Positions 1 through 64,000 of a DNA stretch of 64,000 nucleotides are shown here, piece by piece. Under the pieces are notes generated by a model. It was not told the origin of the DNA. It saw nothing but the letters and a program-made list of their open reading frames with translations, and made no database searches. Origin of the DNA: Brevibacillus laterosporus (GTDB lineage: Bacteria > Bacillota > Bacilli > Brevibacillales > Brevibacillaceae). The stretch covers positions 420,001 to 484,000 of the forward strand of contig CP033464.1 in assembly GCA_007833815.1 (NCBI GenBank), written 5' to 3'. Both the position numbers and the translations under genes were made by a program. Positions within the stretch are counted from its first letter, which is position 1. Every line of letters starts with the position of its first letter.

Positions 1-503
1 GGCATCGGATTTTTCACTCTGAGGCGCTTTCCATCCTTTTTACGCCGATAGGTGACTTTGGGCAACTCTCCCCCTGCTTCCTCTACCCCTTCACTCGCCA
101 CATAAATGCGATACACTAGAATTCCCGACGGATTAGGCTGCCCATTTGGCAATGCGCCAACAAAGAATGTATTATTCTCTACTCCCGGAACAAAGGGACA
201 TACAAAAGGTGGTGGTGGTGTAAACTGAAGTTTGAGCGTATAGCTACGATTCGAAGCATACCAATTCGCATGCGGGTCGAACGTGTTTACACAGCCATCG
301 TTTGGGATCAGCATTTGATCAAACGCGCTTGCAATCGCTTGTTGGTTGCATCCGTACACCGTGTAAGACATATATCGTGAACAAGGATATTCGCCCTCGA
401 TAATTATCTCTACCTCAGGATCAACTACAAACGGATAGAAATAATACCTTGCATTACAATCAGGATATAACACATTTTCTTGAAAAGTAGCCCAGGTATT
501 CAT
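1..503 (-). CDS. Hypothetical protein, 3' end beyond window
   Basis: An open frame reads leftwards from an ATG at 501-503 to the window edge without a stop, giving at least 167 residues. The start is preceded by a purine-rich GAGAGGAGAGGAAACGCTC tract that can serve as a ribosome site. The protein begins MNTWATFQENVLYPDCNARY and contains a run of four prolines near residue 97. It has no signal peptide or membrane segment, and is rich in aromatic residues and cysteines. I do not recognise the family. A motif GEYPCSRYMSYTVYG looks like a conserved core. Codon use is like the neighbours, so the reading frame is probably real; function is unknown. Confidence 0.6.
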   Translation of the reverse strand, partial: MNTWATFQENVLYPDCNARYYFYPFVVDPEVEIIIEGEYPCSRYMSYTVYGCNQQAIASAFDQMLIPNDGCVNTFDPHANWYASNRSYTLKLQFTPPPPFVCPFVPGVENNTFFVGALPNGQPNPSGILVYRIYVASEGVEEAGGELPKVTYRRKKDGKRLRVKNPM

Positions 504-701
504 GAGCGTTTCCTCTCCTCTCTCAAGAAGTCACCCCTTCTGTTTTAACGGTAACTTTGCTGTTGTGTATGTACAGCTTCTTTCTGATGGTAATAGTCAC
601 GCATCCATTCCCTTTTGATTTATTCACGTTGCTTATTTCGCATGCCTGAAAAAGAGAGATACCTGTCCAAGTAACACCTCCAGAAATCAGAGCCATTTCC
701 A

Positions 702-735
702 GAAAAAAAGAAGCGATCGCTATACGACCGCTTCC
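702..735 (-). terminator. Rho-independent terminator of the aldo/keto reductase gene
   Basis: On the minus strand a GAAGCGGTCG / CGATCGCTTC stem with one mismatch is followed by seven T. It sits about 40 bases after the stop of the reductase gene. Confidence 0.8.
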
Positions 736-775
736 CTATCATTTTCCTATTTATCTTTCATTTTGTTGCTTTATG

Positions 776-1678
776 TTAATCTACATCTTTCCCTATAGAG
801 GCCCGTAAAATCTCGTACCAGTTTTCCCGAGTCAATTGTAGTGATAATGAATCTACTGCCAACGCAACTCGCTCCAATTTTCCAGAGCCAGCAATCGGCA
901 TGATTTGTGCTGGATGCATTAATAACCAAGCATAAAGGACCTGTTCGATGGAAGATGCTCCTATCTCTTTTGCCACATCCATTAAAGTATTGCGCAAGCG
1001 TACATGTTTTTCCGTTTGGGAGGTAAATATCGCTCCCCCGTTTAAAGGAGACCAGGCCATTGGCTTAACTCGATGAAGCATGCAGTGATCTACAGTGCCA
1101 TTCTGAAACAAATCAAAATTGCCAGCAGACAACTCCAATTGGTTAGTGACAAGTGGTTTGTCCAAGTAAGACTGCAACAAATCAAATTGAGAAGGAGTAA
1201 AGTTGGAGACCCCAAAATGCCTTACCTTACCTGTAGCGTGCAATTCACGAAATGCTTCTGCTACTTCCGTCGGGTCCATTAGATAGTCAGGGCGATGGAT
1301 CAAAAGTACGTCAATATAATCCGTGCGTAGCTTTTGAAGAGAGGAATCAACTGATGTCACAATATGATTTTTACTTGAATCATAGTAATGTAGCTTTTGC
1401 GGTGGTCTGTTCGGATTCATCAACTTGATTCCGCATTTGGTCACAATTTGCATGTTCTCACGAAGAGACGGCTTGAGAGCTAATGCTTCTCCAAATCGCT
1501 CCTCACACGTATATCCTCCGTAAATATCTGCATGGTCAAAGGTAGTGACACCCATTTCTAAACAAGATTCTATAAAATGCACGACCTCTTCCTTACTCAT
1601 ATTCCATTCCACTAGTCTCCACAAACCGTGAATAATGCGTGAAAATGTTAGATCATCATGTAGGATAACTCGTTCCAT
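776..1678 (-). CDS. Aldo/keto reductase (YdhF-like)
   Basis: NAD(P)H-dependent oxidoreductase of the aldo/keto reductase superfamily, 300 residues from the preferred ATG at 1678. Numbering from the upstream ATG at 1687, the catalytic tetrad is visible: D51 and Y56 in DHADIYG, K84 in VTKCG and H131 in LLIHRPD. The GVSNFTPSQ segment and the SPLNGG and PIAGSGKLERV cofactor-binding stretches are also typical. I prefer the ATG at 1678 because GGGAG lies ten bases before it. It is a single-gene unit with its own terminator. An IS200/IS605 element ends about 75 bases upstream and may have displaced or altered the native promoter. The substrate cannot be told from sequence. Confidence 0.92.
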   Translation of the reverse strand: MERVILHDDLTFSRIIHGLWRLVEWNMSKEEVVHFIESCLEMGVTTFDHADIYGGYTCEERFGEALALKPSLRENMQIVTKCGIKLMNPNRPPQKLHYYDSSKNHIVTSVDSSLQKLRTDYIDVLLIHRPDYLMDPTEVAEAFRELHATGKVRHFGVSNFTPSQFDLLQSYLDKPLVTNQLELSAGNFDLFQNGTVDHCMLHRVKPMAWSPLNGGAIFTSQTEKHVRLRNTLMDVAKEIGASSIEQVLYAWLLMHPAQIMPIAGSGKLERVALAVDSLSLQLTRENWYEILRASIGKDVD

Positions 1679-1752
1679 CAGGATCACTCCCTATTTTAAA
1701 CACCTTATCTATTCTACCTAACTATATCATGACAATTATCCTCTAACAATTT

Positions 1753-1900
1753 TTGACACTCCCCATGCCTAAATGCAGGGGATTCTTGGGTAGTCACTCC
1801 TAACGAAGTGAAATTTACCAAGCTATCCCTGTGTGTCCCACAGTTCAGTTGGTTATGCCAACAGTCGAAGTCCTTCTTGCTCAATATTGATGGCAGCGTT
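1753..1900 (-). ncRNA. Probable TnpB guide (omega/right-end) RNA
   Basis: In IS200/IS605 elements the RNA that guides TnpB nuclease is made from the 3' end of tnpB and the right end of the element, and its guide continues into flanking DNA. Here that region contains the end of tnpB (stop at 1853) and the hairpin at 1760-1782 with a TCCCC/GGGGA stem and inner TGC/GCA pairs. If the boundary at 1753 is right, the guide would begin at 1752 and read leftwards towards the reductase promoter. The 5' limit is a guess; the assignment rests on family knowledge. Confidence 0.4.
1760..1782 (-). repeat. Right-end hairpin of the IS200/IS605 element
   Basis: TCCCC / GGGGA stem with a bulged A and inner TGC/GCA pairs, directly followed on the minus strand by GTGTCAA. 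Confidence 0.65.
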
Positions 1901-2938
1901 TTTGTCACGATCATGTTGTGCGCCGCAGTTCGGGCATGTCCAATTACGCAAATTGAGATTCTTTACCTCTTTATTTTGGTATCCACAACCAGAACACAAC
2001 TGCGAAGACGGAAATTGTTTCCCAACAATGGAAATTGTTCTTCCATACCAAGCTGCTTTGTATTCCAGCATGGTTCTGAATGCTGACCATGACGCATCTG
2101 CAATGCTTTTCGCAAGCTTGTGGTTCTTGATCATGTTTTCCACACGTAAGTCTTCCAAGCAGATCGTTTGATTTTCACGAATCAGTTGAGTTGACAGTTT
2201 GTGTAGAAAATCGTTTCGTGTGTTCGATATTCTTTCATGTAGACGAGCTACTTGTTTTCGTGATTTTTCTCGGTTCTGACCACCTTTTTTACGTCTGGAC
2301 AGTTTCTGTTGCCAAGTAGCAAGCTTCTTTTCGTAGTAACGAAGAACCTTGGGATTGGCTATTTTCTCACCTGTCGAAAGAATGGCAAAGTCTTTGATGC
2401 CAAGATCAACTCCAACAGTCTTTTCTGCTTGTAATAGGGGTTGAATCTCTGTTTCGCACAAAACAGATACAAAGTATTTGCCTGAAGGATTTTTTCTAAC
2501 GGTAGCCGAGAGAATGCGTCCTTCGACTTCTCTTGACTTCGCAAATGTAACCCATCCAAGTTTAGGTAGTTTAATACGATCCCCTTCCATTTTGATGTTC
2601 ATCTTGCATGTGTAGGATTGCTTTGGATTCTTCTTGCTCTTGAATTTAGGATATCCTTTCTTTTCCTTGAAAAACTTTTTGTACGAAGAATCCAAATCTT
2701 TCAAAGTGGATTGCAGGGCAGTGGAATCTACTTCTTTCAGCCACTCTATCTCTTTTTTGAGTTGTGTGAGCAGGGAAGAGCAATCGTTGTAGTTGAGTGT
2801 TTTCTGTTCTTGTTCGTAAGCATCCTTTCGCTTTGCAAGAAAGTGATTGAATACAAAGCGAGTGCATCCGATCGTTTTGTTGATGAGTGTCGCTTGTTCT
2901 TTGTTTGGATACAAACGAAATTTGTAAGCTTTGTGCAT
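1853..2938 (-). CDS. tnpB: RNA-guided nuclease TnpB of IS200/IS605 element
   Basis: TnpB, about 361 residues, ancestor family of Cas12 nucleases; in these elements it cuts the empty donor site and favours retention of the transposon. The order is an N-terminal helical part ([12 protein letters not shown]), then a RuvC-like fold with the first aspartate in [13 protein letters not shown] near residue 180, the glutamate in [10 protein letters not shown], a zinc ribbon CSGCG...CPNCG, and the last aspartate in DRDKNAA. All catalytic residues are present, so it looks active. I start it at the ATG at 2938 because AAAGGAG lies seven bases before it; a TTG two codons upstream is also open. It follows tnpA with a two-base gap. 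Confidence 0.93.
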
Positions 2939-2940
2939 GT

Positions 2941-3354
2941 TCAATCACTCCTTTCTTTTTGAGACTCAATGTACTTTTTAATCACATCCAGTTGAACAGT
3001 CCCAACTGTGGCAACAAAGTAGGAGTTTGTCCAAAGTGAGGGGAGTCTACTTTTGAGATGTTTAAATTCCATCCGCAAAACTCTGGATGTATAGCCCTTC
3101 AAATGTTTCACCATTCGGTGGATTCCGAATTGAGGATCGCATGTGATTAGCAAATGAACGTGATCGGGCATGATTTCCATCTCGACCACTTCAGCACGCA
3201 ATTCCTGTGCTTTTTCAAGAAACAATTCCTTTAATCGAACATCTACTGGTTCAATCAAAACCTTTTTGCGATACTTTGGACAAAAGACAACGTGGTATTT
3301 ACAGTCAAATACGATATTGTGGTTACTTTCCACTGATCTACTCAAAGCCATCAC
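2941..3354 (-). CDS. tnpA: IS200/IS605 transposase TnpA (Y1 HUH)
   Basis: Single-strand DNA transposase of 137 residues, the usual size. The metal-binding HUH motif is at H65-V66-H67 in PDHVHLLI and the catalytic tyrosine is Y128 in KKYIESQ. The front carries [18 protein letters not shown], typical of the family. It recognises the subterminal hairpins and cuts at the element ends. Start could be either of the two first methionines. All key residues are intact, so the element may be mobile. Confidence 0.94.
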
Positions 3355-3375
3355 CTATGGTTAATTATACCACAT

Positions 3376-3406
3376 GCCGTTAGATATATTTAGCATATCT
3401 AACGGC
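3376..3406 (-). repeat. Left-end hairpin of the IS200/IS605 element
   Basis: A perfect 11-base stem GCCGTTAGATA / TATCTAACGGC encloses a nine-base loop and lies 20 bases upstream of tnpA. It is the expected TnpA recognition hairpin. Confidence 0.75.
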
Positions 3407-3613
3407 AATCAGCAAAAAAAAGAACTCTTTTTTGTTTGCTCTTAGCACCCTCTTTTGAGGATGCAGAGCAAAGTGCCTTATATCCTCATAGCTAAAGCAA
3501 GGGGTTTTACGGCACGGTTGATAATCTAGCTGGACATCCTTATCTATCTTCTTCACTTGAGATAATTCTTTTAAACGCTTGTTTACCTGTTCCTGTGCTA
3601 CCATGTTAGCCAT
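3380..3613 (-). CDS. Small hypothetical protein, 3' end probably replaced by the IS
   Basis: A 77-residue frame with a good ribosome site (TTGGAGGT before ATG). It contains the segment RKTPCFSYEDIRHFALHPQK and ends in the IS left-end hairpin, so its last dozen residues (FFFLLIAVRYAKYI) probably derive from the insertion and not from the original gene. The start overlaps the end of a second, frameshifted small gene, suggesting a former two-gene unit. I do not recognise the family. Confidence 0.5.
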   Translation of the reverse strand: MANMVAQEQVNKRLKELSQVKKIDKDVQLDYQPCRKTPCFSYEDIRHFALHPQKRVLRANKKEFFFLLIAVRYAKYI

Positions 3614-3625
3614 ACCTCCAATTGA

Positions 3626-3926
3626 GGGTAATAGACTAAGTAATCCTTGTTAGGTTGATACTTCTCTTCCCGGTACTGCTTGGTAAGCGGAATGATTGTA
3701 TTTTGAGCATAAATCAATGGGCCTCCGCCAGATAATACCAATAGAGAGGATGGTCCGTTCCTCCTTGGCATCGGTAAGCAACAGCCACTTTCATATTGCC
3801 ATCATCGTCCATGTCTATAAAACGAACATATGCTGGAATGTCAAGCTCCACCGTTGGCAACACCTCTGCACCATCAGGCAAATAGCGCCCTGCCACCTCT
3901 AACACATCCTGTTCCTCCAACATCAT
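3626..3926 (-). pseudogene. Frameshifted small gene of unknown function
   Basis: The frame at 3714-3926 encodes 70 residues with the stretch RFIDMDDDGNMKVAVAYRCQ and then stops. A second frame takes over near 3750 and reads LLVLSGGGPLIYAQNTIIP and on to EEKYQPNKDYLVYYPQLEV. This continues plausibly and stops only at about 3601, overlapping the next gene. The two parts look like one protein of about 100 residues split by a single-base change near GGTDHP. The DMDDDGNMKVAVAYR segment resembles calcium-site or FG-GAP-like repeats, but I cannot name the family. Confidence 0.45.
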
Positions 3927-3991
3927 GAGTACCCTCCTCTAGGCGTATTTTTTATATTTTATGTAAGAGAGAAGGCAACGTGCCCAAATAA

Positions 3992-4032
3992 AAAGCATCT
4001 GCCACAGCGAAGTCGCTATAAACAGATGCTTT
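3992..4032 (-). terminator. Terminator downstream of the alpha/beta hydrolase gene
   Basis: Ten-base stem AAAGCATCTG / CAGATGCTTT with an inner AGCGA/TCGCT stem; on the minus strand it runs into TTTTATTT. Confidence 0.75.
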
Positions 4033-4074
4033 CCACGTCTATTTTTATTTTTTGAGGGACACCTAGTCACATCG

Positions 4075-5031
4075 TTAATGAAGTGCCTTTTCGATAAAAT
4101 TCTTTACTCTATCTTGATATTCTACTTTAGCTATAGTAAAGGATTTCGTATGCCCGGCTCCAGGTACTATCCAGAGTTGTTTCTCTCCCTGCGCTGCATC
4201 AAAGATTCGATATGCCATCTCAGTTGGTACCAATTTATCTTGATCACCGTGGATGATGAATAGTGGTCGAGTATTCTTCTTCACTTGCTCTATGGCAGAA
4301 GCTTCTTCAAACGAATAACCTGCTCGTAGCTTAGTAGTCCAACCCGTTGTTTGCATAAGTGGGAAAGTCGGTAAGTGATACAGATTCTTCAACTGATAGC
4401 TTAACTCTTCGGTCACGGATGTAAAACCGCTATCCTCAATAATTCCTTTTACCTCAGATGGCAAATCCTCGCCGCTAGTCATCAAGACCGTTGCTCCACC
4501 CATGGAGATACCATGCAAGAAAATTTGCTTAGCGTTTGCCTGTTTCGTTAACATCGTGATCCAACCTACATAGTCTTTGCGATCATGCCAACCATATCCG
4601 ACATAATCCCCTTCACTCTGCCCATGTCCACGAGCATCCGGCATTAATACCTGAAACCCTAAGTCATGGTAGAACTTTGCATAGCTTTTCATATCTTCCC
4701 CTTTGCCACGGTAGCCATGAGCTAAAATGACCGCCTTGTCACTGGGTTGTTTGCTTGGTATATAAGTAGCTTTTAGCTTCAAGCCATCGAATGATATTTG
4801 CTCCAAACTGCCTTTTTCTTGGCTTTTATACCATTCCCTTACGTTTATTTTATCCTGTTCCACTGCTGCATCTATAGGGGTAGCAGACGCCTCTTGTTCA
4901 CCAGAATAAAGCTTGACTTGACCACCGCGGTTTACGCTTACATGATAAAAATAGCTACTAGCAGCAACGAGAGCGATAAATAAGACAGCCATAATCGCGC
5001 CACATGCAATGATGAATCGTCGTTTGTTCAT
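4075..5031 (-). CDS. Membrane-anchored alpha/beta hydrolase
   Basis: A 318-residue serine hydrolase. Residues 6-28 form a single N-terminal membrane segment with no lipobox or obvious signal-peptidase site, so the catalytic domain probably sits outside the cell on an anchor. The fold markers are LAHGYRGKG (oxyanion region), the nucleophile elbow GISMGG with S176, an aspartate in IHGDQDKLVP and the histidine in GAGHTKS near the C terminus. It resembles YqkD-type hydrolases of Bacillus. The substrate is unknown; esters or peptides are possible. It is monocistronic with its own terminator. Confidence 0.88.
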   Translation of the reverse strand: MNKRRFIIACGAIMAVLFIALVAASSYFYHVSVNRGGQVKLYSGEQEASATPIDAAVEQDKINVREWYKSQEKGSLEQISFDGLKLKATYIPSKQPSDKAVILAHGYRGKGEDMKSYAKFYHDLGFQVLMPDARGHGQSEGDYVGYGWHDRKDYVGWITMLTKQANAKQIFLHGISMGGATVLMTSGEDLPSEVKGIIEDSGFTSVTEELSYQLKNLYHLPTFPLMQTTGWTTKLRAGYSFEEASAIEQVKKNTRPLFIIHGDQDKLVPTEMAYRIFDAAQGEKQLWIVPGAGHTKSFTIAKVEYQDRVKNFIEKALH

Positions 5032-5186
5032 GCGTGTTTCTCCTCTTGAGTAAGCTTATTCTGTTATGACAAATTCTATTATTTCTATAAAAAATAACAA
5101 ATTCCTCTGCATGAACACAAAGTAAAAGCATCCTATTCTCTAGCAAAGTGAATTAAATGCTTTCATTTATCCAAATGATGTCGCAT

Positions 5187-5549
5187 TTATTCCCAGCTAT
5201 CGTATTTTTGTCTGAGATTATTGAATGTGACTAACCCTTTTTGTAGAGAAATCGGACACATTCCATTATATTTTCTGATCTCACTATTGATGTCATCAAT
5301 TTTTTGCTGTACATAATCTTCGCTCGCAGCTTGATCCATGAGTCCAATCGCTTTTCCAATTAAATCTCGAATGTTGCGCTGAAGCTCCAACCAAGGCGGT
5401 AAATAGTTAGCATGCTTTAGTACATTATGTAGAACATCACCTTCTAAGGATTCTTTAGGCAACGGTTTGCCTTTACCCGGTAGATTGTCAAAATCCCCGC
5501 GTTTTTCATGTTCCATGTAGATAGCATCCATCCGTGCTTTATGTTCCAT
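5187..5549 (-). CDS. DUF1992 (DnaJ-C28-like) family protein
   Basis: A 120-residue protein with the hallmark opening of the DUF1992 family: IYMEHEKRGDFDNLPGKGKP followed by LPPWLELQRNIRDL. Bacterial members are small, charged and cytoplasmic, and are related to the conserved domain of DNAJC28; their role is not settled. The start is supported by GGAG four bases before the ATG. No signal peptide or membrane segment is present. Confidence 0.88.
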   Translation of the reverse strand: MEHKARMDAIYMEHEKRGDFDNLPGKGKPLPKESLEGDVLHNVLKHANYLPPWLELQRNIRDLIGKAIGLMDQAASEDYVQQKIDDINSEIRKYNGMCPISLQKGLVTFNNLRQKYDSWE

Positions 5550-5587
5550 TATTCTCCATGAATGTTTTTTATTCCTTTTCCTAAAGG

Positions 5588-5618
5588 AATAAAGCCATGC
5601 GGAGGAATTTCCGCATGA
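5588..5618 (-). terminator. Probable terminator of the iron-siderophore operon
   Basis: Eight-base stem CATGCGGA / TCCGCATG followed on the minus strand by GCTTTATTCC. The T run is short, so termination may be partial. Confidence 0.5.
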
Positions 5619-5644
5619 CTTACGCTCCCTATCTATATAGTCGC

Positions 5645-6574
5645 CTATTTTCCAAAAATCGTTTCAGCGTTATCCAACGCCATTTTCGCACCAAGCGCTG
5701 AATAATCCAGCCATGGTTGTTCTGGAATCATGTAGATGTGGTTCGCTTTCACAGCTTTTAAATCTTTCCAGATTGGATTACTTTGTAATTGCTCAAATAC
5801 CTTTTCAGCTCCTCCTCTGTCATTAACAATCACAAAGATCGCATTTGCGTCAAAATCAGGGAGTACCTCTTGAGAAATCACTTCAAATGCTTTCTTTTTG
5901 TTAAGCTTCTCTACACCCTTGGCAGGTTTCAAGCCTAAATCTTCGTATAGAATAGGTCCCATAGGGCGTCTCGTGCTAAATACACGTAGCTCTTTTCCCG
6001 TTACTCGAATTCCCATTACAGTACCATCGCCGATTTTGTTATGTACAAGCTTCTTCACACGTTCTGCCTGTGCTTCGTAATCGTTAATAAAGGCTTCTGC
6101 TTGTTGTTCGCGGTCCACCAGTTTTCCTACTTTTTTCAAAGTATCCCGCCATGTTCCATCATCTAGGTTAAATGAATACGTCTTCGCAATTTTTTCGAAC
6201 TTAGACAAATCAGCTCCTGCATATTGTTGATCTACATAAATCACATCTGGTTTTAATGCTAACAGAGCTTCCATATCAGGATCTGATACCACACCTAGCG
6301 GTTTCGTATCCTTCAAGCGATCTGCTACGTGAGGCAAGAAGGATTTTAGATCGCCACCAATGACGGAGCCAACTGGAGTAATTCCCAGTGCAAGTAAGTT
6401 ATTCGTCAAATGAATAGACATAGAAGCAATTCGAAGCTCTTTATTTTCTGTCTGTTGCTCAGCTGTTTGCCCTTTTGTCGCATCTGTATTTTTGGGTTGT
6501 GACGTACTTTGACCGCAAGCGGATAGTACAAAAATAGATAGGATACACATAAAAATCATTAATTTATTTTTCAT
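5645..6574 (-). CDS. Iron-siderophore ABC transporter substrate-binding lipoprotein
   Basis: Binding protein of 309 residues that captures a ferric siderophore outside the cell. The N terminus has a lipoprotein signal with lipobox LSAC, so it is lipid-anchored at the cysteine. The two-lobed FecB/FhuD fold is shown by IASMSIHLTNNLLALGITPV, the ALKPDVIYV segment and the GLKPAKGVEKLNKKKAF stretch. It is the last gene of a three-gene unit, 22 bases after the second permease. It resembles the YfiY hydroxamate/carboxylate siderophore group, which borrows an ATPase encoded elsewhere; no ATPase gene is present here. A Fur-like box heads the operon. Confidence 0.9.
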   Translation of the reverse strand: MKNKLMIFMCILSIFVLSACGQSTSQPKNTDATKGQTAEQQTENKELRIASMSIHLTNNLLALGITPVGSVIGGDLKSFLPHVADRLKDTKPLGVVSDPDMEALLALKPDVIYVDQQYAGADLSKFEKIAKTYSFNLDDGTWRDTLKKVGKLVDREQQAEAFINDYEAQAERVKKLVHNKIGDGTVMGIRVTGKELRVFSTRRPMGPILYEDLGLKPAKGVEKLNKKKAFEVISQEVLPDFDANAIFVIVNDRGGAEKVFEQLQSNPIWKDLKAVKANHIYMIPEQPWLDYSALGAKMALDNAETIFGK

Positions 6575-6596
6575 TTTTTCTCCTTACAACAAACGT

Positions 6597-7613
6597 TTAT
6601 TTTGTTTTAACTAGTACATATAAAAAATAAGGAGCTCCTACAGCAGCTACTACTACACCTGCCGGAATCGCATTCGGTTGAAAAATAGAACGGCCAATCG
6701 TATCTGCTATGACTAATATGACCAGTCCGATAAGACCCGCTATCGGTAACATATGTTGATGCAATGGTCCAACAAGTCGACGCGCTAGATGAGGAGCCAC
6801 CAAGCCAATAAAACCGATTCCTCCCACCATAGATACACTAGCGCATGATAAGGCCACAGCTGTTCCCAGTAATAACAACCGTTTACGATTCACAGCAATT
6901 CCAATGCCCATGGCAAGCTCATCTCCAAGCGAGAAAGCATTCAGCGCTTTTGATTGGGCGAGTGCATATGGGACGAATATCAAAATCCATGGCAACAAGG
7001 CAAATACGTTAATCCAATCCCGTCCCCAGACATTACCTACTAGCCATCTAGAAGTAAAAGCATATGTTGTTTCATCTAGCGCAAGTGATAGGAACAGCGT
7101 AATGGCACTGAAACCGGCTATAATCGCAATACCAACCAATATTAGTCGAATGGGCAGTAAACCTTTATCCCGATCATAAGCTAGCACCATGATCAGTACA
7201 GCAGTCACCACTCCTCCCAAAAAAGTAAACATGGGGATGAGTAAGACAGAGGCACCTTTCAACGATTGAAAAAAACTAACAAAGATAATCAAGCCTAGGG
7301 ATGCTCCCGCATGAAGACCTAGAATCCCCGGATCAGCTAGTGCATTTCGGGATAATCCTTGCAATATAGCACCAGAAATCCCTAAGCCCACACCAGCTAG
7401 CATAGTAACAACAATACGCGGAAGACGGTATTCAAATAAAACCATCATTTCGTCTTGACTGCCGTTGCCGAAGAAGGTTTGTAAAACAGTTAAAGGAGCA
7501 AGTCGGATTGAGCCTGTATTAAGGCTAATGATGATGACGCTTAAACAAATAAGTATCAAGATTACTCCAACTGTCCATGCTCGTCTTTCCCTGCTGTGAA
7601 CTCGCTGCTCCAT
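6597..7613 (-). CDS. Iron-siderophore ABC permease (FecCD family), second subunit
   Basis: Membrane permease of 338 residues with about nine or ten hydrophobic segments. FecCD signatures include LPRIVVTMLAGVGLGISGAI, the NALADPGILG loop and GFIGLVAPHLARRLVG, the last being the cytoplasmic coupling helix that contacts the ATPase. It forms a heterodimer with the product of the gene directly upstream, whose stop codon it follows without a gap. The pair resembles YfiZ/YfhA of Bacillus. Confidence 0.92.
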   Translation of the reverse strand: MEQRVHSRERRAWTVGVILILICLSVIIISLNTGSIRLAPLTVLQTFFGNGSQDEMMVLFEYRLPRIVVTMLAGVGLGISGAILQGLSRNALADPGILGLHAGASLGLIIFVSFFQSLKGASVLLIPMFTFLGGVVTAVLIMVLAYDRDKGLLPIRLILVGIAIIAGFSAITLFLSLALDETTYAFTSRWLVGNVWGRDWINVFALLPWILIFVPYALAQSKALNAFSLGDELAMGIGIAVNRKRLLLLGTAVALSCASVSMVGGIGFIGLVAPHLARRLVGPLHQHMLPIAGLIGLVILVIADTIGRSIFQPNAIPAGVVVAAVGAPYFLYVLVKTK

Positions 7614-8648
7614 TTATAAGTCCCTCCTTTCTTTGCGGGCAAGGTATAGAAAGAAAGGAACTCCAACAAGTGCAACCATTACACCAATCGCTAACTCTCT
7701 AGGCGGATTAACTATCCTGGCACCTAAGTCAGCTAAAACTAACAAGATCGCCCCTAACAGAGCAGACATCGGGATGATGTAGCGATAATTGACCCCCACA
7801 AGCTTTCGTGATATATGCGGTATCACTAATCCTACAAATCCTATTGAACCCACAGCCGAAACGGATACTCCAGCAAGTAATACAGCAATCGCCATCCCAA
7901 GTAATCGAATCTGCTTTGTGTTGACCCCTAAATTATCCGCAACGTCGTCACCTAATGACAGCAACGAAACAGAGCGTCCCAACAGAATGGAACACAAAAT
8001 GGCAATCAAGATAATTGGCACTAGTATAGCAAGATGAGACCACCTCACCCCGGAAACACCGCCAGCATACCAAAAGGCCAAATCTTGACTCAAATCATAA
8101 TAAATGGCGATTCCTGAACTGAGTGAATGTAAGAACGCTGCAACTACCGCACCAGCGATCGTTAAGCGTAACGGTGTTAGCCCTCCAGCCGTCTGTGATC
8201 CCAGTAAAAAGATCAATAACGTACTAAGTACAGCGCCTAGAAACGATATGATCATTAAGCTGGTGTAAGACAAATGTGGCAAAAATGCAAAACTGAGTGC
8301 TACAACAAACGTTGCACCTGCATTAATTCCCAAAATTCCAGCATCAGCTAACGGATTACGGGTCACACCTTGCATCAATGCTCCTGCGACTGCAAACGCC
8401 GCTCCAACAACAGCAGCCCCAATCACACGTGGCAACCGCATTTCATGAACGATTTGATGTGTCGTCAGCTCTGGATGATAAGAAGTAACAGCCGCCCATA
8501 CCGTTCCCAGTGTCAAATCTTTTGCACCAAACGAAATAGCGACAAACATAGAAACGATCAAACCAAGAAACGACAATATGAAAAACAACCCAACCAGAGA
8601 AATGCTCCGTCTTGCTGTAGTAGTTTTTACAATAGAGTTATTCAACAA
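7614..8648 (-). CDS. Iron-siderophore ABC permease (FecCD family), first subunit
   Basis: Permease of about 344 residues with repeated hydrophobic segments, MRLPRVIGAAVVGAAFAVAG, the NPLADAGILGINAGA loop and the coupling segment GFVGLVIPHISRKLVG. The frame is open back to a GTG at 8693, but that region has a poor ribosome site. AGGAG lies eight bases before a TTG at 8648, which I take as the start (the next codon is also TTG). First gene of the iron operon; expression is expected to be iron-repressed through the upstream Fur-like box. Confidence 0.9.
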   Translation of the reverse strand: MLNNSIVKTTTARRSISLVGLFFILSFLGLIVSMFVAISFGAKDLTLGTVWAAVTSYHPELTTHQIVHEMRLPRVIGAAVVGAAFAVAGALMQGVTRNPLADAGILGINAGATFVVALSFAFLPHLSYTSLMIISFLGAVLSTLLIFLLGSQTAGGLTPLRLTIAGAVVAAFLHSLSSGIAIYYDLSQDLAFWYAGGVSGVRWSHLAILVPIILIAILCSILLGRSVSLLSLGDDVADNLGVNTKQIRLLGMAIAVLLAGVSVSAVGSIGFVGLVIPHISRKLVGVNYRYIIPMSALLGAILLVLADLGARIVNPPRELAIGVMVALVGVPFFLYLARKERRDL

Positions 8649-8707
8649 AATACCTACTCCTGAACAAATTCTTGTTTGAAATGAAAGTACCACTATCTAT
8701 CCTTTAA

Positions 8708-8728
8708 TGAAAATGATAATTATTTTCA
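8708..8728 (-). promoter_or_regulatory. Fur-box-like operator of the siderophore operon
   Basis: A near-palindrome, TGAAAATGATAATTATTTTC followed by A, contains the GATAAT core and TGA..TCA ends of Fur boxes. It lies about 60 bases upstream of the first permease start. Confidence 0.75.
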
Positions 8729-8802
8729 GTTGTGATTATAGCTTGAGTCTTTATGAAAAATCAAGGAAAAATGTAACCACCATCAATTATTTTATTTTTT
8801 TG

Positions 8803-8833
8803 AAAAAAGAAAAAACCACCTCAGAGGGTGGTG
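8803..8833 (-). terminator. Terminator of the envelope TCS operon
   Basis: On the minus strand CCACC / GGTGG stem with a six-base loop, followed by TTTTTTCTTTTTT, 30 bases after the kinase stop. Confidence 0.85.
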
Positions 8834-8864
8834 AACTTGCTATGGTTAGCATAGAAAATCTATC

Positions 8865-10262
8865 TCAATCAGCTCTATAATCATTTGCCAATGGTAATGT
8901 AAAGAAAAACGCAATAACCTCATGCTCTTCACGTACTCCAAATGATACATGGTGTTTCTGCAAAATGGTTTGAACAATAGATAATCCCAATCCGGTTCCA
9001 CTCAAATTCTTATTTCTGGAACTCTCAATCACATAAAAAGGTTGCCATATTTTTCCCGAATACGTGCTATCCCAATGCTCAATACCGTTTTTTATGCAGA
9101 ACATCAAATGGTTGCCTTCTCTTTGAAGTGAGATCGCTATCCGTTTATTTTTGGTGTACTTAACTGCATTACTGATAAAATTATCAAGCACAATTTCAAT
9201 TTTCGCTCGATCCCCCACCACCAAAGTATTACTTAACCCACATTCTTCTACGGTAAGCATGAGATTTTTCTGTTGAATGGTAATCTGATACTTGTGTATG
9301 GTTTGCTCAAATAAAAGAGTGAAGTCAAAAGACTCCATCGTGAATGAGTCATTCTGTAGTTTGGACAGATTCAGCAACTTGTCTACAATCCCAGACATTT
9401 CATCCGCTTGCTTTTTAATAACATCGACAAACGTACCATCATCTAGCCCATCCTTGATTCCCGTAGAGTACGCTTTGATCAGCGCAATGGGTGTTTTTAA
9501 TTCGTGGGAAATGTCCGAAATAAATATACGCAAGTTTTGATTTTTTTCTTCCAATGCTTCCAGCGCCTCTTTTAACTTGTCACTCATCATATTAATACTT
9601 TCGGCCAAACTCTCTATTTCATCACCAGTCTGAATCTCGGATTTTTGAAAAGACAAATGAGAGATATCCTCTGCCGTTTGTCGTAACTGGGTCAGTGGAC
9701 GTACAATTTGTCTGGCAATGAGCCATGACAACCCGATTGTCAGTAAAAGTGTTCCTATCGCTAAATACAAGTTAAATTCGTTAACCATTTGAATAAATGC
9801 ACTTGAATGGGCAACAGAGTCACCGATAACAAACAATGTACCATTCTTATTTAAAAAGGTAACCAAAAAGCTGGTCTCTAGCTTCTCTTGGCTATAAATT
9901 TTACGAACTGTCTCATGCCTTTGTAATTTTTCGTAGCTCTCGTCTGTAATCCAGAATTTAGACAGAGTAATACCTTTTTTATTTAATTGGTCTCGTACCG
10001 AGCCATTTATCTCATTTACATCTGAACCAAAAGGTGCTTGCACAATTGTTACATTGTAATCATACTCTAGCTTCTCAACATCATTTTGTAATTGCTTTAT
10101 ATCCATTGCTTCCAGCCTCGAAGTAAGTTCTGCTAAATTAATCTTTTTCTGATGCAAAATATACTTCGGTAAAAAGAACGTATTAAGTAGAAAAGACAGC
10201 ACAAACACAAAACAAATAATACCTGATGTGCGTAAAAATAACTTTCGACTTAGCTTATTCAT
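8865..10262 (-). CDS. HAMP-domain sensor histidine kinase
   Basis: A 465-residue membrane kinase. One membrane segment lies near residues 10-33 and a second near 163-187. Between them is an external domain of about 130 residues. Then come a HAMP linker (ARQIVRPLTQLRQ), the phosphoacceptor histidine in ISHELKTPIALIKAY, the N box DNFISNAVKYT and the G box SGTGLGLSI. It overlaps the response regulator gene by eight bases and is the last gene of a unit with two cell-envelope genes. That suggests it senses a wall-active signal, somewhat like VanS-type kinases, but the ligand is unknown. Confidence 0.92.
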   Translation of the reverse strand: MNKLSRKLFLRTSGIICFVFVLSFLLNTFFLPKYILHQKKINLAELTSRLEAMDIKQLQNDVEKLEYDYNVTIVQAPFGSDVNEINGSVRDQLNKKGITLSKFWITDESYEKLQRHETVRKIYSQEKLETSFLVTFLNKNGTLFVIGDSVAHSSAFIQMVNEFNLYLAIGTLLLTIGLSWLIARQIVRPLTQLRQTAEDISHLSFQKSEIQTGDEIESLAESINMMSDKLKEALEALEEKNQNLRIFISDISHELKTPIALIKAYSTGIKDGLDDGTFVDVIKKQADEMSGIVDKLLNLSKLQNDSFTMESFDFTLLFEQTIHKYQITIQQKNLMLTVEECGLSNTLVVGDRAKIEIVLDNFISNAVKYTKNKRIAISLQREGNHLMFCIKNGIEHWDSTYSGKIWQPFYVIESSRNKNLSGTGLGLSIVQTILQKHHVSFGVREEHEVIAFFFTLPLANDYRAD

Positions 10263-10902
10263 GTCCTACGTCCAAACTATATCCGACGCCACGATGCGTC
10301 TTGATGAGTTGCTCCCCAATCTTTTCACGGAGCCTACGAATGTGTGTATCAACGGTTCGTTCTTCTCCAAAATAGTCAAATCCCCAGACCTGATCTAGTA
10401 ATGCTTTTCTCGACAAAATTTTGCCTCGGTGCGCAAGAAAGCATTTCATTAATTGAAACTCCTTATTGGTAGCCTCCAAGTCGATACCGTCCTTAAATAT
10501 TTTTCCTCCCTGCATGTCCACCCGCAATGGACCAATACGAATGCTATCCTCTATTTGCAGTAACTTTTTTGCTCGCAGCAATAAAATCCTCGGTTCAAAT
10601 GGCTTTCTTACATATTCATCGGCTCCCATTTCTAACGCCATCAGTTCGTCCTCATGCTCCCCTTTAGCAGTGAGCATTAATACTTTGGCTGTATGGTGCT
10701 TTTTAATCTCTTTACACACCTCAAGACCACTAACCTTTGGCATCATCCAATCAAGCACGGCTAAATCTATCTTTTGATTATAGAACACAGCTAAGGCTTC
10801 CTCACCATCTTGGGCTGTAAACGTCTGAAATCCCTCTTTTTCAAAATAGAGCCGTATAATTCTCAGCATGTCTAGATCATCATCTGCAAGTAATATATTC
10901 AT
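10255..10902 (-). CDS. OmpR/PhoB-family response regulator
   Basis: A 215-residue DNA-binding regulator. The receiver domain has acidic residues at D7-D9, the phosphoacceptor D51 in LAVLDWMMP and the lysine in VRKPF. The winged-helix output domain ends with ERTVDTHIRRLREKIG and THRGVGYSL. It is paired with the downstream kinase (eight-base overlap) and lies 22 bases after the MurG-like gene. A good AAGGAG site precedes its ATG. It probably controls this operon and other envelope genes. Confidence 0.93.
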   Translation of the reverse strand: MNILLADDDLDMLRIIRLYFEKEGFQTFTAQDGEEALAVFYNQKIDLAVLDWMMPKVSGLEVCKEIKKHHTAKVLMLTAKGEHEDELMALEMGADEYVRKPFEPRILLLRAKKLLQIEDSIRIGPLRVDMQGGKIFKDGIDLEATNKEFQLMKCFLAHRGKILSRKALLDQVWGFDYFGEERTVDTHIRRLREKIGEQLIKTHRGVGYSLDVGHE

Positions 10903-10924
10903 AGATACTCCTTGTTTCCATTAT

Positions 10925-12034
10925 CTATTTAATCAATGGGCCCGAATCTATCATTTTATGATTACGTTTATTCTTATCGAGACCCCTGATTAATTCCATA
11001 ACCTTCTCCACAGCTTTTCCAGAATCGTCGGTTTTCATCTGTTCGATATATTTTTCACGATTTTGATGCAAATGATAGACACGCTCCAAAAATGTTTGGT
11101 TTGTCATATTCTCTTGCAAGAGGATTTCTGCATATCCCGCATTTCGAAAATTTTCAGCGTTCCTTATCTGTCCATTTCTCGTACCTCCACTTGTATGTGG
11201 GATTAGTAGCATAGGCTTTTGCAATGCTAGTATTTCATGTATAGAGTTGGAACCAGCCCGGGACACCACTAAATCAGCAGCTGCCAACAAATCTGGCAAT
11301 ACATGTGTAACATATTCAAATTGTTGATAACCCTCTTGTTGGAAGGAAGCATCTATCTTTCCTGGTCCGCATAAATGAATCACTTGAAAGTTTATCAATA
11401 GATCAGATAAAACCGCTCGAACAACCTGATTAATTTTCTCTGCACCTTGACTGCCTCCCATCACAAGAAGGACGGGCTTTTCATTGGTAAAGTTACAGAA
11501 GGAAATTCCCTGCTCTCGATATCCTGATTTAAGCGTATCTTTAATTATAGCACCTACATGAGTAATCTTCTTTGAAGGGTCATTCTTTTTCGTTTCTAAG
11601 AAGGTTGTACATACCTTGGTCGCAAAAGGATAAGATATCCGATTAGCAAGTCCCATATGTACATCAGGTTCATGAATAATAGTAGCAACTCCATTCATTT
11701 TTGCCCCAAGGACTACAGGCACAGATACAAATCCCCCTAGTGAAAATACCACATCAGGTTTCACCTTTCTAATCAGGAGATACGCTTGAAGGATTCCTTT
11801 TATGACTTTGTACACATCGGTAACATTCTTCCAATCGAAATATCGCCGTAGCTTTCCTGTCGATACGCCATGATAGTGAACCTGCTCGTATTCTGCTACA
11901 AGTCTTTTCTCAATGCCATTTTCTGATCCAATATAATGAATCTCATAATTTTCTTCGGTACATGTAGGGATCAGCACTAGGTTTGCCGTAACATGACCGG
12001 CTGATCCGCCTCCTGTAAATATGATTTTTTTCAT
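10925..12034 (-). CDS. MurG-like UDP-GlcNAc:undecaprenyl-PP-sugar glycosyltransferase paralogue
   Basis: A GT28-family glycosyltransferase of 369 residues. It shows the N-terminal glycine loop GGGSAGHV (usual MurG has GGTGGHV), VVFSLGGFVSVPV, the HEPDVHMGLANR segment where MurG normally has HEQN, GGSQGAEKIN and the donor-site SRAGSNSIHE. These changes and its place beside a sugar-nucleotide dehydratase and a two-component system argue that it is not the housekeeping MurG of the division cluster but a second copy. It may act on lipid II or another lipid-linked sugar. It follows the dehydratase gene by one base. Confidence 0.85.
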   Translation of the reverse strand: MKKIIFTGGGSAGHVTANLVLIPTCTEENYEIHYIGSENGIEKRLVAEYEQVHYHGVSTGKLRRYFDWKNVTDVYKVIKGILQAYLLIRKVKPDVVFSLGGFVSVPVVLGAKMNGVATIIHEPDVHMGLANRISYPFATKVCTTFLETKKNDPSKKITHVGAIIKDTLKSGYREQGISFCNFTNEKPVLLVMGGSQGAEKINQVVRAVLSDLLINFQVIHLCGPGKIDASFQQEGYQQFEYVTHVLPDLLAAADLVVSRAGSNSIHEILALQKPMLLIPHTSGGTRNGQIRNAENFRNAGYAEILLQENMTNQTFLERVYHLHQNREKYIEQMKTDDSGKAVEKVMELIRGLDKNKRNHKMIDSGPLIK

Positions 12035-12035
12035 C

Positions 12036-13013
12036 CTAAGACCCCCCTGTCTCTAGCATCTGTCTAACCTCATCTTTAGTCATAAGGGAGCTTTCAGAAT
12101 GGTAACTATCAAAACGAACCGGTTCGCAAGTAGAATAATGCTCCTGTAGCTCTGGAGATTGATAGGTTGGTAAAATCACAAAATAGTTTTGATTGAAATG
12201 AATGGCTCTGTGACTTTCACATTCCGAAATGAGTGTTTCATTAAGCTTTTCTCCAGGACGTAAACCCAAGTGTTTTATTTTAATATCATCTCTACCTGAT
12301 TCCTCAATGAATACCTGTGCCATGTCACTGATCTTGCAGGATGGCATGTGTAATACAAACGTCTCGCCCCCTTTACTTTTCTCTGTAGCAATAAACAACA
12401 TCTGAATGGCTTCTTCTAGGCGCAAGAAAAACCTAGTCATTTGCATGTCCGTCACACCAAGGTCCAAGCCTTGCTTAATCTGATTTTTAAAGATGGGGAT
12501 GACACTTCCCGTTGAACCTAAAACATTCCCACTTCTCACACAAACAAATCTAGTAGCAGTGTCTCGCCTATTCGCTTGAATCATGAGACGTTCCCCGATC
12601 GCTTTTGTCATCCCATATGTACTTGAGGGATTTGAAGCTTTATCGGTTGATACGTAAATTACTTTTTTTATCTTATTAGTAATGGCAGCCTCAATAACGT
12701 TTTGCGTGCCAATCACATTTGTTTTTATCGCTATTTCAGGCTGATTTTCACAGATGGGTACATGCTTTAAAGCCGCTAAATGATAAATATGATCGACACC
12801 TTGGCAAGCCCGTATTATCTCTTGTTTGTCACGAATATCACCAATGATGAACTGTAGGCGTTGATCATTAAAATGCTGACTCATCTCTACTTGAAGAGCT
12901 TCATTGCGAGAGTAGATACGAATTTCTTTTGGATGTTTAGTTAGTAATTGAGTAACTAGTTCCCATCCCCAAGAACCGGTACCTCCCGTGATTAAGATTG
13001 TCTCGTTGTTCAT
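12036..13013 (-). CDS. NAD-dependent UDP-sugar dehydratase/epimerase, CapD/PseB-like
   Basis: An extended short-chain dehydrogenase of 325 residues. It begins with the nucleotide-binding ITGGTGSWGWELV, has the GDIRDKQ turn, a VSTDKA segment and the active-site YGMTK (YxxxK). The EIRIYSRNE stretch matches the UDP-GlcNAc 4,6-dehydratase group (PseB/FlaA1/CapD). It would make a 4-keto-6-deoxy sugar nucleotide or epimerise UDP-GlcNAc for a surface glycan. It is the first gene of the four-gene envelope operon; GGAGGG lies upstream of the start. Confidence 0.87.
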   Translation of the reverse strand: MNNETILITGGTGSWGWELVTQLLTKHPKEIRIYSRNEALQVEMSQHFNDQRLQFIIGDIRDKQEIIRACQGVDHIYHLAALKHVPICENQPEIAIKTNVIGTQNVIEAAITNKIKKVIYVSTDKASNPSSTYGMTKAIGERLMIQANRRDTATRFVCVRSGNVLGSTGSVIPIFKNQIKQGLDLGVTDMQMTRFFLRLEEAIQMLFIATEKSKGGETFVLHMPSCKISDMAQVFIEESGRDDIKIKHLGLRPGEKLNETLISECESHRAIHFNQNYFVILPTYQSPELQEHYSTCEPVRFDSYHSESSLMTKDEVRQMLETGGS

Positions 13014-13136
13014 TTAAATTCCCTCCAGCACTTTGTGCGAGCTACTAGGTATATAGTAGTTCTGAAGTGTTACGCCAGTGTGACAAAAGGAAATTTAAAG
13101 AGACTACATAATCCTATAGCCTGTATTCGCCCACTA

Positions 13137-13161
13137 AAAAAAGCCACCCTATCAGGTGACT
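13137..13161 (-). terminator. Minus-strand terminator
   Basis: GTCACC / GGTGGC stem (one G-T pair) followed by TTTTTTT on the minus strand. No obvious gene lies immediately upstream, so it may end a small RNA or a lost gene. Confidence 0.6.
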
Positions 13162-13562
13162 TTCCTTTTATAAAATCATTTTTTTATATAGATTGTAGAC
13201 GTTATATTCTATAGGAAATTAATACCTATCTATGATACGATTCATCGCGCTAATTGATACGGCAAGTTTTCTAAAACAAAAAGACGGGTCCTCCCGACTA
13301 CTTATCACGATTCCCGAACTATGGAAAACTTACTGTTACTTGTGATAAGGTTCACCGTACCGTATCTAAGAACATAGTTGGTTATGATCATAAGGTAGTT
13401 ATTACTGTTTGAAACTATAATACTAATGAAGAATACCCTTGAATCCTCAATATTTCAAGAATCATGGGCATTCTTATTAGTTATTAATCTTCTATTTAAG
13501 GAGAGGCTACACTGTGTTGATTAATCTTAAGCTAACACACAGGGCTTATTTAACACAATAAA

Positions 13563-13595
13563 AACGTCCGAATTATGGGTATTCGGACGTTACAA
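13563..13595 (-). terminator. Terminator downstream of the 165-aa secreted protein gene
   Basis: Perfect 11-base stem AACGTCCGAAT / ATTCGGACGTT with a seven-base loop; the minus strand continues TTATTG. Confidence 0.75.
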
Positions 13596-13752
13596 CGTTA
13601 AGTTTACACATATGAAATTATTGGGAACCTATTTATTCAATTATTTTATTCTTCCAAGTGTAAAACCTAGTCTAATTCATCTCGTTCATTAGCAATACGA
13701 ACCGAGAATCTACCTTGCTTGACCCGAAGTAAAGCTCCAAGGTTTCTTATTC

Positions 13753-14250
13753 TTATAGTTCTCTTTTGGTTTCTGCAATTTTTACTGATACTTTACCAGA
13801 CATATCTTCCACTGATGTCACCGAAACTGTATGCAGACCAGTTTTCCAAGGAGAACTACCTTTCTCATCAAAAGGTTTACCAGGTTTTGCCACTCCGCCC
13901 ATAACCTCTTTACCTTTCGAATCAGTAACTGTGACATTGATATCAGTATCTCCTGTGTTCATCACATACACTTTAACCCATCCAAACCCAGCAGGGATAT
14001 CAAATTCAAAATCATCCTGAGTTCTGTTGCCAATCTTCTGTCCGTCGACCGGCTTTCTGGTTTTTAAAGGTTCAAAGCGACCACCTTTTGCTCCGCTTAC
14101 TGCTTTAGATTCACCACTTTGGTGGGATACCGTAGCTTGACTTTCCTTAGTTTTCTCTAAAACATTAGGAGTTGTAGCAGAAACAGATAATGGTATTACA
14201 GCCACTAATGCAAAAGCGGTAAGGAAAGAAACTATTCTATTTTTTTTCAT
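13753..14250 (-). CDS. Secreted protein of unknown function
   Basis: A 165-residue protein with a clear export signal: KKNR, then a hydrophobic stretch to about residue 22, and a likely cleavage after VSA. The mature part opens with a charged, low-complexity region and continues in a compact beta-rich domain (WVKVYVMNTGDTDINVTVTD). It has no cysteines. No family comes to mind. The ribosome site (GAAAGAAGG) precedes the ATG. It lies downstream of a quorum-sensing pair and a Spo0E-like frame on the same strand, so its expression might be linked to them, though terminators lie between. Confidence 0.75.
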   Translation of the reverse strand: MKKNRIVSFLTAFALVAVIPLSVSATTPNVLEKTKESQATVSHQSGESKAVSGAKGGRFEPLKTRKPVDGQKIGNRTQDDFEFDIPAGFGWVKVYVMNTGDTDINVTVTDSKGKEVMGGVAKPGKPFDEKGSSPWKTGLHTVSVTSVEDMSGKVSVKIAETKREL

Positions 14251-14440
14251 AATTATAAACCTTCTTTCTGAATATTAGAAAACATTTACATAATATCCTT
14301 TTTCATCATAAATCTTATTTGGAAAATTTTCACTATTATCTCTAATAATAATCCTAGCTGTCATGAATAGCTGAAAACGGCTAATTAATATATCCCTTTA
14401 GGGTTCCGTAGGTTTCCGTACAGCGTATTCTTATCGACAT

Positions 14441-14593
14441 CTAGTGTTTAAGCTTTTGAATAGCTACAATGTATTCATCTAGTTGTTGACTCATCAGCAA
14501 TACTTCTGGATGTAAAAATGAACCTTTTTTGAAATACCGATGCTCTAACTCTTTGCGAAGGATTTCTATAAGCTTCTGTAAATCGTTTTCCAA
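14441..14593 (-). CDS. Spo0E-like aspartyl-phosphate phosphatase, start uncertain
   Basis: A short frame of 50 residues from a TTG at 14593 to a TAG at 14441. It carries the Spo0E family pattern: a first helix (LIEILRKELEHRYFKKGSF) and a second helix with MSQQLDEYIVAI, matching the SQxLDxxI signature. Spo0E-type proteins dephosphorylate Spo0A~P and so delay sporulation. The frame is open upstream to a TGA near 14659 but has no ATG, and the TTG has no good ribosome site, so the gene may be decayed or may start unusually. Two hairpins (14640-14668 and 14671-14709) lie in its leader. Confidence 0.55.
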   Translation of the reverse strand: MENDLQKLIEILRKELEHRYFKKGSFLHPEVLLMSQQLDEYIVAIQKLKH

Positions 14594-14639
14594 TTTAAAA
14601 TTTTCTGTTTTCTTATCCTGTAAATCAGTGGTAGAATAT

Positions 14640-14709
14640 CCTTGAGTAACTTTTTTTGTTGCTCAAGGTGGGGGCGTTCCGATTAGTTTAGCGACATTGG
14701 GAACGCCCC
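14640..14709. repeat. Two adjacent hairpins upstream of the Spo0E-like frame
   Basis: A seven-base stem CCTTGAG / CTCAAGG is followed two bases later by a perfect ten-base stem GGGGCGTTCC / GGAACGCCCC. Read on the plus strand the second could be a terminator (TTTGTATT follows). Read on the minus strand both would fold in the leader of the Spo0E-like frame. Confidence 0.55.
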
Positions 14710-14858
14710 TTTGTATTATCAAAAAGCATACACTAATAATAATACCTTCTTTCTTCCTCTTATGTATTATTTTACCACGTGTTGCAGGAGTTACTAAAAA
14801 TAGCTAGAGATGAAACATTCTTCAAAATCCGACATAATACTACATAATTTTCACACAC

Positions 14859-14885
14859 AAAAAAAGCGCTAGTTTTAATAGCGCC
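14859..14885 (-). terminator. Terminator of the receptor/pro-peptide unit
   Basis: GCGCTA / TAGCGC stem followed by TTTTTTT on the minus strand, 18 bases after the stop of the 41-aa peptide gene. Confidence 0.88.
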
Positions 14886-14903
14886 TTAAAAAGATTAGCT
14901 GAA

Positions 14904-15029
14904 TCAGTGACCTGGATCGTACACATACTGAGTTATTTTAGCTTCTGCAACATGAGAGAAAGAATTAAAAGAGCCTAAGGATGTTACCATTGCCAAAGTC
15001 ATGAAAACTGTTATAAAAGCTTTTCTCAT
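14904..15029 (-). CDS. Secreted signalling pro-peptide (Phr/NprX/AimP-like), 41 aa
   Basis: A 41-residue frame starts at an ATG at 15029, seven bases after a strong AGGAGG, and stops at 14904. It has a classic export signal: MRK, a hydrophobic core, and SHVAEA as the end of the leader. The remaining tail is KITQYVYDPGH, from which a short mature peptide could be cut. It begins 16 bases after the stop of the RRNPP-type receptor gene and is followed by a strong terminator. This is the arrangement of receptor and signal genes in Rap-Phr, NprR-NprX and arbitrium-like systems. Mature sequence is inferred, not seen. Confidence 0.8.
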   Translation of the reverse strand: MRKAFITVFMTLAMVTSLGSFNSFSHVAEAKITQYVYDPGH

Positions 15030-15045
15030 CTTAATCCCTCCTTTG

Positions 15046-16089
15046 CTAACTAATCAGCTTATTCTTTGTAATTCCATTATATACCTTTTGGAGCTTATGC
15101 AACATCTGTAAATCAAGATTTTTGTTTTTCGATATATAAAAATCAAATATGGTTTCCATACATTGTATAATATCTTGAAAAGCATTGATTTTTCCATATA
15201 CAGACATGCTATTAATATAGCTATCTAACCCTTCTTGGAAAGCTTCAACTAACATTTGATAAGTACCTTTAAATTGATAATATAATCCCATTGAATAATA
15301 TTTATATGGTGTTTTCGCATCGAGTATTAAAAACTTATCTTCTTGAGCAATTAATTCTGCAATGGAATCAAATTTTCCCATTTGCAAATATAATTCAATT
15401 AACTCATTTACTGCATGAATTTTTGAGTCCTTACTGGTGTTTTGTAGGCAATCCATTAACAATGGGATAGCTGTATCGTACTCCTTTTTCTTCGCCTTTA
15501 CTAATGCCTGAGTCAAACTAGCTGATTCATTTATGAAATGATAATTAAATGTTTTATAAACAGTGAGATGGCTCTCAAGTTCATCATATAATCCTAAAAA
15601 ATAGAGCGAATTAATCATCGCTAAATACGCTCTTGCTTTTAGCTCCGTATTTTCCTTTTCTAAATTAAGACCCATTGTACATAGCTCAACGCACTCTGGG
15701 TATTTTTTTATATTATGAGCATGAAGCGACATTCTGAAAAGGAATCTTATTTTCTCTTTATCAGACAGAAAATCAACGTAGTGTAAGACCTCTTCTCCTA
15801 CTTTAAACGATTCTTCCAAGCGCTTCAAATCTTCTCTCTCGATGAGGTATTTTTGACATAACCCTTTAGCTGTGTATTTTGGCACCCCATGGGTTCTAGC
15901 GTACTTAACAATCACATTGTAGAGGGTTAATCTCACTTCAATATTTTCGAAGGTATCGGCAATTTCAAATAAATCTTCTAGTAACTCATAGGTGTCTTTA
16001 TTTGAGCTTTCAAGGAACTTTACTGCCACTTTTTCCATTAGAGAAAGGTTAGAAATTTCTGCAACCTCCATTAAAAAGTCATGTAACAT
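15046..16089 (-). CDS. TPR domain of an RRNPP-type quorum-sensing receptor (3' part of a frameshifted gene)
   Basis: This frame encodes a helical, repeat-rich domain of about 347 residues, with TPR-like helices throughout (CVELCTMGLNLEKENTELKA and others). The open frame extends further upstream as NIPYEEIIEWYIKAEHRYG, which is the natural continuation of the HTH domain encoded in another frame just upstream. Together the two parts give about 428 residues, close to the length of NprR. RRNPP receptors bind an imported short peptide through the TPR domain and thereby change DNA or protein binding. The internal ATG at 16089 has no good ribosome site, so this part alone is probably not made unless the frame is restored. 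Confidence 0.8.
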   Translation of the reverse strand: MLHDFLMEVAEISNLSLMEKVAVKFLESSNKDTYELLEDLFEIADTFENIEVRLTLYNVIVKYARTHGVPKYTAKGLCQKYLIEREDLKRLEESFKVGEEVLHYVDFLSDKEKIRFLFRMSLHAHNIKKYPECVELCTMGLNLEKENTELKARAYLAMINSLYFLGLYDELESHLTVYKTFNYHFINESASLTQALVKAKKKEYDTAIPLLMDCLQNTSKDSKIHAVNELIELYLQMGKFDSIAELIAQEDKFLILDAKTPYKYYSMGLYYQFKGTYQMLVEAFQEGLDSYINSMSVYGKINAFQDIIQCMETIFDFYISKNKNLDLQMLHKLQKVYNGITKNKLIS

Positions 16090-16145
16090 CCCATATCTGT
16101 GTTCTGCTTTAATATACCATTCAATAATCTCTTCATAGGGGATGT

Positions 16146-16331
16146 TTAAAACATCTCGATTGGTTTTAAAGTTCTTAGCTCAGGGCGTTTTGTTTCACCT
16201 GATTCAATCTTAGATACTATCCCTTTACTAACCCCTGTTCTCCTAGATAATTCTGATAACCTTATTCCCAGTTCTTCTCTCCTTTGTTTTATCAATTCTC
16301 CGATTGTTGTAAAAGTTAGACTGTCTGCCAT
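16146..16331 (-). pseudogene. HTH (XRE) domain of the RRNPP-type receptor, cut off by a frameshift
   Basis: The first 56 residues form an XRE-type helix-turn-helix: ELIKQRREELGIRLSELSRR, then TGVSKGIVSKIESGETKRPE. After LRTLKPI the frame is lost and stops two codons later. The TPR frame picks up at the same point with RDVLNIPYEEII. A single-base change between about 16150 and 16165 explains this. There is no long homopolymer there, so I favour a true mutation over a sequencing slip, but reads would decide. As it stands the receptor is predicted to be inactive or a short DNA-binding fragment. Confidence 0.8.
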
Positions 16332-16737
16332 ACAAATCCCCTTCCTTTATTTGTAAATAGTAGCATTGCAAGCTTTATTATTTTTTAACTCAATCCTAAC
16401 TTTATTGTATAATTTTGTAAATAACAACAAAAAATAATAGATTGATTTATTTTCTTTTATGATAGGAATTTTGAAAGTTGAGGAAAAAAGGTGCTTAATT
16501 ATAAAAATTCAAGCACATTAAAATAGAGTTCTTATATGAATCTCTATTTTAATGTATGTTTTATCAAAAGATATCAGGGGAGAGGAGTATGAACGTTATG
16601 ATGGCATCTATTATCGTAACGTGAATTTTTCATCTAGGGTGGCGCTATGGAAGTGTTCAGCCCCATATTGGAACATATACATGCTGAATGGATGTAAACT
16701 ATCCCCCCTTTCAAGAGCTATCCAGTCATCACGAAAC
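16332..16737. other. Intergenic region with a long AT-rich palindrome
   Basis: The promoter of the receptor gene should lie at its left end. A perfect 14-base inverted repeat (ACATTAAAATAGAG with its complement) spans 16515-16555 with a 13-base loop. A plus-strand frame here has low-quality composition and I do not accept it as a gene. Confidence 0.5.
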
Positions 16738-16764
16738 AGAAAAAGCCATCCATGTAGGATAGCT
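16738..16764 (-). terminator. Terminator of the oligopeptide transporter operon
   Basis: GCTATCC / GGATGGC stem with a five-base loop followed by TTTTTCTGTTT on the minus strand, about 55 bases after the stop of the 60-aa gene. Confidence 0.75.
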
Positions 16765-16817
16765 TACTTTATAAACAAATTCTCAACCGCTCTCTTTGTC
16801 TGTCTTCTTCTGTTGGT

Positions 16818-17000
16818 TTACTGTAACGTAACACCATATCCGCTGATTTGATTGGAAAAGTCAAAGTCATCATTCAGTTCTTGAAAAGCACTGATATCCC
16901 CCTTTTGCAAGGCTTCAAACAGCTCTTGATCTGTCACACCTTTTCCGCGCAGTACTTCAATCATCAGTGCTTCATTTTGTGAAAGTTTTACTAGAGACAT
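16818..17000 (-). CDS. Small acidic peptide gene at the end of the opp operon
   Basis: A 60-residue frame with a good ribosome site (GGGAGG, ten bases before ATG), starting 26 bases after the stop of the OppF gene. The product begins MSLVKLSQNEALMIEVLRGK, continues in an acidic helix (TDQELFEALQKGD) and ends with SNQISGYGVTLQ. It has no signal peptide, membrane segment or cysteine. The leader-plus-tail layout recalls precursor peptides, but no modification enzyme is nearby. I do not recognise a family. Its place in the operon suggests a link to the transporter or to its peptide cargo. Confidence 0.65.
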   Translation of the reverse strand: MSLVKLSQNEALMIEVLRGKGVTDQELFEALQKGDISAFQELNDDFDFSNQISGYGVTLQ

Positions 17001-17026
17001 CTTGTAATATCCTCCCTATTTCAGAC

Positions 17027-18007
17027 TTATTCTCCAAACAAATGACAGGCAACCTGGTGGCCTGCGCTAATATTTACTAGTTTCGGCTCCTCTTCTGCAC
17101 AACGTGATGATGCATAGGGACATCTAGACTGGAACTTACAGCCTCGAATTGTTGACAATGGGCTTGGAATATCCCCTTCAGTAATGATACGTTTTTGATT
17201 CCGTAGCTTAGGATCAGCTATTGGGATAGAGGAAAGAAGTGCTTGCGTATATGGATGTGCTGGATGATCATATAATTCATTGCTTTGGGCGACTTCTACG
17301 ATTTGACCTAGATACATCACACCAATGCGATCTGAGATATGACGTACCATGGATAAATCGTGGGCAATAAATAAGTAGGTCAGCCCTAATTCCTTTTGCA
17401 AATCCTCAAGCATGTTTACCACTTGGGCTTGAACAGATACGTCCAGCGCAGAAATTGGCTCATCGCACATGATAAACTCTGGTTTCACCGCTAGAGATCG
17501 TGCAATGCTGACTCGCTGTCTCTGTCCTCCACTGAATTCGTACGGATAACGATCCAGATGTTCTTTTTTTAGTCCTACACGCTCCAACAGAGCCTGGATG
17601 ATTTCCCTCCGCTCTTTTTCTCCAAGCGAATCATGGATATTCATTGGTTCACTAATAAGCTCAAAAACAGTCATCCCAGGATTTAAGGAAGAATACGGGT
17701 CCTGAAAAATGGTTTGCATTCGTTTACGAAATGGTTTGAGTTGCTGTTCACTCATGTTCGCTAAATCATGTCCATCAAACAATATTTTTCCATCAGTCAC
17801 ATCAAAAAGTCGAACAATACTGCGGCCCGTTGTTGATTTACCGCACCCCGACTCTCCAACCAAGCCAAATGTTTCGCCTTTATAAACCTCAAAGCTGACG
17901 TCATCGACAGCCTTCACATATTTCGTTGTCCCACCAAAAAAACCTTTATGGATTGGATAATATTTTTTGAGATGCTTTACATCAACTAAAATGTCCTTTG
18001 GCTTCAT
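17027..18007 (-). CDS. Oligopeptide ABC transporter ATP-binding protein (OppF-like)
   Basis: ABC ATPase of about 326 residues. It has the Walker A GLVGESGCGKST, the Q loop with IFQDPYSSLNPGMTV, the signature FSGGQRQRVSIARSLA, Walker B EFIMCDEPISALD and the switch histidine in IAHDLS. The C-terminal oligopeptide/dipeptide extension has CKFQSRCPYASSRC, a cysteine cluster typical of OppD/OppF. I start at the ATG at 18007 with GGGGGG seven bases before it; the frame is open to 18022. It overlaps the OppD gene by 26 bases. Confidence 0.93.
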   Translation of the reverse strand: MKPKDILVDVKHLKKYYPIHKGFFGGTTKYVKAVDDVSFEVYKGETFGLVGESGCGKSTTGRSIVRLFDVTDGKILFDGHDLANMSEQQLKPFRKRMQTIFQDPYSSLNPGMTVFELISEPMNIHDSLGEKERREIIQALLERVGLKKEHLDRYPYEFSGGQRQRVSIARSLAVKPEFIMCDEPISALDVSVQAQVVNMLEDLQKELGLTYLFIAHDLSMVRHISDRIGVMYLGQIVEVAQSNELYDHPAHPYTQALLSSIPIADPKLRNQKRIITEGDIPSPLSTIRGCKFQSRCPYASSRCAEEEPKLVNISAGHQVACHLFGE

Positions 18008-18992
18008 TCCTTTTCCCCCCATCTCCTTCTCCTAGCCAACATTTCATTCGTTGACCTGAACCTCTTTCATAAGAAGGCGGAATTTCGCTAAGACATTTAT
18101 CCATCATATGAGGGCAACGCTCTGCAAATGGACAGCCTTTCGTAGGGTTTAATAAGCTAGGTGGTGTTCCTTCAATGGGAATAAGTCTTTCCTTATTTCC
18201 ATTATGGTGTTTAGGCAAGGAACGCAAAAGTCCTTGTGTGTATGGGTGTTGTGGGCGATAAAAGATATCTTCTACCTTCCCCTCTTCCATAACCATTCCA
18301 CTATACATGACTATTACTCTTGTACATACTTGAGCTACTACACCCAAATCATGTGTGATCAGCATGATAGCTGTATCTGATTGGGTAGCCAGTTCTTTTA
18401 TCAAATCAAGAATCTGAGCCTGAATGGTTACATCTAATGCAGTGGTAGGCTCGTCAGCAATCAATAGCTCCGGTTCACATGAGAGCGCCATCGCAATCAT
18501 CACTCTCTGCCTCATCCCGCCACTGAATTCATGCGGGTATTGATTGAATCGCTCTTCAGGAGAAGATATCCCCACCTGTTTTAATAACTCGATCGCTTTT
18601 TGTTTAGCCCCTGCCTTGCTTACCTTTTGATGCCTCATGATTACTTCCGTAAGTTGGCGTCCAATTTTATAAACAGGATTAAGAGAAGTCATCGGATCTT
18701 GAAAGATCATAGCGATACGATTTCCTCGAATCGCTTTTCGTTCTTTTTCTGTAGCTACTAACAGATCTTTTTCACCAAACTTGATCTCTCCTCCTACAAT
18801 TTTCCCCGGTTGTGCAATCAGAGAGAGAATTGACTTGGCGGTAACACTTTTTCCACTACCTGATTCTCCTACAATCCCAATAACTTCACCTTTTTGTACG
18901 AAAAAACTGACTCCTCTAACAGCTTGCACCTCTCCAGCGCGGGTGAAGAAGGACGTTCTTAAATTCTTCACATCCAATAAAACTTCCGTCAT
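17982..18992 (-). CDS. Oligopeptide ABC transporter ATP-binding protein (OppD-like)
   Basis: ABC ATPase of about 336 residues with Walker A GIVGESGSGKSV, IFQDPMTSLNPVYKI, signature FSGGMRQRVMIAMALS, Walker B ELLIADEPTTALD and ITHDLG. The C-terminal extension carries GCPFAERCPHMMDKC. The ATG at 18992 has GGAG eight bases before it; an upstream GTG at 19001 is less likely. It pairs with the OppF-like ATPase to power uptake of peptides. Confidence 0.93.
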   Translation of the reverse strand: MTEVLLDVKNLRTSFFTRAGEVQAVRGVSFFVQKGEVIGIVGESGSGKSVTAKSILSLIAQPGKIVGGEIKFGEKDLLVATEKERKAIRGNRIAMIFQDPMTSLNPVYKIGRQLTEVIMRHQKVSKAGAKQKAIELLKQVGISSPEERFNQYPHEFSGGMRQRVMIAMALSCEPELLIADEPTTALDVTIQAQILDLIKELATQSDTAIMLITHDLGVVAQVCTRVIVMYSGMVMEEGKVEDIFYRPQHPYTQGLLRSLPKHHNGNKERLIPIEGTPPSLLNPTKGCPFAERCPHMMDKCLSEIPPSYERGSGQRMKCWLGEGDGGKRNEAKGHFS

Positions 18993-19037
18993 ATGCCTCA
19001 CTCCAAGCTAATCATCTTCATTCGCTATGCAGATTTC

Positions 19038-19883
19038 TTATTCGTCATTTGCTTTTGGTTCAAAGGCTACTCGTAAAACATCTCCCAAAACATTAAAGCT
19101 CATTACCGTAAGCAGAATAAACAAGCCAGGAAAAAGAGCTAGATGGGGCGCTTCTCCTATATATCCTTGTGCGTTGTTTAGCATACTACCCCACGATGAG
19201 TTGGGCTGTTGAATACCAAGCCCGAGAAAACTAAGGGCCGACTCCATTAAGATCGCAGACGCAATATTGATAGTCGCAGTCACAATAATAGTAGAAGAGA
19301 TGCTTGGAATGATGTGATAGAAAATAATTTTAAATGAGCTTTGCCCAGACACCTTGGCGTACAATACATATTCACGTTCCTTTACCGACAGTGTTTCAGC
19401 CCGTACAAGTCTAGCTACATTCATCCATGTTAAAAGTCCAATGATAATAATGACAGTCTGAATACTAGGCTTTACATACACACTAAGGATGAGCATTAAT
19501 AGAAAGGATGGGATCGACATCAATATTTCTACAGCTCGCATAATGATGCTATCAACCATTCCTCCAAAATATCCACTAATCGCCCCAATTGTTGTTCCAA
19601 GTCCAGTAGCAATGATCATGGCGGCAAATCCCACCATCAAAGAAACTCGCCCACCATGAAGGGCCCTAGAAAAATAATCTCTTCCAAAATCATCTGTTCC
19701 GAAAAAGTGTGCTTGACTCAATGGTTGTAGTCTATCCTGAATGACAATTTGATTAGGGTCATACGGGGCAAGAACAGCAAATAAGGAACCAAGTGCAAAA
19801 ACAATCAAAATAATCACTGAAATGAAGCCAAGCCTATTAGAAAACAACTCTACTTTTACGTTATTCCATCTTCTTCTATTCAT
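19038..19883 (-). CDS. Oligopeptide ABC transporter permease (OppC-like)
   Basis: A 281-residue inner-membrane permease. The N-terminal OppC segment contains a membrane span followed by the FGTDDFGRDYFSRALHGGR loop typical of this subunit. The BPD transport domain has about five further spans, with the coupling loop around EYVLYAKVSGQSSFKIIFYH. It follows the OppB-like gene by four bases. Confidence 0.92.
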   Translation of the reverse strand: MNRRRWNNVKVELFSNRLGFISVIILIVFALGSLFAVLAPYDPNQIVIQDRLQPLSQAHFFGTDDFGRDYFSRALHGGRVSLMVGFAAMIIATGLGTTIGAISGYFGGMVDSIIMRAVEILMSIPSFLLMLILSVYVKPSIQTVIIIIGLLTWMNVARLVRAETLSVKEREYVLYAKVSGQSSFKIIFYHIIPSISSTIIVTATINIASAILMESALSFLGLGIQQPNSSWGSMLNNAQGYIGEAPHLALFPGLFILLTVMSFNVLGDVLRVAFEPKANDE

Positions 19884-19887
19884 CTTG

Positions 19888-20838
19888 CTACCTCCATGCC
19901 CTGATTCGAGGATCCACTACGCTGTAAAGTATATCTGCCAGCAAATTTCCGATGATAAGCAAGACAGATGTAAACATGGTAATCGCCATAATGATCGGAT
20001 AATCAAATCCAAAGGCAGCCTTAATACTAAGTGAGCCTATTCCTGGCCAAGAAAATACCGTTTCTGTAATAATCGCGCCAGCAATCAAATCAGGTAGAGA
20101 CATCCCTAGAAGGGTAATAATCGGTAAAAGTACATTTTTCAACACATGGTTAAAAAGAATCTGCCATCGTGTAGAGCCATAGGCATATTGAATTTGTACG
20201 TAATCTTCCCTCAATTGGCCAATTGTGTTGGAACGAATATATCTCATATAAACAGATAATTGGCCAAAACTAAGGACCAAACAGGGAAGTATACCGTGCT
20301 TGATAACATCCCAGGTGGAAGTAACCCCAATCGTTCTTATTCCCATGCTGGGGAGAAGATGCAGTTTAATGGCAAAAAAGTAGATTAAAAGCATAGCAAA
20401 CCAAAAAGCTGGAATCGAAATTCCCACATACGAGAACATGTTTAAAATATTATCAATCCACTTATTTCTATTTGCTCCCGCTATCAATCCTAATGGGATA
20501 GCCAACATAACGGAGAGAAGTATAGAAGCTCCCATTAATCCAGCCGTTGCCGGTAACCGTTCCATTACCTGTGTAAGCACAGGTCGGTGATTGATGAGTG
20601 AATAACCGAAATCACCCATAAACACATTCTTTAACCAGATAAAATACTGAATATATCCAGGACGATCCAATCCCAAGCTATGCCGAATCCGTTCTATATC
20701 CTCTAGACTCATTTTTGGAGTAATGAAAGCTTGCAGAGGATCACCAGGAGCCAGCTTTATCAAAGCAAAGCAAACAATTGAAATAAAAAATAACATCGGA
20801 ATAGATTGAAGAATTCGTTTTGCTATGAATGAAAACAT
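19888..20838 (-). CDS. Oligopeptide ABC transporter permease (OppB-like)
   Basis: A 316-residue permease with six membrane spans. The N terminus has the family pattern KRILQSIPMLFFISIVCF followed by LAPGDPLQ. The coupling region reads EDYVQIQYAYGSTRWQILFN. Its start is preceded by AGGAGG. A hairpin separates it from the binding-protein gene, which probably lowers its expression relative to that gene. Confidence 0.93.
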   Translation of the reverse strand: MFSFIAKRILQSIPMLFFISIVCFALIKLAPGDPLQAFITPKMSLEDIERIRHSLGLDRPGYIQYFIWLKNVFMGDFGYSLINHRPVLTQVMERLPATAGLMGASILLSVMLAIPLGLIAGANRNKWIDNILNMFSYVGISIPAFWFAMLLIYFFAIKLHLLPSMGIRTIGVTSTWDVIKHGILPCLVLSFGQLSVYMRYIRSNTIGQLREDYVQIQYAYGSTRWQILFNHVLKNVLLPIITLLGMSLPDLIAGAIITETVFSWPGIGSLSIKAAFGFDYPIIMAITMFTSVLLIIGNLLADILYSVVDPRIRAWR

Positions 20839-20871
20839 GAACTTCCTCCTAAAACAGCTTCTTGGAATGAA

Positions 20872-20897
20872 AATAAGCTGATCCTCATCAGCTTATT
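20872..20897 (-). terminator. Intra-operon hairpin (attenuating terminator) between oppA- and oppB-like genes
   Basis: Perfect ten-base stem AATAAGCTGA / TCAGCTTATT with a six-base loop and TTC after it. The weak T run fits partial termination or mRNA protection after the highly expressed binding-protein gene. Confidence 0.7.
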
Positions 20898-20933
20898 TTC
20901 ACCCTTGTTCCTAATATAAGAACTATCTTCTTG

Positions 20934-22532
20934 TTATTGCTCGTAAATTTTGGACAAATCCTCAAACATGGTAACTGGCTTCGTAACAGCTTCTTGTAAA
21001 CCACCAAATCTTTTATCAATCGCTATAATGGATTTAGGATAAGCGATTGGATAGATAGGTACATCGTCTGCTACTGTTTGTTGAATTTTTTTGTACATGT
21101 CAGCGCGTTTTGAAGTATCAATCTCTACCGCAGCTTTGGACCATAGCTCGTCAAACTCTTTGTTATTGTAATGGGAATAGTTGAAAGCTTCTGTACTGAC
21201 AAATAGAGATTTGTAAGCATCCGGTTCATACCCCATAATGTAGCCACCAAATGATAAATCGTAATCTTTATTTTTCATGTCCTGAGATTTGTTTGAAAAT
21301 GCTGCTGGATCTAACGGCTGTAGCTCAATTTCAATTCCTACATCTTTCAATTTCTGCTGTAGATAGAGTGCCTGACTGGTCTGTGGCTTGTTATTATTCA
21401 CATATGCCAGTCTGAGCTTCAAATTATTTACTCCTGCTTTTTTCAGCAAATCTTTAGCTTTTTCCACGTTATAATCGTACGTGGTTACCTCTTTTGTTTG
21501 GTAAAGAGCATCAGGAGTAAGTAGAGAATGAGCAGGTTCAGCATAATCAAGAGACGAGTAAGCTGCATGAATTAATTCATTTTTATCAATAGCATAGGCA
21601 ATCGCTTGGCGAACCTCTTTTTTCTTCAGTACGTCGATATTTAGATTAAACGCCATGTAAACCAATCGGCCTTCGTTATATTTAATTAAGGTAAACATCT
21701 GCATATCATTCATCTTGTTATAGTCTTGTGGATCGATAAGCTTCATTTGAATTTCGCCATTTTGCATAGCCAAATTAGCTGCGTTGTTATCTTTAGTAAT
21801 ACGATAGGTAACAGTGTCCAAATAGGATTTTCCTGCAAAATAGTTATCAAAGCGTTCTAAGGTTACATACTCTCCCGGTTTGTATTCCTTAAATTTGAAC
21901 GGACCGGAACCTACTGGACTGAAGTTTTTATCGCTTTTTTCAATATCCTCTACATTTTCAAAGATATGTTTAGGGATTGGTGATACCTGAACCAAAGCCC
22001 CTTCAAAGGCTGCACTAACTTGCGGAAGTACAAAGTCTACGGTAGTATCATCTACTTTTTTCACTTGGATCGGCTTGCCATCTAATACAAACAAGCTTCG
22101 TTGTGGACTGTGTTGCTTTTCATCTAAGATGCTAGTAAGAGTAAATACGACGTCGTTAGCAGTCAACTTTTTCCCGTCATGCCAAGTTAGGTTATCTCTG
22201 AGTTTTAGTGTATAGGTTAAAAAGTCCTTGGATTGCGTTGAGCTCTCTGCTAATACAAATGTTTTCTTTCCATCATTAATTGTAAATAAGGGCGCAAACA
22301 AGGATTGATTAATGGTTAAAGTCACACGGTCCCCAGCATAGTTCGGGTTAAGAGCACTTGGATCATCTCCAACTGCTATTACCAAGCTTCCTCCACTTTT
22401 AGGCTTACCACTCTCTGCTACAGATTGGCTTTGATCTCCCTCTTGCTGAGGTGCTGTACTTTCGCTAGCGCAACCGCTAAGAAATAACAGTATACTCATC
22501 AAAATAGAAATAATTCCAAAACGCTTAGTCAT
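20934..22532 (-). CDS. Oligopeptide-binding lipoprotein (OppA/DppA-like)
   Basis: Extracellular solute-binding protein of family 5, about 532 residues. The N terminus is a lipoprotein signal with lipobox LSGC, so the mature protein is anchored at that cysteine. Family signatures follow: LRDNLTWHDGKKLTANDVVF, PVGSGPFKFKEYKPGEY and KEVRQAIAYAIDKNELI. The ATG at 22532 has GGAGG seven bases before it and is preferred over an open GTG at 22538. First gene of the five-gene transporter operon. Such systems import peptides, including signalling peptides for RRNPP receptors like the one encoded nearby; that link is inference. Confidence 0.93.
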   Translation of the reverse strand: MTKRFGIISILMSILLFLSGCASESTAPQQEGDQSQSVAESGKPKSGGSLVIAVGDDPSALNPNYAGDRVTLTINQSLFAPLFTINDGKKTFVLAESSTQSKDFLTYTLKLRDNLTWHDGKKLTANDVVFTLTSILDEKQHSPQRSLFVLDGKPIQVKKVDDTTVDFVLPQVSAAFEGALVQVSPIPKHIFENVEDIEKSDKNFSPVGSGPFKFKEYKPGEYVTLERFDNYFAGKSYLDTVTYRITKDNNAANLAMQNGEIQMKLIDPQDYNKMNDMQMFTLIKYNEGRLVYMAFNLNIDVLKKKEVRQAIAYAIDKNELIHAAYSSLDYAEPAHSLLTPDALYQTKEVTTYDYNVEKAKDLLKKAGVNNLKLRLAYVNNNKPQTSQALYLQQKLKDVGIEIELQPLDPAAFSNKSQDMKNKDYDLSFGGYIMGYEPDAYKSLFVSTEAFNYSHYNNKEFDELWSKAAVEIDTSKRADMYKKIQQTVADDVPIYPIAYPKSIIAIDKRFGGLQEAVTKPVTMFEDLSKIYEQ

Positions 22533-22650
22533 GTCCACTCCTCCGATTTTTTATCCTCACTTCGGGAATAACATCAAGTTGTTTTCTAGTATAGCACCTT
22601 CGCCAAAAAAGGCAAGTAATCCGATCGGAATTAAAATATCACATAAAACA

Positions 22651-22693
22651 AAAGCAGTCATTGCAGAGTAATTTCCTGTAATGACTGCTTTTA
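22651..22693 (-). terminator. Terminator of the second two-component operon
   Basis: Perfect 12-base stem AAAGCAGTCATT / AATGACTGCTTT just after the kinase stop. The minus strand ends in TTTTGTTTTATG. Confidence 0.85.
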
Positions 22694-22700
22694 AATCCCC

Positions 22701-24437
22701 TTATTTGCATGGGAACGATAAGGTTATCGTGGTTCCTTTTCCTAGCACCGTTTCTACCCCGACTGTCCCCTGATGACCCTCCGCAATAGCCTTTGCGATA
22801 CTCATTCCCAGACCTGAGCCCTCTGCCTTTTCTTCTGTATGAGTGCCACGATAATACCGTTCAAATAATTTCTCTTTCGTCTCCTCATCCATACCCAATC
22901 CTTCGTCTTTTACGATTAAAATAGCCCTGTCTCCTTCACTCTTCGTAATAACGGTAACAGTCGTTCCTGAAGGTGTATGCTTTACTGCATTGATTATCAG
23001 ATTATCTAGCATACGCTTAAACCACTTAGGATTGGCCATGATGTAAAGTTCATTTGGAGCACTTTCGTAGGTAAATGAGGTTTGTTCTATGGTTACATCA
23101 TTAATATGTTGCAAGATGATCCTTCTTACAAACTCATTTAGCGCCACTTGTTTCATCGAAAATGATACTGCATTGTTCTTTAACTGGAAGGAGAGTGAAA
23201 AATCCTCCACCAATATACGCATATAATCCGCCTTTTCTCGAATCATATTACCCACTTGCTGTAATTCCGTTTCTGTCCAATTAAATTGTTTGCTTTCAAG
23301 AATATGTCCATATCCCTGAATCGTTGTTAGTGGTGTACGCAAGTCATGAGTAATACCCGTCATCCACTCTTCTCGGGTCTGCTCCAAACGTTGTTTCTCC
23401 CGCTCCGATGCAGTTAGCTTTTCTGCCATTTGGTAAAAGGCTTCAATGACTTCCTGATAAAGTCGATATCGCATGCGTAGCCTTCCATTTTTACGGTAAG
23501 CATTTTTCCTATCTTTCTCCGTCAATACCTCATCATAGCGTCCCTGTCCCATTCGTTCCAGCCACCCGATAAATATGAGCAACGGTTGACCGTATCGATA
23601 ACCGTGCCAAATGGAAAAAAGGATTGCCACAACAAAAATTCCCCCACCTAATTTTACAAGAGTATAAATAATCTCATGTAAAAATGGTTGCTTCTGATAC
23701 TCACCGTCTTTTTTAGAAATGTGTAGAACCCACGTATTCAAAAATTGTGGGTCATAGTAAACATCCATTTTCGTCGGATACGAGCCTGGCTCCATTTGCA
23801 TCTTGACTAAATCAATAGGAAGGTATGTCTTTGTTTCTGATTTTTTACCAATCGTCTGAATGACGTTTCCTTGCTGATCGATAATGTGTAGATATCCGTC
23901 TATGTCATCCACTTCTTTTTCTACTTGTGCGATATAAGAGGGAGCGACCTTCCCTTGGTGAGCATAGCTAGCAAACCATTTTGCCACCAGTTCTTTGTTT
24001 GGTTCGATATAGCCTAGTAAGAACAAAAATGGTGGATCAAATGTGTTATTGATTTTAGAGTACACGGTATAGGAATGCCATTGTTGCGTTTGATGAATTC
24101 TCCACAACTCATCTATCCGATAGCTTTTAGGCAAAGTTTCCGGCGTATCAATCGAATGAATAACTCGACCATCCTCACAAACAATCTGTAGCCACATTCT
24201 TTTTTCTTTCATTTGCTTTATCAAAAAATCGTTTAGCTGCACCTTATCTTTTTCAAAGATGGTATCTGTCACAACCGTGTCTAACATACCTATCGGAAAA
24301 TTTCGTTTGATTTCGCTATGACTTATATCCTGTATGAGTACAAATAATCCTACTGTCATAAGGAGCAGAGTCCCCAATGCAAGTAAAAAAAATTGATATG
24401 TAAAATGTACGGCCAGCCTTCGTTTTAACTTACTCAC
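22701..24437 (-). CDS. Two-component sensor histidine kinase
   Basis: Membrane kinase of about 578 residues. One membrane span lies near the N terminus (FFLLALGTLLLMTVGLFVLI) and a second about 230 residues later (GGGIFVVAILFSIWHGY), enclosing a large external sensor domain. The H box is GITHDLRTPLTTIQGY, the N box NLIINAVKHTPSG and the G box GSGLGMSIAKAIAEG. I start at the GTG at 24437 because AAGGAG lies seven bases before it; this overlaps the regulator gene by eight bases (GTGAGTAA). The signal is unknown. Confidence 0.9.
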   Translation of the reverse strand: MSKLKRRLAVHFTYQFFLLALGTLLLMTVGLFVLIQDISHSEIKRNFPIGMLDTVVTDTIFEKDKVQLNDFLIKQMKEKRMWLQIVCEDGRVIHSIDTPETLPKSYRIDELWRIHQTQQWHSYTVYSKINNTFDPPFLFLLGYIEPNKELVAKWFASYAHQGKVAPSYIAQVEKEVDDIDGYLHIIDQQGNVIQTIGKKSETKTYLPIDLVKMQMEPGSYPTKMDVYYDPQFLNTWVLHISKKDGEYQKQPFLHEIIYTLVKLGGGIFVVAILFSIWHGYRYGQPLLIFIGWLERMGQGRYDEVLTEKDRKNAYRKNGRLRMRYRLYQEVIEAFYQMAEKLTASEREKQRLEQTREEWMTGITHDLRTPLTTIQGYGHILESKQFNWTETELQQVGNMIREKADYMRILVEDFSLSFQLKNNAVSFSMKQVALNEFVRRIILQHINDVTIEQTSFTYESAPNELYIMANPKWFKRMLDNLIINAVKHTPSGTTVTVITKSEGDRAILIVKDEGLGMDEETKEKLFERYYRGTHTEEKAEGSGLGMSIAKAIAEGHQGTVGVETVLGKGTTITLSFPCK

Positions 24438-25149
24438 GTTTGTTCTCCTTGACGAGTTTGTAGCCAAGACCGCGAACGGTTACAAGGTAGCGCGGATCAC
24501 TGGGATTCACTTCGATTTTCTCTCGAATTCTGCGAATATGAACCATAACGGTATTATCATCAGCTAGGCCATCTAATCCCCATACGGCTTCATACAATTG
24601 ACCCTTAGAGAATATCCGATTGGGATGTTTGCACAAATATAGGAGCAACAGAAAAACTTGAGCAGGACACGAGACACTCCTTCCTTCCACCACTAGCTCT
24701 CCTGCTGTTTCATTTACACTAAACCGACCAAAATCGTAGCTATATGTCGCAATCTTTGGCTCTGAAGCATCCAGAGATAAGCTACCTCGTCTCAGGCGTG
24801 CCTTAATTCTCGCAGCTATTTCCAATGGATTAAAGGGTTTAGTTACATAGTCATCTCCACCTGTGGCAAAACCCGTCAAAATGTCCAAATCAGAGGTCCT
24901 TGCCGTAACAAACAAGATATGGGCGTGGGATATCTGTCTGATTTTGGGGCATAAGTCAAATCCACTTTGATCAGGTAGCATGACATCAAGTACAATAACG
25001 TCTGGTTTCTGGTCCTGAACCATTTGTAGGGCTTCTTGTGCCGATGAGGCATGAAATATTTGGCTAAACCCCTCGTTCCTCAATACTTTCTCCAGCATCA
25101 TGACGATCGATCTTTCATCATCAACAAGCAATATCTTGGCGTTTTCCAC
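24430..25149 (-). CDS. OmpR/PhoB-family response regulator
   Basis: A 239-residue regulator: receiver domain with D10-D11, phosphoacceptor D55 in VIVLDVMLPDQ and lysine in VTKPF, then a winged-helix domain with DNTVMVHIRRIREKIE and TVRGLGYKLV. It is translationally coupled to the kinase. It is divergent from a DUF418 gene across 143 bases, so that membrane protein may be a target. Confidence 0.93.
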   Translation of the reverse strand: MENAKILLVDDERSIVMMLEKVLRNEGFSQIFHASSAQEALQMVQDQKPDVIVLDVMLPDQSGFDLCPKIRQISHAHILFVTARTSDLDILTGFATGGDDYVTKPFNPLEIAARIKARLRRGSLSLDASEPKIATYSYDFGRFSVNETAGELVVEGRSVSCPAQVFLLLLYLCKHPNRIFSKGQLYEAVWGLDGLADDNTVMVHIRRIREKIEVNPSDPRYLVTVRGLGYKLVKENKRE

Positions 25150-25292
25150 AATTATCCACCTCGTTGCTATCCTACCACAGTAACCTTAACTACACCTTAA
25201 CGCTACCTGAGGATATTTTACCCTTGCATAAGGTTCTGTTTATTCTTTCATAAAGTAAAAGCCTTATATTAGTACCTGAGGTGATTGTAAAA

Positions 25293-26486
25293 ATGAAGAT
25301 GGGCAAACAAAGAGTAGCCGCTGTAGACGGAATCCGCGGATTAAGTTTATTTGGCATCCTAATGGCAAACATGTTGATTTTTCAATACGGGTTGTGGGGA
25401 AAGGATCAATTGCATCTGTTCTCTCCTTCCGTGATGGATACCTTTACCCACTCCTTTCTGAAACTTATGGTTGAAGGGAGCTTCATACCGATCTTTACGT
25501 TTTTGTTTGGATTTAGCATGGTGAAATTGAAAGAAAGCTTAGAGAGGCAGAATTGCAAATACAGAAGACATTTGTTACGCAGATTTCTTTTCCTTATGGT
25601 TGTTGGGTGGCTTCACTCTACATTTCTATGGGAAGGCGATATTCTATTTTTCTATGGAATAATCGGTGTAGCACTGATCATGTTTGTCAATCGTACGAAA
25701 AAAACATTACTCATCTGGGGAAGTATCCTACTTCTGCTACCGTCTCTACTAGGATTTAGTAGTGTTGAAAATCTAACGAAGGACCCTACAAAGCTAGAAC
25801 AGTATGTCAAACAAACCCAGATCGTTAACTCTTCTGGTACGTACAGCGAGATTAAGGAGCACCGCAGTACGCCCCATGATTTGGGTATATCTGATTTGGA
25901 ATTTTTTGCAATTCTCCTGATAGCTCCAATCATAACTACACCTATGTTCTTATTTGGCATGTATGCTGCAAAAGCAACCTGGTTTGTCGATCCTCTTGGT
26001 AAGCGTTCTTACTATCTAAAGAGAGCCTTACTATTCCTACCCTTGGGTCTGCTACTAAAAAGCTTACCTATCTTACTTACAGCCAATTGGTCAGGAATTG
26101 GCGACTTCCTTGGAGCTAGCGTTCTGTCACTGGGCTATATTTTTTCCTTTGCCTTCTTTTACTCTAAGTTGACTCATACCCGTTGGCTTACCTGCTTCGA
26201 GTGTGTCGGCAAGCTCTCCATGACCAACTATTTGATGCAAACAGTGATTTGTACCACAATTTTTTATGGTTATGGTTTAGGCTTATTCGGTACATTTGGC
26301 GTACTTGCTGGTATATTTCTGTCTCTGATCATCTTTTCACTACAAGTGGCAGCCAGCTTCTTGTATTTGAAGCATTTTTCCTATGGCCCAATTGAAAAGC
26401 TATTGCGTATTTGGACGTACTTCTCGTGGTCTGGAAAGCCAGCGTCCCAAAGAGTAAACACGATTTCTATAGAAAAAACAGGTTGA
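25293..26486 (+). CDS. DUF418 multi-pass membrane protein (YeiB/YxaH-like)
   Basis: A 397-residue membrane protein with roughly nine or ten spans. The family opening AAVDGIRGLSLFGILMANM, an internal LFGMYAAK segment and the C-terminal DUF418 part (CVGKLSMTNYLMQT, YGPIEKLLR) are all present. Function of the family is not known; members are thought to be transport-related. The ATG at 25293 is preferred, with GAGGTG nine bases upstream; a GTG at 25281 is open. It is divergently transcribed from the two-component operon. Confidence 0.88.
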   Translation: MKMGKQRVAAVDGIRGLSLFGILMANMLIFQYGLWGKDQLHLFSPSVMDTFTHSFLKLMVEGSFIPIFTFLFGFSMVKLKESLERQNCKYRRHLLRRFLFLMVVGWLHSTFLWEGDILFFYGIIGVALIMFVNRTKKTLLIWGSILLLLPSLLGFSSVENLTKDPTKLEQYVKQTQIVNSSGTYSEIKEHRSTPHDLGISDLEFFAILLIAPIITTPMFLFGMYAAKATWFVDPLGKRSYYLKRALLFLPLGLLLKSLPILLTANWSGIGDFLGASVLSLGYIFSFAFFYSKLTHTRWLTCFECVGKLSMTNYLMQTVICTTIFYGYGLGLFGTFGVLAGIFLSLIIFSLQVAASFLYLKHFSYGPIEKLLRIWTYFSWSGKPASQRVNTISIEKTG

Positions 26487-26820
26487 TCTCTTGATAAACA
26501 CACCCATTATTCCCATGTACATTGGATAGAGAACGACTCGTAGAGAGGTTGTTACTGGCGAAAGAGGTATTTCGAGGTATTTTGCTCTACTTACATGCTT
26601 GCTCACGATTTATGCGAGTTTCTTTTGATGAAATGCCTATAACAAGGGAAAGTAGGTACACATAAGCATTCTACTTTTAATTTGGTAGTGGATTAGCGAA
26701 GTTACCCGTTGGCCCACTACCTTCACCTTCTATATTCCAGATTCTTCTGCTGACTCCAAGTTACCTCTCCTAAAAGTCAATTCACAAATGGACTCCTAGG
26801 TCTTCTTCTTTTACATCTAC
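26487..26820. other. Intergenic region with a decayed ssrA-like patch
   Basis: No gene is seen. A patch at about 26670-26725 resembles part of the tmRNA gene; the rest shows nothing I can interpret. Confidence 0.4.
26670..26725 (-). repeat. Decayed fragment similar to ssrA
   Basis: The run AATTTGGTAGTGGATTAGCG and the following GCCCACTACCT align with AATTTCGGTAGTGGATTCGC and GACCCGCTACCT in the intact tmRNA gene, at roughly three quarters identity by eye. Flanks diverge. Confidence 0.4.
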
Positions 26821-27684
26821 TTATCCTATGGCATTAGATAACTGTTTTTGATTCTGAATAAAATCAATAGAAATTCGGTTAAATTCTTCTGGCTGATCAA
26901 CATTGACGACGTGACCAGAGTTTGAAACAATGACCACTTTTGAATATTTCCTCTTTTCAACACATGCTTGAACAGAAGGTAAAAACATATAATCTTCGTC
27001 TCCCATAATGTACAGAGTAGGGATTCGAGACTCCTTAGCTAACAATGCTCGTAAAAAACTATTAATACCTTTGGTCAATTTAAACCATCTCTTGAATTCC
27101 TTCTGGCATAATTTTCTTGCTTCTCTTATAAAAAGGGAACGAGATTCCTTATGTCTTTTACTCGGCATAATAATCCATGCCAATAAACTATATAGCCACA
27201 TATAAGGAATGAAGTGCTTGACCATGTTGCCAAGTGTGACAAGAACCTGAGAACGAAAATTTATCTTGGTAACTGCACCTCCCAATACCATTGAACGTAT
27301 TTTGGAAGGATACTTTTCAGCAATTGACTGAATAACAATAGTCCCCAGAGATATGCCGATAAAATGTGTGGAATGGATTTGTAAATGGTTAAGAACTTCA
27401 ATGATATCTTTACTTACTTCTGCAAATGTATAGTCCTTAAACCGCTTCCGTTTGGAGTTTTTCGATTTCCCATGCCCACGAAGATCCACCAGTAAAACAT
27501 TAAAACGTTCTTTGTATGATTTAAGCTGTTTAAACCATATGGATGAACTTCCTCCTGCCCCATGCACAAAGGTCACCCATTCATAATCTTCTCCGCGAAA
27601 ATACGTTTTGTAATGAATCAATTGTCTACCCCCTATAGGCATTATATAAGAGGAGTAGCAATCTCGGAAAGCTTTTATAGTCAC
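26821..27684 (-). CDS. Alpha/beta hydrolase
   Basis: A soluble hydrolase of up to 287 residues. It shows FVHGAGGSSSIWF for the oxyanion hole, VDLRGHGKS, the nucleophile elbow GISLGT with S112, GDEDYMFLP containing the acid and SGHVVNVDQPEEF with the catalytic histidine. A basic segment in the middle (KRHKESRSLFIREARK) is less usual. The start is unclear: a GTG at 27684 and an ATG at 27642 are both possible and neither has a strong ribosome site. Substrate unknown. Confidence 0.85.
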   Translation of the reverse strand: MTIKAFRDCYSSYIMPIGGRQLIHYKTYFRGEDYEWVTFVHGAGGSSSIWFKQLKSYKERFNVLLVDLRGHGKSKNSKRKRFKDYTFAEVSKDIIEVLNHLQIHSTHFIGISLGTIVIQSIAEKYPSKIRSMVLGGAVTKINFRSQVLVTLGNMVKHFIPYMWLYSLLAWIIMPSKRHKESRSLFIREARKLCQKEFKRWFKLTKGINSFLRALLAKESRIPTLYIMGDEDYMFLPSVQACVEKRKYSKVVIVSNSGHVVNVDQPEEFNRISIDFIQNQKQLSNAIG

Positions 27685-27768
27685 ACACCTATTTTGTTAG
27701 GCATTTGTATCAAATGATAGATGCCCTAAATAACGTATTACAAAATAATTCATTTATCTTAATGAAAG

Positions 27769-27951
27769 ATGGTGTTAATAATACCGGTAACACAAAGAAG
27801 GTCCTCCAGTCGTCTAGACGTCTTTGCTCGCGGAGGAGATCAGGCTCTTTGGCATATTTGGCAGGTTGCTCCTAGTGATGGTTGGAGTAATTGGGCCTCT
27901 TTAGGTGGTTGGATTGACCAGATAGCCGTAGAGTCCAGATTTAGTCGATGA
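27769..27951 (+). pseudogene. Fragment of a PLL-like beta-propeller lectin
   Basis: A 60-residue frame contains one repeat, RLDVFARGGDQALWHIWQVA followed by WSNWASLGG, that matches the blade of fucose-binding/tachylectin-like beta-propeller lectins found in toxins and secreted proteins. Such proteins have five to seven blades, and only one is present here with no signal peptide. It is therefore most likely a remnant. A strong bidirectional terminator follows. Confidence 0.65.
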
Positions 27952-28003
27952 GATACCTCGTAACAGATTTATCAGCTCCTTATATGTAGGGATAAAAGAA
28001 AGA

Positions 28004-28050
28004 AAAAATGGAGATTGAACGTAGACTATCTGTTCAATCTCCATTTTTTT
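28004..28050. terminator. Strong bidirectional terminator
   Basis: Perfect 18-base stem, AAAAAATGGAGATTGAAC and its complement, with an 11-base loop and T runs on both sides. Confidence 0.9.
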
Positions 28051-28162
28051 GTGTTTAGTAAGAAAAAGGATTGTGTAGCCTGCCTATAGCCTTCTTTCTG
28101 AGTTCCACAAAGGTATTTCCCCCGTTTCCAGAACATTGCCAGAATCTCAGAATAAACGTAAG

Positions 28163-28363
28163 CTACTCACCCTTGATAATCTCTTGTACTCTACCTACCA
28201 TTCCGTTCGTTAATCTTACTTTGATCCCGTGCGGATGCGTACTAGAATTTGTCAGAATATCTTTCACAATTCCTCGTGTACGCTTTCCTGTCCTCTGATC
28301 TTGCTTTAAAACAATCTCTACTTCAAGCCCAGCTACGATCTCACTTCGCTTTTTCCCATCCAT
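28163..28363 (-). CDS. ywbE: YwbE-family protein
   Basis: About 66 residues from the ATG at 28363, the usual size for YwbE (DUF2196). It carries RSEIVAGLEVEIVLKQDQRT and ILTNSSTHPHGIKVRL, the family hallmark. The fold is thought to be a small SH3-like beta barrel; the cell role is not established. An AGGCGG ribosome site lies seven bases upstream. The frame is open to 28414 but those extra residues do not match the family. Confidence 0.88.
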   Translation of the reverse strand: MDGKKRSEIVAGLEVEIVLKQDQRTGKRTRGIVKDILTNSSTHPHGIKVRLTNGMVGRVQEIIKGE

Positions 28364-28575
28364 GTCCTCACCGCCTATACCTTCTATTTTGTATTTCCCT
28401 AGGTGTTTAATCAAGTTTGCTCTTCCTTCAAATAATGGCGATGATGAGACGTAATCCTACCATTTATGTCTCCGTATTCTCTGTTTTCTATACTTCCTGC
28501 CATATCCTGTTCCTGCTATCGTGGGAAGAAATTTTTTCTTACAATTATGCTATTATATGATTCTTATCTACCTGT

Positions 28576-29265
28576 TTACCAACGCAGCACTCCGTCCATT
28601 TCCTTCCAAATTATAAATCGTTCACATTCACGTAGTGTGCCGGTTCCGATACCGTATTCATCCATCGCCTCAGCCTGTAAATCTAGAAGGTGAAGCATTC
28701 CCCCATAGGTACCGACTGCCAGTAAACTCTCGTCCTCGGACACCGCTATACCAGAAATCGTACTGCCGACAAAATGGCGCCATAACTCCTGACCTTCCTG
28801 ATTGATAAATCGAACGTAGCCGTAGGCATGACCAAACACAGTGCCCCCTGTTAGTGCCACAGCTGCATATACCCTAGACTCCTCATCCATGATCGGCCAA
28901 TCTTCTATTGCTTTCGCCTGACCATTCTCTACCTCTTTCAATGGAACACGAAACGTCATTCCATTATAGAAGTGACATGAATTAAACCAAACGCTCTGAT
29001 TATCTTTAGAAAATAAGCAGTAATGAGGATAGCTAGACTCTGGATAGAATGTATGGGTCTCTCCAGTTCTCCGGTCTATTAGCACATGGTCACTGGATTG
29101 GCTCCCAAAGGCAATCCAACGTTCATCATGGGAAACCGAAGCGTGGGGCATATCGATGTCAGTATCCTCTGCCCCATATTCTAAGCACTCCGCAACACTA
29201 GGATGAAGAAGAGATACCTGGTCTTTTTCTACCAAGTAAATTCCGTACCCACTAGCCAGTAACAA
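28576..29265 (-). pseudogene. WD40-like beta-propeller protein, C-terminal part of a frameshifted gene
   Basis: This frame encodes blades such as VSHDERWIAFGSQSSDHVLI and ISGIAVSEDESLLAVGTYGG, a WD40/YVTN-like repeat pattern. It opens without a usable start codon, and its frame extends upstream as ADCEYPEAILEAVIPFTDGK, which continues directly from the end of the next frame (29324-29890). The two parts would make one cytoplasmic protein of about 435 residues. The break lies near 29320. Function unknown. Confidence 0.65.
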
Positions 29266-29323
29266 GCTTTTCCCGTCTGTAAATGGAATTACTGCCTCCA
29301 GTATCGCCTCAGGATACTCACAA

Positions 29324-29890
29324 TCAGCAACCGGTCTTCAAATCAGGAATTGTTGATTTAATCTGTGTCAATATATCTTCCCAACGAAACACTGCTAATT
29401 CTTCTCCCTGTAAATGTCGATCTGGATGACGGATGAGACGGATAGCCTGCTGACCAACCAAAGCATACACAGAGCCATCCATAGAGCAGCCAACATGGCT
29501 TAGCTCTGGAAACTGCTGTATCCCCTCTTCACTCGCTATGAAAACACTGCTCTTGTCCCATGTTGCTCCTGCGGTGAAGACGACCGTTTTTCTGTCCAGA
29601 AATGAAATAGACCGTACAGCCTGCATCGCTTTTTCAAAATTCGTAGCTAACGGCCATGTGGCAGGTGGAAGCTCTTTACGGAGCTGTTGCCATTCCCCCT
29701 TCTTATTAGCAGTCTTTATCATTTCAAATACTTCTTCCGCCAATTGAGTCCTCTGGTCATCTGAGAGATACTCGGGCTCCTGTTTTCCTTCCATCTCTTT
29801 CATTTCACGGATAAAACGGTTTACATCTGAAGCATACCGTTGTCCCTCTTCACGCCATGCCGCTGCTACTTCTTTATTTAACCAGTCCAT
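29324..29890 (-). CDS. WD40-like protein, N-terminal part of a frameshifted gene
   Basis: A 188-residue frame that starts well (AGGAGG upstream of ATG at 29890). The N-terminal 80 residues are helical and charged (EEGQRYASDVNRFIREMKEM). From about residue 95 a propeller-like pattern begins: RKTVVFTAGATWDKSSVFIA and CSMDGSVYALVGQQ. It ends DLKTGC just where the C-terminal frame begins. Either a mutation or a sequencing error split one gene. No family name can be given with confidence. Confidence 0.65.
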   Translation of the reverse strand: MDWLNKEVAAAWREEGQRYASDVNRFIREMKEMEGKQEPEYLSDDQRTQLAEEVFEMIKTANKKGEWQQLRKELPPATWPLATNFEKAMQAVRSISFLDRKTVVFTAGATWDKSSVFIASEEGIQQFPELSHVGCSMDGSVYALVGQQAIRLIRHPDRHLQGEELAVFRWEDILTQIKSTIPDLKTGC

Positions 29891-30148
29891 TCTTATCTCC
29901 TCCTAGATGCATTAGGTTAAACAAGCTGAATTCAATTGTTATCCATTATGATTAAACAATGATGTTCAAGGAGAGAACCAGAAACATCATCTAACATAGA
30001 AATTCTTCCTGTTCCATCCGTCGTTTTATTAAAGAATTGTTTTATAAATTCGCTCTCCTGTCACAGAACAATTTTCAATAACGAACCCTTGTCACCATAA
30101 TCCTTGATCACCCCACTGATCTTATATCCAGGGTAATGAAGCTTTATC

Positions 30149-30502
30149 TTATTCCATAAAAGCATCCTGTTCATGATAATAGCGGAGTGCTTTGGCTATC
30201 AGCAAAATATCTGGCTCCTCCCCCCGCCTTCTTACTACGTCAATTACATCTTGAACAGTAGCAATCTCCAGCCAGGACTGCACCTCCCGATCCGCTATAG
30301 ACGCAGGGATAGCCTCATCACGGTGGTTTTTCATTGTTTGTCCCGCTTCCTCCAAATCCCAGCATTCTTCTTCCGGAATTATGTAATAGTCGTTATGTAG
30401 TGGGTCACGCCGAAAAGCATTTACATTCGTATAAATCCACTCATTCCATTCCAATTTCTCAATCCTTCTAATTAATTCTTCAAGATGTTTAAAACATTCC
30501 AT
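30149..30502 (-). CDS. Hypothetical acidic protein (DUF7716-like)
   Basis: A 117-residue cytoplasmic protein rich in acidic residues: EELIRRIEKLEWNEWIYTNV, then PEEECWDLEE and a C-terminal helix with LLIAKALRYYHEQDAFME. The layout resembles small proteins of the DUF7716 type that often occur beside toxin genes as presumed immunity proteins, but that match is from memory and uncertain. No toxin gene lies directly next to it. It is separate from the zinc-ribbon gene upstream by about 90 bases on the same strand. Confidence 0.6.
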   Translation of the reverse strand: MECFKHLEELIRRIEKLEWNEWIYTNVNAFRRDPLHNDYYIIPEEECWDLEEAGQTMKNHRDEAIPASIADREVQSWLEIATVQDVIDVVRRRGEEPDILLIAKALRYYHEQDAFME

Positions 30503-30591
30503 GTAAAAACCCCCTTTCTATTAAATAGCTACACCAATCTTCGTTCTGTAGAGCTTGTACCTTCAAATCCTTTTCAGAAGTATCATCCTTG

Positions 30592-31203
30592 CTATTCTTC
30601 AAATTTCCTCTGTAATTTTTGGAGGATTTTTACGATAGATTCTCTATTTTTCGCCTCTTTCATATAGACAGGAAGGGAATGGGAGGCAGTTCGCATGGGA
30701 CCGTTCACTGGTTTTTCACGCAAGTATGCTGACGTGTATGATATGAGATAGTTCAAATGGTCTCGGTTTACAGCCCATACCGGTTTCCCACGAAAATAAT
30801 CCAAATAGTACAGCTCCAAATGAAAAACTGGATCTTTTCCATCTCTAATATCCTGGTACCGCCATTGATAATCTGCCACTCTGTGCATAGGAACTTGATT
30901 CATTGTGTGGCAATGAGGACACGCTATATTCAATTGTTTTTGAGTTATTTTCTTTTCATCCTTTACTTCCAGATTAAAGTACCTTTCACAATGCTGGCAG
31001 AACCCTCTAGCCGAGTATTTATAGGCTTCCGATTGTGTTTCTGTATGGTAACACGCTCCACATTTTAGAACATATCCATTAGCTTCTTTAGAAATATAGG
31101 CATTTTTTGTACATTTCGGACAGTGCACGACTACCTTGCAACCATAATGAGTTACCATATTAAAGCAATATTTATGACCATATTCGTCTGTAAATCGTTC
31201 CAA
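30592..31203 (-). CDS. Zinc-ribbon protein of unknown function
   Basis: A 203-residue protein with a series of CxxC knuckles: CPKC, CGAC, CQHC and CPHC in the first 100 residues, giving two or more zinc ribbons of the TFIIB type. The second half has a tyrosine-rich segment (HLELYYLDYFRGKPVW) and a basic C terminus. It is cytoplasmic. The role is unknown; a nucleic-acid or protein-binding function is a guess. Confidence 0.65.
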   Translation of the reverse strand: MERFTDEYGHKYCFNMVTHYGCKVVVHCPKCTKNAYISKEANGYVLKCGACYHTETQSEAYKYSARGFCQHCERYFNLEVKDEKKITQKQLNIACPHCHTMNQVPMHRVADYQWRYQDIRDGKDPVFHLELYYLDYFRGKPVWAVNRDHLNYLISYTSAYLREKPVNGPMRTASHSLPVYMKEAKNRESIVKILQKLQRKFEE

Positions 31204-31680
31204 TATAGACCCTCCTAATTATTCAGAAGTAATATCGTCTATGCCTCACTACTACGCTCTCCATGGCATTGACTTATTATGTTTATCGTCAAAATGGCAA
31301 ACATCTCTTGATTGGACCAAATAAACTGAGTCTAGCACCCTTATGAATAAGATTCTCTAATGCCTGACTCAATTCCACGAACTCCATCACTTCTGCCGTA
31401 TTGCTTATGTAATGCTTGATTATTCGCTCTTTATTAACTCTACCCAGCATTTCTTTGTAGATACAGTGCCATCTGGATCAATTTGGTATTTCTAATTCTT
31501 TTTGGTCATATTTGGTCCTAAAACCAAGTCACACATCAATTTCAAATGCATCTAATCCCTTTTTTAATTGATGAAATAAAGGTAATCTTTTTAAAAAATC
31601 ATATAATAGGTAAAGTAATAGATATCGCTAAAACCTATAGAAACTGGATGTTCAATTCATAAAACAATTTCAGAAAAAAG
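31204..31680. other. Intergenic region, possible gene remnants
   Basis: A 53-codon minus-strand frame at 31289-31450 (contains KERIIKHYISNTAEVMEFVE) and a short frame near 31535-31595 (LFHQLKKGLDAFEIDV) look protein-like but lack good ribosome sites. They may be remnants. The promoter of the PhzF-like gene should lie at the right end. Confidence 0.4.
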
Positions 31681-31689
31681 GTGATCTTG

Positions 31690-32559
31690 TTGGAAGTAAT
31701 GGTTTATACGCTAAATGCCTTCGCAACTGACCAAAATGGGGGGAATCCAGCGGGCGTTGTATTAGAGGCTGATTTATTGAAACACAAGGACATGCAAACT
31801 ATTGCTCATATAGTTGGATTCTCTGAAACAGCGTTTATTCAGACATCCTCCATCGCAGATTTTAAGATTCAATTTTTTACCCCTAATGCCGAGGTTGATT
31901 TATGTGGTCATGCCACAATTGCAACGTTTTATCTAATGGTATGTCAACAAAAAATTAGTCACGGCACATATACATTAGAATGTAAAGCCGGCTTGTTACA
32001 GGTAACCGTGGAAAAAGATCATCATATTTTTCTTTCGCAAGCCCTCCCAACCTTTTATGATCAACCAGATAGAGAAGATATCATCAAATCTCTACATATC
32101 TCAGCAGAAGACTTAGACCAACGACTACCGCTTGAGATTGTTTCAACAGGATTGAAGGATATACTTGTACCAATTAGAAGCTTAGAGGTTCTCAATAAAA
32201 TTACCCCTGATTTTGATCAAATCACACTATTAAGTAAAAAATATCAGGTTATTGGCTTTCATTTATTCACATTGGAAACCAAAAACGGAATGATTGCTAC
32301 TTGTAGGAATTTTGCTCCTTTGTATGATATACCGGAGGAAAGTGCGACAGGGACATCATGTGGGGCCCTAACATGCTATTTGTACAAGCATAAAATCATT
32401 TCTGACCATACCATTCACCGCTTAGCTTTTGCTCAGGGTCACAGTATGAATCAACCTTCTACTATTATTTCAAGACTTTCTGTTAAACAGGGGCGTATCA
32501 CCCAAATTGAAGTTGGAGGTACTGCATCAAATATTCAAAAACGGTCCGTTACCTTATAA
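31690..32559 (+). CDS. PhzF-family isomerase
   Basis: About 289 residues, the usual size of PhzF-like proteins with two similar alpha/beta halves. Signatures are GGNPAGVVL, the catalytic glutamate in GFSETAFI, NAEVDLCGHATIAT and the second-half ATGTSCGALTC. In phenazine makers PhzF isomerises dihydro-hydroxyanthranilate; homologues elsewhere have other or unknown substrates, and no phenazine genes are present. AAGGTG lies a few bases before TTG codons at 31687 and 31690, so a TTG start near there is likely; an ATG at 31699 is an alternative. A terminator follows. Confidence 0.88.
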   Translation: MEVMVYTLNAFATDQNGGNPAGVVLEADLLKHKDMQTIAHIVGFSETAFIQTSSIADFKIQFFTPNAEVDLCGHATIATFYLMVCQQKISHGTYTLECKAGLLQVTVEKDHHIFLSQALPTFYDQPDREDIIKSLHISAEDLDQRLPLEIVSTGLKDILVPIRSLEVLNKITPDFDQITLLSKKYQVIGFHLFTLETKNGMIATCRNFAPLYDIPEESATGTSCGALTCYLYKHKIISDHTIHRLAFAQGHSMNQPSTIISRLSVKQGRITQIEVGGTASNIQKRSVTL

Positions 32560-32772
32560 ATTTTATGTGGGAAGCGAATGTATTTCTAACTGGTCAGCCA
32601 TTGACCAGAAAGCTGTGACTCATCAGGCACTGGTGAGCGGATTTGCATCCCCCACTGCTGTAAATCACAAATGATCGAAGTTTTTCATCTTCCAGAGAAT
32701 AGTGGAACGGAAAACTCTATGGGACATTGAAATTGCTTCTCGTTGATTTGATGGTGCTTTTTTTGATAAGGA

Positions 32773-32820
32773 GGGGGGGATTCCCTTGAAAGTACTGAAA
32801 AAATCCCCCCCTTTCTATTT
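32773..32820 (+). terminator. Possible terminator downstream of the PhzF-like gene
   Basis: GGGGGGATT / AATCCCCCC stem with an 18-base loop, then CTTTCTATTTT on the plus strand. Confidence 0.65.
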
Positions 32821-33199
32821 TAATTAAAGAAACAACCTTTCTTCATTAAGTAGTAACACTCACTACATTCTCTACAGGTATCCACTAGAAATTCTGATCG
32901 TTCTTTAACTTGATCTGTTTATTTGTTGAATCAAACTTCTCTATCCATCCCAAGCAGATTAAATTACACCTCTATCCCCTCTATTACTTTCCACCAATTG
33001 ATTGTAAGAGCGTAGTCCTCTGGCAGTAAAGCCGAGCATAAAATGATGACATGATATAAAAGATCTATTGTAAAATGATAATTTAATGGAAAATTGTAGT
33101 AAAAATTCAAAAAGCAGTCTATCATTAGCTATAACTTAGATTTTTTCTCTAATCAGTAACTTGATTACAACTAATTTATAAGGAACCAGGAGGACTTTT
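32821..33199. other. AT-rich intergenic region upstream of the bacteriocin-like gene
   Basis: No gene is seen. The right end, with TAGCTATAACTTAGAT and nearby AT-rich stretches, should contain the promoter of the secreted-protein gene; no clear consensus promoter stands out. Confidence 0.35.
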
Positions 33200-33994
33200 A
33201 TGCTAAAGAAAATAACGAGTTTAATGATGGTTTTTGCGTTCATTTGTAGCATGTTTGGCATTCAAAATATTCAGTCGGCAAGGGCTGAATCAAGTAATTT
33301 GGTTTATGATGAAAAAAATCCGATACTAGATAATGAAGGTAATGAAATCGGAGAAGAGATCGAAAAAGTTTATAAGGAAGTAACGAAAGATTCAGGAGAA
33401 GTTTTAGTAAGATTGATTACAGTAACAGAAAATAAATACTATAATGATGAAAGCGAAGATACTACTGACCGAAAAGTTACCGAGATTAAGATAACAAATG
33501 ATAAAAAGTATTTTATTAACGGTGAACAATTGTCTCAGGACTTTTTAAATCAACCAGTTACAGCAAGTAAAGGTAAATATTCCTTTGCAAAAGCCTATAA
33601 AGGTGATAGCGGCGGTCGTGCAGGAGTAATCACTTATGATGAAATTAATCGCAACTATTATTATCTTAAGGCTTTTCCTAAAGTTAATGATTTTTTAGAA
33701 GAACCTAGTGGTAAAGGATTAGTAAAATATAGCAATAGTAATGACTACGTATCAAAATTCATTAAATATGCAGACAAAGTTGAAAGTAAACATGAAGCTA
33801 TAATAGATGCACAAGTGGCAATTACAGGAGCTATAGGAGCTGCTTTAGTAACTTGGGAAACTGTCATTGCTTTAATTCCTGAAGCAGGGGTAGCAGGCTG
33901 GAATGCAATTAAGCTCTACAATGCTTCTGTTGCAGAGAAAGAAGCTCTTGAAGATGCGTATGACCTACTAAAAAATAAAATTACACCCTATTAG
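33200..33994 (+). CDS. Secreted bacteriocin-like protein (possibly geobacillin-26-like)
   Basis: A 264-residue protein with an export signal (MLKKITSLMMVFAF..., likely cut after ARA near residue 28). The middle is charged and beta-rich (SGEVLVRLITVTENKYYNDE). The C-terminal 65 residues are hydrophobic and glycine/alanine-rich: VAITGAIGAALVTWETVIAL and IPEAGVAGWNAIKLYNAS, suited to membrane insertion. AGGAGG precedes the start. The overall plan recalls large bacteriocins of the geobacillin 26 type, an assignment from memory. A 52-aa two-span membrane protein gene starts eight bases downstream and would be the immunity gene. Base composition is more AT-rich than the surroundings. Confidence 0.65.
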   Translation: MLKKITSLMMVFAFICSMFGIQNIQSARAESSNLVYDEKNPILDNEGNEIGEEIEKVYKEVTKDSGEVLVRLITVTENKYYNDESEDTTDRKVTEIKITNDKKYFINGEQLSQDFLNQPVTASKGKYSFAKAYKGDSGGRAGVITYDEINRNYYYLKAFPKVNDFLEEPSGKGLVKYSNSNDYVSKFIKYADKVESKHEAIIDAQVAITGAIGAALVTWETVIALIPEAGVAGWNAIKLYNASVAEKEALEDAYDLLKNKITPY

Positions 33995-34002
33995 GTGAAG
34001 CT

Positions 34003-34161
34003 ATGGTAGATATTATTATTTGCTTACTCATACTTATCTCAAATATATATGCCCTGATTAAGACATGGGATAATAAGAAAGTAAGAATAACATTATTTGT
34101 ATTGTTGGCTATAACCATTAGAATGGTTTATCAAGCGATTAATGCCTATCTTAGCCAATAA
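34003..34161 (+). CDS. Small two-span membrane protein, presumed immunity protein
   Basis: A 52-residue frame (ATG at 34003, AGGTGA seven bases before it) with two hydrophobic segments, IIICLLILISNIYALI and ITLFVLLAITIRMVYQ, joined by a short charged loop (KTWDNKKVR). It begins eight bases after the stop of the secreted bacteriocin-like gene. Size, topology and coupling are those of bacteriocin immunity proteins. Immunity is inferred from context only. Confidence 0.65.
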   Translation: MVDIIICLLILISNIYALIKTWDNKKVRITLFVLLAITIRMVYQAINAYLSQ

Positions 34162-34207
34162 AAACTTCAGACTGGATTGCCTGATTAGAGAAAATCTTAA
34201 GGGTTTT

Positions 34208-34290
34208 GTTATCTCCCCCTTACAATAGAACGTGCTAAACTTATTTAAATTTTATTACACCTACTATTTTAAGGGGGATTTCTTTATTTT
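34208..34290 (+). terminator. Possible terminator after the bacteriocin-like pair
   Basis: TCCCCCTTA near 34211 pairs with TAAGGGGGA near 34270, followed by TTTCTTTATTTTT. The loop is long (about 50 bases), so confidence is modest. Confidence 0.45.
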
Positions 34291-34449
34291 TAATATTATG
34301 GCTACCTAGTTATTTTGACGTTCCTGACCACTCGCAACCCGTAACTCATCTGCCAACTGTCCAATGTTTAGAGAAGAACTGGCAGTACCTCGTTAGGAAT
34401 ACACTAAAGCAGTTTATACAATCGATGTTTCAAAAGATTGTTCTTTATA

Positions 34450-34508
34450 AAAATGAAAAATGGGAGATCCAACAGCTATGACTGTCTAATCTCCCATTTT
34501 TCATTTTT
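34450..34508 (-). terminator. Terminator duplicated with the partial ssrA copy
   Basis: Long stem of AAAAATGAAAAATGGGAGAT and its complement. It matches, with a few changes, the terminator behind the intact tmRNA gene. Confidence 0.85.
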
Positions 34509-34509
34509 A

Positions 34510-34732
34510 TGAAGGCAGGGGGATTCGAACCCCCGTCCGAAAACAGCGATACATGAGCATCTCCGAGCTCAGTCACTCATTTGAATTTCGGTAGTGGATT
34601 CGCGGAGTGACGCGCTGACCTGCTACCTAGTCTGATTGACTTTCTTCCATCGGCTCCAGACGGAAACCTCAGGCGTATCCCCCTAAGAGTAAGTGCTAGT
34701 CACGCCATATAGCCGATGGAGTGGTAGCACCT
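34510..34732 (-). pseudogene. ssrA: Partial copy of ssrA (3' two thirds)
   Basis: On the minus strand this matches the intact tmRNA gene (38436-38787) from the GGTGCTACCACTCC segment to the tRNA-like 3' end, at roughly 94% identity by eye. The 5' acceptor half, the tag-coding part and pseudoknot 1 are missing, so it cannot make a working tmRNA. The similarity continues through the terminator on the left to about 34424. It is therefore a duplicated ssrA 3' segment, as left by integration or recombination at tmRNA genes. Confidence 0.85.
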
Positions 34733-34798
34733 GCTTGCCAGAAGAAGTTACTACACCCCATGTACGCTAACTCCCAAAGGATATTTTAAATAGCTTAT

Positions 34799-35452
34799 CT
34801 AGCCTATAACGTCCTCAATAAACCTCTCTAACGGAGTAACATCCGTAATCCTTTTATTACATTCATGACTATTGATACATATATAGTGACCAACCGCTTT
34901 GTAATAATCAGAAGATGCATTAACAGGTCTTGATTTCGATATCGCTGAAAATAAAGCAACCTCACCATGTCCATGGCATAATGCACATATGTTTTTCTTA
35001 TTTACAATTGTATATTTACCTTCGATTCCGACTATTTTCCCCTTCAAATGATAGACGATGAACAATTTATTACTAGAAATATTGATCCACCCAAGATAGG
35101 TTACCTTGTGGTAGTCAATTGTTACTAAATCAGGAACCTTAAGCTTTTTATTTTTGGGGAATAGTTTCTTTATCTGTTTTTCGGTCACTTGTGGAAATTC
35201 AACTAAGTAGGGTAATAATGAACAAAGATACTTTTGGAAATCTTCAGCTTCCCTTAATGAAGAAATTGTCTCCAGCAACTGTTTTTGGATATCCGTAGCA
35301 TTAGGAAACTCTTCTATTACTTTTGATTCTGAACCATACCTCACTGCCTCCATTACTTTGAGATCGGCAACAGTTAAGGTAGCGTTTTGCAGTATATCTG
35401 TTTGCTTCTTAATAAAGTTATATTGATGATTCCTAATAAATGGTTCAACCAT
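34799..35452 (-). CDS. FusB/FusC-type elongation factor G-binding protein
   Basis: A 217-residue cytoplasmic protein that fits the FusB family: a helical N-terminal half (YNFIKKQTDILQNATLTVAD) and a C-terminal treble-clef zinc finger with ICALCHGHGEVALFSA and the pair in HYICINSHECNKRITD. FusB proteins bind EF-G on the ribosome, help release it and protect it from fusidic acid. Members of unknown resistance value are common in Bacillales. It lies just beside the partial ssrA copy, an odd pairing of two ribosome-rescue-related elements. Actual fusidic-acid resistance is not shown. Confidence 0.85.
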   Translation of the reverse strand: MVEPFIRNHQYNFIKKQTDILQNATLTVADLKVMEAVRYGSESKVIEEFPNATDIQKQLLETISSLREAEDFQKYLCSLLPYLVEFPQVTEKQIKKLFPKNKKLKVPDLVTIDYHKVTYLGWINISSNKLFIVYHLKGKIVGIEGKYTIVNKKNICALCHGHGEVALFSAISKSRPVNASSDYYKAVGHYICINSHECNKRITDVTPLERFIEDVIG

Positions 35453-35585
35453 ATATTTCCCTCCAAATATTCAACCTAATCTTTTGGGAGGATTATTGTT
35501 CCTTTCGTTGCCCCCCTTCTTACTATAAAAAATTAGCTTATTCTATGCTATGTGGTATTTGACTCAGAAACGAACTCGCCATATA

Positions 35586-35624
35586 AAAAGCACCTATAAT
35601 CTATTCCTAAGATTATAAGTGCTA
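35586..35624 (-). terminator. Terminator of the CD3324-like gene
   Basis: AGCACTTATAATCT / AGATTATAGGTGCT stem (minus strand, one wobble) followed by TTTTTATATGG. Confidence 0.8.
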
Positions 35625-35635
35625 CCCTCTTGTGC

Positions 35636-35902
35636 CTATTTACTTGAATAAACAATTTTTTTAATCGTCTCTATAGAAAGAAAGTAGTCCTCGGCCAATT
35701 GATGAATCGTTTTTCCATTTTTAAATGCATGTTTAATGGCAATATTTCTATCATCAATTAACTTTCTTCCGCCAGAATGTGATCCCCATTTTTGGTAGGT
35801 CTTTTTTGGTTTTGGAATATATATGGTTTCACCTTGAATATATTTTTGAATTTCTACAAGTAGCTTTTCGGGTAAAATAGCTGTTGCTTTTACATATTTC
35901 AT
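35636..35902 (-). CDS. CD3324-family helix-turn-helix protein
   Basis: An 88-residue protein from the ATG at 35902 (GGGGGCAGG upstream). The N terminus MKYVKATAILPEKLLVEIQK, then YIQGETIYIPK, the linker KWGSHSGGRK and a C-terminal HTH (IHQLAEDYFLSIETIKKIVY) match the CD3324 family of Firmicutes, thought to be small DNA-binding regulators. The frame is open to 35953 but the extra residues do not fit the family. It lies 90 bases after a 31-aa peptide frame on the same strand. Confidence 0.85.
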   Translation of the reverse strand: MKYVKATAILPEKLLVEIQKYIQGETIYIPKPKKTYQKWGSHSGGRKLIDDRNIAIKHAFKNGKTIHQLAEDYFLSIETIKKIVYSSK

Positions 35903-35991
35903 CTCTGCCTGCCCCCTATTCACTTTAAAAATGAAAATAAGGTGCAAAGCCAAAATATTAGAAATGATCTATGCTCATTTGGGCGATTTCA

Positions 35992-36087
35992 TTATAGATA
36001 AATGTCCACCCCATGCAAAGTATCGCCTCCAATACTTGGCTTTGCATGAGATGCTGCGGTTTCTGGCAATTTACGCTTTTTTACCAC
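35992..36087 (-). CDS. 31-aa basic peptide with a very strong ribosome site
   Basis: A GTG at 36087 is preceded, four bases away, by a full AGGAGGTGAT Shine-Dalgarno sequence. The frame reads MVKKRKLPETAASHAKPSIG and continues GDTLHGVDIYL before a TAA at 35994. The peptide has a basic head and no membrane segment. It may be a leader peptide for the downstream CD3324-like gene or a small functional protein. A stem (CATGCAAAG / CTTTGCATG at 36013-36049) lies inside it, which could couple its translation to downstream expression. Confidence 0.45.
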   Translation of the reverse strand: MVKKRKLPETAASHAKPSIGGDTLHGVDIYL

Positions 36088-36216
36088 TGCTTATCACCTC
36101 CTGGGATTTTCATAACGCATTTTTCATTTGTTGTACAATTCAATAATATATGATGTAGTTTGACAGGGGAAGTGAGCAGTTATTTGATTGGTTGTGGTCT
36201 ATATCGGATACTCAGT

Positions 36217-37260
36217 TTAAACAAAATCTTCATTTAAGAATAAATTATAATGATTATATGGAGTTTCTAATGTAAATCTATCATTAAATTTATTCCGTAA
36301 TTTGGAAATATAATCATACAGCCAATCTTCATGTTTATCTCTATTTTTGTATTCATTTATACTAGTCTCGTCAAAAATTTTATCTTTTTCTCCGTTGCTC
36401 GTCTTGTATTTTATCAAGTATTGTAAATCATTTGGAATATCTCCCAATAAATAGCTTATGCCTTCTGCTGTTATATCTATTTCACTCAAAGTCTGATTAT
36501 AATTAACCTGCTCAACTAATTTTCCATTTAGAATTTTCTTATTGTCTTTGACCTGTTCAATAAAATCTCTCGTGTTAAAAATCATAATTGTTTCCAAATG
36601 GTCATAGTAAGGATTGCTTGCTTTTGTCTCTCTCCACATGCTCTGTTTTTCATACGGATAAATCCTTCCTGTTTTACTATAGAAGTAGTAATGATGATCA
36701 GCATAGAAAGCTTTTAAGCTATCAAGTCGAAGCAAACTATCATCATGACCTATATCTGAGCTTACTTTATAAATACATGATTCAATAGAGTCAATTAAGA
36801 AAATATCACTGTAGTAAGGTTTCCCATACTCAACTCCTGAATTTGAGATAAAAAAAATGGCGTATTGATCATCTAGGGAATATATTTCAGATAAATGGGC
36901 TTCAGTGTCATTAAGACTATTTGTTTCCATCCAATTATTGAGATATTCGTCAGCTGGTATCACTGCAATTTTATTTATACCTTTTTCATTGGCCTCTATC
37001 CTATAAAATGCGATTACATTTTTGTCATCTTTCTTATCAAGCTCAGCTCCATATATTACATTCCCTGTAGGCGAGATTGACATTTTAGCTATTTGTTGAG
37101 GGATTGAATATACTGTTTCTTTTTTCCCTTCTTCAAGATTAATGTTACAGATTGCTAGTTTTCCTTTCTCTCGGGAATGACTGCAAGCTATGAATGACGG
37201 ACTTACTATAGGCTTAATTGGGATAATTAGAGGTATTTCGTCCCACTCTTCTTTTTTCAT
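36217..37260 (-). CDS. Hypothetical protein, possible beta-propeller
   Basis: A 347-residue cytoplasmic protein rich in acidic and aromatic residues. Repeated strand-turn patterns such as IAKMSISPTGNVIYGAELDK, IYSLDDQYAIFFISNSG and YADHHYYFYSKTGRIYPYEK suggest a WD40- or TolB-like propeller. The tail is helical and charged. The start has GGAGGCG about ten bases upstream. I do not recognise a family. It is AT-rich, lies inside the ssrA-bounded segment and is divergent from the toxin remnant. Confidence 0.65.
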   Translation of the reverse strand: MKKEEWDEIPLIIPIKPIVSPSFIACSHSREKGKLAICNINLEEGKKETVYSIPQQIAKMSISPTGNVIYGAELDKKDDKNVIAFYRIEANEKGINKIAVIPADEYLNNWMETNSLNDTEAHLSEIYSLDDQYAIFFISNSGVEYGKPYYSDIFLIDSIESCIYKVSSDIGHDDSLLRLDSLKAFYADHHYYFYSKTGRIYPYEKQSMWRETKASNPYYDHLETIMIFNTRDFIEQVKDNKKILNGKLVEQVNYNQTLSEIDITAEGISYLLGDIPNDLQYLIKYKTSNGEKDKIFDETSINEYKNRDKHEDWLYDYISKLRNKFNDRFTLETPYNHYNLFLNEDFV

Positions 37261-37291
37261 TATATATTCGCCTCCAATATATAAAATACGA

Positions 37292-37320
37292 GTGTGATTA
37301 TATTAATAATATTATCACAC
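37292..37320. promoter_or_regulatory. AT-rich palindrome, possible operator
   Basis: A 14-base inverted repeat, GTGTGATTATATTA with one mismatch around a single central base, lies 31 bases upstream of the 347-aa gene. Such a site could bind a dimeric regulator. Confidence 0.4.
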
Positions 37321-37428
37321 CTTTATTATCTAAATTTTAAATTAACTACTAAATAGAATGAATGACCACGACTTTCTCTATTATCATCTAGTACTGTTTC
37401 ATGAAAATGATACAAGTAATCTGGATAA

Positions 37429-37869
37429 CTTCCATCTTTATTCCCTGCTGGAAAAGGGGCAAAGGCTGGTAAGAAAACGTACAATCTTTTAAAAGAGCAC
37501 GGTGATGATATAGCTAGTTTTGCTAATAAGGTCCTTAACGGCCGAAAGAAAATTGGTAAATATTATGTTAACTCAAGAATAGATGAAGATTCTTTCCTTA
37601 TACGTGAAACAGAAAAAGCAATGAAAGATAAAAAACTTCAAGCTGAGGCTAACAACTTGCTCAATGAGTATCTAAAAGGAAATAGTAATCCTGGATCAGG
37701 GAATAACTATCTTTTTAATGGGGTTTTTGAGCTTCGCTCAAAGAATGGAGCGCGAGTATATCTAAGAACTGAAGGAGATACTGTTGAAATACTAGCAAAA
37801 TCTGATAAAAAAAATCAATCTAAAGTAATTGAGCGTTTAGAAGAAATATACGGAAAAAAAAGAAAATAA
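37429..37869 (+). CDS. Orphan polymorphic-toxin C-terminal domain (RelE-like)
   Basis: The frame is open from a stop near 37426, with no start codon until the ATG at 37621. It begins LPSLFPAGKGAKAGKKTYNL, which looks like the spacer before the toxic domain of large secreted toxins, and ends in a compact domain: NYLFNGVFELRSKNGARVYL and EGDTVEILAKSDKKNQSK. This resembles the RelE/ParE-type RNase fold. No delivery domain or start is present, so it looks like a displaced C-terminal cassette that needs recombination into a full toxin gene. A small acidic gene follows 21 bases later, the expected immunity position. Confidence 0.65.
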   Translation, partial: LPSLFPAGKGAKAGKKTYNLLKEHGDDIASFANKVLNGRKKIGKYYVNSRIDEDSFLIRETEKAMKDKKLQAEANNLLNEYLKGNSNPGSGNNYLFNGVFELRSKNGARVYLRTEGDTVEILAKSDKKNQSKVIERLEEIYGKKRK

Positions 37870-37890
37870 CATAATTACAAGGAGAAAAGT

Positions 37891-38217
37891 ATGAAAAATT
37901 TAGAAAGAGAAATTTGGATTAATGTAGAGCAATCTGAGAATAAAAATTACAATATTTACGATAATAACGTTGATGTTATGGTAACCTTATCAGATCGTTC
38001 AAAATGGGTCGCAACATTCTTCACCTATGAAAATATAACAACACTCCAACAAAAAAATGAAAAAACCGGTGAAAATATGAAAGGCGCCTATCTGTGGGCA
38101 AGTGACATGGTTTTGGTTGATAACGTAAGCAGAAAAAGAATAGAGGAAATAGTAGACCATTTATTAAAAGAGGATGAATTTAAATATATATTTGTCCATT
38201 GTGAAGATGATCAATAA
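37891..38217 (+). CDS. Presumed immunity protein for the orphan toxin domain
   Basis: A 108-residue acidic protein. AAGGAGAA lies upstream of the ATG. It contains NVDVMVTLSDRSKWVATFFT and a C-terminal helix-strand part, RIEEIVDHLLKEDEFKYIFV. Short acidic proteins encoded directly after toxin C-terminal domains are usually their specific immunity proteins. The family is not one I can name with confidence. Unlike the toxin part it has a proper start and could be expressed to protect against sibling toxins. Confidence 0.65.
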   Translation: MKNLEREIWINVEQSENKNYNIYDNNVDVMVTLSDRSKWVATFFTYENITTLQQKNEKTGENMKGAYLWASDMVLVDNVSRKRIEEIVDHLLKEDEFKYIFVHCEDDQ

Positions 38218-38373
38218 AAGACCGTCAGTCACCTCGTTATACTTAGAGGTTGTTTAAATAGCAAAATATCTCTCTTACCGATTTATTGGACTGACTCAGA
38301 TTATTGAGACAGCGAAAAGCACCTAGGATACCTGTTTCCCATACTCTATGTTCCCAAAAATTGTTCTTCATAA

Positions 38374-38428
38374 AAATGAAAAATGGGAGATTCAACAGCT
38401 TTTAACTGTCTAATCTCCCATTTTCGAT
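38374..38428 (-). terminator. Terminator of ssrA
   Basis: 13-base stem AAAATGGGAGATT / AATCTCCCATTTT followed by T-rich sequence on the minus strand. Confidence 0.88.
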
Positions 38429-38435
38429 ACTTTTA

Positions 38436-38787
38436 TGGAGGCGGGGGGATTCGAACCCCCGTCCGAAAACAGCGATACATGAGCATCTCCGAGCGCAGTC
38501 ACTCATTTGAATTTCGGTAGTGGATTCGCGGAGTGACGCGCTGACCCGCTACCTAGTCTGATTGATCTTCTTCCATCGGCTCCAGACGGAAGCCTCAGGC
38601 GTATCCCACTAAGTTTGAGTGCTAGTCACGCCACATGGGCGATGGAGTGGTAGCACCTAGCTGAGATTAGGCAGCTAGAGAAAGTTGTTTGTTGCCAGTT
38701 AATGGCTTTCCGCGTTGTTGACGAGGTCCGCAGCCCCCCGGCTCGCTTCTCATGCTCTACCATCCCCGTCGAATCCAAAACGCCCCC
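38436..38787 (-). ncRNA. ssrA: Transfer-messenger RNA (tmRNA)
   Basis: A 352-base tmRNA gene. The 5' GGGGGCG pairs with the 3' CGCCTCC of the tRNA-Ala-like acceptor stem, and a CCA end is encoded. The T arm reads GGGGGTTCGAATCCCC. The tag is encoded at 38667-38696 as GNKQLSLAA followed by TAA, as in Brevibacillus. tmRNA with SmpB rescues stalled ribosomes and tags the products for ClpXP-type proteases. smpB and rnr lie directly upstream on the same strand. A partial copy of its 3' part lies 3.9 kb to the left. Confidence 0.95.
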
Positions 38788-38987
38788 AGGATAGAAAGAG
38801 CAAAGAAAACTTATTAGGTTTTCCTTACTACAAAACATCTTTTAAGATGAATAAGCTGTATTCCTTGATCAACGATGTTTCGAATCGTTCATCGTTGTAC
38901 ACCTATACTACCACATCTTACGTAAAAATCTCAATGTGGGTTACTGGCAGAGTTGGAAGAACTGCTACCAAGAACCGTTCTTTTCCT

Positions 38988-39461
38988 CTAAAACTTCTGA
39001 CGATCTCTCAGCGCACGCGCTACTTCGCGTTGGGCATCCTTCTTCTTCAGATCCTCACGCTTGTCATAATTCTTTTTACCACGAACAACAGCAAGCTCAA
39101 TCTTTGCCCAGCCATTTTTCAAATAAATGCTAAGCGGAACAATGGAATATCCCTGCTCACGAATCAAGCTGTGTAACTTCAAAATTTCCAGACGTCTCAT
39201 CAGTAAGCGACGATTACGTTCTGGTTCATGATTAAATCGATTGCCTTGTTCGTAAGGGCTAATATGCACGTTATACAGCATAAGCTCCCCGTTAACAATA
39301 CGAGCAAAACTATCTTTTAGCTGCACTCGCCCGCCTCGAATCGACTTGATTTCCGTACCGGTTAACTCGATACCTGCTTCCATCACTTCTTCAATGTGGT
39401 AATCATGTCTGGCTTTTTTGTTTTGGGCTACAGTTTTTGTTCCTTTTTTAGAAACGGTCAC
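38988..39461 (-). CDS. smpB: SsrA-binding protein SmpB
   Basis: The partner of tmRNA, 157 residues from the GTG at 39461, which has GAGGTGA six bases before it. Family markers are [51 protein letters not shown] and the basic C-terminal tail ending [14 protein letters not shown] in part. The frame is open to 39494 but the extra residues are not typical. It lies between rnr and ssrA, the usual Bacillales order. Confidence 0.96.
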
Positions 39462-39514
39462 GGAAATCACCTCATCTGAGCAAGAGTAGTACATCTAAGT
39501 TTAGCAAAAATAAG

Positions 39515-39552
39515 ACAAGAAGGCAACGCTTTGACCGCCATTGCCTTCTTGT
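39515..39552 (-). terminator. Terminator downstream of rnr
   Basis: Perfect 12-base stem ACAAGAAGGCAA / TTGCCTTCTTGT with a 14-base loop; the minus strand continues CTTATTTTT. smpB then begins about 55 bases further on. Confidence 0.75.
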
Positions 39553-39573
39553 TACTCTTCTTTTATTACAGAT

Positions 39574-42156
39574 TTATTTCCGCTTACGTTTAGCTGGTTT
39601 CACCACAGAGCCCCGCTTTTTCTTCTGCTTGGAGCTTACAAAATCCTCCCAAAACCCTTTTTGTTTGGATTCCGTAGTTTCCTTGCCTTCAGTGGTTTCT
39701 TGCCCTGGAAGTGCTATGAAGCGTCCTGCTCCTGCATTACCGGAGGAACGACGCTGAGCATCTCTTCCACGTGCACTTTGGCCACCTTGCGTTTGATCGC
39801 TACCTTGAGCGCCTTGAGTGCCTTGTCCACGTTGATTACCACCTTGTGTACGTTGACCTCCTTGTCCACCTTGATTGCGCTCCTGCTTACGTTTTCGTTT
39901 CACAGCAGCTGGACCTGCATCTTTAAAAGGTTTTGAACGACGCTGTTGTCGGTTGCCACCACGATCACGATCTCGACCATTGCCGTTAATTACTTTTGCT
40001 TCACGTGATCTGTTAAATCGAAGTTCACTTGGCTTTTTCATGCCAACTATTTCAAAGTCAATGGTGCGTTCGTCCACGTTAACCGTAGTCACTCGTACTA
40101 GAACCTCGTCACCGATCCGATACTGCTTACCCGTACGTTCTCCAATAAGAGCATACATTTTTTCGTGGTAGTTATAATAGTCGTCGGTTAGATAGCTGAC
40201 ATGTACCAATCCTTCAATCGTGTTTGGAAGCTCTACAAAGATACCAAAGGAAGTTACACTAGAAATCACGCCTTCAAACTCTTCACCAATATGTTGTAGC
40301 ATGTATTCCGCTTTTTTCAGATCATCTGTTTCACGTTCAGCATCTACTGCTACACGTTCTCGTTGAGAGGTGTGTTCTGCAATGATCGGCATTTCCGCTG
40401 TCCAGTATGCCTCTTCTTTTGCATCCAGCTTCTCTTTTTCCAACCACAAACGAATCATCCGATGCACAATTAAGTCTGGATAACGGCGAATTGGAGAAGT
40501 GAAATGTGTGTAGTATTCCGTAGATAAGCCAAAGTGTCCAAAGCTCTCTGCGTCGTAACGTGCCTGTTTCATGGAACGAAGCAATACCGTACTAATGATT
40601 ACCTCTTCAGGTGTTCCTTTGATCTCTTCTAACAATTGTTGTAGCGCTTTTGGATGAACAGACGTTCCCTTACCTCGCACGCTGTATCCAAAGCTCGTGA
40701 TAAACTCCATGAAGTTTTGTAGTTTTTCTTCCTTTGGATCTTCGTGAATCCGGTAAATAAAAGGACGCTTCAATTTATGGAAATGCTCTGCTACCGTTTC
40801 ATTGGCAGCCAGCATGAACTCTTCAATCATCTGCTCAGCTATGGAGCGTGTACGGAAGCCAATGTCAGTTGGTGTGCCTTCAGCATCTACATAAATCTTT
40901 GCCTCACGGAAATCAAAATCGATAGCTCCACGCTGCATCCGTTTTTTACGTAATTTGAGGCAAAGCTCTTCCATGCTTTCAAACATTGGTACTAATTCAT
41001 GATATTTCTCACGTAGCTCCTGATCCTGATCAACTAAAATACTGCGAACATCAGCGTAAGTCATCCGCTCGTTGGTACGAATGACACTTAAATAGATGTC
41101 ATGTGAAACAATGTTAGCCCCTGCATCGAATTCCATATCACAGGTAATCGTTAGTCGATCCACTTGCGGATTTAAACTACAAATTCCATTCGATAATCGA
41201 TGCGGTAACATCGGAATGACTCGGTCCACAAGATACACACTTGTACCACGACGGTATGCTTCCTGATCTAAGGTAGACTTTCCTTTTACATAATAGCTAA
41301 CATCCGCAATATGAACGCCTAGACGTACATTACCGTTCTCTAATCGCTCCAGAGAAACAGCATCATCCAAATCCTTAGCATCCGCTCCATCAATGGTGAC
41401 CATCATCCGCTCACGCAAATCACGTCTATCTTTTATTTCTTCATCAGAAATACGATCGGGAGCTGCTTCCGCTTCTGCTAGTACATCATCGGGGAAGCCC
41501 TCCGGTAAGTTAAACTTTCGGATAATCGAAAGGATATCTACTCCAGGGTCGTTCTTATGCCCCAGAATCTCCGTTATCTCACCTTCAGGGTTTCCTCTAC
41601 CCTCTGCGTACTTGAGAATCTTTACAACCACCTTGTGGCCGTCTACAGCTCCATTTACGGCTTGTTGTGGAATAAAGATGTCTTTCCCAATGCGCTTATC
41701 ATCTGGAAGCACAAAGCCATAGTGCTCCTGATCCTGATACGTCCCTACAATCGTCTTCGTGCTACGTTCCACAACACGAACGATTTTACCCTCCAAACGA
41801 CTGCCAAATGCCTCTTTTTCCACTCGAACCAAAACCGTGTCTCCGTGCATAGCGCCTTGCATATCGTTGGAATGCACATACACATCTTCTTCACCTTGAG
41901 TCTCAGGAATCACGAAACCAAAGCCTTTTGGATGGTTTTGTAGTCTACCGCGAACCAAATTCATTTTTTCTGGAATACCATAGCGGTTTGCACGTGTACG
42001 TACGACTACTCCATTATCCTCAAGCTGATTCAAGGTTTTCACTAATTGCTTAAAATCATCTGAGCCTTGTAAGCTAAACGCTTCTTCTAGCTCGTGTATC
42101 GTCATGGGATGATACGCCTGTTCCCTCATAAAGGAAAGGATATCTATATCTTTCAT
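39574..42156 (-). CDS. rnr: Ribonuclease R
   Basis: An 860-residue 3'-to-5' exoribonuclease that degrades structured RNA and works with tmRNA/SmpB in clearing non-stop mRNA. Order: N-terminal winged helix, cold-shock domains ([17 protein letters not shown] and [17 protein letters not shown]), the RNB catalytic domain with [17 protein letters not shown] and [10 protein letters not shown], and an S1 domain ([19 protein letters not shown]). The last 100 residues are basic and low-complexity, with many glycine-glutamine repeats, longer than in many relatives. Located between secG and smpB as usual. Confidence 0.96.
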
Positions 42157-42296
42157 GTAAAAGCTCCTTTTTTCTTAATTATGTTTTAGTATGCCAAGTT
42201 ATGTTCAACAAAAAACCTGTTCATTTTTCGTAATACTTTCCTTACTATTGTACCCGTCATTTTTTCCTTTGTACCATCATATGTAGAAATGCGTAC

Positions 42297-42335
42297 AAAA
42301 AAAGACAGCAACACAAAAGCGTCTGCTGTCTTTTT
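42297..42335 (-). terminator. Terminator downstream of secG
   Basis: AGACAGCA / TGCTGTCT stem flanked by A and T runs on both sides. Confidence 0.8.
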
Positions 42336-42340
42336 AACAT

Positions 42341-42583
42341 TTACTTTGCTTGAAGGAAGAATGCCAGCAAGATAGCGGATAACATGAACACTACAGCGAA
42401 AACCACTGTGATTTTACCTAAAACAGCATCCATTCCTCTTGCTTTCTGTTTACCAACAAGTTGTTCAGCTCCACCGCTAATTGCACCAGAAAGACCAGCG
42501 CTTTTACCGGATTGCAGAAGAACGACAAGAATCAAACCGATAGCGGAAACTATTAAGAAAATCTTTGCAAGTAAAGCTAGCAT
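42341..42583 (-). CDS. secG: Preprotein translocase subunit SecG
   Basis: An 80-residue protein with two membrane spans. It carries the family pattern [20 protein letters not shown] and the following [16 protein letters not shown]. SecG supports protein export through SecYE. It heads the secG-rnr-smpB-ssrA series; its AGGTG ribosome site lies upstream. Confidence 0.95.
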
Positions 42584-43002
42584 AACATTTCACCTCGTTA
42601 CAATGTAAGTACAACCGACCCTTCATTGTCTATAATCTTTACTTTACCACAATTAAAAGGGAACAACAACTTGCATAAACGTCACTTCCATACACTTCCA
42701 ATGATAGCATTCTCTATACAAAGAAAAGCCAAGCTTTTATAATGAATAAAAGTCAGATTTTTTTAGATTAATCAATCTTTTATCATTTAAACTTTACCTT
42801 TTTTACCTATAAAAGCGTTTACGCTATCCATCATTTTGCAGATGTTTCTATAATAAGGTAAGAAAATATAAGTTCTTTAAATATTGTCAGAATTGTGTAC
42901 ATTGTGAACTAGTGTGTCACTTTCCTTGCAAGTACACTGCTTTTCCCGTAAAATGCAAGTAGGTTTCATTCTTATATCTAGTATCTAGGAGGTTCCTTTC
43001 GC
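42584..43002. other. Divergent promoter region of secG and the cytochrome c gene
   Basis: No gene is seen in this stretch. It must contain promoters for both flanking genes. AT-rich sequence and GCGTTTACGCT-like inverted segments are present, but I cannot assign a site with confidence. Confidence 0.4.
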
Positions 43003-43404
43003 ATGGCTGGTTCAAACTTTAAGAAAGACGTGAATCAAAACGACGTAGTTGACTCGGCGAAAGCATTTGGGTTCTCTTTTGGTATTTTGTTCCTTGTTTT
43101 CGTACTGTTCCTCGTAGCCTCTATTATTTATCCGCCTAAACATGGCGAAGAAGCAAAGGGCGGCGGAGCTGGTGGAACTACCAATATCAATGCTGAACAA
43201 ATCGTTAAGCAAAATTGTACATCCTGTCACGGTCAAAACCTGGAAGGTATGGTAGGTCCTGCACTGGCAAACATCGGCTCCCAACTTGATGAAAAAGCGA
43301 TAAGTGATGTCATCAAGAACGGTAAAGGTTCTATGCCAAAAGGTATTCTTACAGATCCAAAGGAAATAACCGCAGTGTCTAAATGGTTGTCTGAAAAGAA
43401 ATAA
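43003..43404 (+). CDS. Membrane-anchored cytochrome c (CccB-like)
   Basis: A 133-residue small cytochrome. A single membrane segment at about 22-43 anchors it, followed by a glycine-rich linker and a class I cytochrome c domain. The haem site is C72-T-S-C-H76, and the distal methionine is probably the one in GKGSMPKG. It would carry electrons on the outer face of the membrane. AGGAGG lies upstream of the start and a terminator follows. Confidence 0.92.
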   Translation: MAGSNFKKDVNQNDVVDSAKAFGFSFGILFLVFVLFLVASIIYPPKHGEEAKGGGAGGTTNINAEQIVKQNCTSCHGQNLEGMVGPALANIGSQLDEKAISDVIKNGKGSMPKGILTDPKEITAVSKWLSEKK

Positions 43405-43470
43405 TACATTTACTCTTCCAAACAAATCGACAAGATATATCAGACGAGCGCACTTACCTGATATAGTCGA

Positions 43471-43515
43471 AAAGCTCTGACAGTCCTAGTGACCATCAGA
43501 GCTTCTTTGTTTTTT
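43471..43515 (+). terminator. Terminator of the cytochrome c gene
   Basis: AAGCTCTGA / TCAGAGCTT stem followed by CTTTGTTTTTT. Confidence 0.88.
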
Positions 43516-43516
43516 A

Positions 43517-43690
43517 CTATTTCATTTGTAACAAAAATTCTTTTAGTCGTTTTTTTGTAAGAGGTGGTGTCGATAATGCATCTCCACCAATACATACCAC
43601 TCTTGTGCATTCAAAGCTCCAAAGCCTGGATGCATCATTTTAAAGTCAGATTGCTGATTCCCTGCGAGTAATCTCCCACTAATGTTAGCC
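43517..43690 (-). pseudogene. C-terminal remnant of a DinB/YfiT-family gene
   Basis: The minus strand encodes SGRLLAGNQQSDFKMMHPGF followed by GALNAQEWYVLVEMHYRHHL, the characteristic end of a DinB-like (YfiT-type) metal-dependent hydrolase. A frame change in a run of seven A then separates KND-stop from the natural ending RLKEFLLQMK. The N-terminal three quarters are missing; the eno terminator begins where they should be. It is thus a decayed remnant. Confidence 0.7.
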
Positions 43691-43694
43691 ACAC

Positions 43695-43731
43695 AAAAAA
43701 GACATCCTCGCTAAAGCAAAGATGTCTTTTT
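43695..43731 (-). terminator. Terminator of the glycolytic operon
   Basis: AAAAAGACATC / GATGTCTTTTT stem with T run directly after eno. Confidence 0.9.
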
Positions 43732-43748
43732 GTATGAATGTAATAACC

Positions 43749-45059
<1,311 letters not shown>

Positions 45060-45065
45060 TTATTA

Positions 45066-46607
45066 TTATTTTTTAATAATGGATTGTCCGGTCATTTCTG
45101 CTGGTTGTGTTACACCTAGTAGCTCCAACATAGTTGGGGATAAGTCAGCAAGAATACCATCTGGTCGCAGTTCTAGACCTTTTTTAGTCACAATAACTGG
45201 AACAGGGTTTGTGCTATGAGAAGTAATAGGTCTACCTTCGTCTGTCAGCATCAAATCTGCATTTCCATGATCGGCTGTGATGATGGATACTCCGCCCTTA
45301 GCAATAATAGCGTCTGCTACACGACCTACGCAAGCATCAACGGTTTCAACAGCTTTAATAGTTGGTTCCATCATGCCGGAATGTCCAACCATATCGCAGT
45401 TTGCAAAGTTAAGAATGATCACATCGAAGTTTTCTTCTTCAATTTCCTTCACTACTGCATCCGTTAATTCATTTGCGCTCATTTCTGGTTGCAGGTCATA
45501 TGTCGCTACCTTTGGAGAAGGGATCAAAATACGTTTTTCACCCGGGAACTCCTGCTCACGACCACCACTGAAGAAGAACGTTACATGTGGATACTTTTCA
45601 GTTTCCGCAATGCGTAGTTGCTTCAAATTGTTTTGAGCTAACACTTCACCCAATGTGTTATCTAGGTTAGTTGGTTTATATGCTACGTATCCACCGACTG
45701 TCTCAGAGAATTTCGTTAAGCATACAAAGTGTAAGTTTTTCGGATAATTCTCTCCACGGTCAAAGCCACGGAAATCCTCATTCGTGAACGCTTGGGAAGT
45801 CTGGATTGCACGGTCGGGACGGAAGTTGAAGAAGATGATAGAATCTCCGTCTTCTACTTTTCCAATTGGTTGGTCGTTCTCATCTACCATTACAGTAGGC
45901 ATAACGAATTCATCCATCACAGATTTCTCATAGGATTCCTTCACAGCCTTGATCGCATCAGAGTAATGAGGCGCATCACCATAGACCATGGCACGATATG
46001 CTTTTTCAACACGTTCCCAACGTTTATCACGGTCCATTGCGTAATAACGACCTTGAACCGTTGCAATTTTACCAACGCCAAGTTCATTCATCTTACTTTG
46101 AAGCTCTTCAATGTACTTGATCGCACTATCAGGCGCTACGTCGCGACCATCTAGGAAACCATGAACAAACACATCTTCTGCGTTTTCCTTTTTTGCAAGC
46201 TCAAGTAGAGCAAGAAGATGATTGATGTGGCTATGGACACCACCATCGGACAACAAGCCAAAGAAGTGAACCTTATTGTTGTTCTCCTTTGCATGCTTGA
46301 AAGCAGCAACCAATGTTTCATTATCAAAAAATGCGCCTTCTTTAATGGACTTCGTGATGCGAGTAAGATCCTGATAAATGATGCGTCCCGCACCAAGATT
46401 CAAGTGACCTACCTCAGAGTTACCCATTTGCCCTTCTGGAAGACCAACTTCTAGACCAGAAGCTAGCAATGTAGCATTTGGATAATCGTTCATCAGGCGA
46501 TCGTAGTTTGGTTTTTTCGCTTGATTAACAGCATTACCGTAATCATTACCGCGAAGACCAAACCCGTCCATAATAATTAACGCAACTGGTTTTGGTCTGT
46601 TAGCCAT
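45066..46607 (-). CDS. gpmI: 2,3-bisphosphoglycerate-independent phosphoglycerate mutase
   Basis: A 513-residue manganese enzyme that interconverts 3- and 2-phosphoglycerate. It begins [20 protein letters not shown], has the catalytic serine region [20 protein letters not shown], the insertion domain ([20 protein letters not shown]) and the second metal site [11 protein letters not shown]. Length is normal. It lies 28 bases before eno and 13 bases after tpiA. In sporeformers this enzyme is pH-sensitive, which matters for spore 3-PGA storage (family knowledge). Confidence 0.97.
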
Positions 46608-46620
46608 GTAGCTTCCCCTC

Positions 46621-47376
46621 CTACTGTTGTACTCCGTTGACTAAGCCCATGTATCCTTCAACAGTTAGGCTCGCTCCGCCAACTAGTGCTCCATCAATGT
46701 CGGACTCACCCATATAGCTTGCCACATTTTCAGGCTTCACGCTACCACCGTATTGAATGCGTACTTGCGCTGCTGTATTAGCGTCAAATGCACCTGCAAT
46801 CACGCTACGGATGAAAGCGATTGTTTTGTTAGCATTTTCAGCTGTAGAAGATTTACCAGTACCGATTGCCCAAATTGGCTCATAAGCAATTACTGTTTCT
46901 TTGACTTGCTCAGCAGTTAGACCGCTAAGAGCAGCTTCTGTTTGCGTACGAACTACGTTTTCAGTCGTATTTGCTTCGTACTCTTCTAGGGACTCCCCTA
47001 CGCAAACAATTGGTTTCATTCCATGAGCAAGAGTTGCTTTCGCTTTCTTGTTCACTGTTTCGTCTGTTTCGTTGAAGTATTGGCGACGCTCGGAGTGACC
47101 GATAATCACGTATTCAACACCTAGCTCTTTTAACATAAGTGGGCTGATTTCACCAGTGAATGCACCTGTTTCTTCAAAATGCACGTTTTGTGCGCCCAAT
47201 TTATAAGGAGTACCTTTGAATAGCTCAGCCAATGCTGGCAAATTCGTGTAAGGTGCGCAGATAACCTTTTCAATTTGAGGAGTTTGATCCTCTTTAGGTA
47301 ATTGGGAGGCAAACGTAGTTGCTTCCGCGATGTTTTTGAACATCTTCCAGTTCCCAGCGATAATTGGTGTTCTCAT
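46621..47376 (-). CDS. tpiA: Triosephosphate isomerase
   Basis: A 251-residue TIM barrel. It shows the GNWKMFKN start, the catalytic histidine in [15 protein letters not shown], the catalytic glutamate in [12 protein letters not shown] and the phosphate loop [11 protein letters not shown]. The ATG at 47376 has GGAG eight bases upstream and is preferred over the ATG at 47385. Third enzyme of the operon. Confidence 0.97.
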
Positions 47377-47411
47377 TACTTCCACTCCTCACCTTTAACA
47401 TATATATCATT

Positions 47412-48593
47412 TTACTTGTTTTGCAAAGCTGTTACGCCAGGTAGTTCTTTACCTTCCATAAACTCAAGGGAAGCTCCGCCACCAGTAGATATGTGGGTCA
47501 TCTTCTCTGCTACGCCTGCTTTTTCAACAGCAGCTACAGAGTCACCACCACCAATGATTGTCGTGCCTTGGCATTCTTCCATTGCGTTAGCAACCGCAAT
47601 CGTGCCAGCTGCAAAAGCGTCCATTTCAAATACACCCATAGGTCCGTTCCATACTACTGTTTTAGAAGGAACAATTGCATCACGGTAGTTAGCCATTGTC
47701 TTTGGTCCGATATCTAGGGCCATCCAACCTTCTGGAATAGCGTCAATGCTCACTACTTGCTTGTTAGCATCAGCTGCAAACTTGTCAGCAACCACTACGT
47801 CAACTGGCATAAGCAAGTTCACTTTACGCTCTTTTGCTTGTTCCATCAACGTGCGAGCAAGTTCCAGCTTATCTTCTTCACAAAGGGAAGCTCCAACATT
47901 GTAACCTTGTGCTTTGATGAAAGTGTTAGCCATACCGCCACCGATGATCAAAGTATCTACTTTGCCCAACAGATTTTCGATTACGCCGATTTTGTCTTTT
48001 ACTTTCGCTCCGCCCACGATAGCTGTGAAAGGACGCTCAGGCTTGGACAAAGCCCCACCCATGAATTGAATTTCTTTTTCCATCAACAAGCCAGCTACTG
48101 CCGGAATGTGCTGAGCAATACCCGCGGTCGTTGCATGCGCACGGTGAGCCGTACCAAATGCATCGTTTACAAACAGGTCAGCAAGTTTTGCAAAACTTTT
48201 CGCCAGCTCAGGATCGTTCTTTTCTTCCCCTTTATGGAAACGAACGTTTTCAAGAAGAATGACATCGCCTTCTTTCATCTCTTGGACAGCAGCTTCTACT
48301 TCTGTTCCAATTGAATCGTTCAGTTTTTTTACAGGTTTGCCAAGAAGAGAAGCTAGATGTTCGCCTACAGCAGTAAGACGCATTTCTTCCACTACTTCAC
48401 CCTTTGGACGGCCAAAATGGCTAGCCAAAATGATTTTAGCATGGTTATCAATCAAAAATTGAATAGTTGGAACAGCAGCACGAATACGCGTGTCGTCAGT
48501 AATTACGCCATCTTGCATTGGGACGTTGAAATCTACTCGACAAAACACACGTTTACCTGCTAATTCTATATCGCGAATGGACTTTTTGTTCAC
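47412..48593 (-). CDS. pgk: Phosphoglycerate kinase
   Basis: A 393-residue two-domain kinase making ATP from 1,3-bisphosphoglycerate. Signatures: [27 protein letters not shown], the hinge and nucleotide domain [19 protein letters not shown], and the C-terminal [14 protein letters not shown] and [14 protein letters not shown]. Length is standard. A strong hairpin lies between gap and pgk, so the pgk mRNA level may be set separately. Confidence 0.97.
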
Positions 48594-48660
48594 GGAAGGT
48601 ACCCCCCTCAGACTTGTTACCTGACTAAATACTTGCTTGTTTCGTACTTATATATAATGG

Positions 48661-48685
48661 AAAAGGGAGAGAAACTCTCCCTTTT
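48661..48685 (-). terminator. Hairpin between gap and pgk
   Basis: Perfect 11-base stem AAAAGGGAGAG / CTCTCCCTTTT with a three-base loop. It is not followed by a strong T run beyond the stem, so it fits partial termination or protection of the gap mRNA 3' end. Confidence 0.8.
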
Positions 48686-48710
48686 CACGTTACATGAAGG
48701 TTTGTATGGC

Positions 48711-50055
<1,345 letters not shown>

Positions 50056-51099
50056 TTAGACTGGAGTAGAGGATTGGCGATGCTCTTCCAAAATAGCTCG
50101 GGCCGCTCCCTCATCAGTAATTAAAACGGTTTGGCATGCCTGTTTGGCAAAGGACATAATTGCTTTTGCCTTGCTACTACCTCCGCCTAAGGATAAGACT
50201 ACATCAGCTCGCTTTACGTCTTCCAAAGACAAGCCAATGGTCGGCATTTTGTAAATGGTTTCTCCTGCCGCATTAAAGTAATATCCAAACGCTTCACCAA
50301 CAGCACCAAGATCTCGTAGCACTTCCAGCTCTTCTTCCGTGTACTTACGTCGCATAGCCATGGCCATTCCATCACCAATTCCATGAATAACCACTCGAGA
50401 TTTGTGAAGCAATTGCATAACTTCTGCAACCTGTGCTTCCCCCAATAAAGATTGAACTACATCAGGGCTTAATCGATCAGGCACATGCAATAGATGATAA
50501 GTTCCACCTGACTTTGCTGCGAGAGAAGAAGCAATCGTATTAGCCTGCATTTCTACCTTTTCTCCAAGACCACCCCGTGCCGGTACAAATTGTACATCAC
50601 GAAAGTGCGAGGAAGGTGTCACATGTTCAGCTACCGATACAATCGTGGAACCGCCTGTAACAGCGACCACATCACCTTCTTGAACTACTTGTTTTAAGAT
50701 CCGGGCTCCTACTCGTCCCAACTCTTTTTTACCCCATTCCGATACGTCCATATCCCCAGCAACCACAATTACCTTTGGAATATGTAATACATGCTGTAAT
50801 TGTAGAGCTAAGTCATTAAAGCCGAACAGCTCATCTGCCATTGAATCCATCTCTTTTAAAAGGTGAATACCCTCTTCTGTGCAACTCATGCCGATTGGGC
50901 TGACATGAATTAAACCCATATCTTTTAAGAGTTCTACTTCAGACCTGAGGATGCGCTCGGTCGTTTGCAAATTCTGCGCTAACGCCCTGCGACCAACAGG
51001 CTGCAAATGACGAATCGACTGCATAAGATCGTATCGTTTGCGCAACACTTGTACGAGGTCGGGAACAAGCTTGTTTTGGATATTTAATAAAGTACGCAT
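50056..51099 (-). CDS. cggR: Central glycolytic genes regulator CggR
   Basis: A 347-residue SorC-family repressor. The N-terminal HTH reads GRRALAQNLQTTERILRSEV. The C-terminal sugar-phosphate-binding domain has VVAVTGGSTIVSVAEHV, VIHGIGDGMAMAMRRKY and VLSLGGGSSKAKAIMSFA. In B. subtilis fructose-1,6-bisphosphate releases CggR from its operator. It is the first gene of the glycolytic operon and its own operator lies at 51126-51165. Confidence 0.96.
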   Translation of the reverse strand: MRTLLNIQNKLVPDLVQVLRKRYDLMQSIRHLQPVGRRALAQNLQTTERILRSEVELLKDMGLIHVSPIGMSCTEEGIHLLKEMDSMADELFGFNDLALQLQHVLHIPKVIVVAGDMDVSEWGKKELGRVGARILKQVVQEGDVVAVTGGSTIVSVAEHVTPSSHFRDVQFVPARGGLGEKVEMQANTIASSLAAKSGGTYHLLHVPDRLSPDVVQSLLGEAQVAEVMQLLHKSRVVIHGIGDGMAMAMRRKYTEEELEVLRDLGAVGEAFGYYFNAAGETIYKMPTIGLSLEDVKRADVVLSLGGGSSKAKAIMSFAKQACQTVLITDEGAARAILEEHRQSSTPV

Positions 51100-51125
51100 T
51101 CCACATTCATCCTTTTTCAGTTCGA

Positions 51126-51165
51126 CGGGACTTCAAACGTCCCACATCATACAAATTATGTCCCG
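51126..51165 (-). promoter_or_regulatory. CggR operator
   Basis: On the minus strand two direct GGGAC half-sites are seen: GGGACATAATTTGTATGAT, then GGGACGTTTGAAGTCCCG, the second being palindromic. The layout matches the tandem operator described for B. subtilis cggR. It lies between the promoter and the gene. Confidence 0.82.
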
Positions 51166-51200
51166 CAGCTTCCAAAAAAATAAGCAGAATGCTTACTCTT

Positions 51201-51229
51201 AATGTAGCACACACTCTGCTAACTGACAA
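51201..51229 (-). promoter_or_regulatory. Likely sigma-A promoter of cggR operon
   Basis: TTGTCA (51224-51229) and TACATT (51201-51206) with a 17-base spacer and a TG just before the -10 hexamer. An inverted repeat AGCAGA...TCTGCT (about 51183-51221) overlaps it and, with the following T run, may also terminate the upstream gene. Confidence 0.65.
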
Positions 51230-51252
51230 GAAGCCAACGGAGATATCGTAAT

Positions 51253-51552
51253 TTATTCACATTTACCCATTTTTTCTTGTAAATATGCACGTAGTTCTTC
51301 CTCCGTAACCACTGAATCAATAGATACAAACGTTTCAAGCCCATTTATCTCGACTACAGGAATAGTAAACATGTACTTCTCCTCTAATCTCATATCTCCA
51401 GTGATATCCACAACCTTATATGTTATCGGAAACTCCATAGCCAAATTTTTGATATGCCCCTCTACATCATCACATAAATGACAACCGGCTCTTCCATATA
51501 AAACAATCTCTATATTGTCTGATTGTAACTGAATGTTTGCTTTGCTAGCCAT
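51253..51552 (-). CDS. Glutaredoxin-like thioredoxin-fold protein
   Basis: A 99-residue protein of the DUF836/glutaredoxin-like group. The thioredoxin fold starts IEIVLYGRAGCHLCDDVEGH with a CHLC redox motif, and FTIPVVEING supplies the cis-proline region. It is cytoplasmic. It lies between rpoN and cggR, on the same strand, as often seen in Bacillales. Its substrate is unknown. Confidence 0.85.
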   Translation of the reverse strand: MASKANIQLQSDNIEIVLYGRAGCHLCDDVEGHIKNLAMEFPITYKVVDITGDMRLEEKYMFTIPVVEINGLETFVSIDSVVTEEELRAYLQEKMGKCE

Positions 51553-51637
51553 GTGAGTGGGTTAGCTCCTTTTCATTTCTGCTGGTTATAGTCCTAGCTT
51601 TCCGGCGTTTCTCTCTTTGTTCCTGTCGTGTTCCTCC

Positions 51638-53023
51638 TTACAAAAAACGCTTCCGTTTAGCAGAAGATGTGATTAACATTTCCTCTCTATATTTAGCAAC
51701 GGTACGACGGGAGATTTCAATCCCTTCTTTCTCCAGCAATTCCGCCAGCTTTTGATCGGAATACGGTTTATTACGATCTTCTCCTTCTATTAAAGCTTTA
51801 ATCCTTCTCTTCACGCTTTCTGACGAGGTTGCTTCCCCATTGGCAGTAGAGAGAGCTGATGTGAAAAAATACTTTAATTCAAAAACACCACGAGGAGTTT
51901 GTACGTATTTATTACTGGTAGCACGACTTATCGTTGATTCATGTAATTGAACTCGCTCCGCAATATCTTTTTGCGTCATCGGTTTCAAATAATGAATCCC
52001 TTTCTCAAAAAAATCATTCTGCAAGTCAACGATCGCCTGCGTTACGCGTAACAAAGTCATCCGTCTTTGCTCTAAGCTTTTTGCCAACCAAACCGCCGCA
52101 TTCAGTTTTTCATGAACAAATTGCCGAGCCTCATCCTGCTCGGTTTTCACTTTTAACATTCGTTCATAAAAGGGATTGATAGACAAGCGCGGCAACGAAG
52201 AATCATTCACTAGGACAATATACTCGCCCATTACCTTTTCTACTGTAACATCTGGAACGATATAACGTGTCTCTTGGCTACTGTATGCTACTCCAGGTCT
52301 CGGATTCAGCGTGCGAACTAAATCAGCAATCCGTTGCACATCGCCTACGCTTATATGCAGATGCTCCGCAATCTTTCCAAAACGGTTATTAGCCAGATCC
52401 ATCAGATGATGCTGAATAACCTCTACGATATGCTCTTCATCCTGCCCTTCATGCTCTAGTTGTAGCAACAAGCATTCTTCTAGCGAGCGCGCTGCTACAC
52501 CAGCTGGATCTAAATGCTGAATAACGCGAAGAACATCCTCTACCTCATCTAACTCAACACCTAATCGCTCTTTGATACTAGTAACAGGTATCTCTAAATA
52601 TCCACGCTCATCAAGATTTCCTATGATATACCTGGCAATCTGACGTTGTACCGGTGTCAATCTTTTCACATAACCCAGTTGCTCTTCTAAATGAGAAAAT
52701 AAGGTGGTTCGCGTATCGCTTACATAATCTAGAGGATTGTAGGCGCTTTCATCTCTTTTGACTGAAAAATCGTTGTGTCCTGGATTATTCAATAATTCCT
52801 TCCAATCGAATTCCAAGGTCTTTTCCTTTTTATCAAGAGGCAACGGTTCTTGTGCAACCGCAATTTCCTGAAGATCAATGACTGGATTTTCGATCGCTTG
52901 TTCCTGCAAATAATTCATCAGATCAATGGCCGAAAACTGCAATATTGTAATAGCTTGACGCAATTCAGGCGTCATCACCAACTTTAACGTCTGCTCTTGA
53001 TACAAACCTAAGCCCATATTCAT
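51638..53023 (-). CDS. rpoN: RNA polymerase sigma-54 factor
   Basis: A 461-residue sigma-54 (SigL). Region I is glutamine/leucine-rich: MGLGLYQEQTLKLVMTPELR. The core-binding and HTH parts follow (DIAERVQLHESTISRATSNK), and the RpoN box near the C terminus reads ISRRTVAKYREEM, the -24 contact. It works only with AAA+ enhancer-binding activators, none of which is in the window. The position before cggR is usual for Bacillales sigL. Confidence 0.95.
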   Translation of the reverse strand: MNMGLGLYQEQTLKLVMTPELRQAITILQFSAIDLMNYLQEQAIENPVIDLQEIAVAQEPLPLDKKEKTLEFDWKELLNNPGHNDFSVKRDESAYNPLDYVSDTRTTLFSHLEEQLGYVKRLTPVQRQIARYIIGNLDERGYLEIPVTSIKERLGVELDEVEDVLRVIQHLDPAGVAARSLEECLLLQLEHEGQDEEHIVEVIQHHLMDLANNRFGKIAEHLHISVGDVQRIADLVRTLNPRPGVAYSSQETRYIVPDVTVEKVMGEYIVLVNDSSLPRLSINPFYERMLKVKTEQDEARQFVHEKLNAAVWLAKSLEQRRMTLLRVTQAIVDLQNDFFEKGIHYLKPMTQKDIAERVQLHESTISRATSNKYVQTPRGVFELKYFFTSALSTANGEATSSESVKRRIKALIEGEDRNKPYSDQKLAELLEKEGIEISRRTVAKYREEMLITSSAKRKRFL

Positions 53024-53285
53024 ATTGCATCCTCCTCCCGTAAGAACCCATCAAGATGTCAGTGAAACCAACATCATCCTTCCACCCCTCCTTACTCTCT
53101 TTCTCTATTATAGCGTTCATGCAATTTTCTCGCCAAGGTATATCTTTCATCGGTACACTTTTCATCAGTATACCAAGAATAGCTCGGCAAAGATTCCTTT
53201 TTGTTACTCCTTTTTACTCATACAGTAAAAAAGTTGTCCTATGCTCCATTTTCGTATATAATAATCCTTGTTGTCTGAAAGTTAT

Positions 53286-53360
53286 GCGCCCGTAGCTCAG
53301 TGGATAGAGCAGCGGTCTCCGGAACCGCGTGCGTAGGTTCGATTCCTATCGGGCGTACCA
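53286..53360 (+). tRNA. tRNA-Arg (anticodon CCG)
   Basis: A complete cloverleaf of 75 bases with an encoded CCA. The acceptor GCGCCCG pairs with CGGGCGT, the D arm is GCTC...GAGC, the anticodon arm GCGGT-CTCCGGA-ACCGC has CCG at 34-36, and the T loop is TTCGATT. It reads CGG codons. A terminator follows. Confidence 0.95.
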
Positions 53361-53379
53361 TTTAGATGTACATAACGAA

Positions 53380-53408
53380 GTCTCCGTTTATAACGGGGGC
53401 TTTTTATG
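53380..53408 (+). terminator. Terminator of the tRNA-Arg gene
   Basis: GTCTCCGTT / AACGGGGGC stem with two G-T pairs, then TTTTTATGTTT. Confidence 0.88.
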
Positions 53409-53521
53409 TTTACGGAACCAAACCATTGAATCAATTTTACTTTTTTCTCTAAAAACGGATATCCATTTATTACTCAATAAGCTATAATATTATCAGACTA
53501 TTCTAAAAGTTAGGTGATATT

Positions 53522-53599
53522 ATGCGAAAAGTACTGTTTGGTATAGGCTGGTTAACAATGTCATGGATGTTTCTGTATGTAGCTATGCTTCTACGTTAA
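53522..53599 (+). CDS. 25-aa single-span membrane peptide
   Basis: A tiny frame with a good AGGTGAT ribosome site. The peptide has a basic head (MRK) and then one hydrophobic span (FGIGWLTMSWMFLYVAMLL) ending in arginine. Upstream, TAAGCTATAATATTATCAGA may contain a -10 element. No family can be named. Its size suggests a regulatory or accessory membrane peptide, but it could also be a chance frame. Confidence 0.45.
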   Translation: MRKVLFGIGWLTMSWMFLYVAMLLR

Positions 53600-53990
53600 G
53601 AAGGGTAAAGAAGTATGCGTAGTAACGAACCTCCAATTGGTATCCACTTATGAAAGCGCAATCATACCTAAATTTAATCAAACTAACAAGTGATTTTTAC
53701 TAAAAATTTATCTACGTACAAATCTACACAGACATGCTGCATGGTTCTTTCTACTCAGTTTCGCCTTTATTTACTCGCTTGTCTGTTTCTCTGTAGGGCT
53801 TGAGAATGAGGGGGGCTCTACAATAATCATGTATTTAAATGAAATACCTCGGTTGATATGACGTTTTTCAGGGTGAAATAAGGAAAATCTACAGTTTATT
53901 TGCCTACGTTAGATACAATTTCCTATTACCGACGACTTTTGCAGATTTTGTCGCCATTTGTCATACTTTGACTAACAAAAATAAAGATAA
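53600..53990. other. Intergenic region
   Basis: About 390 bases. No gene or RNA is evident. The right end (TTTGTCATACTTTGACTAAC) may hold the promoter of the next gene. Confidence 0.4.
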
Positions 53991-54524
53991 GTGGGGCTAA
54001 AAACAAGTATGGGTAAGTTGAATCTAAAATCGTTAGCAATTGGCATTGGGATTGGAACTATTTTATCTTCCTCTATCGCTTATGCCGCTTCAGAAATGGC
54101 TGTCAAACCAGATATGGAAAAACCAATTACTTTTTACTTCGATGGTATACCTAAATCACCACCCGTTCAAACACAAGGCTTCTTATACAAAAATACAGCT
54201 TATGTCCCTGTTCGCTTTGCAGCAGAAAACTTAGGAAAGCCAATCGTATATGACGGGAAATCTCTATCCGTTTTCATCGGAAAACTCCCTACAAGCAAGA
54301 CCTACTCCAAGTATCAAGCAGTGGAACTTGTACGTCAGAAACACGGTAAAGAAGTACCAGAGAACTTCACCATTGCCTATGATCACGATGATGAACGTGG
54401 AAATTATGTGATCCAGATTTATCAGGAAGTCGTAAACAACTTCCAAAACGGAGATAGTTACATTAACACCTATGGCTGGTATATCGTAAATCCCAATTCC
54501 GGTGATATTAAATCTATGTTTTAA
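53991..54524 (+). CDS. Exported protein with copper amine oxidase-like N-terminal domain
   Basis: Up to 177 residues; the start is either a GTG at 53991 or an ATG at 54009, neither with a strong ribosome site. A signal peptide runs to AYA near residue 32. Then comes a stalk domain of the copper_amine_oxidN1 type (FLYKNTAYVPVRFAAENLGK) common in surface proteins of Brevibacillus and Paenibacillus. The C-terminal part, AVELVRQKHGKEVPENFTIA to YGWYIVNPNSGDIKSM, resembles a PepSY-like fold. It has no copper oxidase catalytic domain. Confidence 0.8.
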   Translation: MGLKTSMGKLNLKSLAIGIGIGTILSSSIAYAASEMAVKPDMEKPITFYFDGIPKSPPVQTQGFLYKNTAYVPVRFAAENLGKPIVYDGKSLSVFIGKLPTSKTYSKYQAVELVRQKHGKEVPENFTIAYDHDDERGNYVIQIYQEVVNNFQNGDSYINTYGWYIVNPNSGDIKSMF

Positions 54525-54722
54525 TGATTTCTAGAAATGTTCAAAGTTCATACTATTTTTCTTCCTTTTCCGATTCACTGTATTGCAGCGTGTAAGACAT
54601 AGCCGAATCAAAAGCTACACAGGTCACATCCTGTCTAATCTTACAAGTCCATTTCTACATACTTACATTTGATTTCTTTGCTTTCAAAATACTTTACGCT
54701 ACTTTAATGACCAGATATGTAG

Positions 54723-54764
54723 CAACCTCCCTTAGTATCGTAAATACCAAGGGAGGTTGTTTTC
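54723..54764 (+). terminator. Terminator after the exported protein gene
   Basis: Perfect 11-base stem CAACCTCCCTT / AAGGGAGGTTG followed by TTTTCGTTTATT. Confidence 0.85.
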
Positions 54765-54798
54765 GTTTATTCCACACCCTACTGGTGTGTTTTATTTA

Positions 54799-54915
54799 TC
54801 ACTCATCTATATCGTCTATTTTGTTTTTATAAGAATATCCTTTATTTATTGCCCAGACAGAACACCCGACAATAATACCGACAATGACAACGACTGCAAC
54901 AATCATGGAACTCAA
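54799..54915 (-). CDS. YtzI-like small membrane protein
   Basis: A 38-residue frame from a TTG at 54915, with GGGGGTGAT five bases before it. It has one membrane span (MIVAVVVIVGIIVGCSVWAI) and a short tail NKGYSYKNKIDDIDE. Span followed by a KAYSYKH-like motif and an acidic end is the layout of B. subtilis YtzI. Function is unknown. Confidence 0.65.
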   Translation of the reverse strand: MSSMIVAVVVIVGIIVGCSVWAINKGYSYKNKIDDIDE

Positions 54916-55166
54916 TTTACATCACCCCCGTTTATTACTATACAGTTATTCCCCTCTACATTGTACAGAACATTCCAAAACAAACCAAGGGAATTCATCT
55001 CACCTTATGCAACTATACATGTTATTTAACGTATAATAACCAGTCTGCTTCCGTATGATCCAAAGCTGTTGTTGCATACTAACCAAAAAGCTATTCCACG
55101 AACAAATGTTTTTGTGCACAACCTGTTGATAACTTTGTGGATAAGTCTTTTCGGAGGTTTATAGCT

Positions 55167-55427
55167 ATGCAAGAGCAATTATTTCTCATTTATCAAGAAT
55201 CAAGTGAAGATGAATGTCTGCTAACGATCCAACCATACCAGACATCTGAAGAATTAGCAGAAGCTATCAGTCGCTTAGAACATCAAGATATTACCGAGTA
55301 CACAATCATTAAAGGTAAAAAAATGAAGGCAAAAATGCGGGTTATGATTGATTTAACAGAAGATGTTGGAAAAGATTTGAAGGAAGATGAACACCATGAG
55401 TCGAATGAAGAAAAGGATTTGGATTAG
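55167..55427 (+). CDS. Hypothetical acidic protein upstream of the ECF sigma operon
   Basis: About 86 residues from the ATG at 55167, which has GGAGG nine bases upstream. The frame is open to 55137. The product has a small alpha/beta pattern (QLFLIYQESSEDECLLTIQP, then ITEYTIIKGKKMKAKMRVMI) and a very acidic, lysine-rich tail. It lies 50 bases before the sigma-factor gene on the same strand and may be co-transcribed with it. I do not recognise the family. Confidence 0.65.
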   Translation: MQEQLFLIYQESSEDECLLTIQPYQTSEELAEAISRLEHQDITEYTIIKGKKMKAKMRVMIDLTEDVGKDLKEDEHHESNEEKDLD

Positions 55428-55479
55428 CGAAATTTTTGTGTCGGAAAATACGTACTAGTACTAGAAAGGAGGACCGAAT

Positions 55480-56097
55480 GTGGAAGAGCAATCACGCGAA
55501 GATCTTTACGCGCTAAATCGAAAAGCTTTAGAATATATTCTGAAATTTTTAAAAGGGGATGCTGATTCTTTCCCTTTACTTGTCGAGCTTTTTGATCAGC
55601 GTGTGCAACGCATCGTCCTCAAAATGGTCTATTCCTATCATGATTCTCAGGATGTATGCAATGATATTTGGCTTAAAGTAGCCCAAAACCTGAATAAGTT
55701 TGATCAATCTTACCCCTTCCATTCCTGGTTGTACCGCTTATCCTCAAATACATGCATCGATTTCCTTAGAAAGAAAAAGGAAATTACCATGAAGGACGAT
55801 CAATTGTATCATCAAGTAAATAAACAACAAAAAGCAGTTGATACACCAGAAGCATTATTTATGAAAAAGGAATTTTACTCTCATATTCAAGAATTATTAT
55901 GCCATTTGGAAGAAGTAGATCGATTAATTGTTACCCTCCGCTTTGTAGATGAATTAAGTTATGAAGAAATAGGGACCATTGTAGGAATGAGCAAAAATAC
56001 TGTTGGTACCAGACTGTTCCGTTCCCGCAAGTTTTTGAAAGAGTTGCTGAGCCATAAATCAATAGAAAGGAGCGTACACAATGCAACATCCGGATGA
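55480..56097 (+). CDS. ECF RNA polymerase sigma factor
   Basis: A 205-residue sigma-70 family factor of the extracytoplasmic-function group. Region 2 includes DSQDVCNDIWLKVAQNLNKF and YPFHSWLYRLSSNTCIDFLR; region 4 has LRFVDELSYEEIGTIVGMSK and NTVGTRLFRSRKFLK. It starts with GTG after AAGGAGG. It overlaps the anti-sigma gene by 17 bases, so the pair is translationally coupled. Confidence 0.92.
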   Translation: MEEQSREDLYALNRKALEYILKFLKGDADSFPLLVELFDQRVQRIVLKMVYSYHDSQDVCNDIWLKVAQNLNKFDQSYPFHSWLYRLSSNTCIDFLRKKKEITMKDDQLYHQVNKQQKAVDTPEALFMKKEFYSHIQELLCHLEEVDRLIVTLRFVDELSYEEIGTIVGMSKNTVGTRLFRSRKFLKELLSHKSIERSVHNATSG

Positions 56098-56635
56098 GTT
56101 TACTTTCATGATGTATGCAGACGGTGAATTAATCCACGAAGAACAGCAACAAGTGACCAGCCATCTGCACAGTTGCTCTGAGTGTCAGAAATTATATGCT
56201 ACATTTCTTGAAGATCAGGCAGAGCTTGTAAAAGCCATTCATCTTACAACACCGACGCTTCCGCCTATTCGCTTGGAAAACACCGTTTGTGATCAAATTA
56301 ACAAAATCGCAAGTTTGAATCAAAACCGTCACCACCTATTTGTCCATCGTTTACGCTTTATTTTTGGAGCAACTCTTGGTTTCTTTATTGTCATAGCATT
56401 AGCGGGAATCAACTGGCTTAATAACTGGTATAGTGCTATTAATTCTCTGTTTCAATGGCAATCAGTCTGGAGCTCGATGTTCTGGATCAAAGAGCAAACA
56501 ACAATGATTTTACTCATGTTTAAGAACTTCTACCTCATTGGTTTTATCTCTTCTATTTTATTTGTGCTAGCCATTCTCTTGTATGCCATTCGTTTGTCTA
56601 TCAAAATGGATACGGGTAACTGGAGGACCAGGTAA
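56081..56635 (+). CDS. Anti-sigma factor with zinc-finger (ZAS) domain
   Basis: A 184-residue membrane anti-sigma factor. The N-terminal cytoplasmic ZAS motif is HLHSCSECQKLY (HxxxCxxC), which holds the sigma factor. A membrane span lies near residues 92-112 (FIFGATLGFFIVIALAGINW) and another near 150-170. It overlaps the sigma gene upstream and its stop shares a base with the next start (TAATG). The trigger is unknown; envelope stress is the usual case. Confidence 0.9.
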   Translation: MQHPDEFTFMMYADGELIHEEQQQVTSHLHSCSECQKLYATFLEDQAELVKAIHLTTPTLPPIRLENTVCDQINKIASLNQNRHHLFVHRLRFIFGATLGFFIVIALAGINWLNNWYSAINSLFQWQSVWSSMFWIKEQTTMILLMFKNFYLIGFISSILFVLAILLYAIRLSIKMDTGNWRTR

Positions 56636-57762
56636 TGAGTAAGAAACTATTTTTTCTCTCTTTCTTACTTTGTTTTTGTTTGATCCTGGCTAGTTCTGCA
56701 GCCGCTATCAATATACACAATGAAGAGTTATATCATGTGAAATCTAATGAGGTACATCACGGAGATGTGATTACAAATGCTAGCAAAGTTGTTATTGAAG
56801 GAACAGTAGATGGAGACTTATATGCCTTTGCAGAAATGATTGACATAAAAGGGACTGTCACAGGAGATGTAATCTCGTTTGCTTACCTAACAAATGTGTC
56901 GGGGACAGTAGGAGGAAACGTACGCTCTTATTCTCAAGCATTGACTGTCTCAGGTACCATTCAAAAGAATATATCCGCTGGAGCTGACCAGCTTCATATT
57001 AATCAATCAGGGAATGTGAATGGCAGTATTTTAGGTTTTGTCAATGAAATCAATATAGAAGGGCGTGTAGGAAAAGAAACCAATGGGATGTACCATCTTG
57101 CTACGTTTTCCGGTCTCTTAGAACAAGGCACATCCCTCTTTCAAGTAGAAACTCTTCACCTCAAGCCTACAGCTGTCATTAATAGTGATCTTCTTTATTC
57201 ATCATTTGAGCCTGCTCAGATTGATGCTGGTGCCTATATCAAGGGCGAACACAAACATACTTTTATTGAACCTAGACCGTCATTCCGTTCTTTTATGTTA
57301 ATGATGTCTATCTCTTCCTGCTTAAGTACATTAATTTTTTGGCTACTCATCCGTTATTTTTTTGCTGGATCTCTGTACAATGTGGGCGAGAAGCTACATA
57401 CACGCCATCCCTTTAAACAGTTTGGCATTGGACTGCTTATTTTTATCATAGCTCCACTGATTAGTATTGGTATGTTCCTTACTGTTGTCGGTATTCCTGT
57501 GGGCATTACCATTGCGATCGCTTACGCTCTGCTCCTTATTTTAGGAAAAGTGTATGTAGGCACTTGGTTGGGACAAAAATTAATTAGTCGTTTCCATTGG
57601 AAAATTGCACCTTTATTAGCCGAATTTATTGGTGTATTCCTATTAGTCGTTATCATACAAATCCCTTTACTAGGCTTTCTACTCGGAATATTGGTCAGCA
57701 TTTATTTCTTAGGTGCGATTACTAGCTGTGTTCGTGCCAGTAACAAACGAACTGCTCTATAA
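56635..57762 (+). CDS. Bactofilin-like polymer-forming membrane protein
   Basis: A 375-residue protein. After a signal peptide (to about ASSAAA) comes a right-handed beta-helix of bactofilin type with repeats such as VIEGTVDGDLYAFAEMIDIK, GTVTGDVISFAY and GTVGGNVRSYSQ. The C-terminal half has four or so membrane spans (LSTLIFWLLIRYFF, GIGLLIFIIAPLISIGMFLT and others). It is probably the main effector of the sigma/anti-sigma operon, and may act in the envelope. Similar sigma/anti-sigma/bactofilin trios occur in Bacillales. Confidence 0.85.
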   Translation: MSKKLFFLSFLLCFCLILASSAAAINIHNEELYHVKSNEVHHGDVITNASKVVIEGTVDGDLYAFAEMIDIKGTVTGDVISFAYLTNVSGTVGGNVRSYSQALTVSGTIQKNISAGADQLHINQSGNVNGSILGFVNEINIEGRVGKETNGMYHLATFSGLLEQGTSLFQVETLHLKPTAVINSDLLYSSFEPAQIDAGAYIKGEHKHTFIEPRPSFRSFMLMMSISSCLSTLIFWLLIRYFFAGSLYNVGEKLHTRHPFKQFGIGLLIFIIAPLISIGMFLTVVGIPVGITIAIAYALLLILGKVYVGTWLGQKLISRFHWKIAPLLAEFIGVFLLVVIIQIPLLGFLLGILVSIYFLGAITSCVRASNKRTAL

Positions 57763-57834
57763 ACAATAGGCTTTTGCATAAGGTTTAAAATGGGATTTTT
57801 TTGGGTTTAATAATGGGATAGAGCACTGATTCTG

Positions 57835-57864
57835 TTTGACCTTTATTGACCAATTGTGTATGAT
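57835..57864 (+). promoter_or_regulatory. clpP promoter with CtsR-type operator
   Basis: A -35 TTGACC (57836-57841) and -10 TATGAT (57859-57864) are 17 bases apart. The -35 lies inside TTTGACCTTTATTGACC (57835-57851), which on the other strand is GGTCAATAAAGGTCAAA. It matches the CtsR heptad repeat with one mismatch. Heat-shock control of clpP by CtsR is expected. Confidence 0.85.
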
Positions 57865-57893
57865 TATTGTAAGAAAAGGGAGGAGGAACCTGA

Positions 57894-58481
57894 ATGAATA
57901 TGAATCTGATTCCAACTGTTATTGAACAAACCAACCGTGGAGAACGCGCTTACGATATCTATTCCCGCCTGTTAAAAGATCGTATCATCTTCTTAGGAAC
58001 GCCTATCAATGACCAGGTAGCAAATAGCGTTGTGGCACAGCTCTTGTTCCTACAAGCAGAAGATCCTGATAAGGACATCAGTATCTACATAAACAGCCCG
58101 GGTGGATCGATTACAGCCGGTATGGCTATCTATGACACTATGCAATTTATTAAACCAGATGTATCAACCATCTGTGTGGGATTAGCAGCTTCTATGGGTT
58201 CGTTCCTGCTTTGTGCCGGAGCAAAAGGAAAGCGTTACGCTTTGCCTAATAGCGAAATCATGATTCACCAACCTCTAGGTGGCGCTCAAGGTCAAGCAAG
58301 CGACATCGAAATTGCCGCAAAACGTATTATTAAAATGCGTGAACACCTTAACCGCATTTATGCTGAGCGTACTGGTCAACCATACGAGCAAATTGCTAAA
58401 GATACGGATCGCGATAACTTCCTGTCTGCTCAATCCGCAAAAGAATATGGCTTGATCGACGAAGTCATCACAAGAAAATAA
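57894..58481 (+). CDS. clpP: ATP-dependent Clp protease proteolytic subunit
   Basis: A 195-residue serine peptidase that forms the Clp barrel. The catalytic serine is S100 in [11 protein letters not shown] and the histidine H125 in MIHQPLGG, with the aspartate further on in DTDRDNF. N-terminal [20 protein letters not shown] is typical. GGAGG precedes the start. It lies beside crh-whiA-yvcK-rapZ as in B. subtilis, but on the opposite strand. Confidence 0.97.
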
Positions 58482-58495
58482 GTATAGATACACAT

Positions 58496-58526
58496 AAAGA
58501 GGGCGACTTAGGTTGCCCTCTTTTGC
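58496..58526. terminator. Bidirectional terminator between clpP and the 62-aa gene
   Basis: AAAGAGGGC / GCCCTCTTT stem with a ten-base loop and T runs on both strands. Confidence 0.85.
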
Positions 58527-58537
58527 ATGTTCGTTCA

Positions 58538-58726
58538 TCAGTTAGTTGATGCCATATTTGTATATTCTCCATCCATAGAATCAACTGTAGTCTCTTCAAT
58601 CAAACCGTTGTGGTCAGCAACTATCCCGCCTCCCAGCCCCTCATTTACCATGCGATCAATATCCATAAAGTTCTTATCTCTGCCTTCTAGACAGCAATCT
58701 GGTAATCCCTTAGCTTTGTTTGACAT
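58538..58726 (-). CDS. Small conserved-looking hypothetical protein
   Basis: A 62-residue protein with a strong AGGAGGG ribosome site seven bases before the ATG. It reads MSNKAKGLPDCCLEGRDKNF and MDIDRMVNEGLGGGIVADHN, then an acidic tail. It has an adjacent cysteine pair and no membrane segment. It sits alone between terminators, convergent with clpP. I do not recognise a family, although the strong start argues that it is translated. Confidence 0.65.
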   Translation of the reverse strand: MSNKAKGLPDCCLEGRDKNFMDIDRMVNEGLGGGIVADHNGLIEETTVDSMDGEYTNMASTN

Positions 58727-58791
58727 GCTCTTCCCTCCTGGCTTAGATGTTCCTAATTAGCATCTCACCACAAGTAGCAGGTCATGCAAAC

Positions 58792-58816
58792 AAAAAACCA
58801 GCAATACCTGCTGGTT
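58792..58816 (-). terminator. Terminator of the rapZ-yvcK-whiA-crh cluster
   Basis: AACCAGCA / TGCTGGTT stem followed by TTTTGTTTG on the minus strand. Confidence 0.88.
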
Positions 58817-58830
58817 TAGCGTTTACATTT

Positions 58831-59088
58831 TTATTCATCCTTATCAATCAGGTTAACTAGTGTATCAACTGCCATTTGGGCATCATCCCCACTAGCCAAG
58901 ATGGTAATTTCCGTTCCCGAGCTGATCGCCAAACTCATAATTCCCATGATACTTTTGGCATTCACCTTTTTATTGTCTTTTTCTACGTAAATTTCAGAAC
59001 GGTATCGATTTGCTTCTTGAACAAAGAATGCCGCTGGGCGGGCTTGTAACCCGGTTTTAAGCTTAACCATAACCCGTTGCTGTACCAT
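58831..59088 (-). CDS. crh: HPr-like catabolite repression protein Crh
   Basis: An 85-residue HPr paralogue. The active-site histidine of HPr is replaced by glutamine (Q15 in GLQARP) while the regulatory serine S46 in AKSIMGIMSL is kept. This is the mark of Crh, which takes part in CcpA-mediated catabolite repression but not in sugar phosphotransfer. It is the last gene of the rapZ-yvcK-whiA-crh cluster. Confidence 0.95.
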   Translation of the reverse strand: MVQQRVMVKLKTGLQARPAAFFVQEANRYRSEIYVEKDNKKVNAKSIMGIMSLAISSGTEITILASGDDAQMAVDTLVNLIDKDE

Positions 59089-59138
59089 CTTGGACCTCCC
59101 CGCTTGGAATTTTCCTTTATTTCTATTATAACATGTCC

Positions 59139-60086
59139 CTACGTAGAAAAACTCAGTTTTTCTCGCAAGTTATCTGCAATCTCATTTATCTTACGCAAGC
59201 GATGGTTAATGCCTGACTTGCTCACAACCCCACTTGGAATCATTTCGCCTAATTCCTTCAGGTTAATGTCAGGATTCTGCAAGCGGAGTTCCGCCACCTC
59301 ACGTAAGCGAATAGGTAAGTTTTCAAGGCCGAGCTCTTTCTCGATCAATTGAATATTCTCCATTTGTTTAGTAGCAGCATTGACCGTTTTATTGATATTC
59401 GCAATCTCACAGTTATGCAAACGATTAACTGAATTCCGCATGTCTTTAACAATACGCACATCTTCAAAATATAACAAAGCCTGATGCGCCCCAATTACAC
59501 TCAAGAAGTCCGTAATTTTTTCGCCTTCTTTTATGTACATGACAAAACCTTTTTTGCGTTCAATACATTTGGCATTCAATTCATAGCGATTAGCTAGATC
59601 GGTTAACGCTTCACAAAAATCTTGATAAGCAGAGAAAATTTCCAAATGATAGCTAGAAGCCTCAGGGTGATTTACAGAACCACCTGCTAAAAAGGCTCCT
59701 CGAAGAAACGCACGTACGCAACATTCATTCGCCACGAGATCATGTGAAATACCCGGATAAAAGGTTAAATTCTTATCCATAATACGTAAGTCTTCCAGGA
59801 TCTCATAAGCCCGAAGTGGAATTCGCACAATATACACGTTGTTTTTTTTCAGACGCATTTTTTTACGCACCAATAACTCGGCATGAATCTGAAAAATTTG
59901 CTTAACCAACGTGTAAATTCTTCGTGCGATCGCCGCATTCTCTGTAGAGATATCCAAAATAAATTTTCCGGTTCCTAGTTGAATGGTTCCGTTCATACGA
60001 ATTAGTGCAGCAAGTTCCGATCGATTACAGCAAGTTGAACCTTCAATCAACGTTAACTCTTTTTTTGTGTGTGCGGCGAATGACAT
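59139..60086 (-). CDS. whiA: DNA-binding protein WhiA
   Basis: A 315-residue protein with an N-terminal LAGLIDADG-homing-endonuclease-like fold ([33 protein letters not shown]) and a C-terminal HTH ([20 protein letters not shown] followed by [10 protein letters not shown]). In Gram-positives it influences division and chromosome segregation; in actinomycetes it is a sporulation regulator. It lies six bases after yvcK. Confidence 0.95.
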
Positions 60087-60092
60087 GTCACA

Positions 60093-61079
60093 TCACTTCC
60101 TTTCTAGTTGCGATATAATCTGGCGAAGGATAGCCACGATCTCCTGACTCACTCGTTTTGCATCGTGACGTAAGTACAATTCCCCATAGGTAATCATAGG
60201 CTCAGCCACAATCGTCACGCCTAAATCCTTCAACTTATCCATATCACATAAGACTGGATATGCGTTTTTTTCTGCGTATTTAGCTAAATAATCTTCAGGT
60301 ACCTGTTCGGTATTTACCACAATTGTATCTAAAAACTCTACCCCAACATGATCATATAAGGCTCTGACATGATCATAAGCTGTAAAGTTATCGGTTTCAC
60401 CTGGTTGAGTCATTACATTACAAATATATACTTTTGGTGCAGATGATTCCAGTATTGTCTCAAAAACACCGTTAACTAATAAATTGGGTAAGATACTCGT
60501 ATACAGGCTACCCGGCCCCAAAATAATCGCATCTGCTTCTTTGATTGCATCTAAAGCTTCAATCAGAGGACGCGCATCTGCTGGATCTAGAAAGACTCGC
60601 TTGATCTTCTTTCCTGACAACGGGATTTGTGATTCTCCTGAGACGATTGTTCCGTCTTCCATTTCCGCTTTTAACAGGATAGATTGAGTAGATGATGGCA
60701 ACACATCCCCGCGTACCGCTAAAACCCTGCTGAGTGCCTTTACGGCCGTGACAAAGTCCCCTGTAATATCATTCATGGCAGCAAGCAACAGATTTCCTAA
60801 ATTATGACCAGCTAAGCCAGTTCCGGTGTTAAATCGATATTGCATCAACTGCTTCATTAATGGTTCTGCGTCAGCAAGTGATGTTAACACGTTGCGAATA
60901 TCTCCTGGGGGTAACATATCCATCTCTTCCCGAAGACGCCCTGAGCTTCCGCCATCATCAGCAACCGTAACAACAGCCGTGATATGAACAGCCTCTTCTT
61001 TCAAACCGCGTAACAGGACGGACAGACCTGTCCCTCCTCCTATTACCACGACTTTCAACATTTCTTCTCTTTGTTGCAT
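60093..61079 (-). CDS. yvcK: YvcK/CofD-like gluconeogenesis factor
   Basis: About 328 residues. It has the Rossmann-like GGGTGLSVLLRGLKE, VADDGGSSGRLREE, DIRNVLTSLAD and a C-terminal ligand-binding part (ILGPGSLYTSILPNLLV). YvcK binds UDP-sugars and is needed for growth and shape on gluconeogenic carbon sources. I start at the ATG at 61079 with a GAGAGG site seven bases upstream; the ATG at 61103 is also possible. Between rapZ and whiA. Confidence 0.95.
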   Translation of the reverse strand: MQQREEMLKVVVIGGGTGLSVLLRGLKEEAVHITAVVTVADDGGSSGRLREEMDMLPPGDIRNVLTSLADAEPLMKQLMQYRFNTGTGLAGHNLGNLLLAAMNDITGDFVTAVKALSRVLAVRGDVLPSSTQSILLKAEMEDGTIVSGESQIPLSGKKIKRVFLDPADARPLIEALDAIKEADAIILGPGSLYTSILPNLLVNGVFETILESSAPKVYICNVMTQPGETDNFTAYDHVRALYDHVGVEFLDTIVVNTEQVPEDYLAKYAEKNAYPVLCDMDKLKDLGVTIVAEPMITYGELYLRHDAKRVSQEIVAILRQIISQLERK

Positions 61080-61176
61080 GTTCGTGCCTCTCCCTAATGC
61101 CATAGGTCACCTCGATTCCCTTTGTTGAGAGTTCTTTGGTGCTGATTCCCATTTATTCTTTTCTTATCATCTTATG

Positions 61177-62058
61177 TTATTTATTCTTTTCGATGTCACG
61201 ATGTGTAACGCGAACCTGATAATCTTTACGGAACGTTTCACCAATATGCTCTGCAATTGCCACAGATCGATGCTTTCCGCCTGTACATCCGATACCGACG
61301 ACTAGCTGACTTTTCCCTTCCCGTTGATAATGAGGAATGGTAAAATTCAGAAAATCGATCAGCCGTGTCAAAAATTCTTGTGTATCGGTCCATTTCATGA
61401 CGTAATTAGCGACATCGCTATCACAACCCGTTTTTGGTCGCAAATCATCAACATAATGCGGATTCGGTAAAAAGCGCACATCAAAGACTAAGTCAGCATC
61501 AATCGGAATGCCATACTTAAAGCCAAATGACTGAACATTAAGGGTCCATTCAGAGCTTTGTTGTGAGTACTGATTTATAATTTTATCACGAAGCTGCATT
61601 GGCTTCATTTGACTTGTATCAATAATTTGATTTGCTCTGCCCTTTAAATCTTGAAGAAGTCTACGTTCAGCCATAATTCCCTCTAAAGGCGTACCTGTTG
61701 GGGAAAGGGGATGGCGTCTTCTTGTTTCTTTATAGCGACGAACCAGGTTTTGATCATTCGCATCTAAGAATAGAATCTGAAAATGTATTCCTTCTCTTTC
61801 TGATAATCCATCAATAGCATCAAAAAGACTGTCAAAGAATTCACGCCCGCGTAAATCAATGACAAGAGCTACTCGTTCAATCCCACGTCCCGACTGAATA
61901 ATAAGCTCTGCGAATTTAGGAATAAGGATTGGTGGCAAATTATCTACACAGAAAAAACCTAGATCCTCTAGACTTTGCACAGCTGTGGTTTTCCCCGCTC
62001 CTGACATGCCTGTAATAATGAGTAAGTTTACTGCTTTTTGTTTACTATCTTCACCCAT
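61177..62058 (-). CDS. rapZ: RNase adapter protein RapZ
   Basis: About 293 residues. The P-loop NTPase half has [20 protein letters not shown] and [12 protein letters not shown]; the C-terminal half has [18 protein letters not shown], the sugar-phosphate-binding part. In E. coli it controls glucosamine-6-phosphate synthase through small RNAs; the Firmicute homologue (YvcJ) hydrolyses nucleotides. I start at the ATG at 62058 (GGAGG seven bases upstream), not at 62091. It heads the cluster with yvcK, whiA and crh. Confidence 0.95.
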
Positions 62059-62159
62059 TTTCTCGCCTCCATCCTCCTCTAAGGATACCATATGTCACAC
62101 TCCCCAGTAAGCTTTTCCTTATTATTCATGCAAGAAAACCCAAATTTTTCCGGCCAAAA

Positions 62160-62189
62160 AAAAAGACGTGGTCTATCCGCAGACCACGC
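62160..62189 (-). terminator. Terminator of trxB
   Basis: Eight-base stem CGTGGTCT / AGACCACG followed by TCTTTTTTTTT on the minus strand. Confidence 0.92.
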
Positions 62190-62284
62190 AATCAAGGTTA
62201 TATAGAAAAAGGGGGCAATTCACATTCAATAAAGTAACTATCTGTATTGTACCCGCCTAATATTTCAGTAGTGTTACAAGGATT

Positions 62285-63268
<984 letters not shown>

Positions 63269-63364
63269 TTAGCCTCTTCTATCATCAATATATAACACAG
63301 TTTCTTTATAGATTGTAACGTTATAAGATAACAGATTATACTTATTATAAAATAAGAATTCTTT

Positions 63365-64000
63365 TTAATCAATATAAGACAAAGCCCGTAAACATTTTGT
63401 CAAAGTTGACTTAGAAACTCCGTATTGCTCAGCAATACTATTCTGGGAAATTTTATGAATGCCCTTCGCTCTTTCATATAAGTAATCTAATGCAGCTGCC
63501 CATGCCTCCAGCTTACGAACTTGAATTTGTTCTTTTTGACTAATGTAGTATTTCCACTGGTGAATCATCCACTCACGCTTCTCTTGATCGGTTGGTGAGG
63601 ATAATTGTTCCGTAATAATGAACTCCACTTGATCGGTTATCGTTTGTTTGTGTGAAGTGTTAATCAAATCTAAAGAGAAGTCTTCAGCTTGGTCTCTTTG
63701 ATCTAGTGTGGTGTGATTTCCCTTTGGCCATTCATTAGAATTAGAAGTGACCTCTTTCAATACCGATTCCTTATTATTTTCCATTTCAATTCTTGCCACT
63801 AACTCTTCAAGAGCTGTTATCGCTACTTCTTTCAATTCTTCATTATTTGTGATGTCTATATAATACTCCAATGTGGAAATTGCTTCAGAATCACCTATCA
63901 TAGCCAAGGTACGGATAACCGTTTCCTTAGATTCTTCCTTGCCATGTTGTAGGGCCCATAGCATAGAGGCTCTTACCATCGGATTATATTTAAAATCCTC
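63365..64000 (-). CDS. HTH- and HEAT-repeat-like protein, 5' end beyond window
   Basis: The frame has no stop up to the right edge, so the gene starts outside the window; the first ATG inside (63979) is internal. The visible 211 residues show helical repeats (ESKETVIRTLAMIGDSEAIS and ELKEVAITALEELVARIEME), a charged linker, and a C-terminal helix-turn-helix KISQNSIAEQYGVSKSTLTK. It lies directly upstream of trxB on the same strand. The DNA-binding end suggests a regulator or a protein that recruits a partner; the family is not certain. Confidence 0.75.
   Translation of the reverse strand, partial: EDFKYNPMVRASMLWALQHGKEESKETVIRTLAMIGDSEAISTLEYYIDITNNEELKEVAITALEELVARIEMENNKESVLKEVTSNSNEWPKGNHTTLDQRDQAEDFSLDLINTSHKQTITDQVEFIITEQLSSPTDQEKREWMIHQWKYYISQKEQIQVRKLEAWAAALDYLYERAKGIHKISQNSIAEQYGVSKSTLTKCLRALSYID

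What the first reader, a model, noticed from the sequence alone, without database searches (positions are those of the whole stretch)
14904..16331. Quorum-sensing receptor (RRNPP type) with its own secreted pro-peptide, receptor split by a frameshift
Seen: an XRE-type HTH in one frame, a TPR-like domain in another, joined at one point (LKPI to RDVLNIPYEE), then a 41-aa exported peptide 16 bases later with a strong AGGAGG and a strong terminator. The order and sizes match RRNPP systems (NprR-NprX, arbitrium, Paenibacillus-type). The tail KITQYVYDPGH does not match the signal peptides I remember for Phr, NprX, PapR or AimP, so the signal may be new. The frameshift suggests either loss of communication in this strain or phase-like switching.
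Basis: partly seen in the sequence, partly recalled or inferred. Interest (0 to 1): 0.85.

Follow-up and report, generated by a model that had tools for sequence, protein, structure and literature searches.

The report
Peptide-signalling cassette with broken receptor
This stretch is one of about twenty copies, in one bacterium, of a gene set that probably lets cells count each other with a small secreted peptide and helps to decide when to form spores; this copy's receptor gene looks broken, and the kind has already been predicted in print.

Summary
Window 14904-16331 (minus strand) holds an HTH frame, a TPR frame and a 41-aa exported peptide 16 bases on, then a terminator. Of 83 fetched places that match nearly the whole TPR part, 78 continue upstream in one open frame and 77 have a downstream peptide with the same kind of tail, 67 strictly [DN]PG[HYFW] or [DN]PQG; 1 of 1977 other ORFs matched. 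The genome has 21 such places, by my merging of 25 matches: 14 intact, 7 broken. A Spo0E-like gene follows (14441-14593, PF09388 1.1e-11); 12 of 24 Spo0E-like places of the genome lie within 1 kb behind such a place. The kind is printed: RRNPPA 'subfamily 08' (cluster 8) of Paenibacillaceae, whose peptides widely hold a DPG motif (PMC12700828, PMC10075063). So the signal is not new in kind; the frame break is most likely young decay of one cassette (an assembly error is the main rival); phase switching has no support. Less expected: a conserved two-hairpin leader before spo0E, and outputs more alike than their sensors.

The parts
16146..16331 (-). N-terminal HTH piece of the receptor, 61 aa, ends at a stop after the frame change
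   Evidence: HTH_3 3.1e-10
16146..16179 (-). zone in which the HTH frame is left and the TPR frame is open; intact homologues pass here in one frame
15046..16158 (-). C-terminal TPR-like piece (first ATG at 16089), the presumed peptide-binding part
14904..15029 (-). pro-peptide, 41 aa, hydrophobic N-terminus, tail AEAKITQYVYDPGH
14863..14887 (-). terminator-like hairpin after the peptide gene
14810..14839 (-). conserved upstream box (about TTTTGTCG.AATTT....ACGTTTC), candidate receptor operator
   Evidence: 16 copies aligned; function inferred
14763..14775 (-). -10-like TAAAATAATAC conserved in the copies aligned
   Evidence: function inferred
14640..14709 (-). two consecutive hairpins (14671-14709 and 14640-14668) in the leader of the Spo0E-like gene
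14441..14593 (-). Spo0E-like gene (listed from a TTG; true start uncertain), probable output of the circuit
   Evidence: (PF09388 1.1e-11)
13753..14250 (-). 165-aa protein with a signal-like N-terminus, no Pfam family; 39% relative beside the 1.21-Mb sister cassette
13177..16849 (.). extra segment, absent from the corresponding site in three relatives

Best explanation
It is one cassette of RRNPPA subfamily 08: receptor (HTH + TPR), its exported pro-peptide, and a Spo0E-like gene. Shown here: gene order, conservation, family tail, many paralogues, Spo0E adjacency, loss of the receptor frame. Inferred by analogy with AloR13 of Paenibacillus polymyxa (PMC7425212): the receptor switches the downstream spo0E-like gene on; the exported pro-peptide is cut to a short DPG-ended peptide, taken up by an Opp permease, binds the TPR groove and turns spo0E off, so that sporulation can begin at high density. 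In this copy the receptor is split after the HTH, most likely a young loss of function, so this channel would send but no longer sense; its peptide could still act on sister receptors whose own peptides differ in the last residue of the last eight (QYVYDPGY, QYVYDPGF). The cassette is extra at this site and, like 6 other places of the genome, is decaying.
Against: No experiment on subfamily 08 appeared in the listings of searches (120 alone asked for the name; one listed paper holds it). The best structural matches are LGN and other TPR proteins that are not receptors, so the fold does not prove peptide sensing. 57 of 83 places show no Spo0E-like gene by motif in the 0.6-1.5 kb of downstream DNA looked at, so Spo0E is not the universal output. 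That the pBRLA33 relative is the cluster-8 one is inferred. Reads could not be checked, so an assembly error remains possible; many dS values are near saturation.
Confidence: 0.7

Rival explanations
1. The frame change is a sequencing or assembly error and the receptor is intact.
For: The TPR frame shows the same constraint as intact copies, and the peptide and Spo0E-like gene look functional; reads were not available.
Against: No run of one base longer than 4 in 16146-16179; the nearest paralogue is independently broken by an in-frame stop and another place by a transposase-like insertion, so decay is common here.
Confidence: 0.22
2. Programmed -1 slippage joins the two frames: a T-TTA-AAA heptamer in the HTH frame stands just before the junction.
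For: The heptamer is there, and one step back would enter the TPR frame.
Against: The same heptamer at the same codons stands in the uninterrupted paralogue L007, where slipping would break the protein.
Confidence: 0.04
3. Two working proteins: an HTH stub and a TPR-only protein started inside (first ATG 16089), as Rap proteins lack an HTH.
For: The TPR frame stays open and constrained.
Against: 78 of 83 relatives are in one frame; no conserved split layout was seen.
Confidence: 0.06
4. A member of AloR-AloP proper.
For: Same layout and same spo0E-like neighbour as Alo13, and many paralogues per genome; PMC7425212 lists Brevibacillus among hosts of AloR-like proteins.
Against: Relatives of our receptor in 18 of 295 Paenibacillaceae genomes, 2 of 19 genera, at E 1e-5, while the other pBRLA33 receptor type, whose peptide ends HGVGG (compare SHGRGG of AloP13), is in 88 of 197, 5 of 19 genera, at E 1e-20; the two have no significant similarity by blastp (best E 0.067). 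AloR13 itself could not be compared.
Confidence: 0.12

Closest known systems
RRNPPA subfamily 08 / RRNPP_Detector cluster 8 (Paenibacillaceae; predicted)
   Same: HTH plus TPR receptor, downstream exported pro-peptide, DPG motif, chromosomes, plasmids and phages, taxonomic range
   Different: this copy has a split receptor
AloR-AloP of Paenibacillus polymyxa (Alo13)
   Same: receptor, peptide, then spo0E-like gene; many paralogues per genome
   Different: peptide tail SHGRGG against DPGH; different distribution of relatives; homology to AloR13 not tested
NprR-NprX and Rap-Phr
   Different: none named in the PDB sequence matches shown; tail differs
AimR-AimP (arbitrium)
   Same: spAimR is a weak fold match; PMC12700828 says the DPG motif is shared
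   Different: here a chromosomal cassette next to a spo0E-like gene; relatives in Brevibacillus phages also sit beside spo0E-like genes

Membership tests
RRNPPA (general) | HTH plus C-terminal TPR domain in one receptor | tested here: met
   met by relatives: 78 of 83 in one frame, Pfam on 47 of 72, model; split in the window copy
RRNPPA (general) | adjacent short exported pro-peptide | tested here: met
   window 14904-15029; 77 of 83 places
RRNPPA (general) | processed peptide binds the receptor and changes its activity | not testable with these tools
   needs a bench test
RRNPPA subfamily 08 | Paenibacillaceae (NCBI sense), on chromosomes, plasmids and phages | tested here: met
   in the collections searched; taxonomy
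RRNPPA subfamily 08 | DPG motif in the mature peptide | tested here: met
   window tail YDPGH; feature; mature form not shown
RRNPPA subfamily 08 | sequence falls in the published cluster | tested here: inconclusive
   pBRLA33 fits the published count of one AloR and one cluster-8 system; cluster lists not seen
AloR-AloP | homology to AloR13 over most of the length | not tested
   AloR13 not found
AloR-AloP | spo0E-like gene controlled by the receptor (shown for Alo13) | tested here: inconclusive
   adjacency met; control not testable
AimR (arbitrium) | place in a phage lysis-lysogeny locus | tested here: not met
   no phage gene among the proteins of the segment and flanks that were scanned or compared; not every flanking gene was scanned
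AimR (arbitrium) | sequence homology to AimR | tested here: inconclusive
   fold match only; not among the 53 PDB sequences at E 0.01
NprR-NprX | sequence homology to NprR | tested here: inconclusive
   fold match; not among the 53 PDB sequences at E 0.01

The most novel reading that the evidence does not exclude
Brevibacillus carries a shuffled library of sensor-signal cassettes plugged in front of one homogenised output (structured leader plus spo0E-like gene), exchanged with phages and plasmids; copies with a dead receptor but a live peptide, like this one, are send-only signals that speak to sister receptors and are told apart by the last residue. The leader's two hairpins would set spo0E translation by bridging a distant ribosome-binding site to a weak start.
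Probability: 0.12. Interest if true: 0.65.

Novelty: new member of a known kind. Interest (0 to 1): 0.36.

Why it matters
It shows at sequence level how one genome multiplies, moves and loses peptide-signalling channels that share a probable output, sporulation control. No bench test of subfamily 08 appeared in the paper listings searched. The sister set QYVYDPG[H/Y/F] is a ready-made test of how many residues set signal specificity and of whether receptor-less senders influence kin.

Tried and rejected
Programmed frameshifting: the heptamer is also in uninterrupted L007. Phase variation by a repeat tract: no tract at the junction, and only two-copy or short repeats in the segment. Repeats or a recombinase at the ends of the segment: no shared 12-mer between the two border stretches compared, none recognised among its ORFs (by eye; Pfam was run on only some). 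Rfam match for 14350-15100: none up to E 1. Leader as a coding extension of spo0E: the spo0E frame runs upstream to a stop at the same place in 13 of the 19 copies printed (L016 has a similar stop; L071, L073, L080, L104 and L105 do not), but in 12 of these pN/pS is 0.85 for the leader frame against 0.34 for spo0E, so it does not look selected as protein. NprR, AimR, Rap or PlcR by sequence: none is named among the 53 PDB sequences at E 0.01 or the 60 of 192 shown at E 1. AloR13 by a printed primer: 1 of 197 genomes matched with 2 mismatches, at a place that opens a frame of only 26 aa; 0 of 19 and 0 of 100 in two genera with up to 1 mismatch. The viral structure library was not searched.

Full report
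What is there. On the minus strand the window holds, in order of transcription, an HTH frame (16331-16146), a TPR frame (open about 16179-15046, first ATG at 16089), a 41-aa pro-peptide (15029-14904) 16 bases on, a terminator-like hairpin (14887-14863) and a Spo0E-like gene (14593-14441). The HTH piece hits HTH_3 at 3.1e-10; the TPR piece alone has only weak repeat hits below cut-off.

Relatives. The broken ones are the window copy; the nearest paralogue at 1.21 Mb (78% identical), with an in-frame stop inside its HTH; one place split by a 454-aa transposase-like frame (named by eye); and four places of fragments, the weakest of which (796035, E 3.5e-5) may not belong. In the family 29 of 40 genomes match, own included; in a sample of the class 28 of 399, all in the same family (E 1e-10); in the family of G042, taken to be Paenibacillaceae, 18 of 295 (E 1e-5). 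Named relatives: a Brevibacillus MAG and Paenibacillus tyrfis, 7 plasmid records and 5 phage records. Same-genus genome G029 is probably B. laterosporus LMG 15441, as its contig C2 has the length of pBRLA33. Of 107 loci held at that point, 83 match from the start of the piece to at least residue 300 once 12 duplicate loci and partial matches are dropped; many further matches were not fetched. 78 of the 83 stay open at least 50 codons upstream of the match; L003 (window), L004, L074, L075 and L095 do not.

The peptide. 77 of 83 places have behind the receptor a frame ending in the family tail; 67 end strictly in [DN]PG[HYFW] or [DN]PQG; 6 have none (L021, L036, L093, L097, L098, L099). Among 1977 ORFs of at least 28 aa on the other strand or upstream in the same loci, 1 matched. 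The patterns were written after peptides had been seen. Before the tail the residues vary. The window's AEAKITQYVYDPGH has close sisters in the own genome: AEAKIIQYVYDPGH (broken receptor), AEAKIIQYVYDPGY and SKPNVIQYVYDPGF (uninterrupted receptors). P. tyrfis (L002) has VDVDPGH, but in 30 loci fetched from the family of G042 no peptide found ends in DPG plus one residue; tails such as GEPGGW or GGIFPW occur, and in 4 of the 30 no peptide was found.

The output. ORF 14441-14593 is SpoOE-like (PF09388, 1.1e-11). The own genome has 24 SpoOE-like places, 12 of them within 1 kb downstream, same strand, of one of the 21 receptor places, broken ones included; 0.04 would be expected. By motif, 26 of the 83 places have one in the downstream DNA looked at. 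Of eight phage or viral-contig loci, seven have both a DPG-tailed peptide and a Spo0E-like frame; phage Jenst (L106) has a truncated receptor only, and L109 lacks its HTH (L181-L184 are repeats of the same contigs or, for L182, of Sundance's length, and were not counted). In 17 of the 26 cassettes, 136 pairs, the 45-residue Spo0E core is 70% identical at the median and the receptor 45.5%; Spo0E is the more alike in 125 of 136. This fits recombination that keeps the output and changes the sensor; a slower rate of Spo0E evolution is not excluded.

The leader. In 16 of the 26 cassettes, chosen for likeness, the DNA between peptide and spo0E is strongly conserved: terminator-like hairpin, an upstream box, a -10-like element, a purine tract like a ribosome-binding site, two hairpins. 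The window leader folds at -43.8 kcal/mol, z -4.63. In 25 sequences 86.4% of cells pair, against 84.1% shuffled and at most 47.8% when slid; 13 cells have changes on both sides against 3.9 shuffled; the number of further pair types (12) does not exceed shuffles (12.1). RNAalifold keeps only 6 pairs of hairpin 1 with almost no covariation term. Support is moderate. In five own copies, the window included (L003, L004, L005, L009, L013), spo0E has no ATG or GTG where relatives start (the window copy has a TTG a little later), yet pN/pS of its core is 0.18 in these five, against 0.55 for their leader frame; in twelve copies the figures are 0.34 and 0.85. How these genes are started is unexplained.

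The site. In G030 the genes matching 5645-13013 and the opp side (60-aa ORF 16818-17000, then 17027-22538) are neighbours without the cassette. In G029 and G031 the genes 8865-13013 are missing as well, but short DNA of 13044-13174 (two pieces in G029, one in G031) still lies beside the opp side. In G030 the similarity stops at about 13176 and resumes at about 16850. No repeats were found at the ends. Pfam was run on two of the opp-side genes (ABC_tran with oligo_HPY; SBP_bac_5).

The break. The TPR frame of the window against its nearest paralogue has dN/dS 0.185; 12 computable pairs of six uninterrupted copies give 0.07-0.21 (3 of 15 not computable). So the break is young or false. No run of one base longer than 4 lies in 16146-16179. 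The T-TTA-AAA heptamer before the junction also stands in uninterrupted L007.

Comparison with print. PMC7425212 (parts 1 and 2 of 7, plus passages) describes AloR-AloP, 16 loci in P. polymyxa, with AloR13 raising and its peptide SHGRGG lowering a downstream spo0E-like gene. [quoted passage not shown] laterosporus LMG 15441. On pBRLA33 I find two HTH-TPR receptors with peptides: our relative (tail DYDPGY) and another whose overlapping frame ends HGVGG (its HTH-TPR nature read by eye). PMC12700828 (passages) says peptides of subfamily 08 and of AimR widely have a DPG motif, and places subfamily 08 as sister of AloR. Hence subfamily 08, by inference; that cluster 8 and subfamily 08 are the same is taken from the number and the description. 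PMC4909266 (passages) reports Spo0E and the neighbouring regulator in Brevibacillus phages. PMC9765709 was seen in passages, PMC4771773 in abstract and outline; the latter offers social selection for extra signalling systems, a possible reason for such accumulation. No printed use of DPGH, DPGY or DPGW as a pheromone tail was seen in the 15 of 21 papers listed.

Verdict. Ordinary in kind, real, and informative as one decaying member of a large expanded family.

Noticed in passing
window 14640-14762 (minus); L004, L005, L009-L014, L018, L026, L029, L069-L071, L075, L076, L079, L080, L082, L096, L105, L108-L110: Conserved leader before spo0E: purine tract then two hairpins, moderate covariation, no Rfam match for the window copy.
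   Followed up: partly
window 14441-14640 (minus); L004, L005, L009, L013: Spo0E-like genes without ATG or GTG where relatives start, yet with pN/pS 0.18 in the core; an in-frame stop before them at the same place in 13 of 19 copies. Start of translation unexplained.
   Followed up: partly
L104 (phage SecTim467), L105 (phage Sundance), L108-L110, L180, L185: Phages or viral contigs carry the receptor, a DPG-tailed peptide and a Spo0E-like frame (7 of 8 loci); phage Jenst (L106) has a truncated receptor.
   Followed up: partly
L057:3300-4856: A sister receptor in the own genome is split by a 454-aa frame that looks like a transposase (by eye).
   Followed up: no
window 13753-14250; L056:7763-8245: A 165-aa protein of unknown family sits behind spo0E in the window and in the nearest sister cassette (39% identical).
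   Followed up: no
window 17027-22538: An opp-type peptide permease operon lies directly upstream of the cassette; it stands at the same place in three relatives without the cassette, so the neighbourhood may be accidental.
   Followed up: yes
L111:11580-12992: A second HTH-TPR receptor type with a frame ending HGVGG at its end; relatives in 88 of 197 genomes taken to be Paenibacillaceae, perhaps AloR proper.
   Followed up: partly
   Followed up: no
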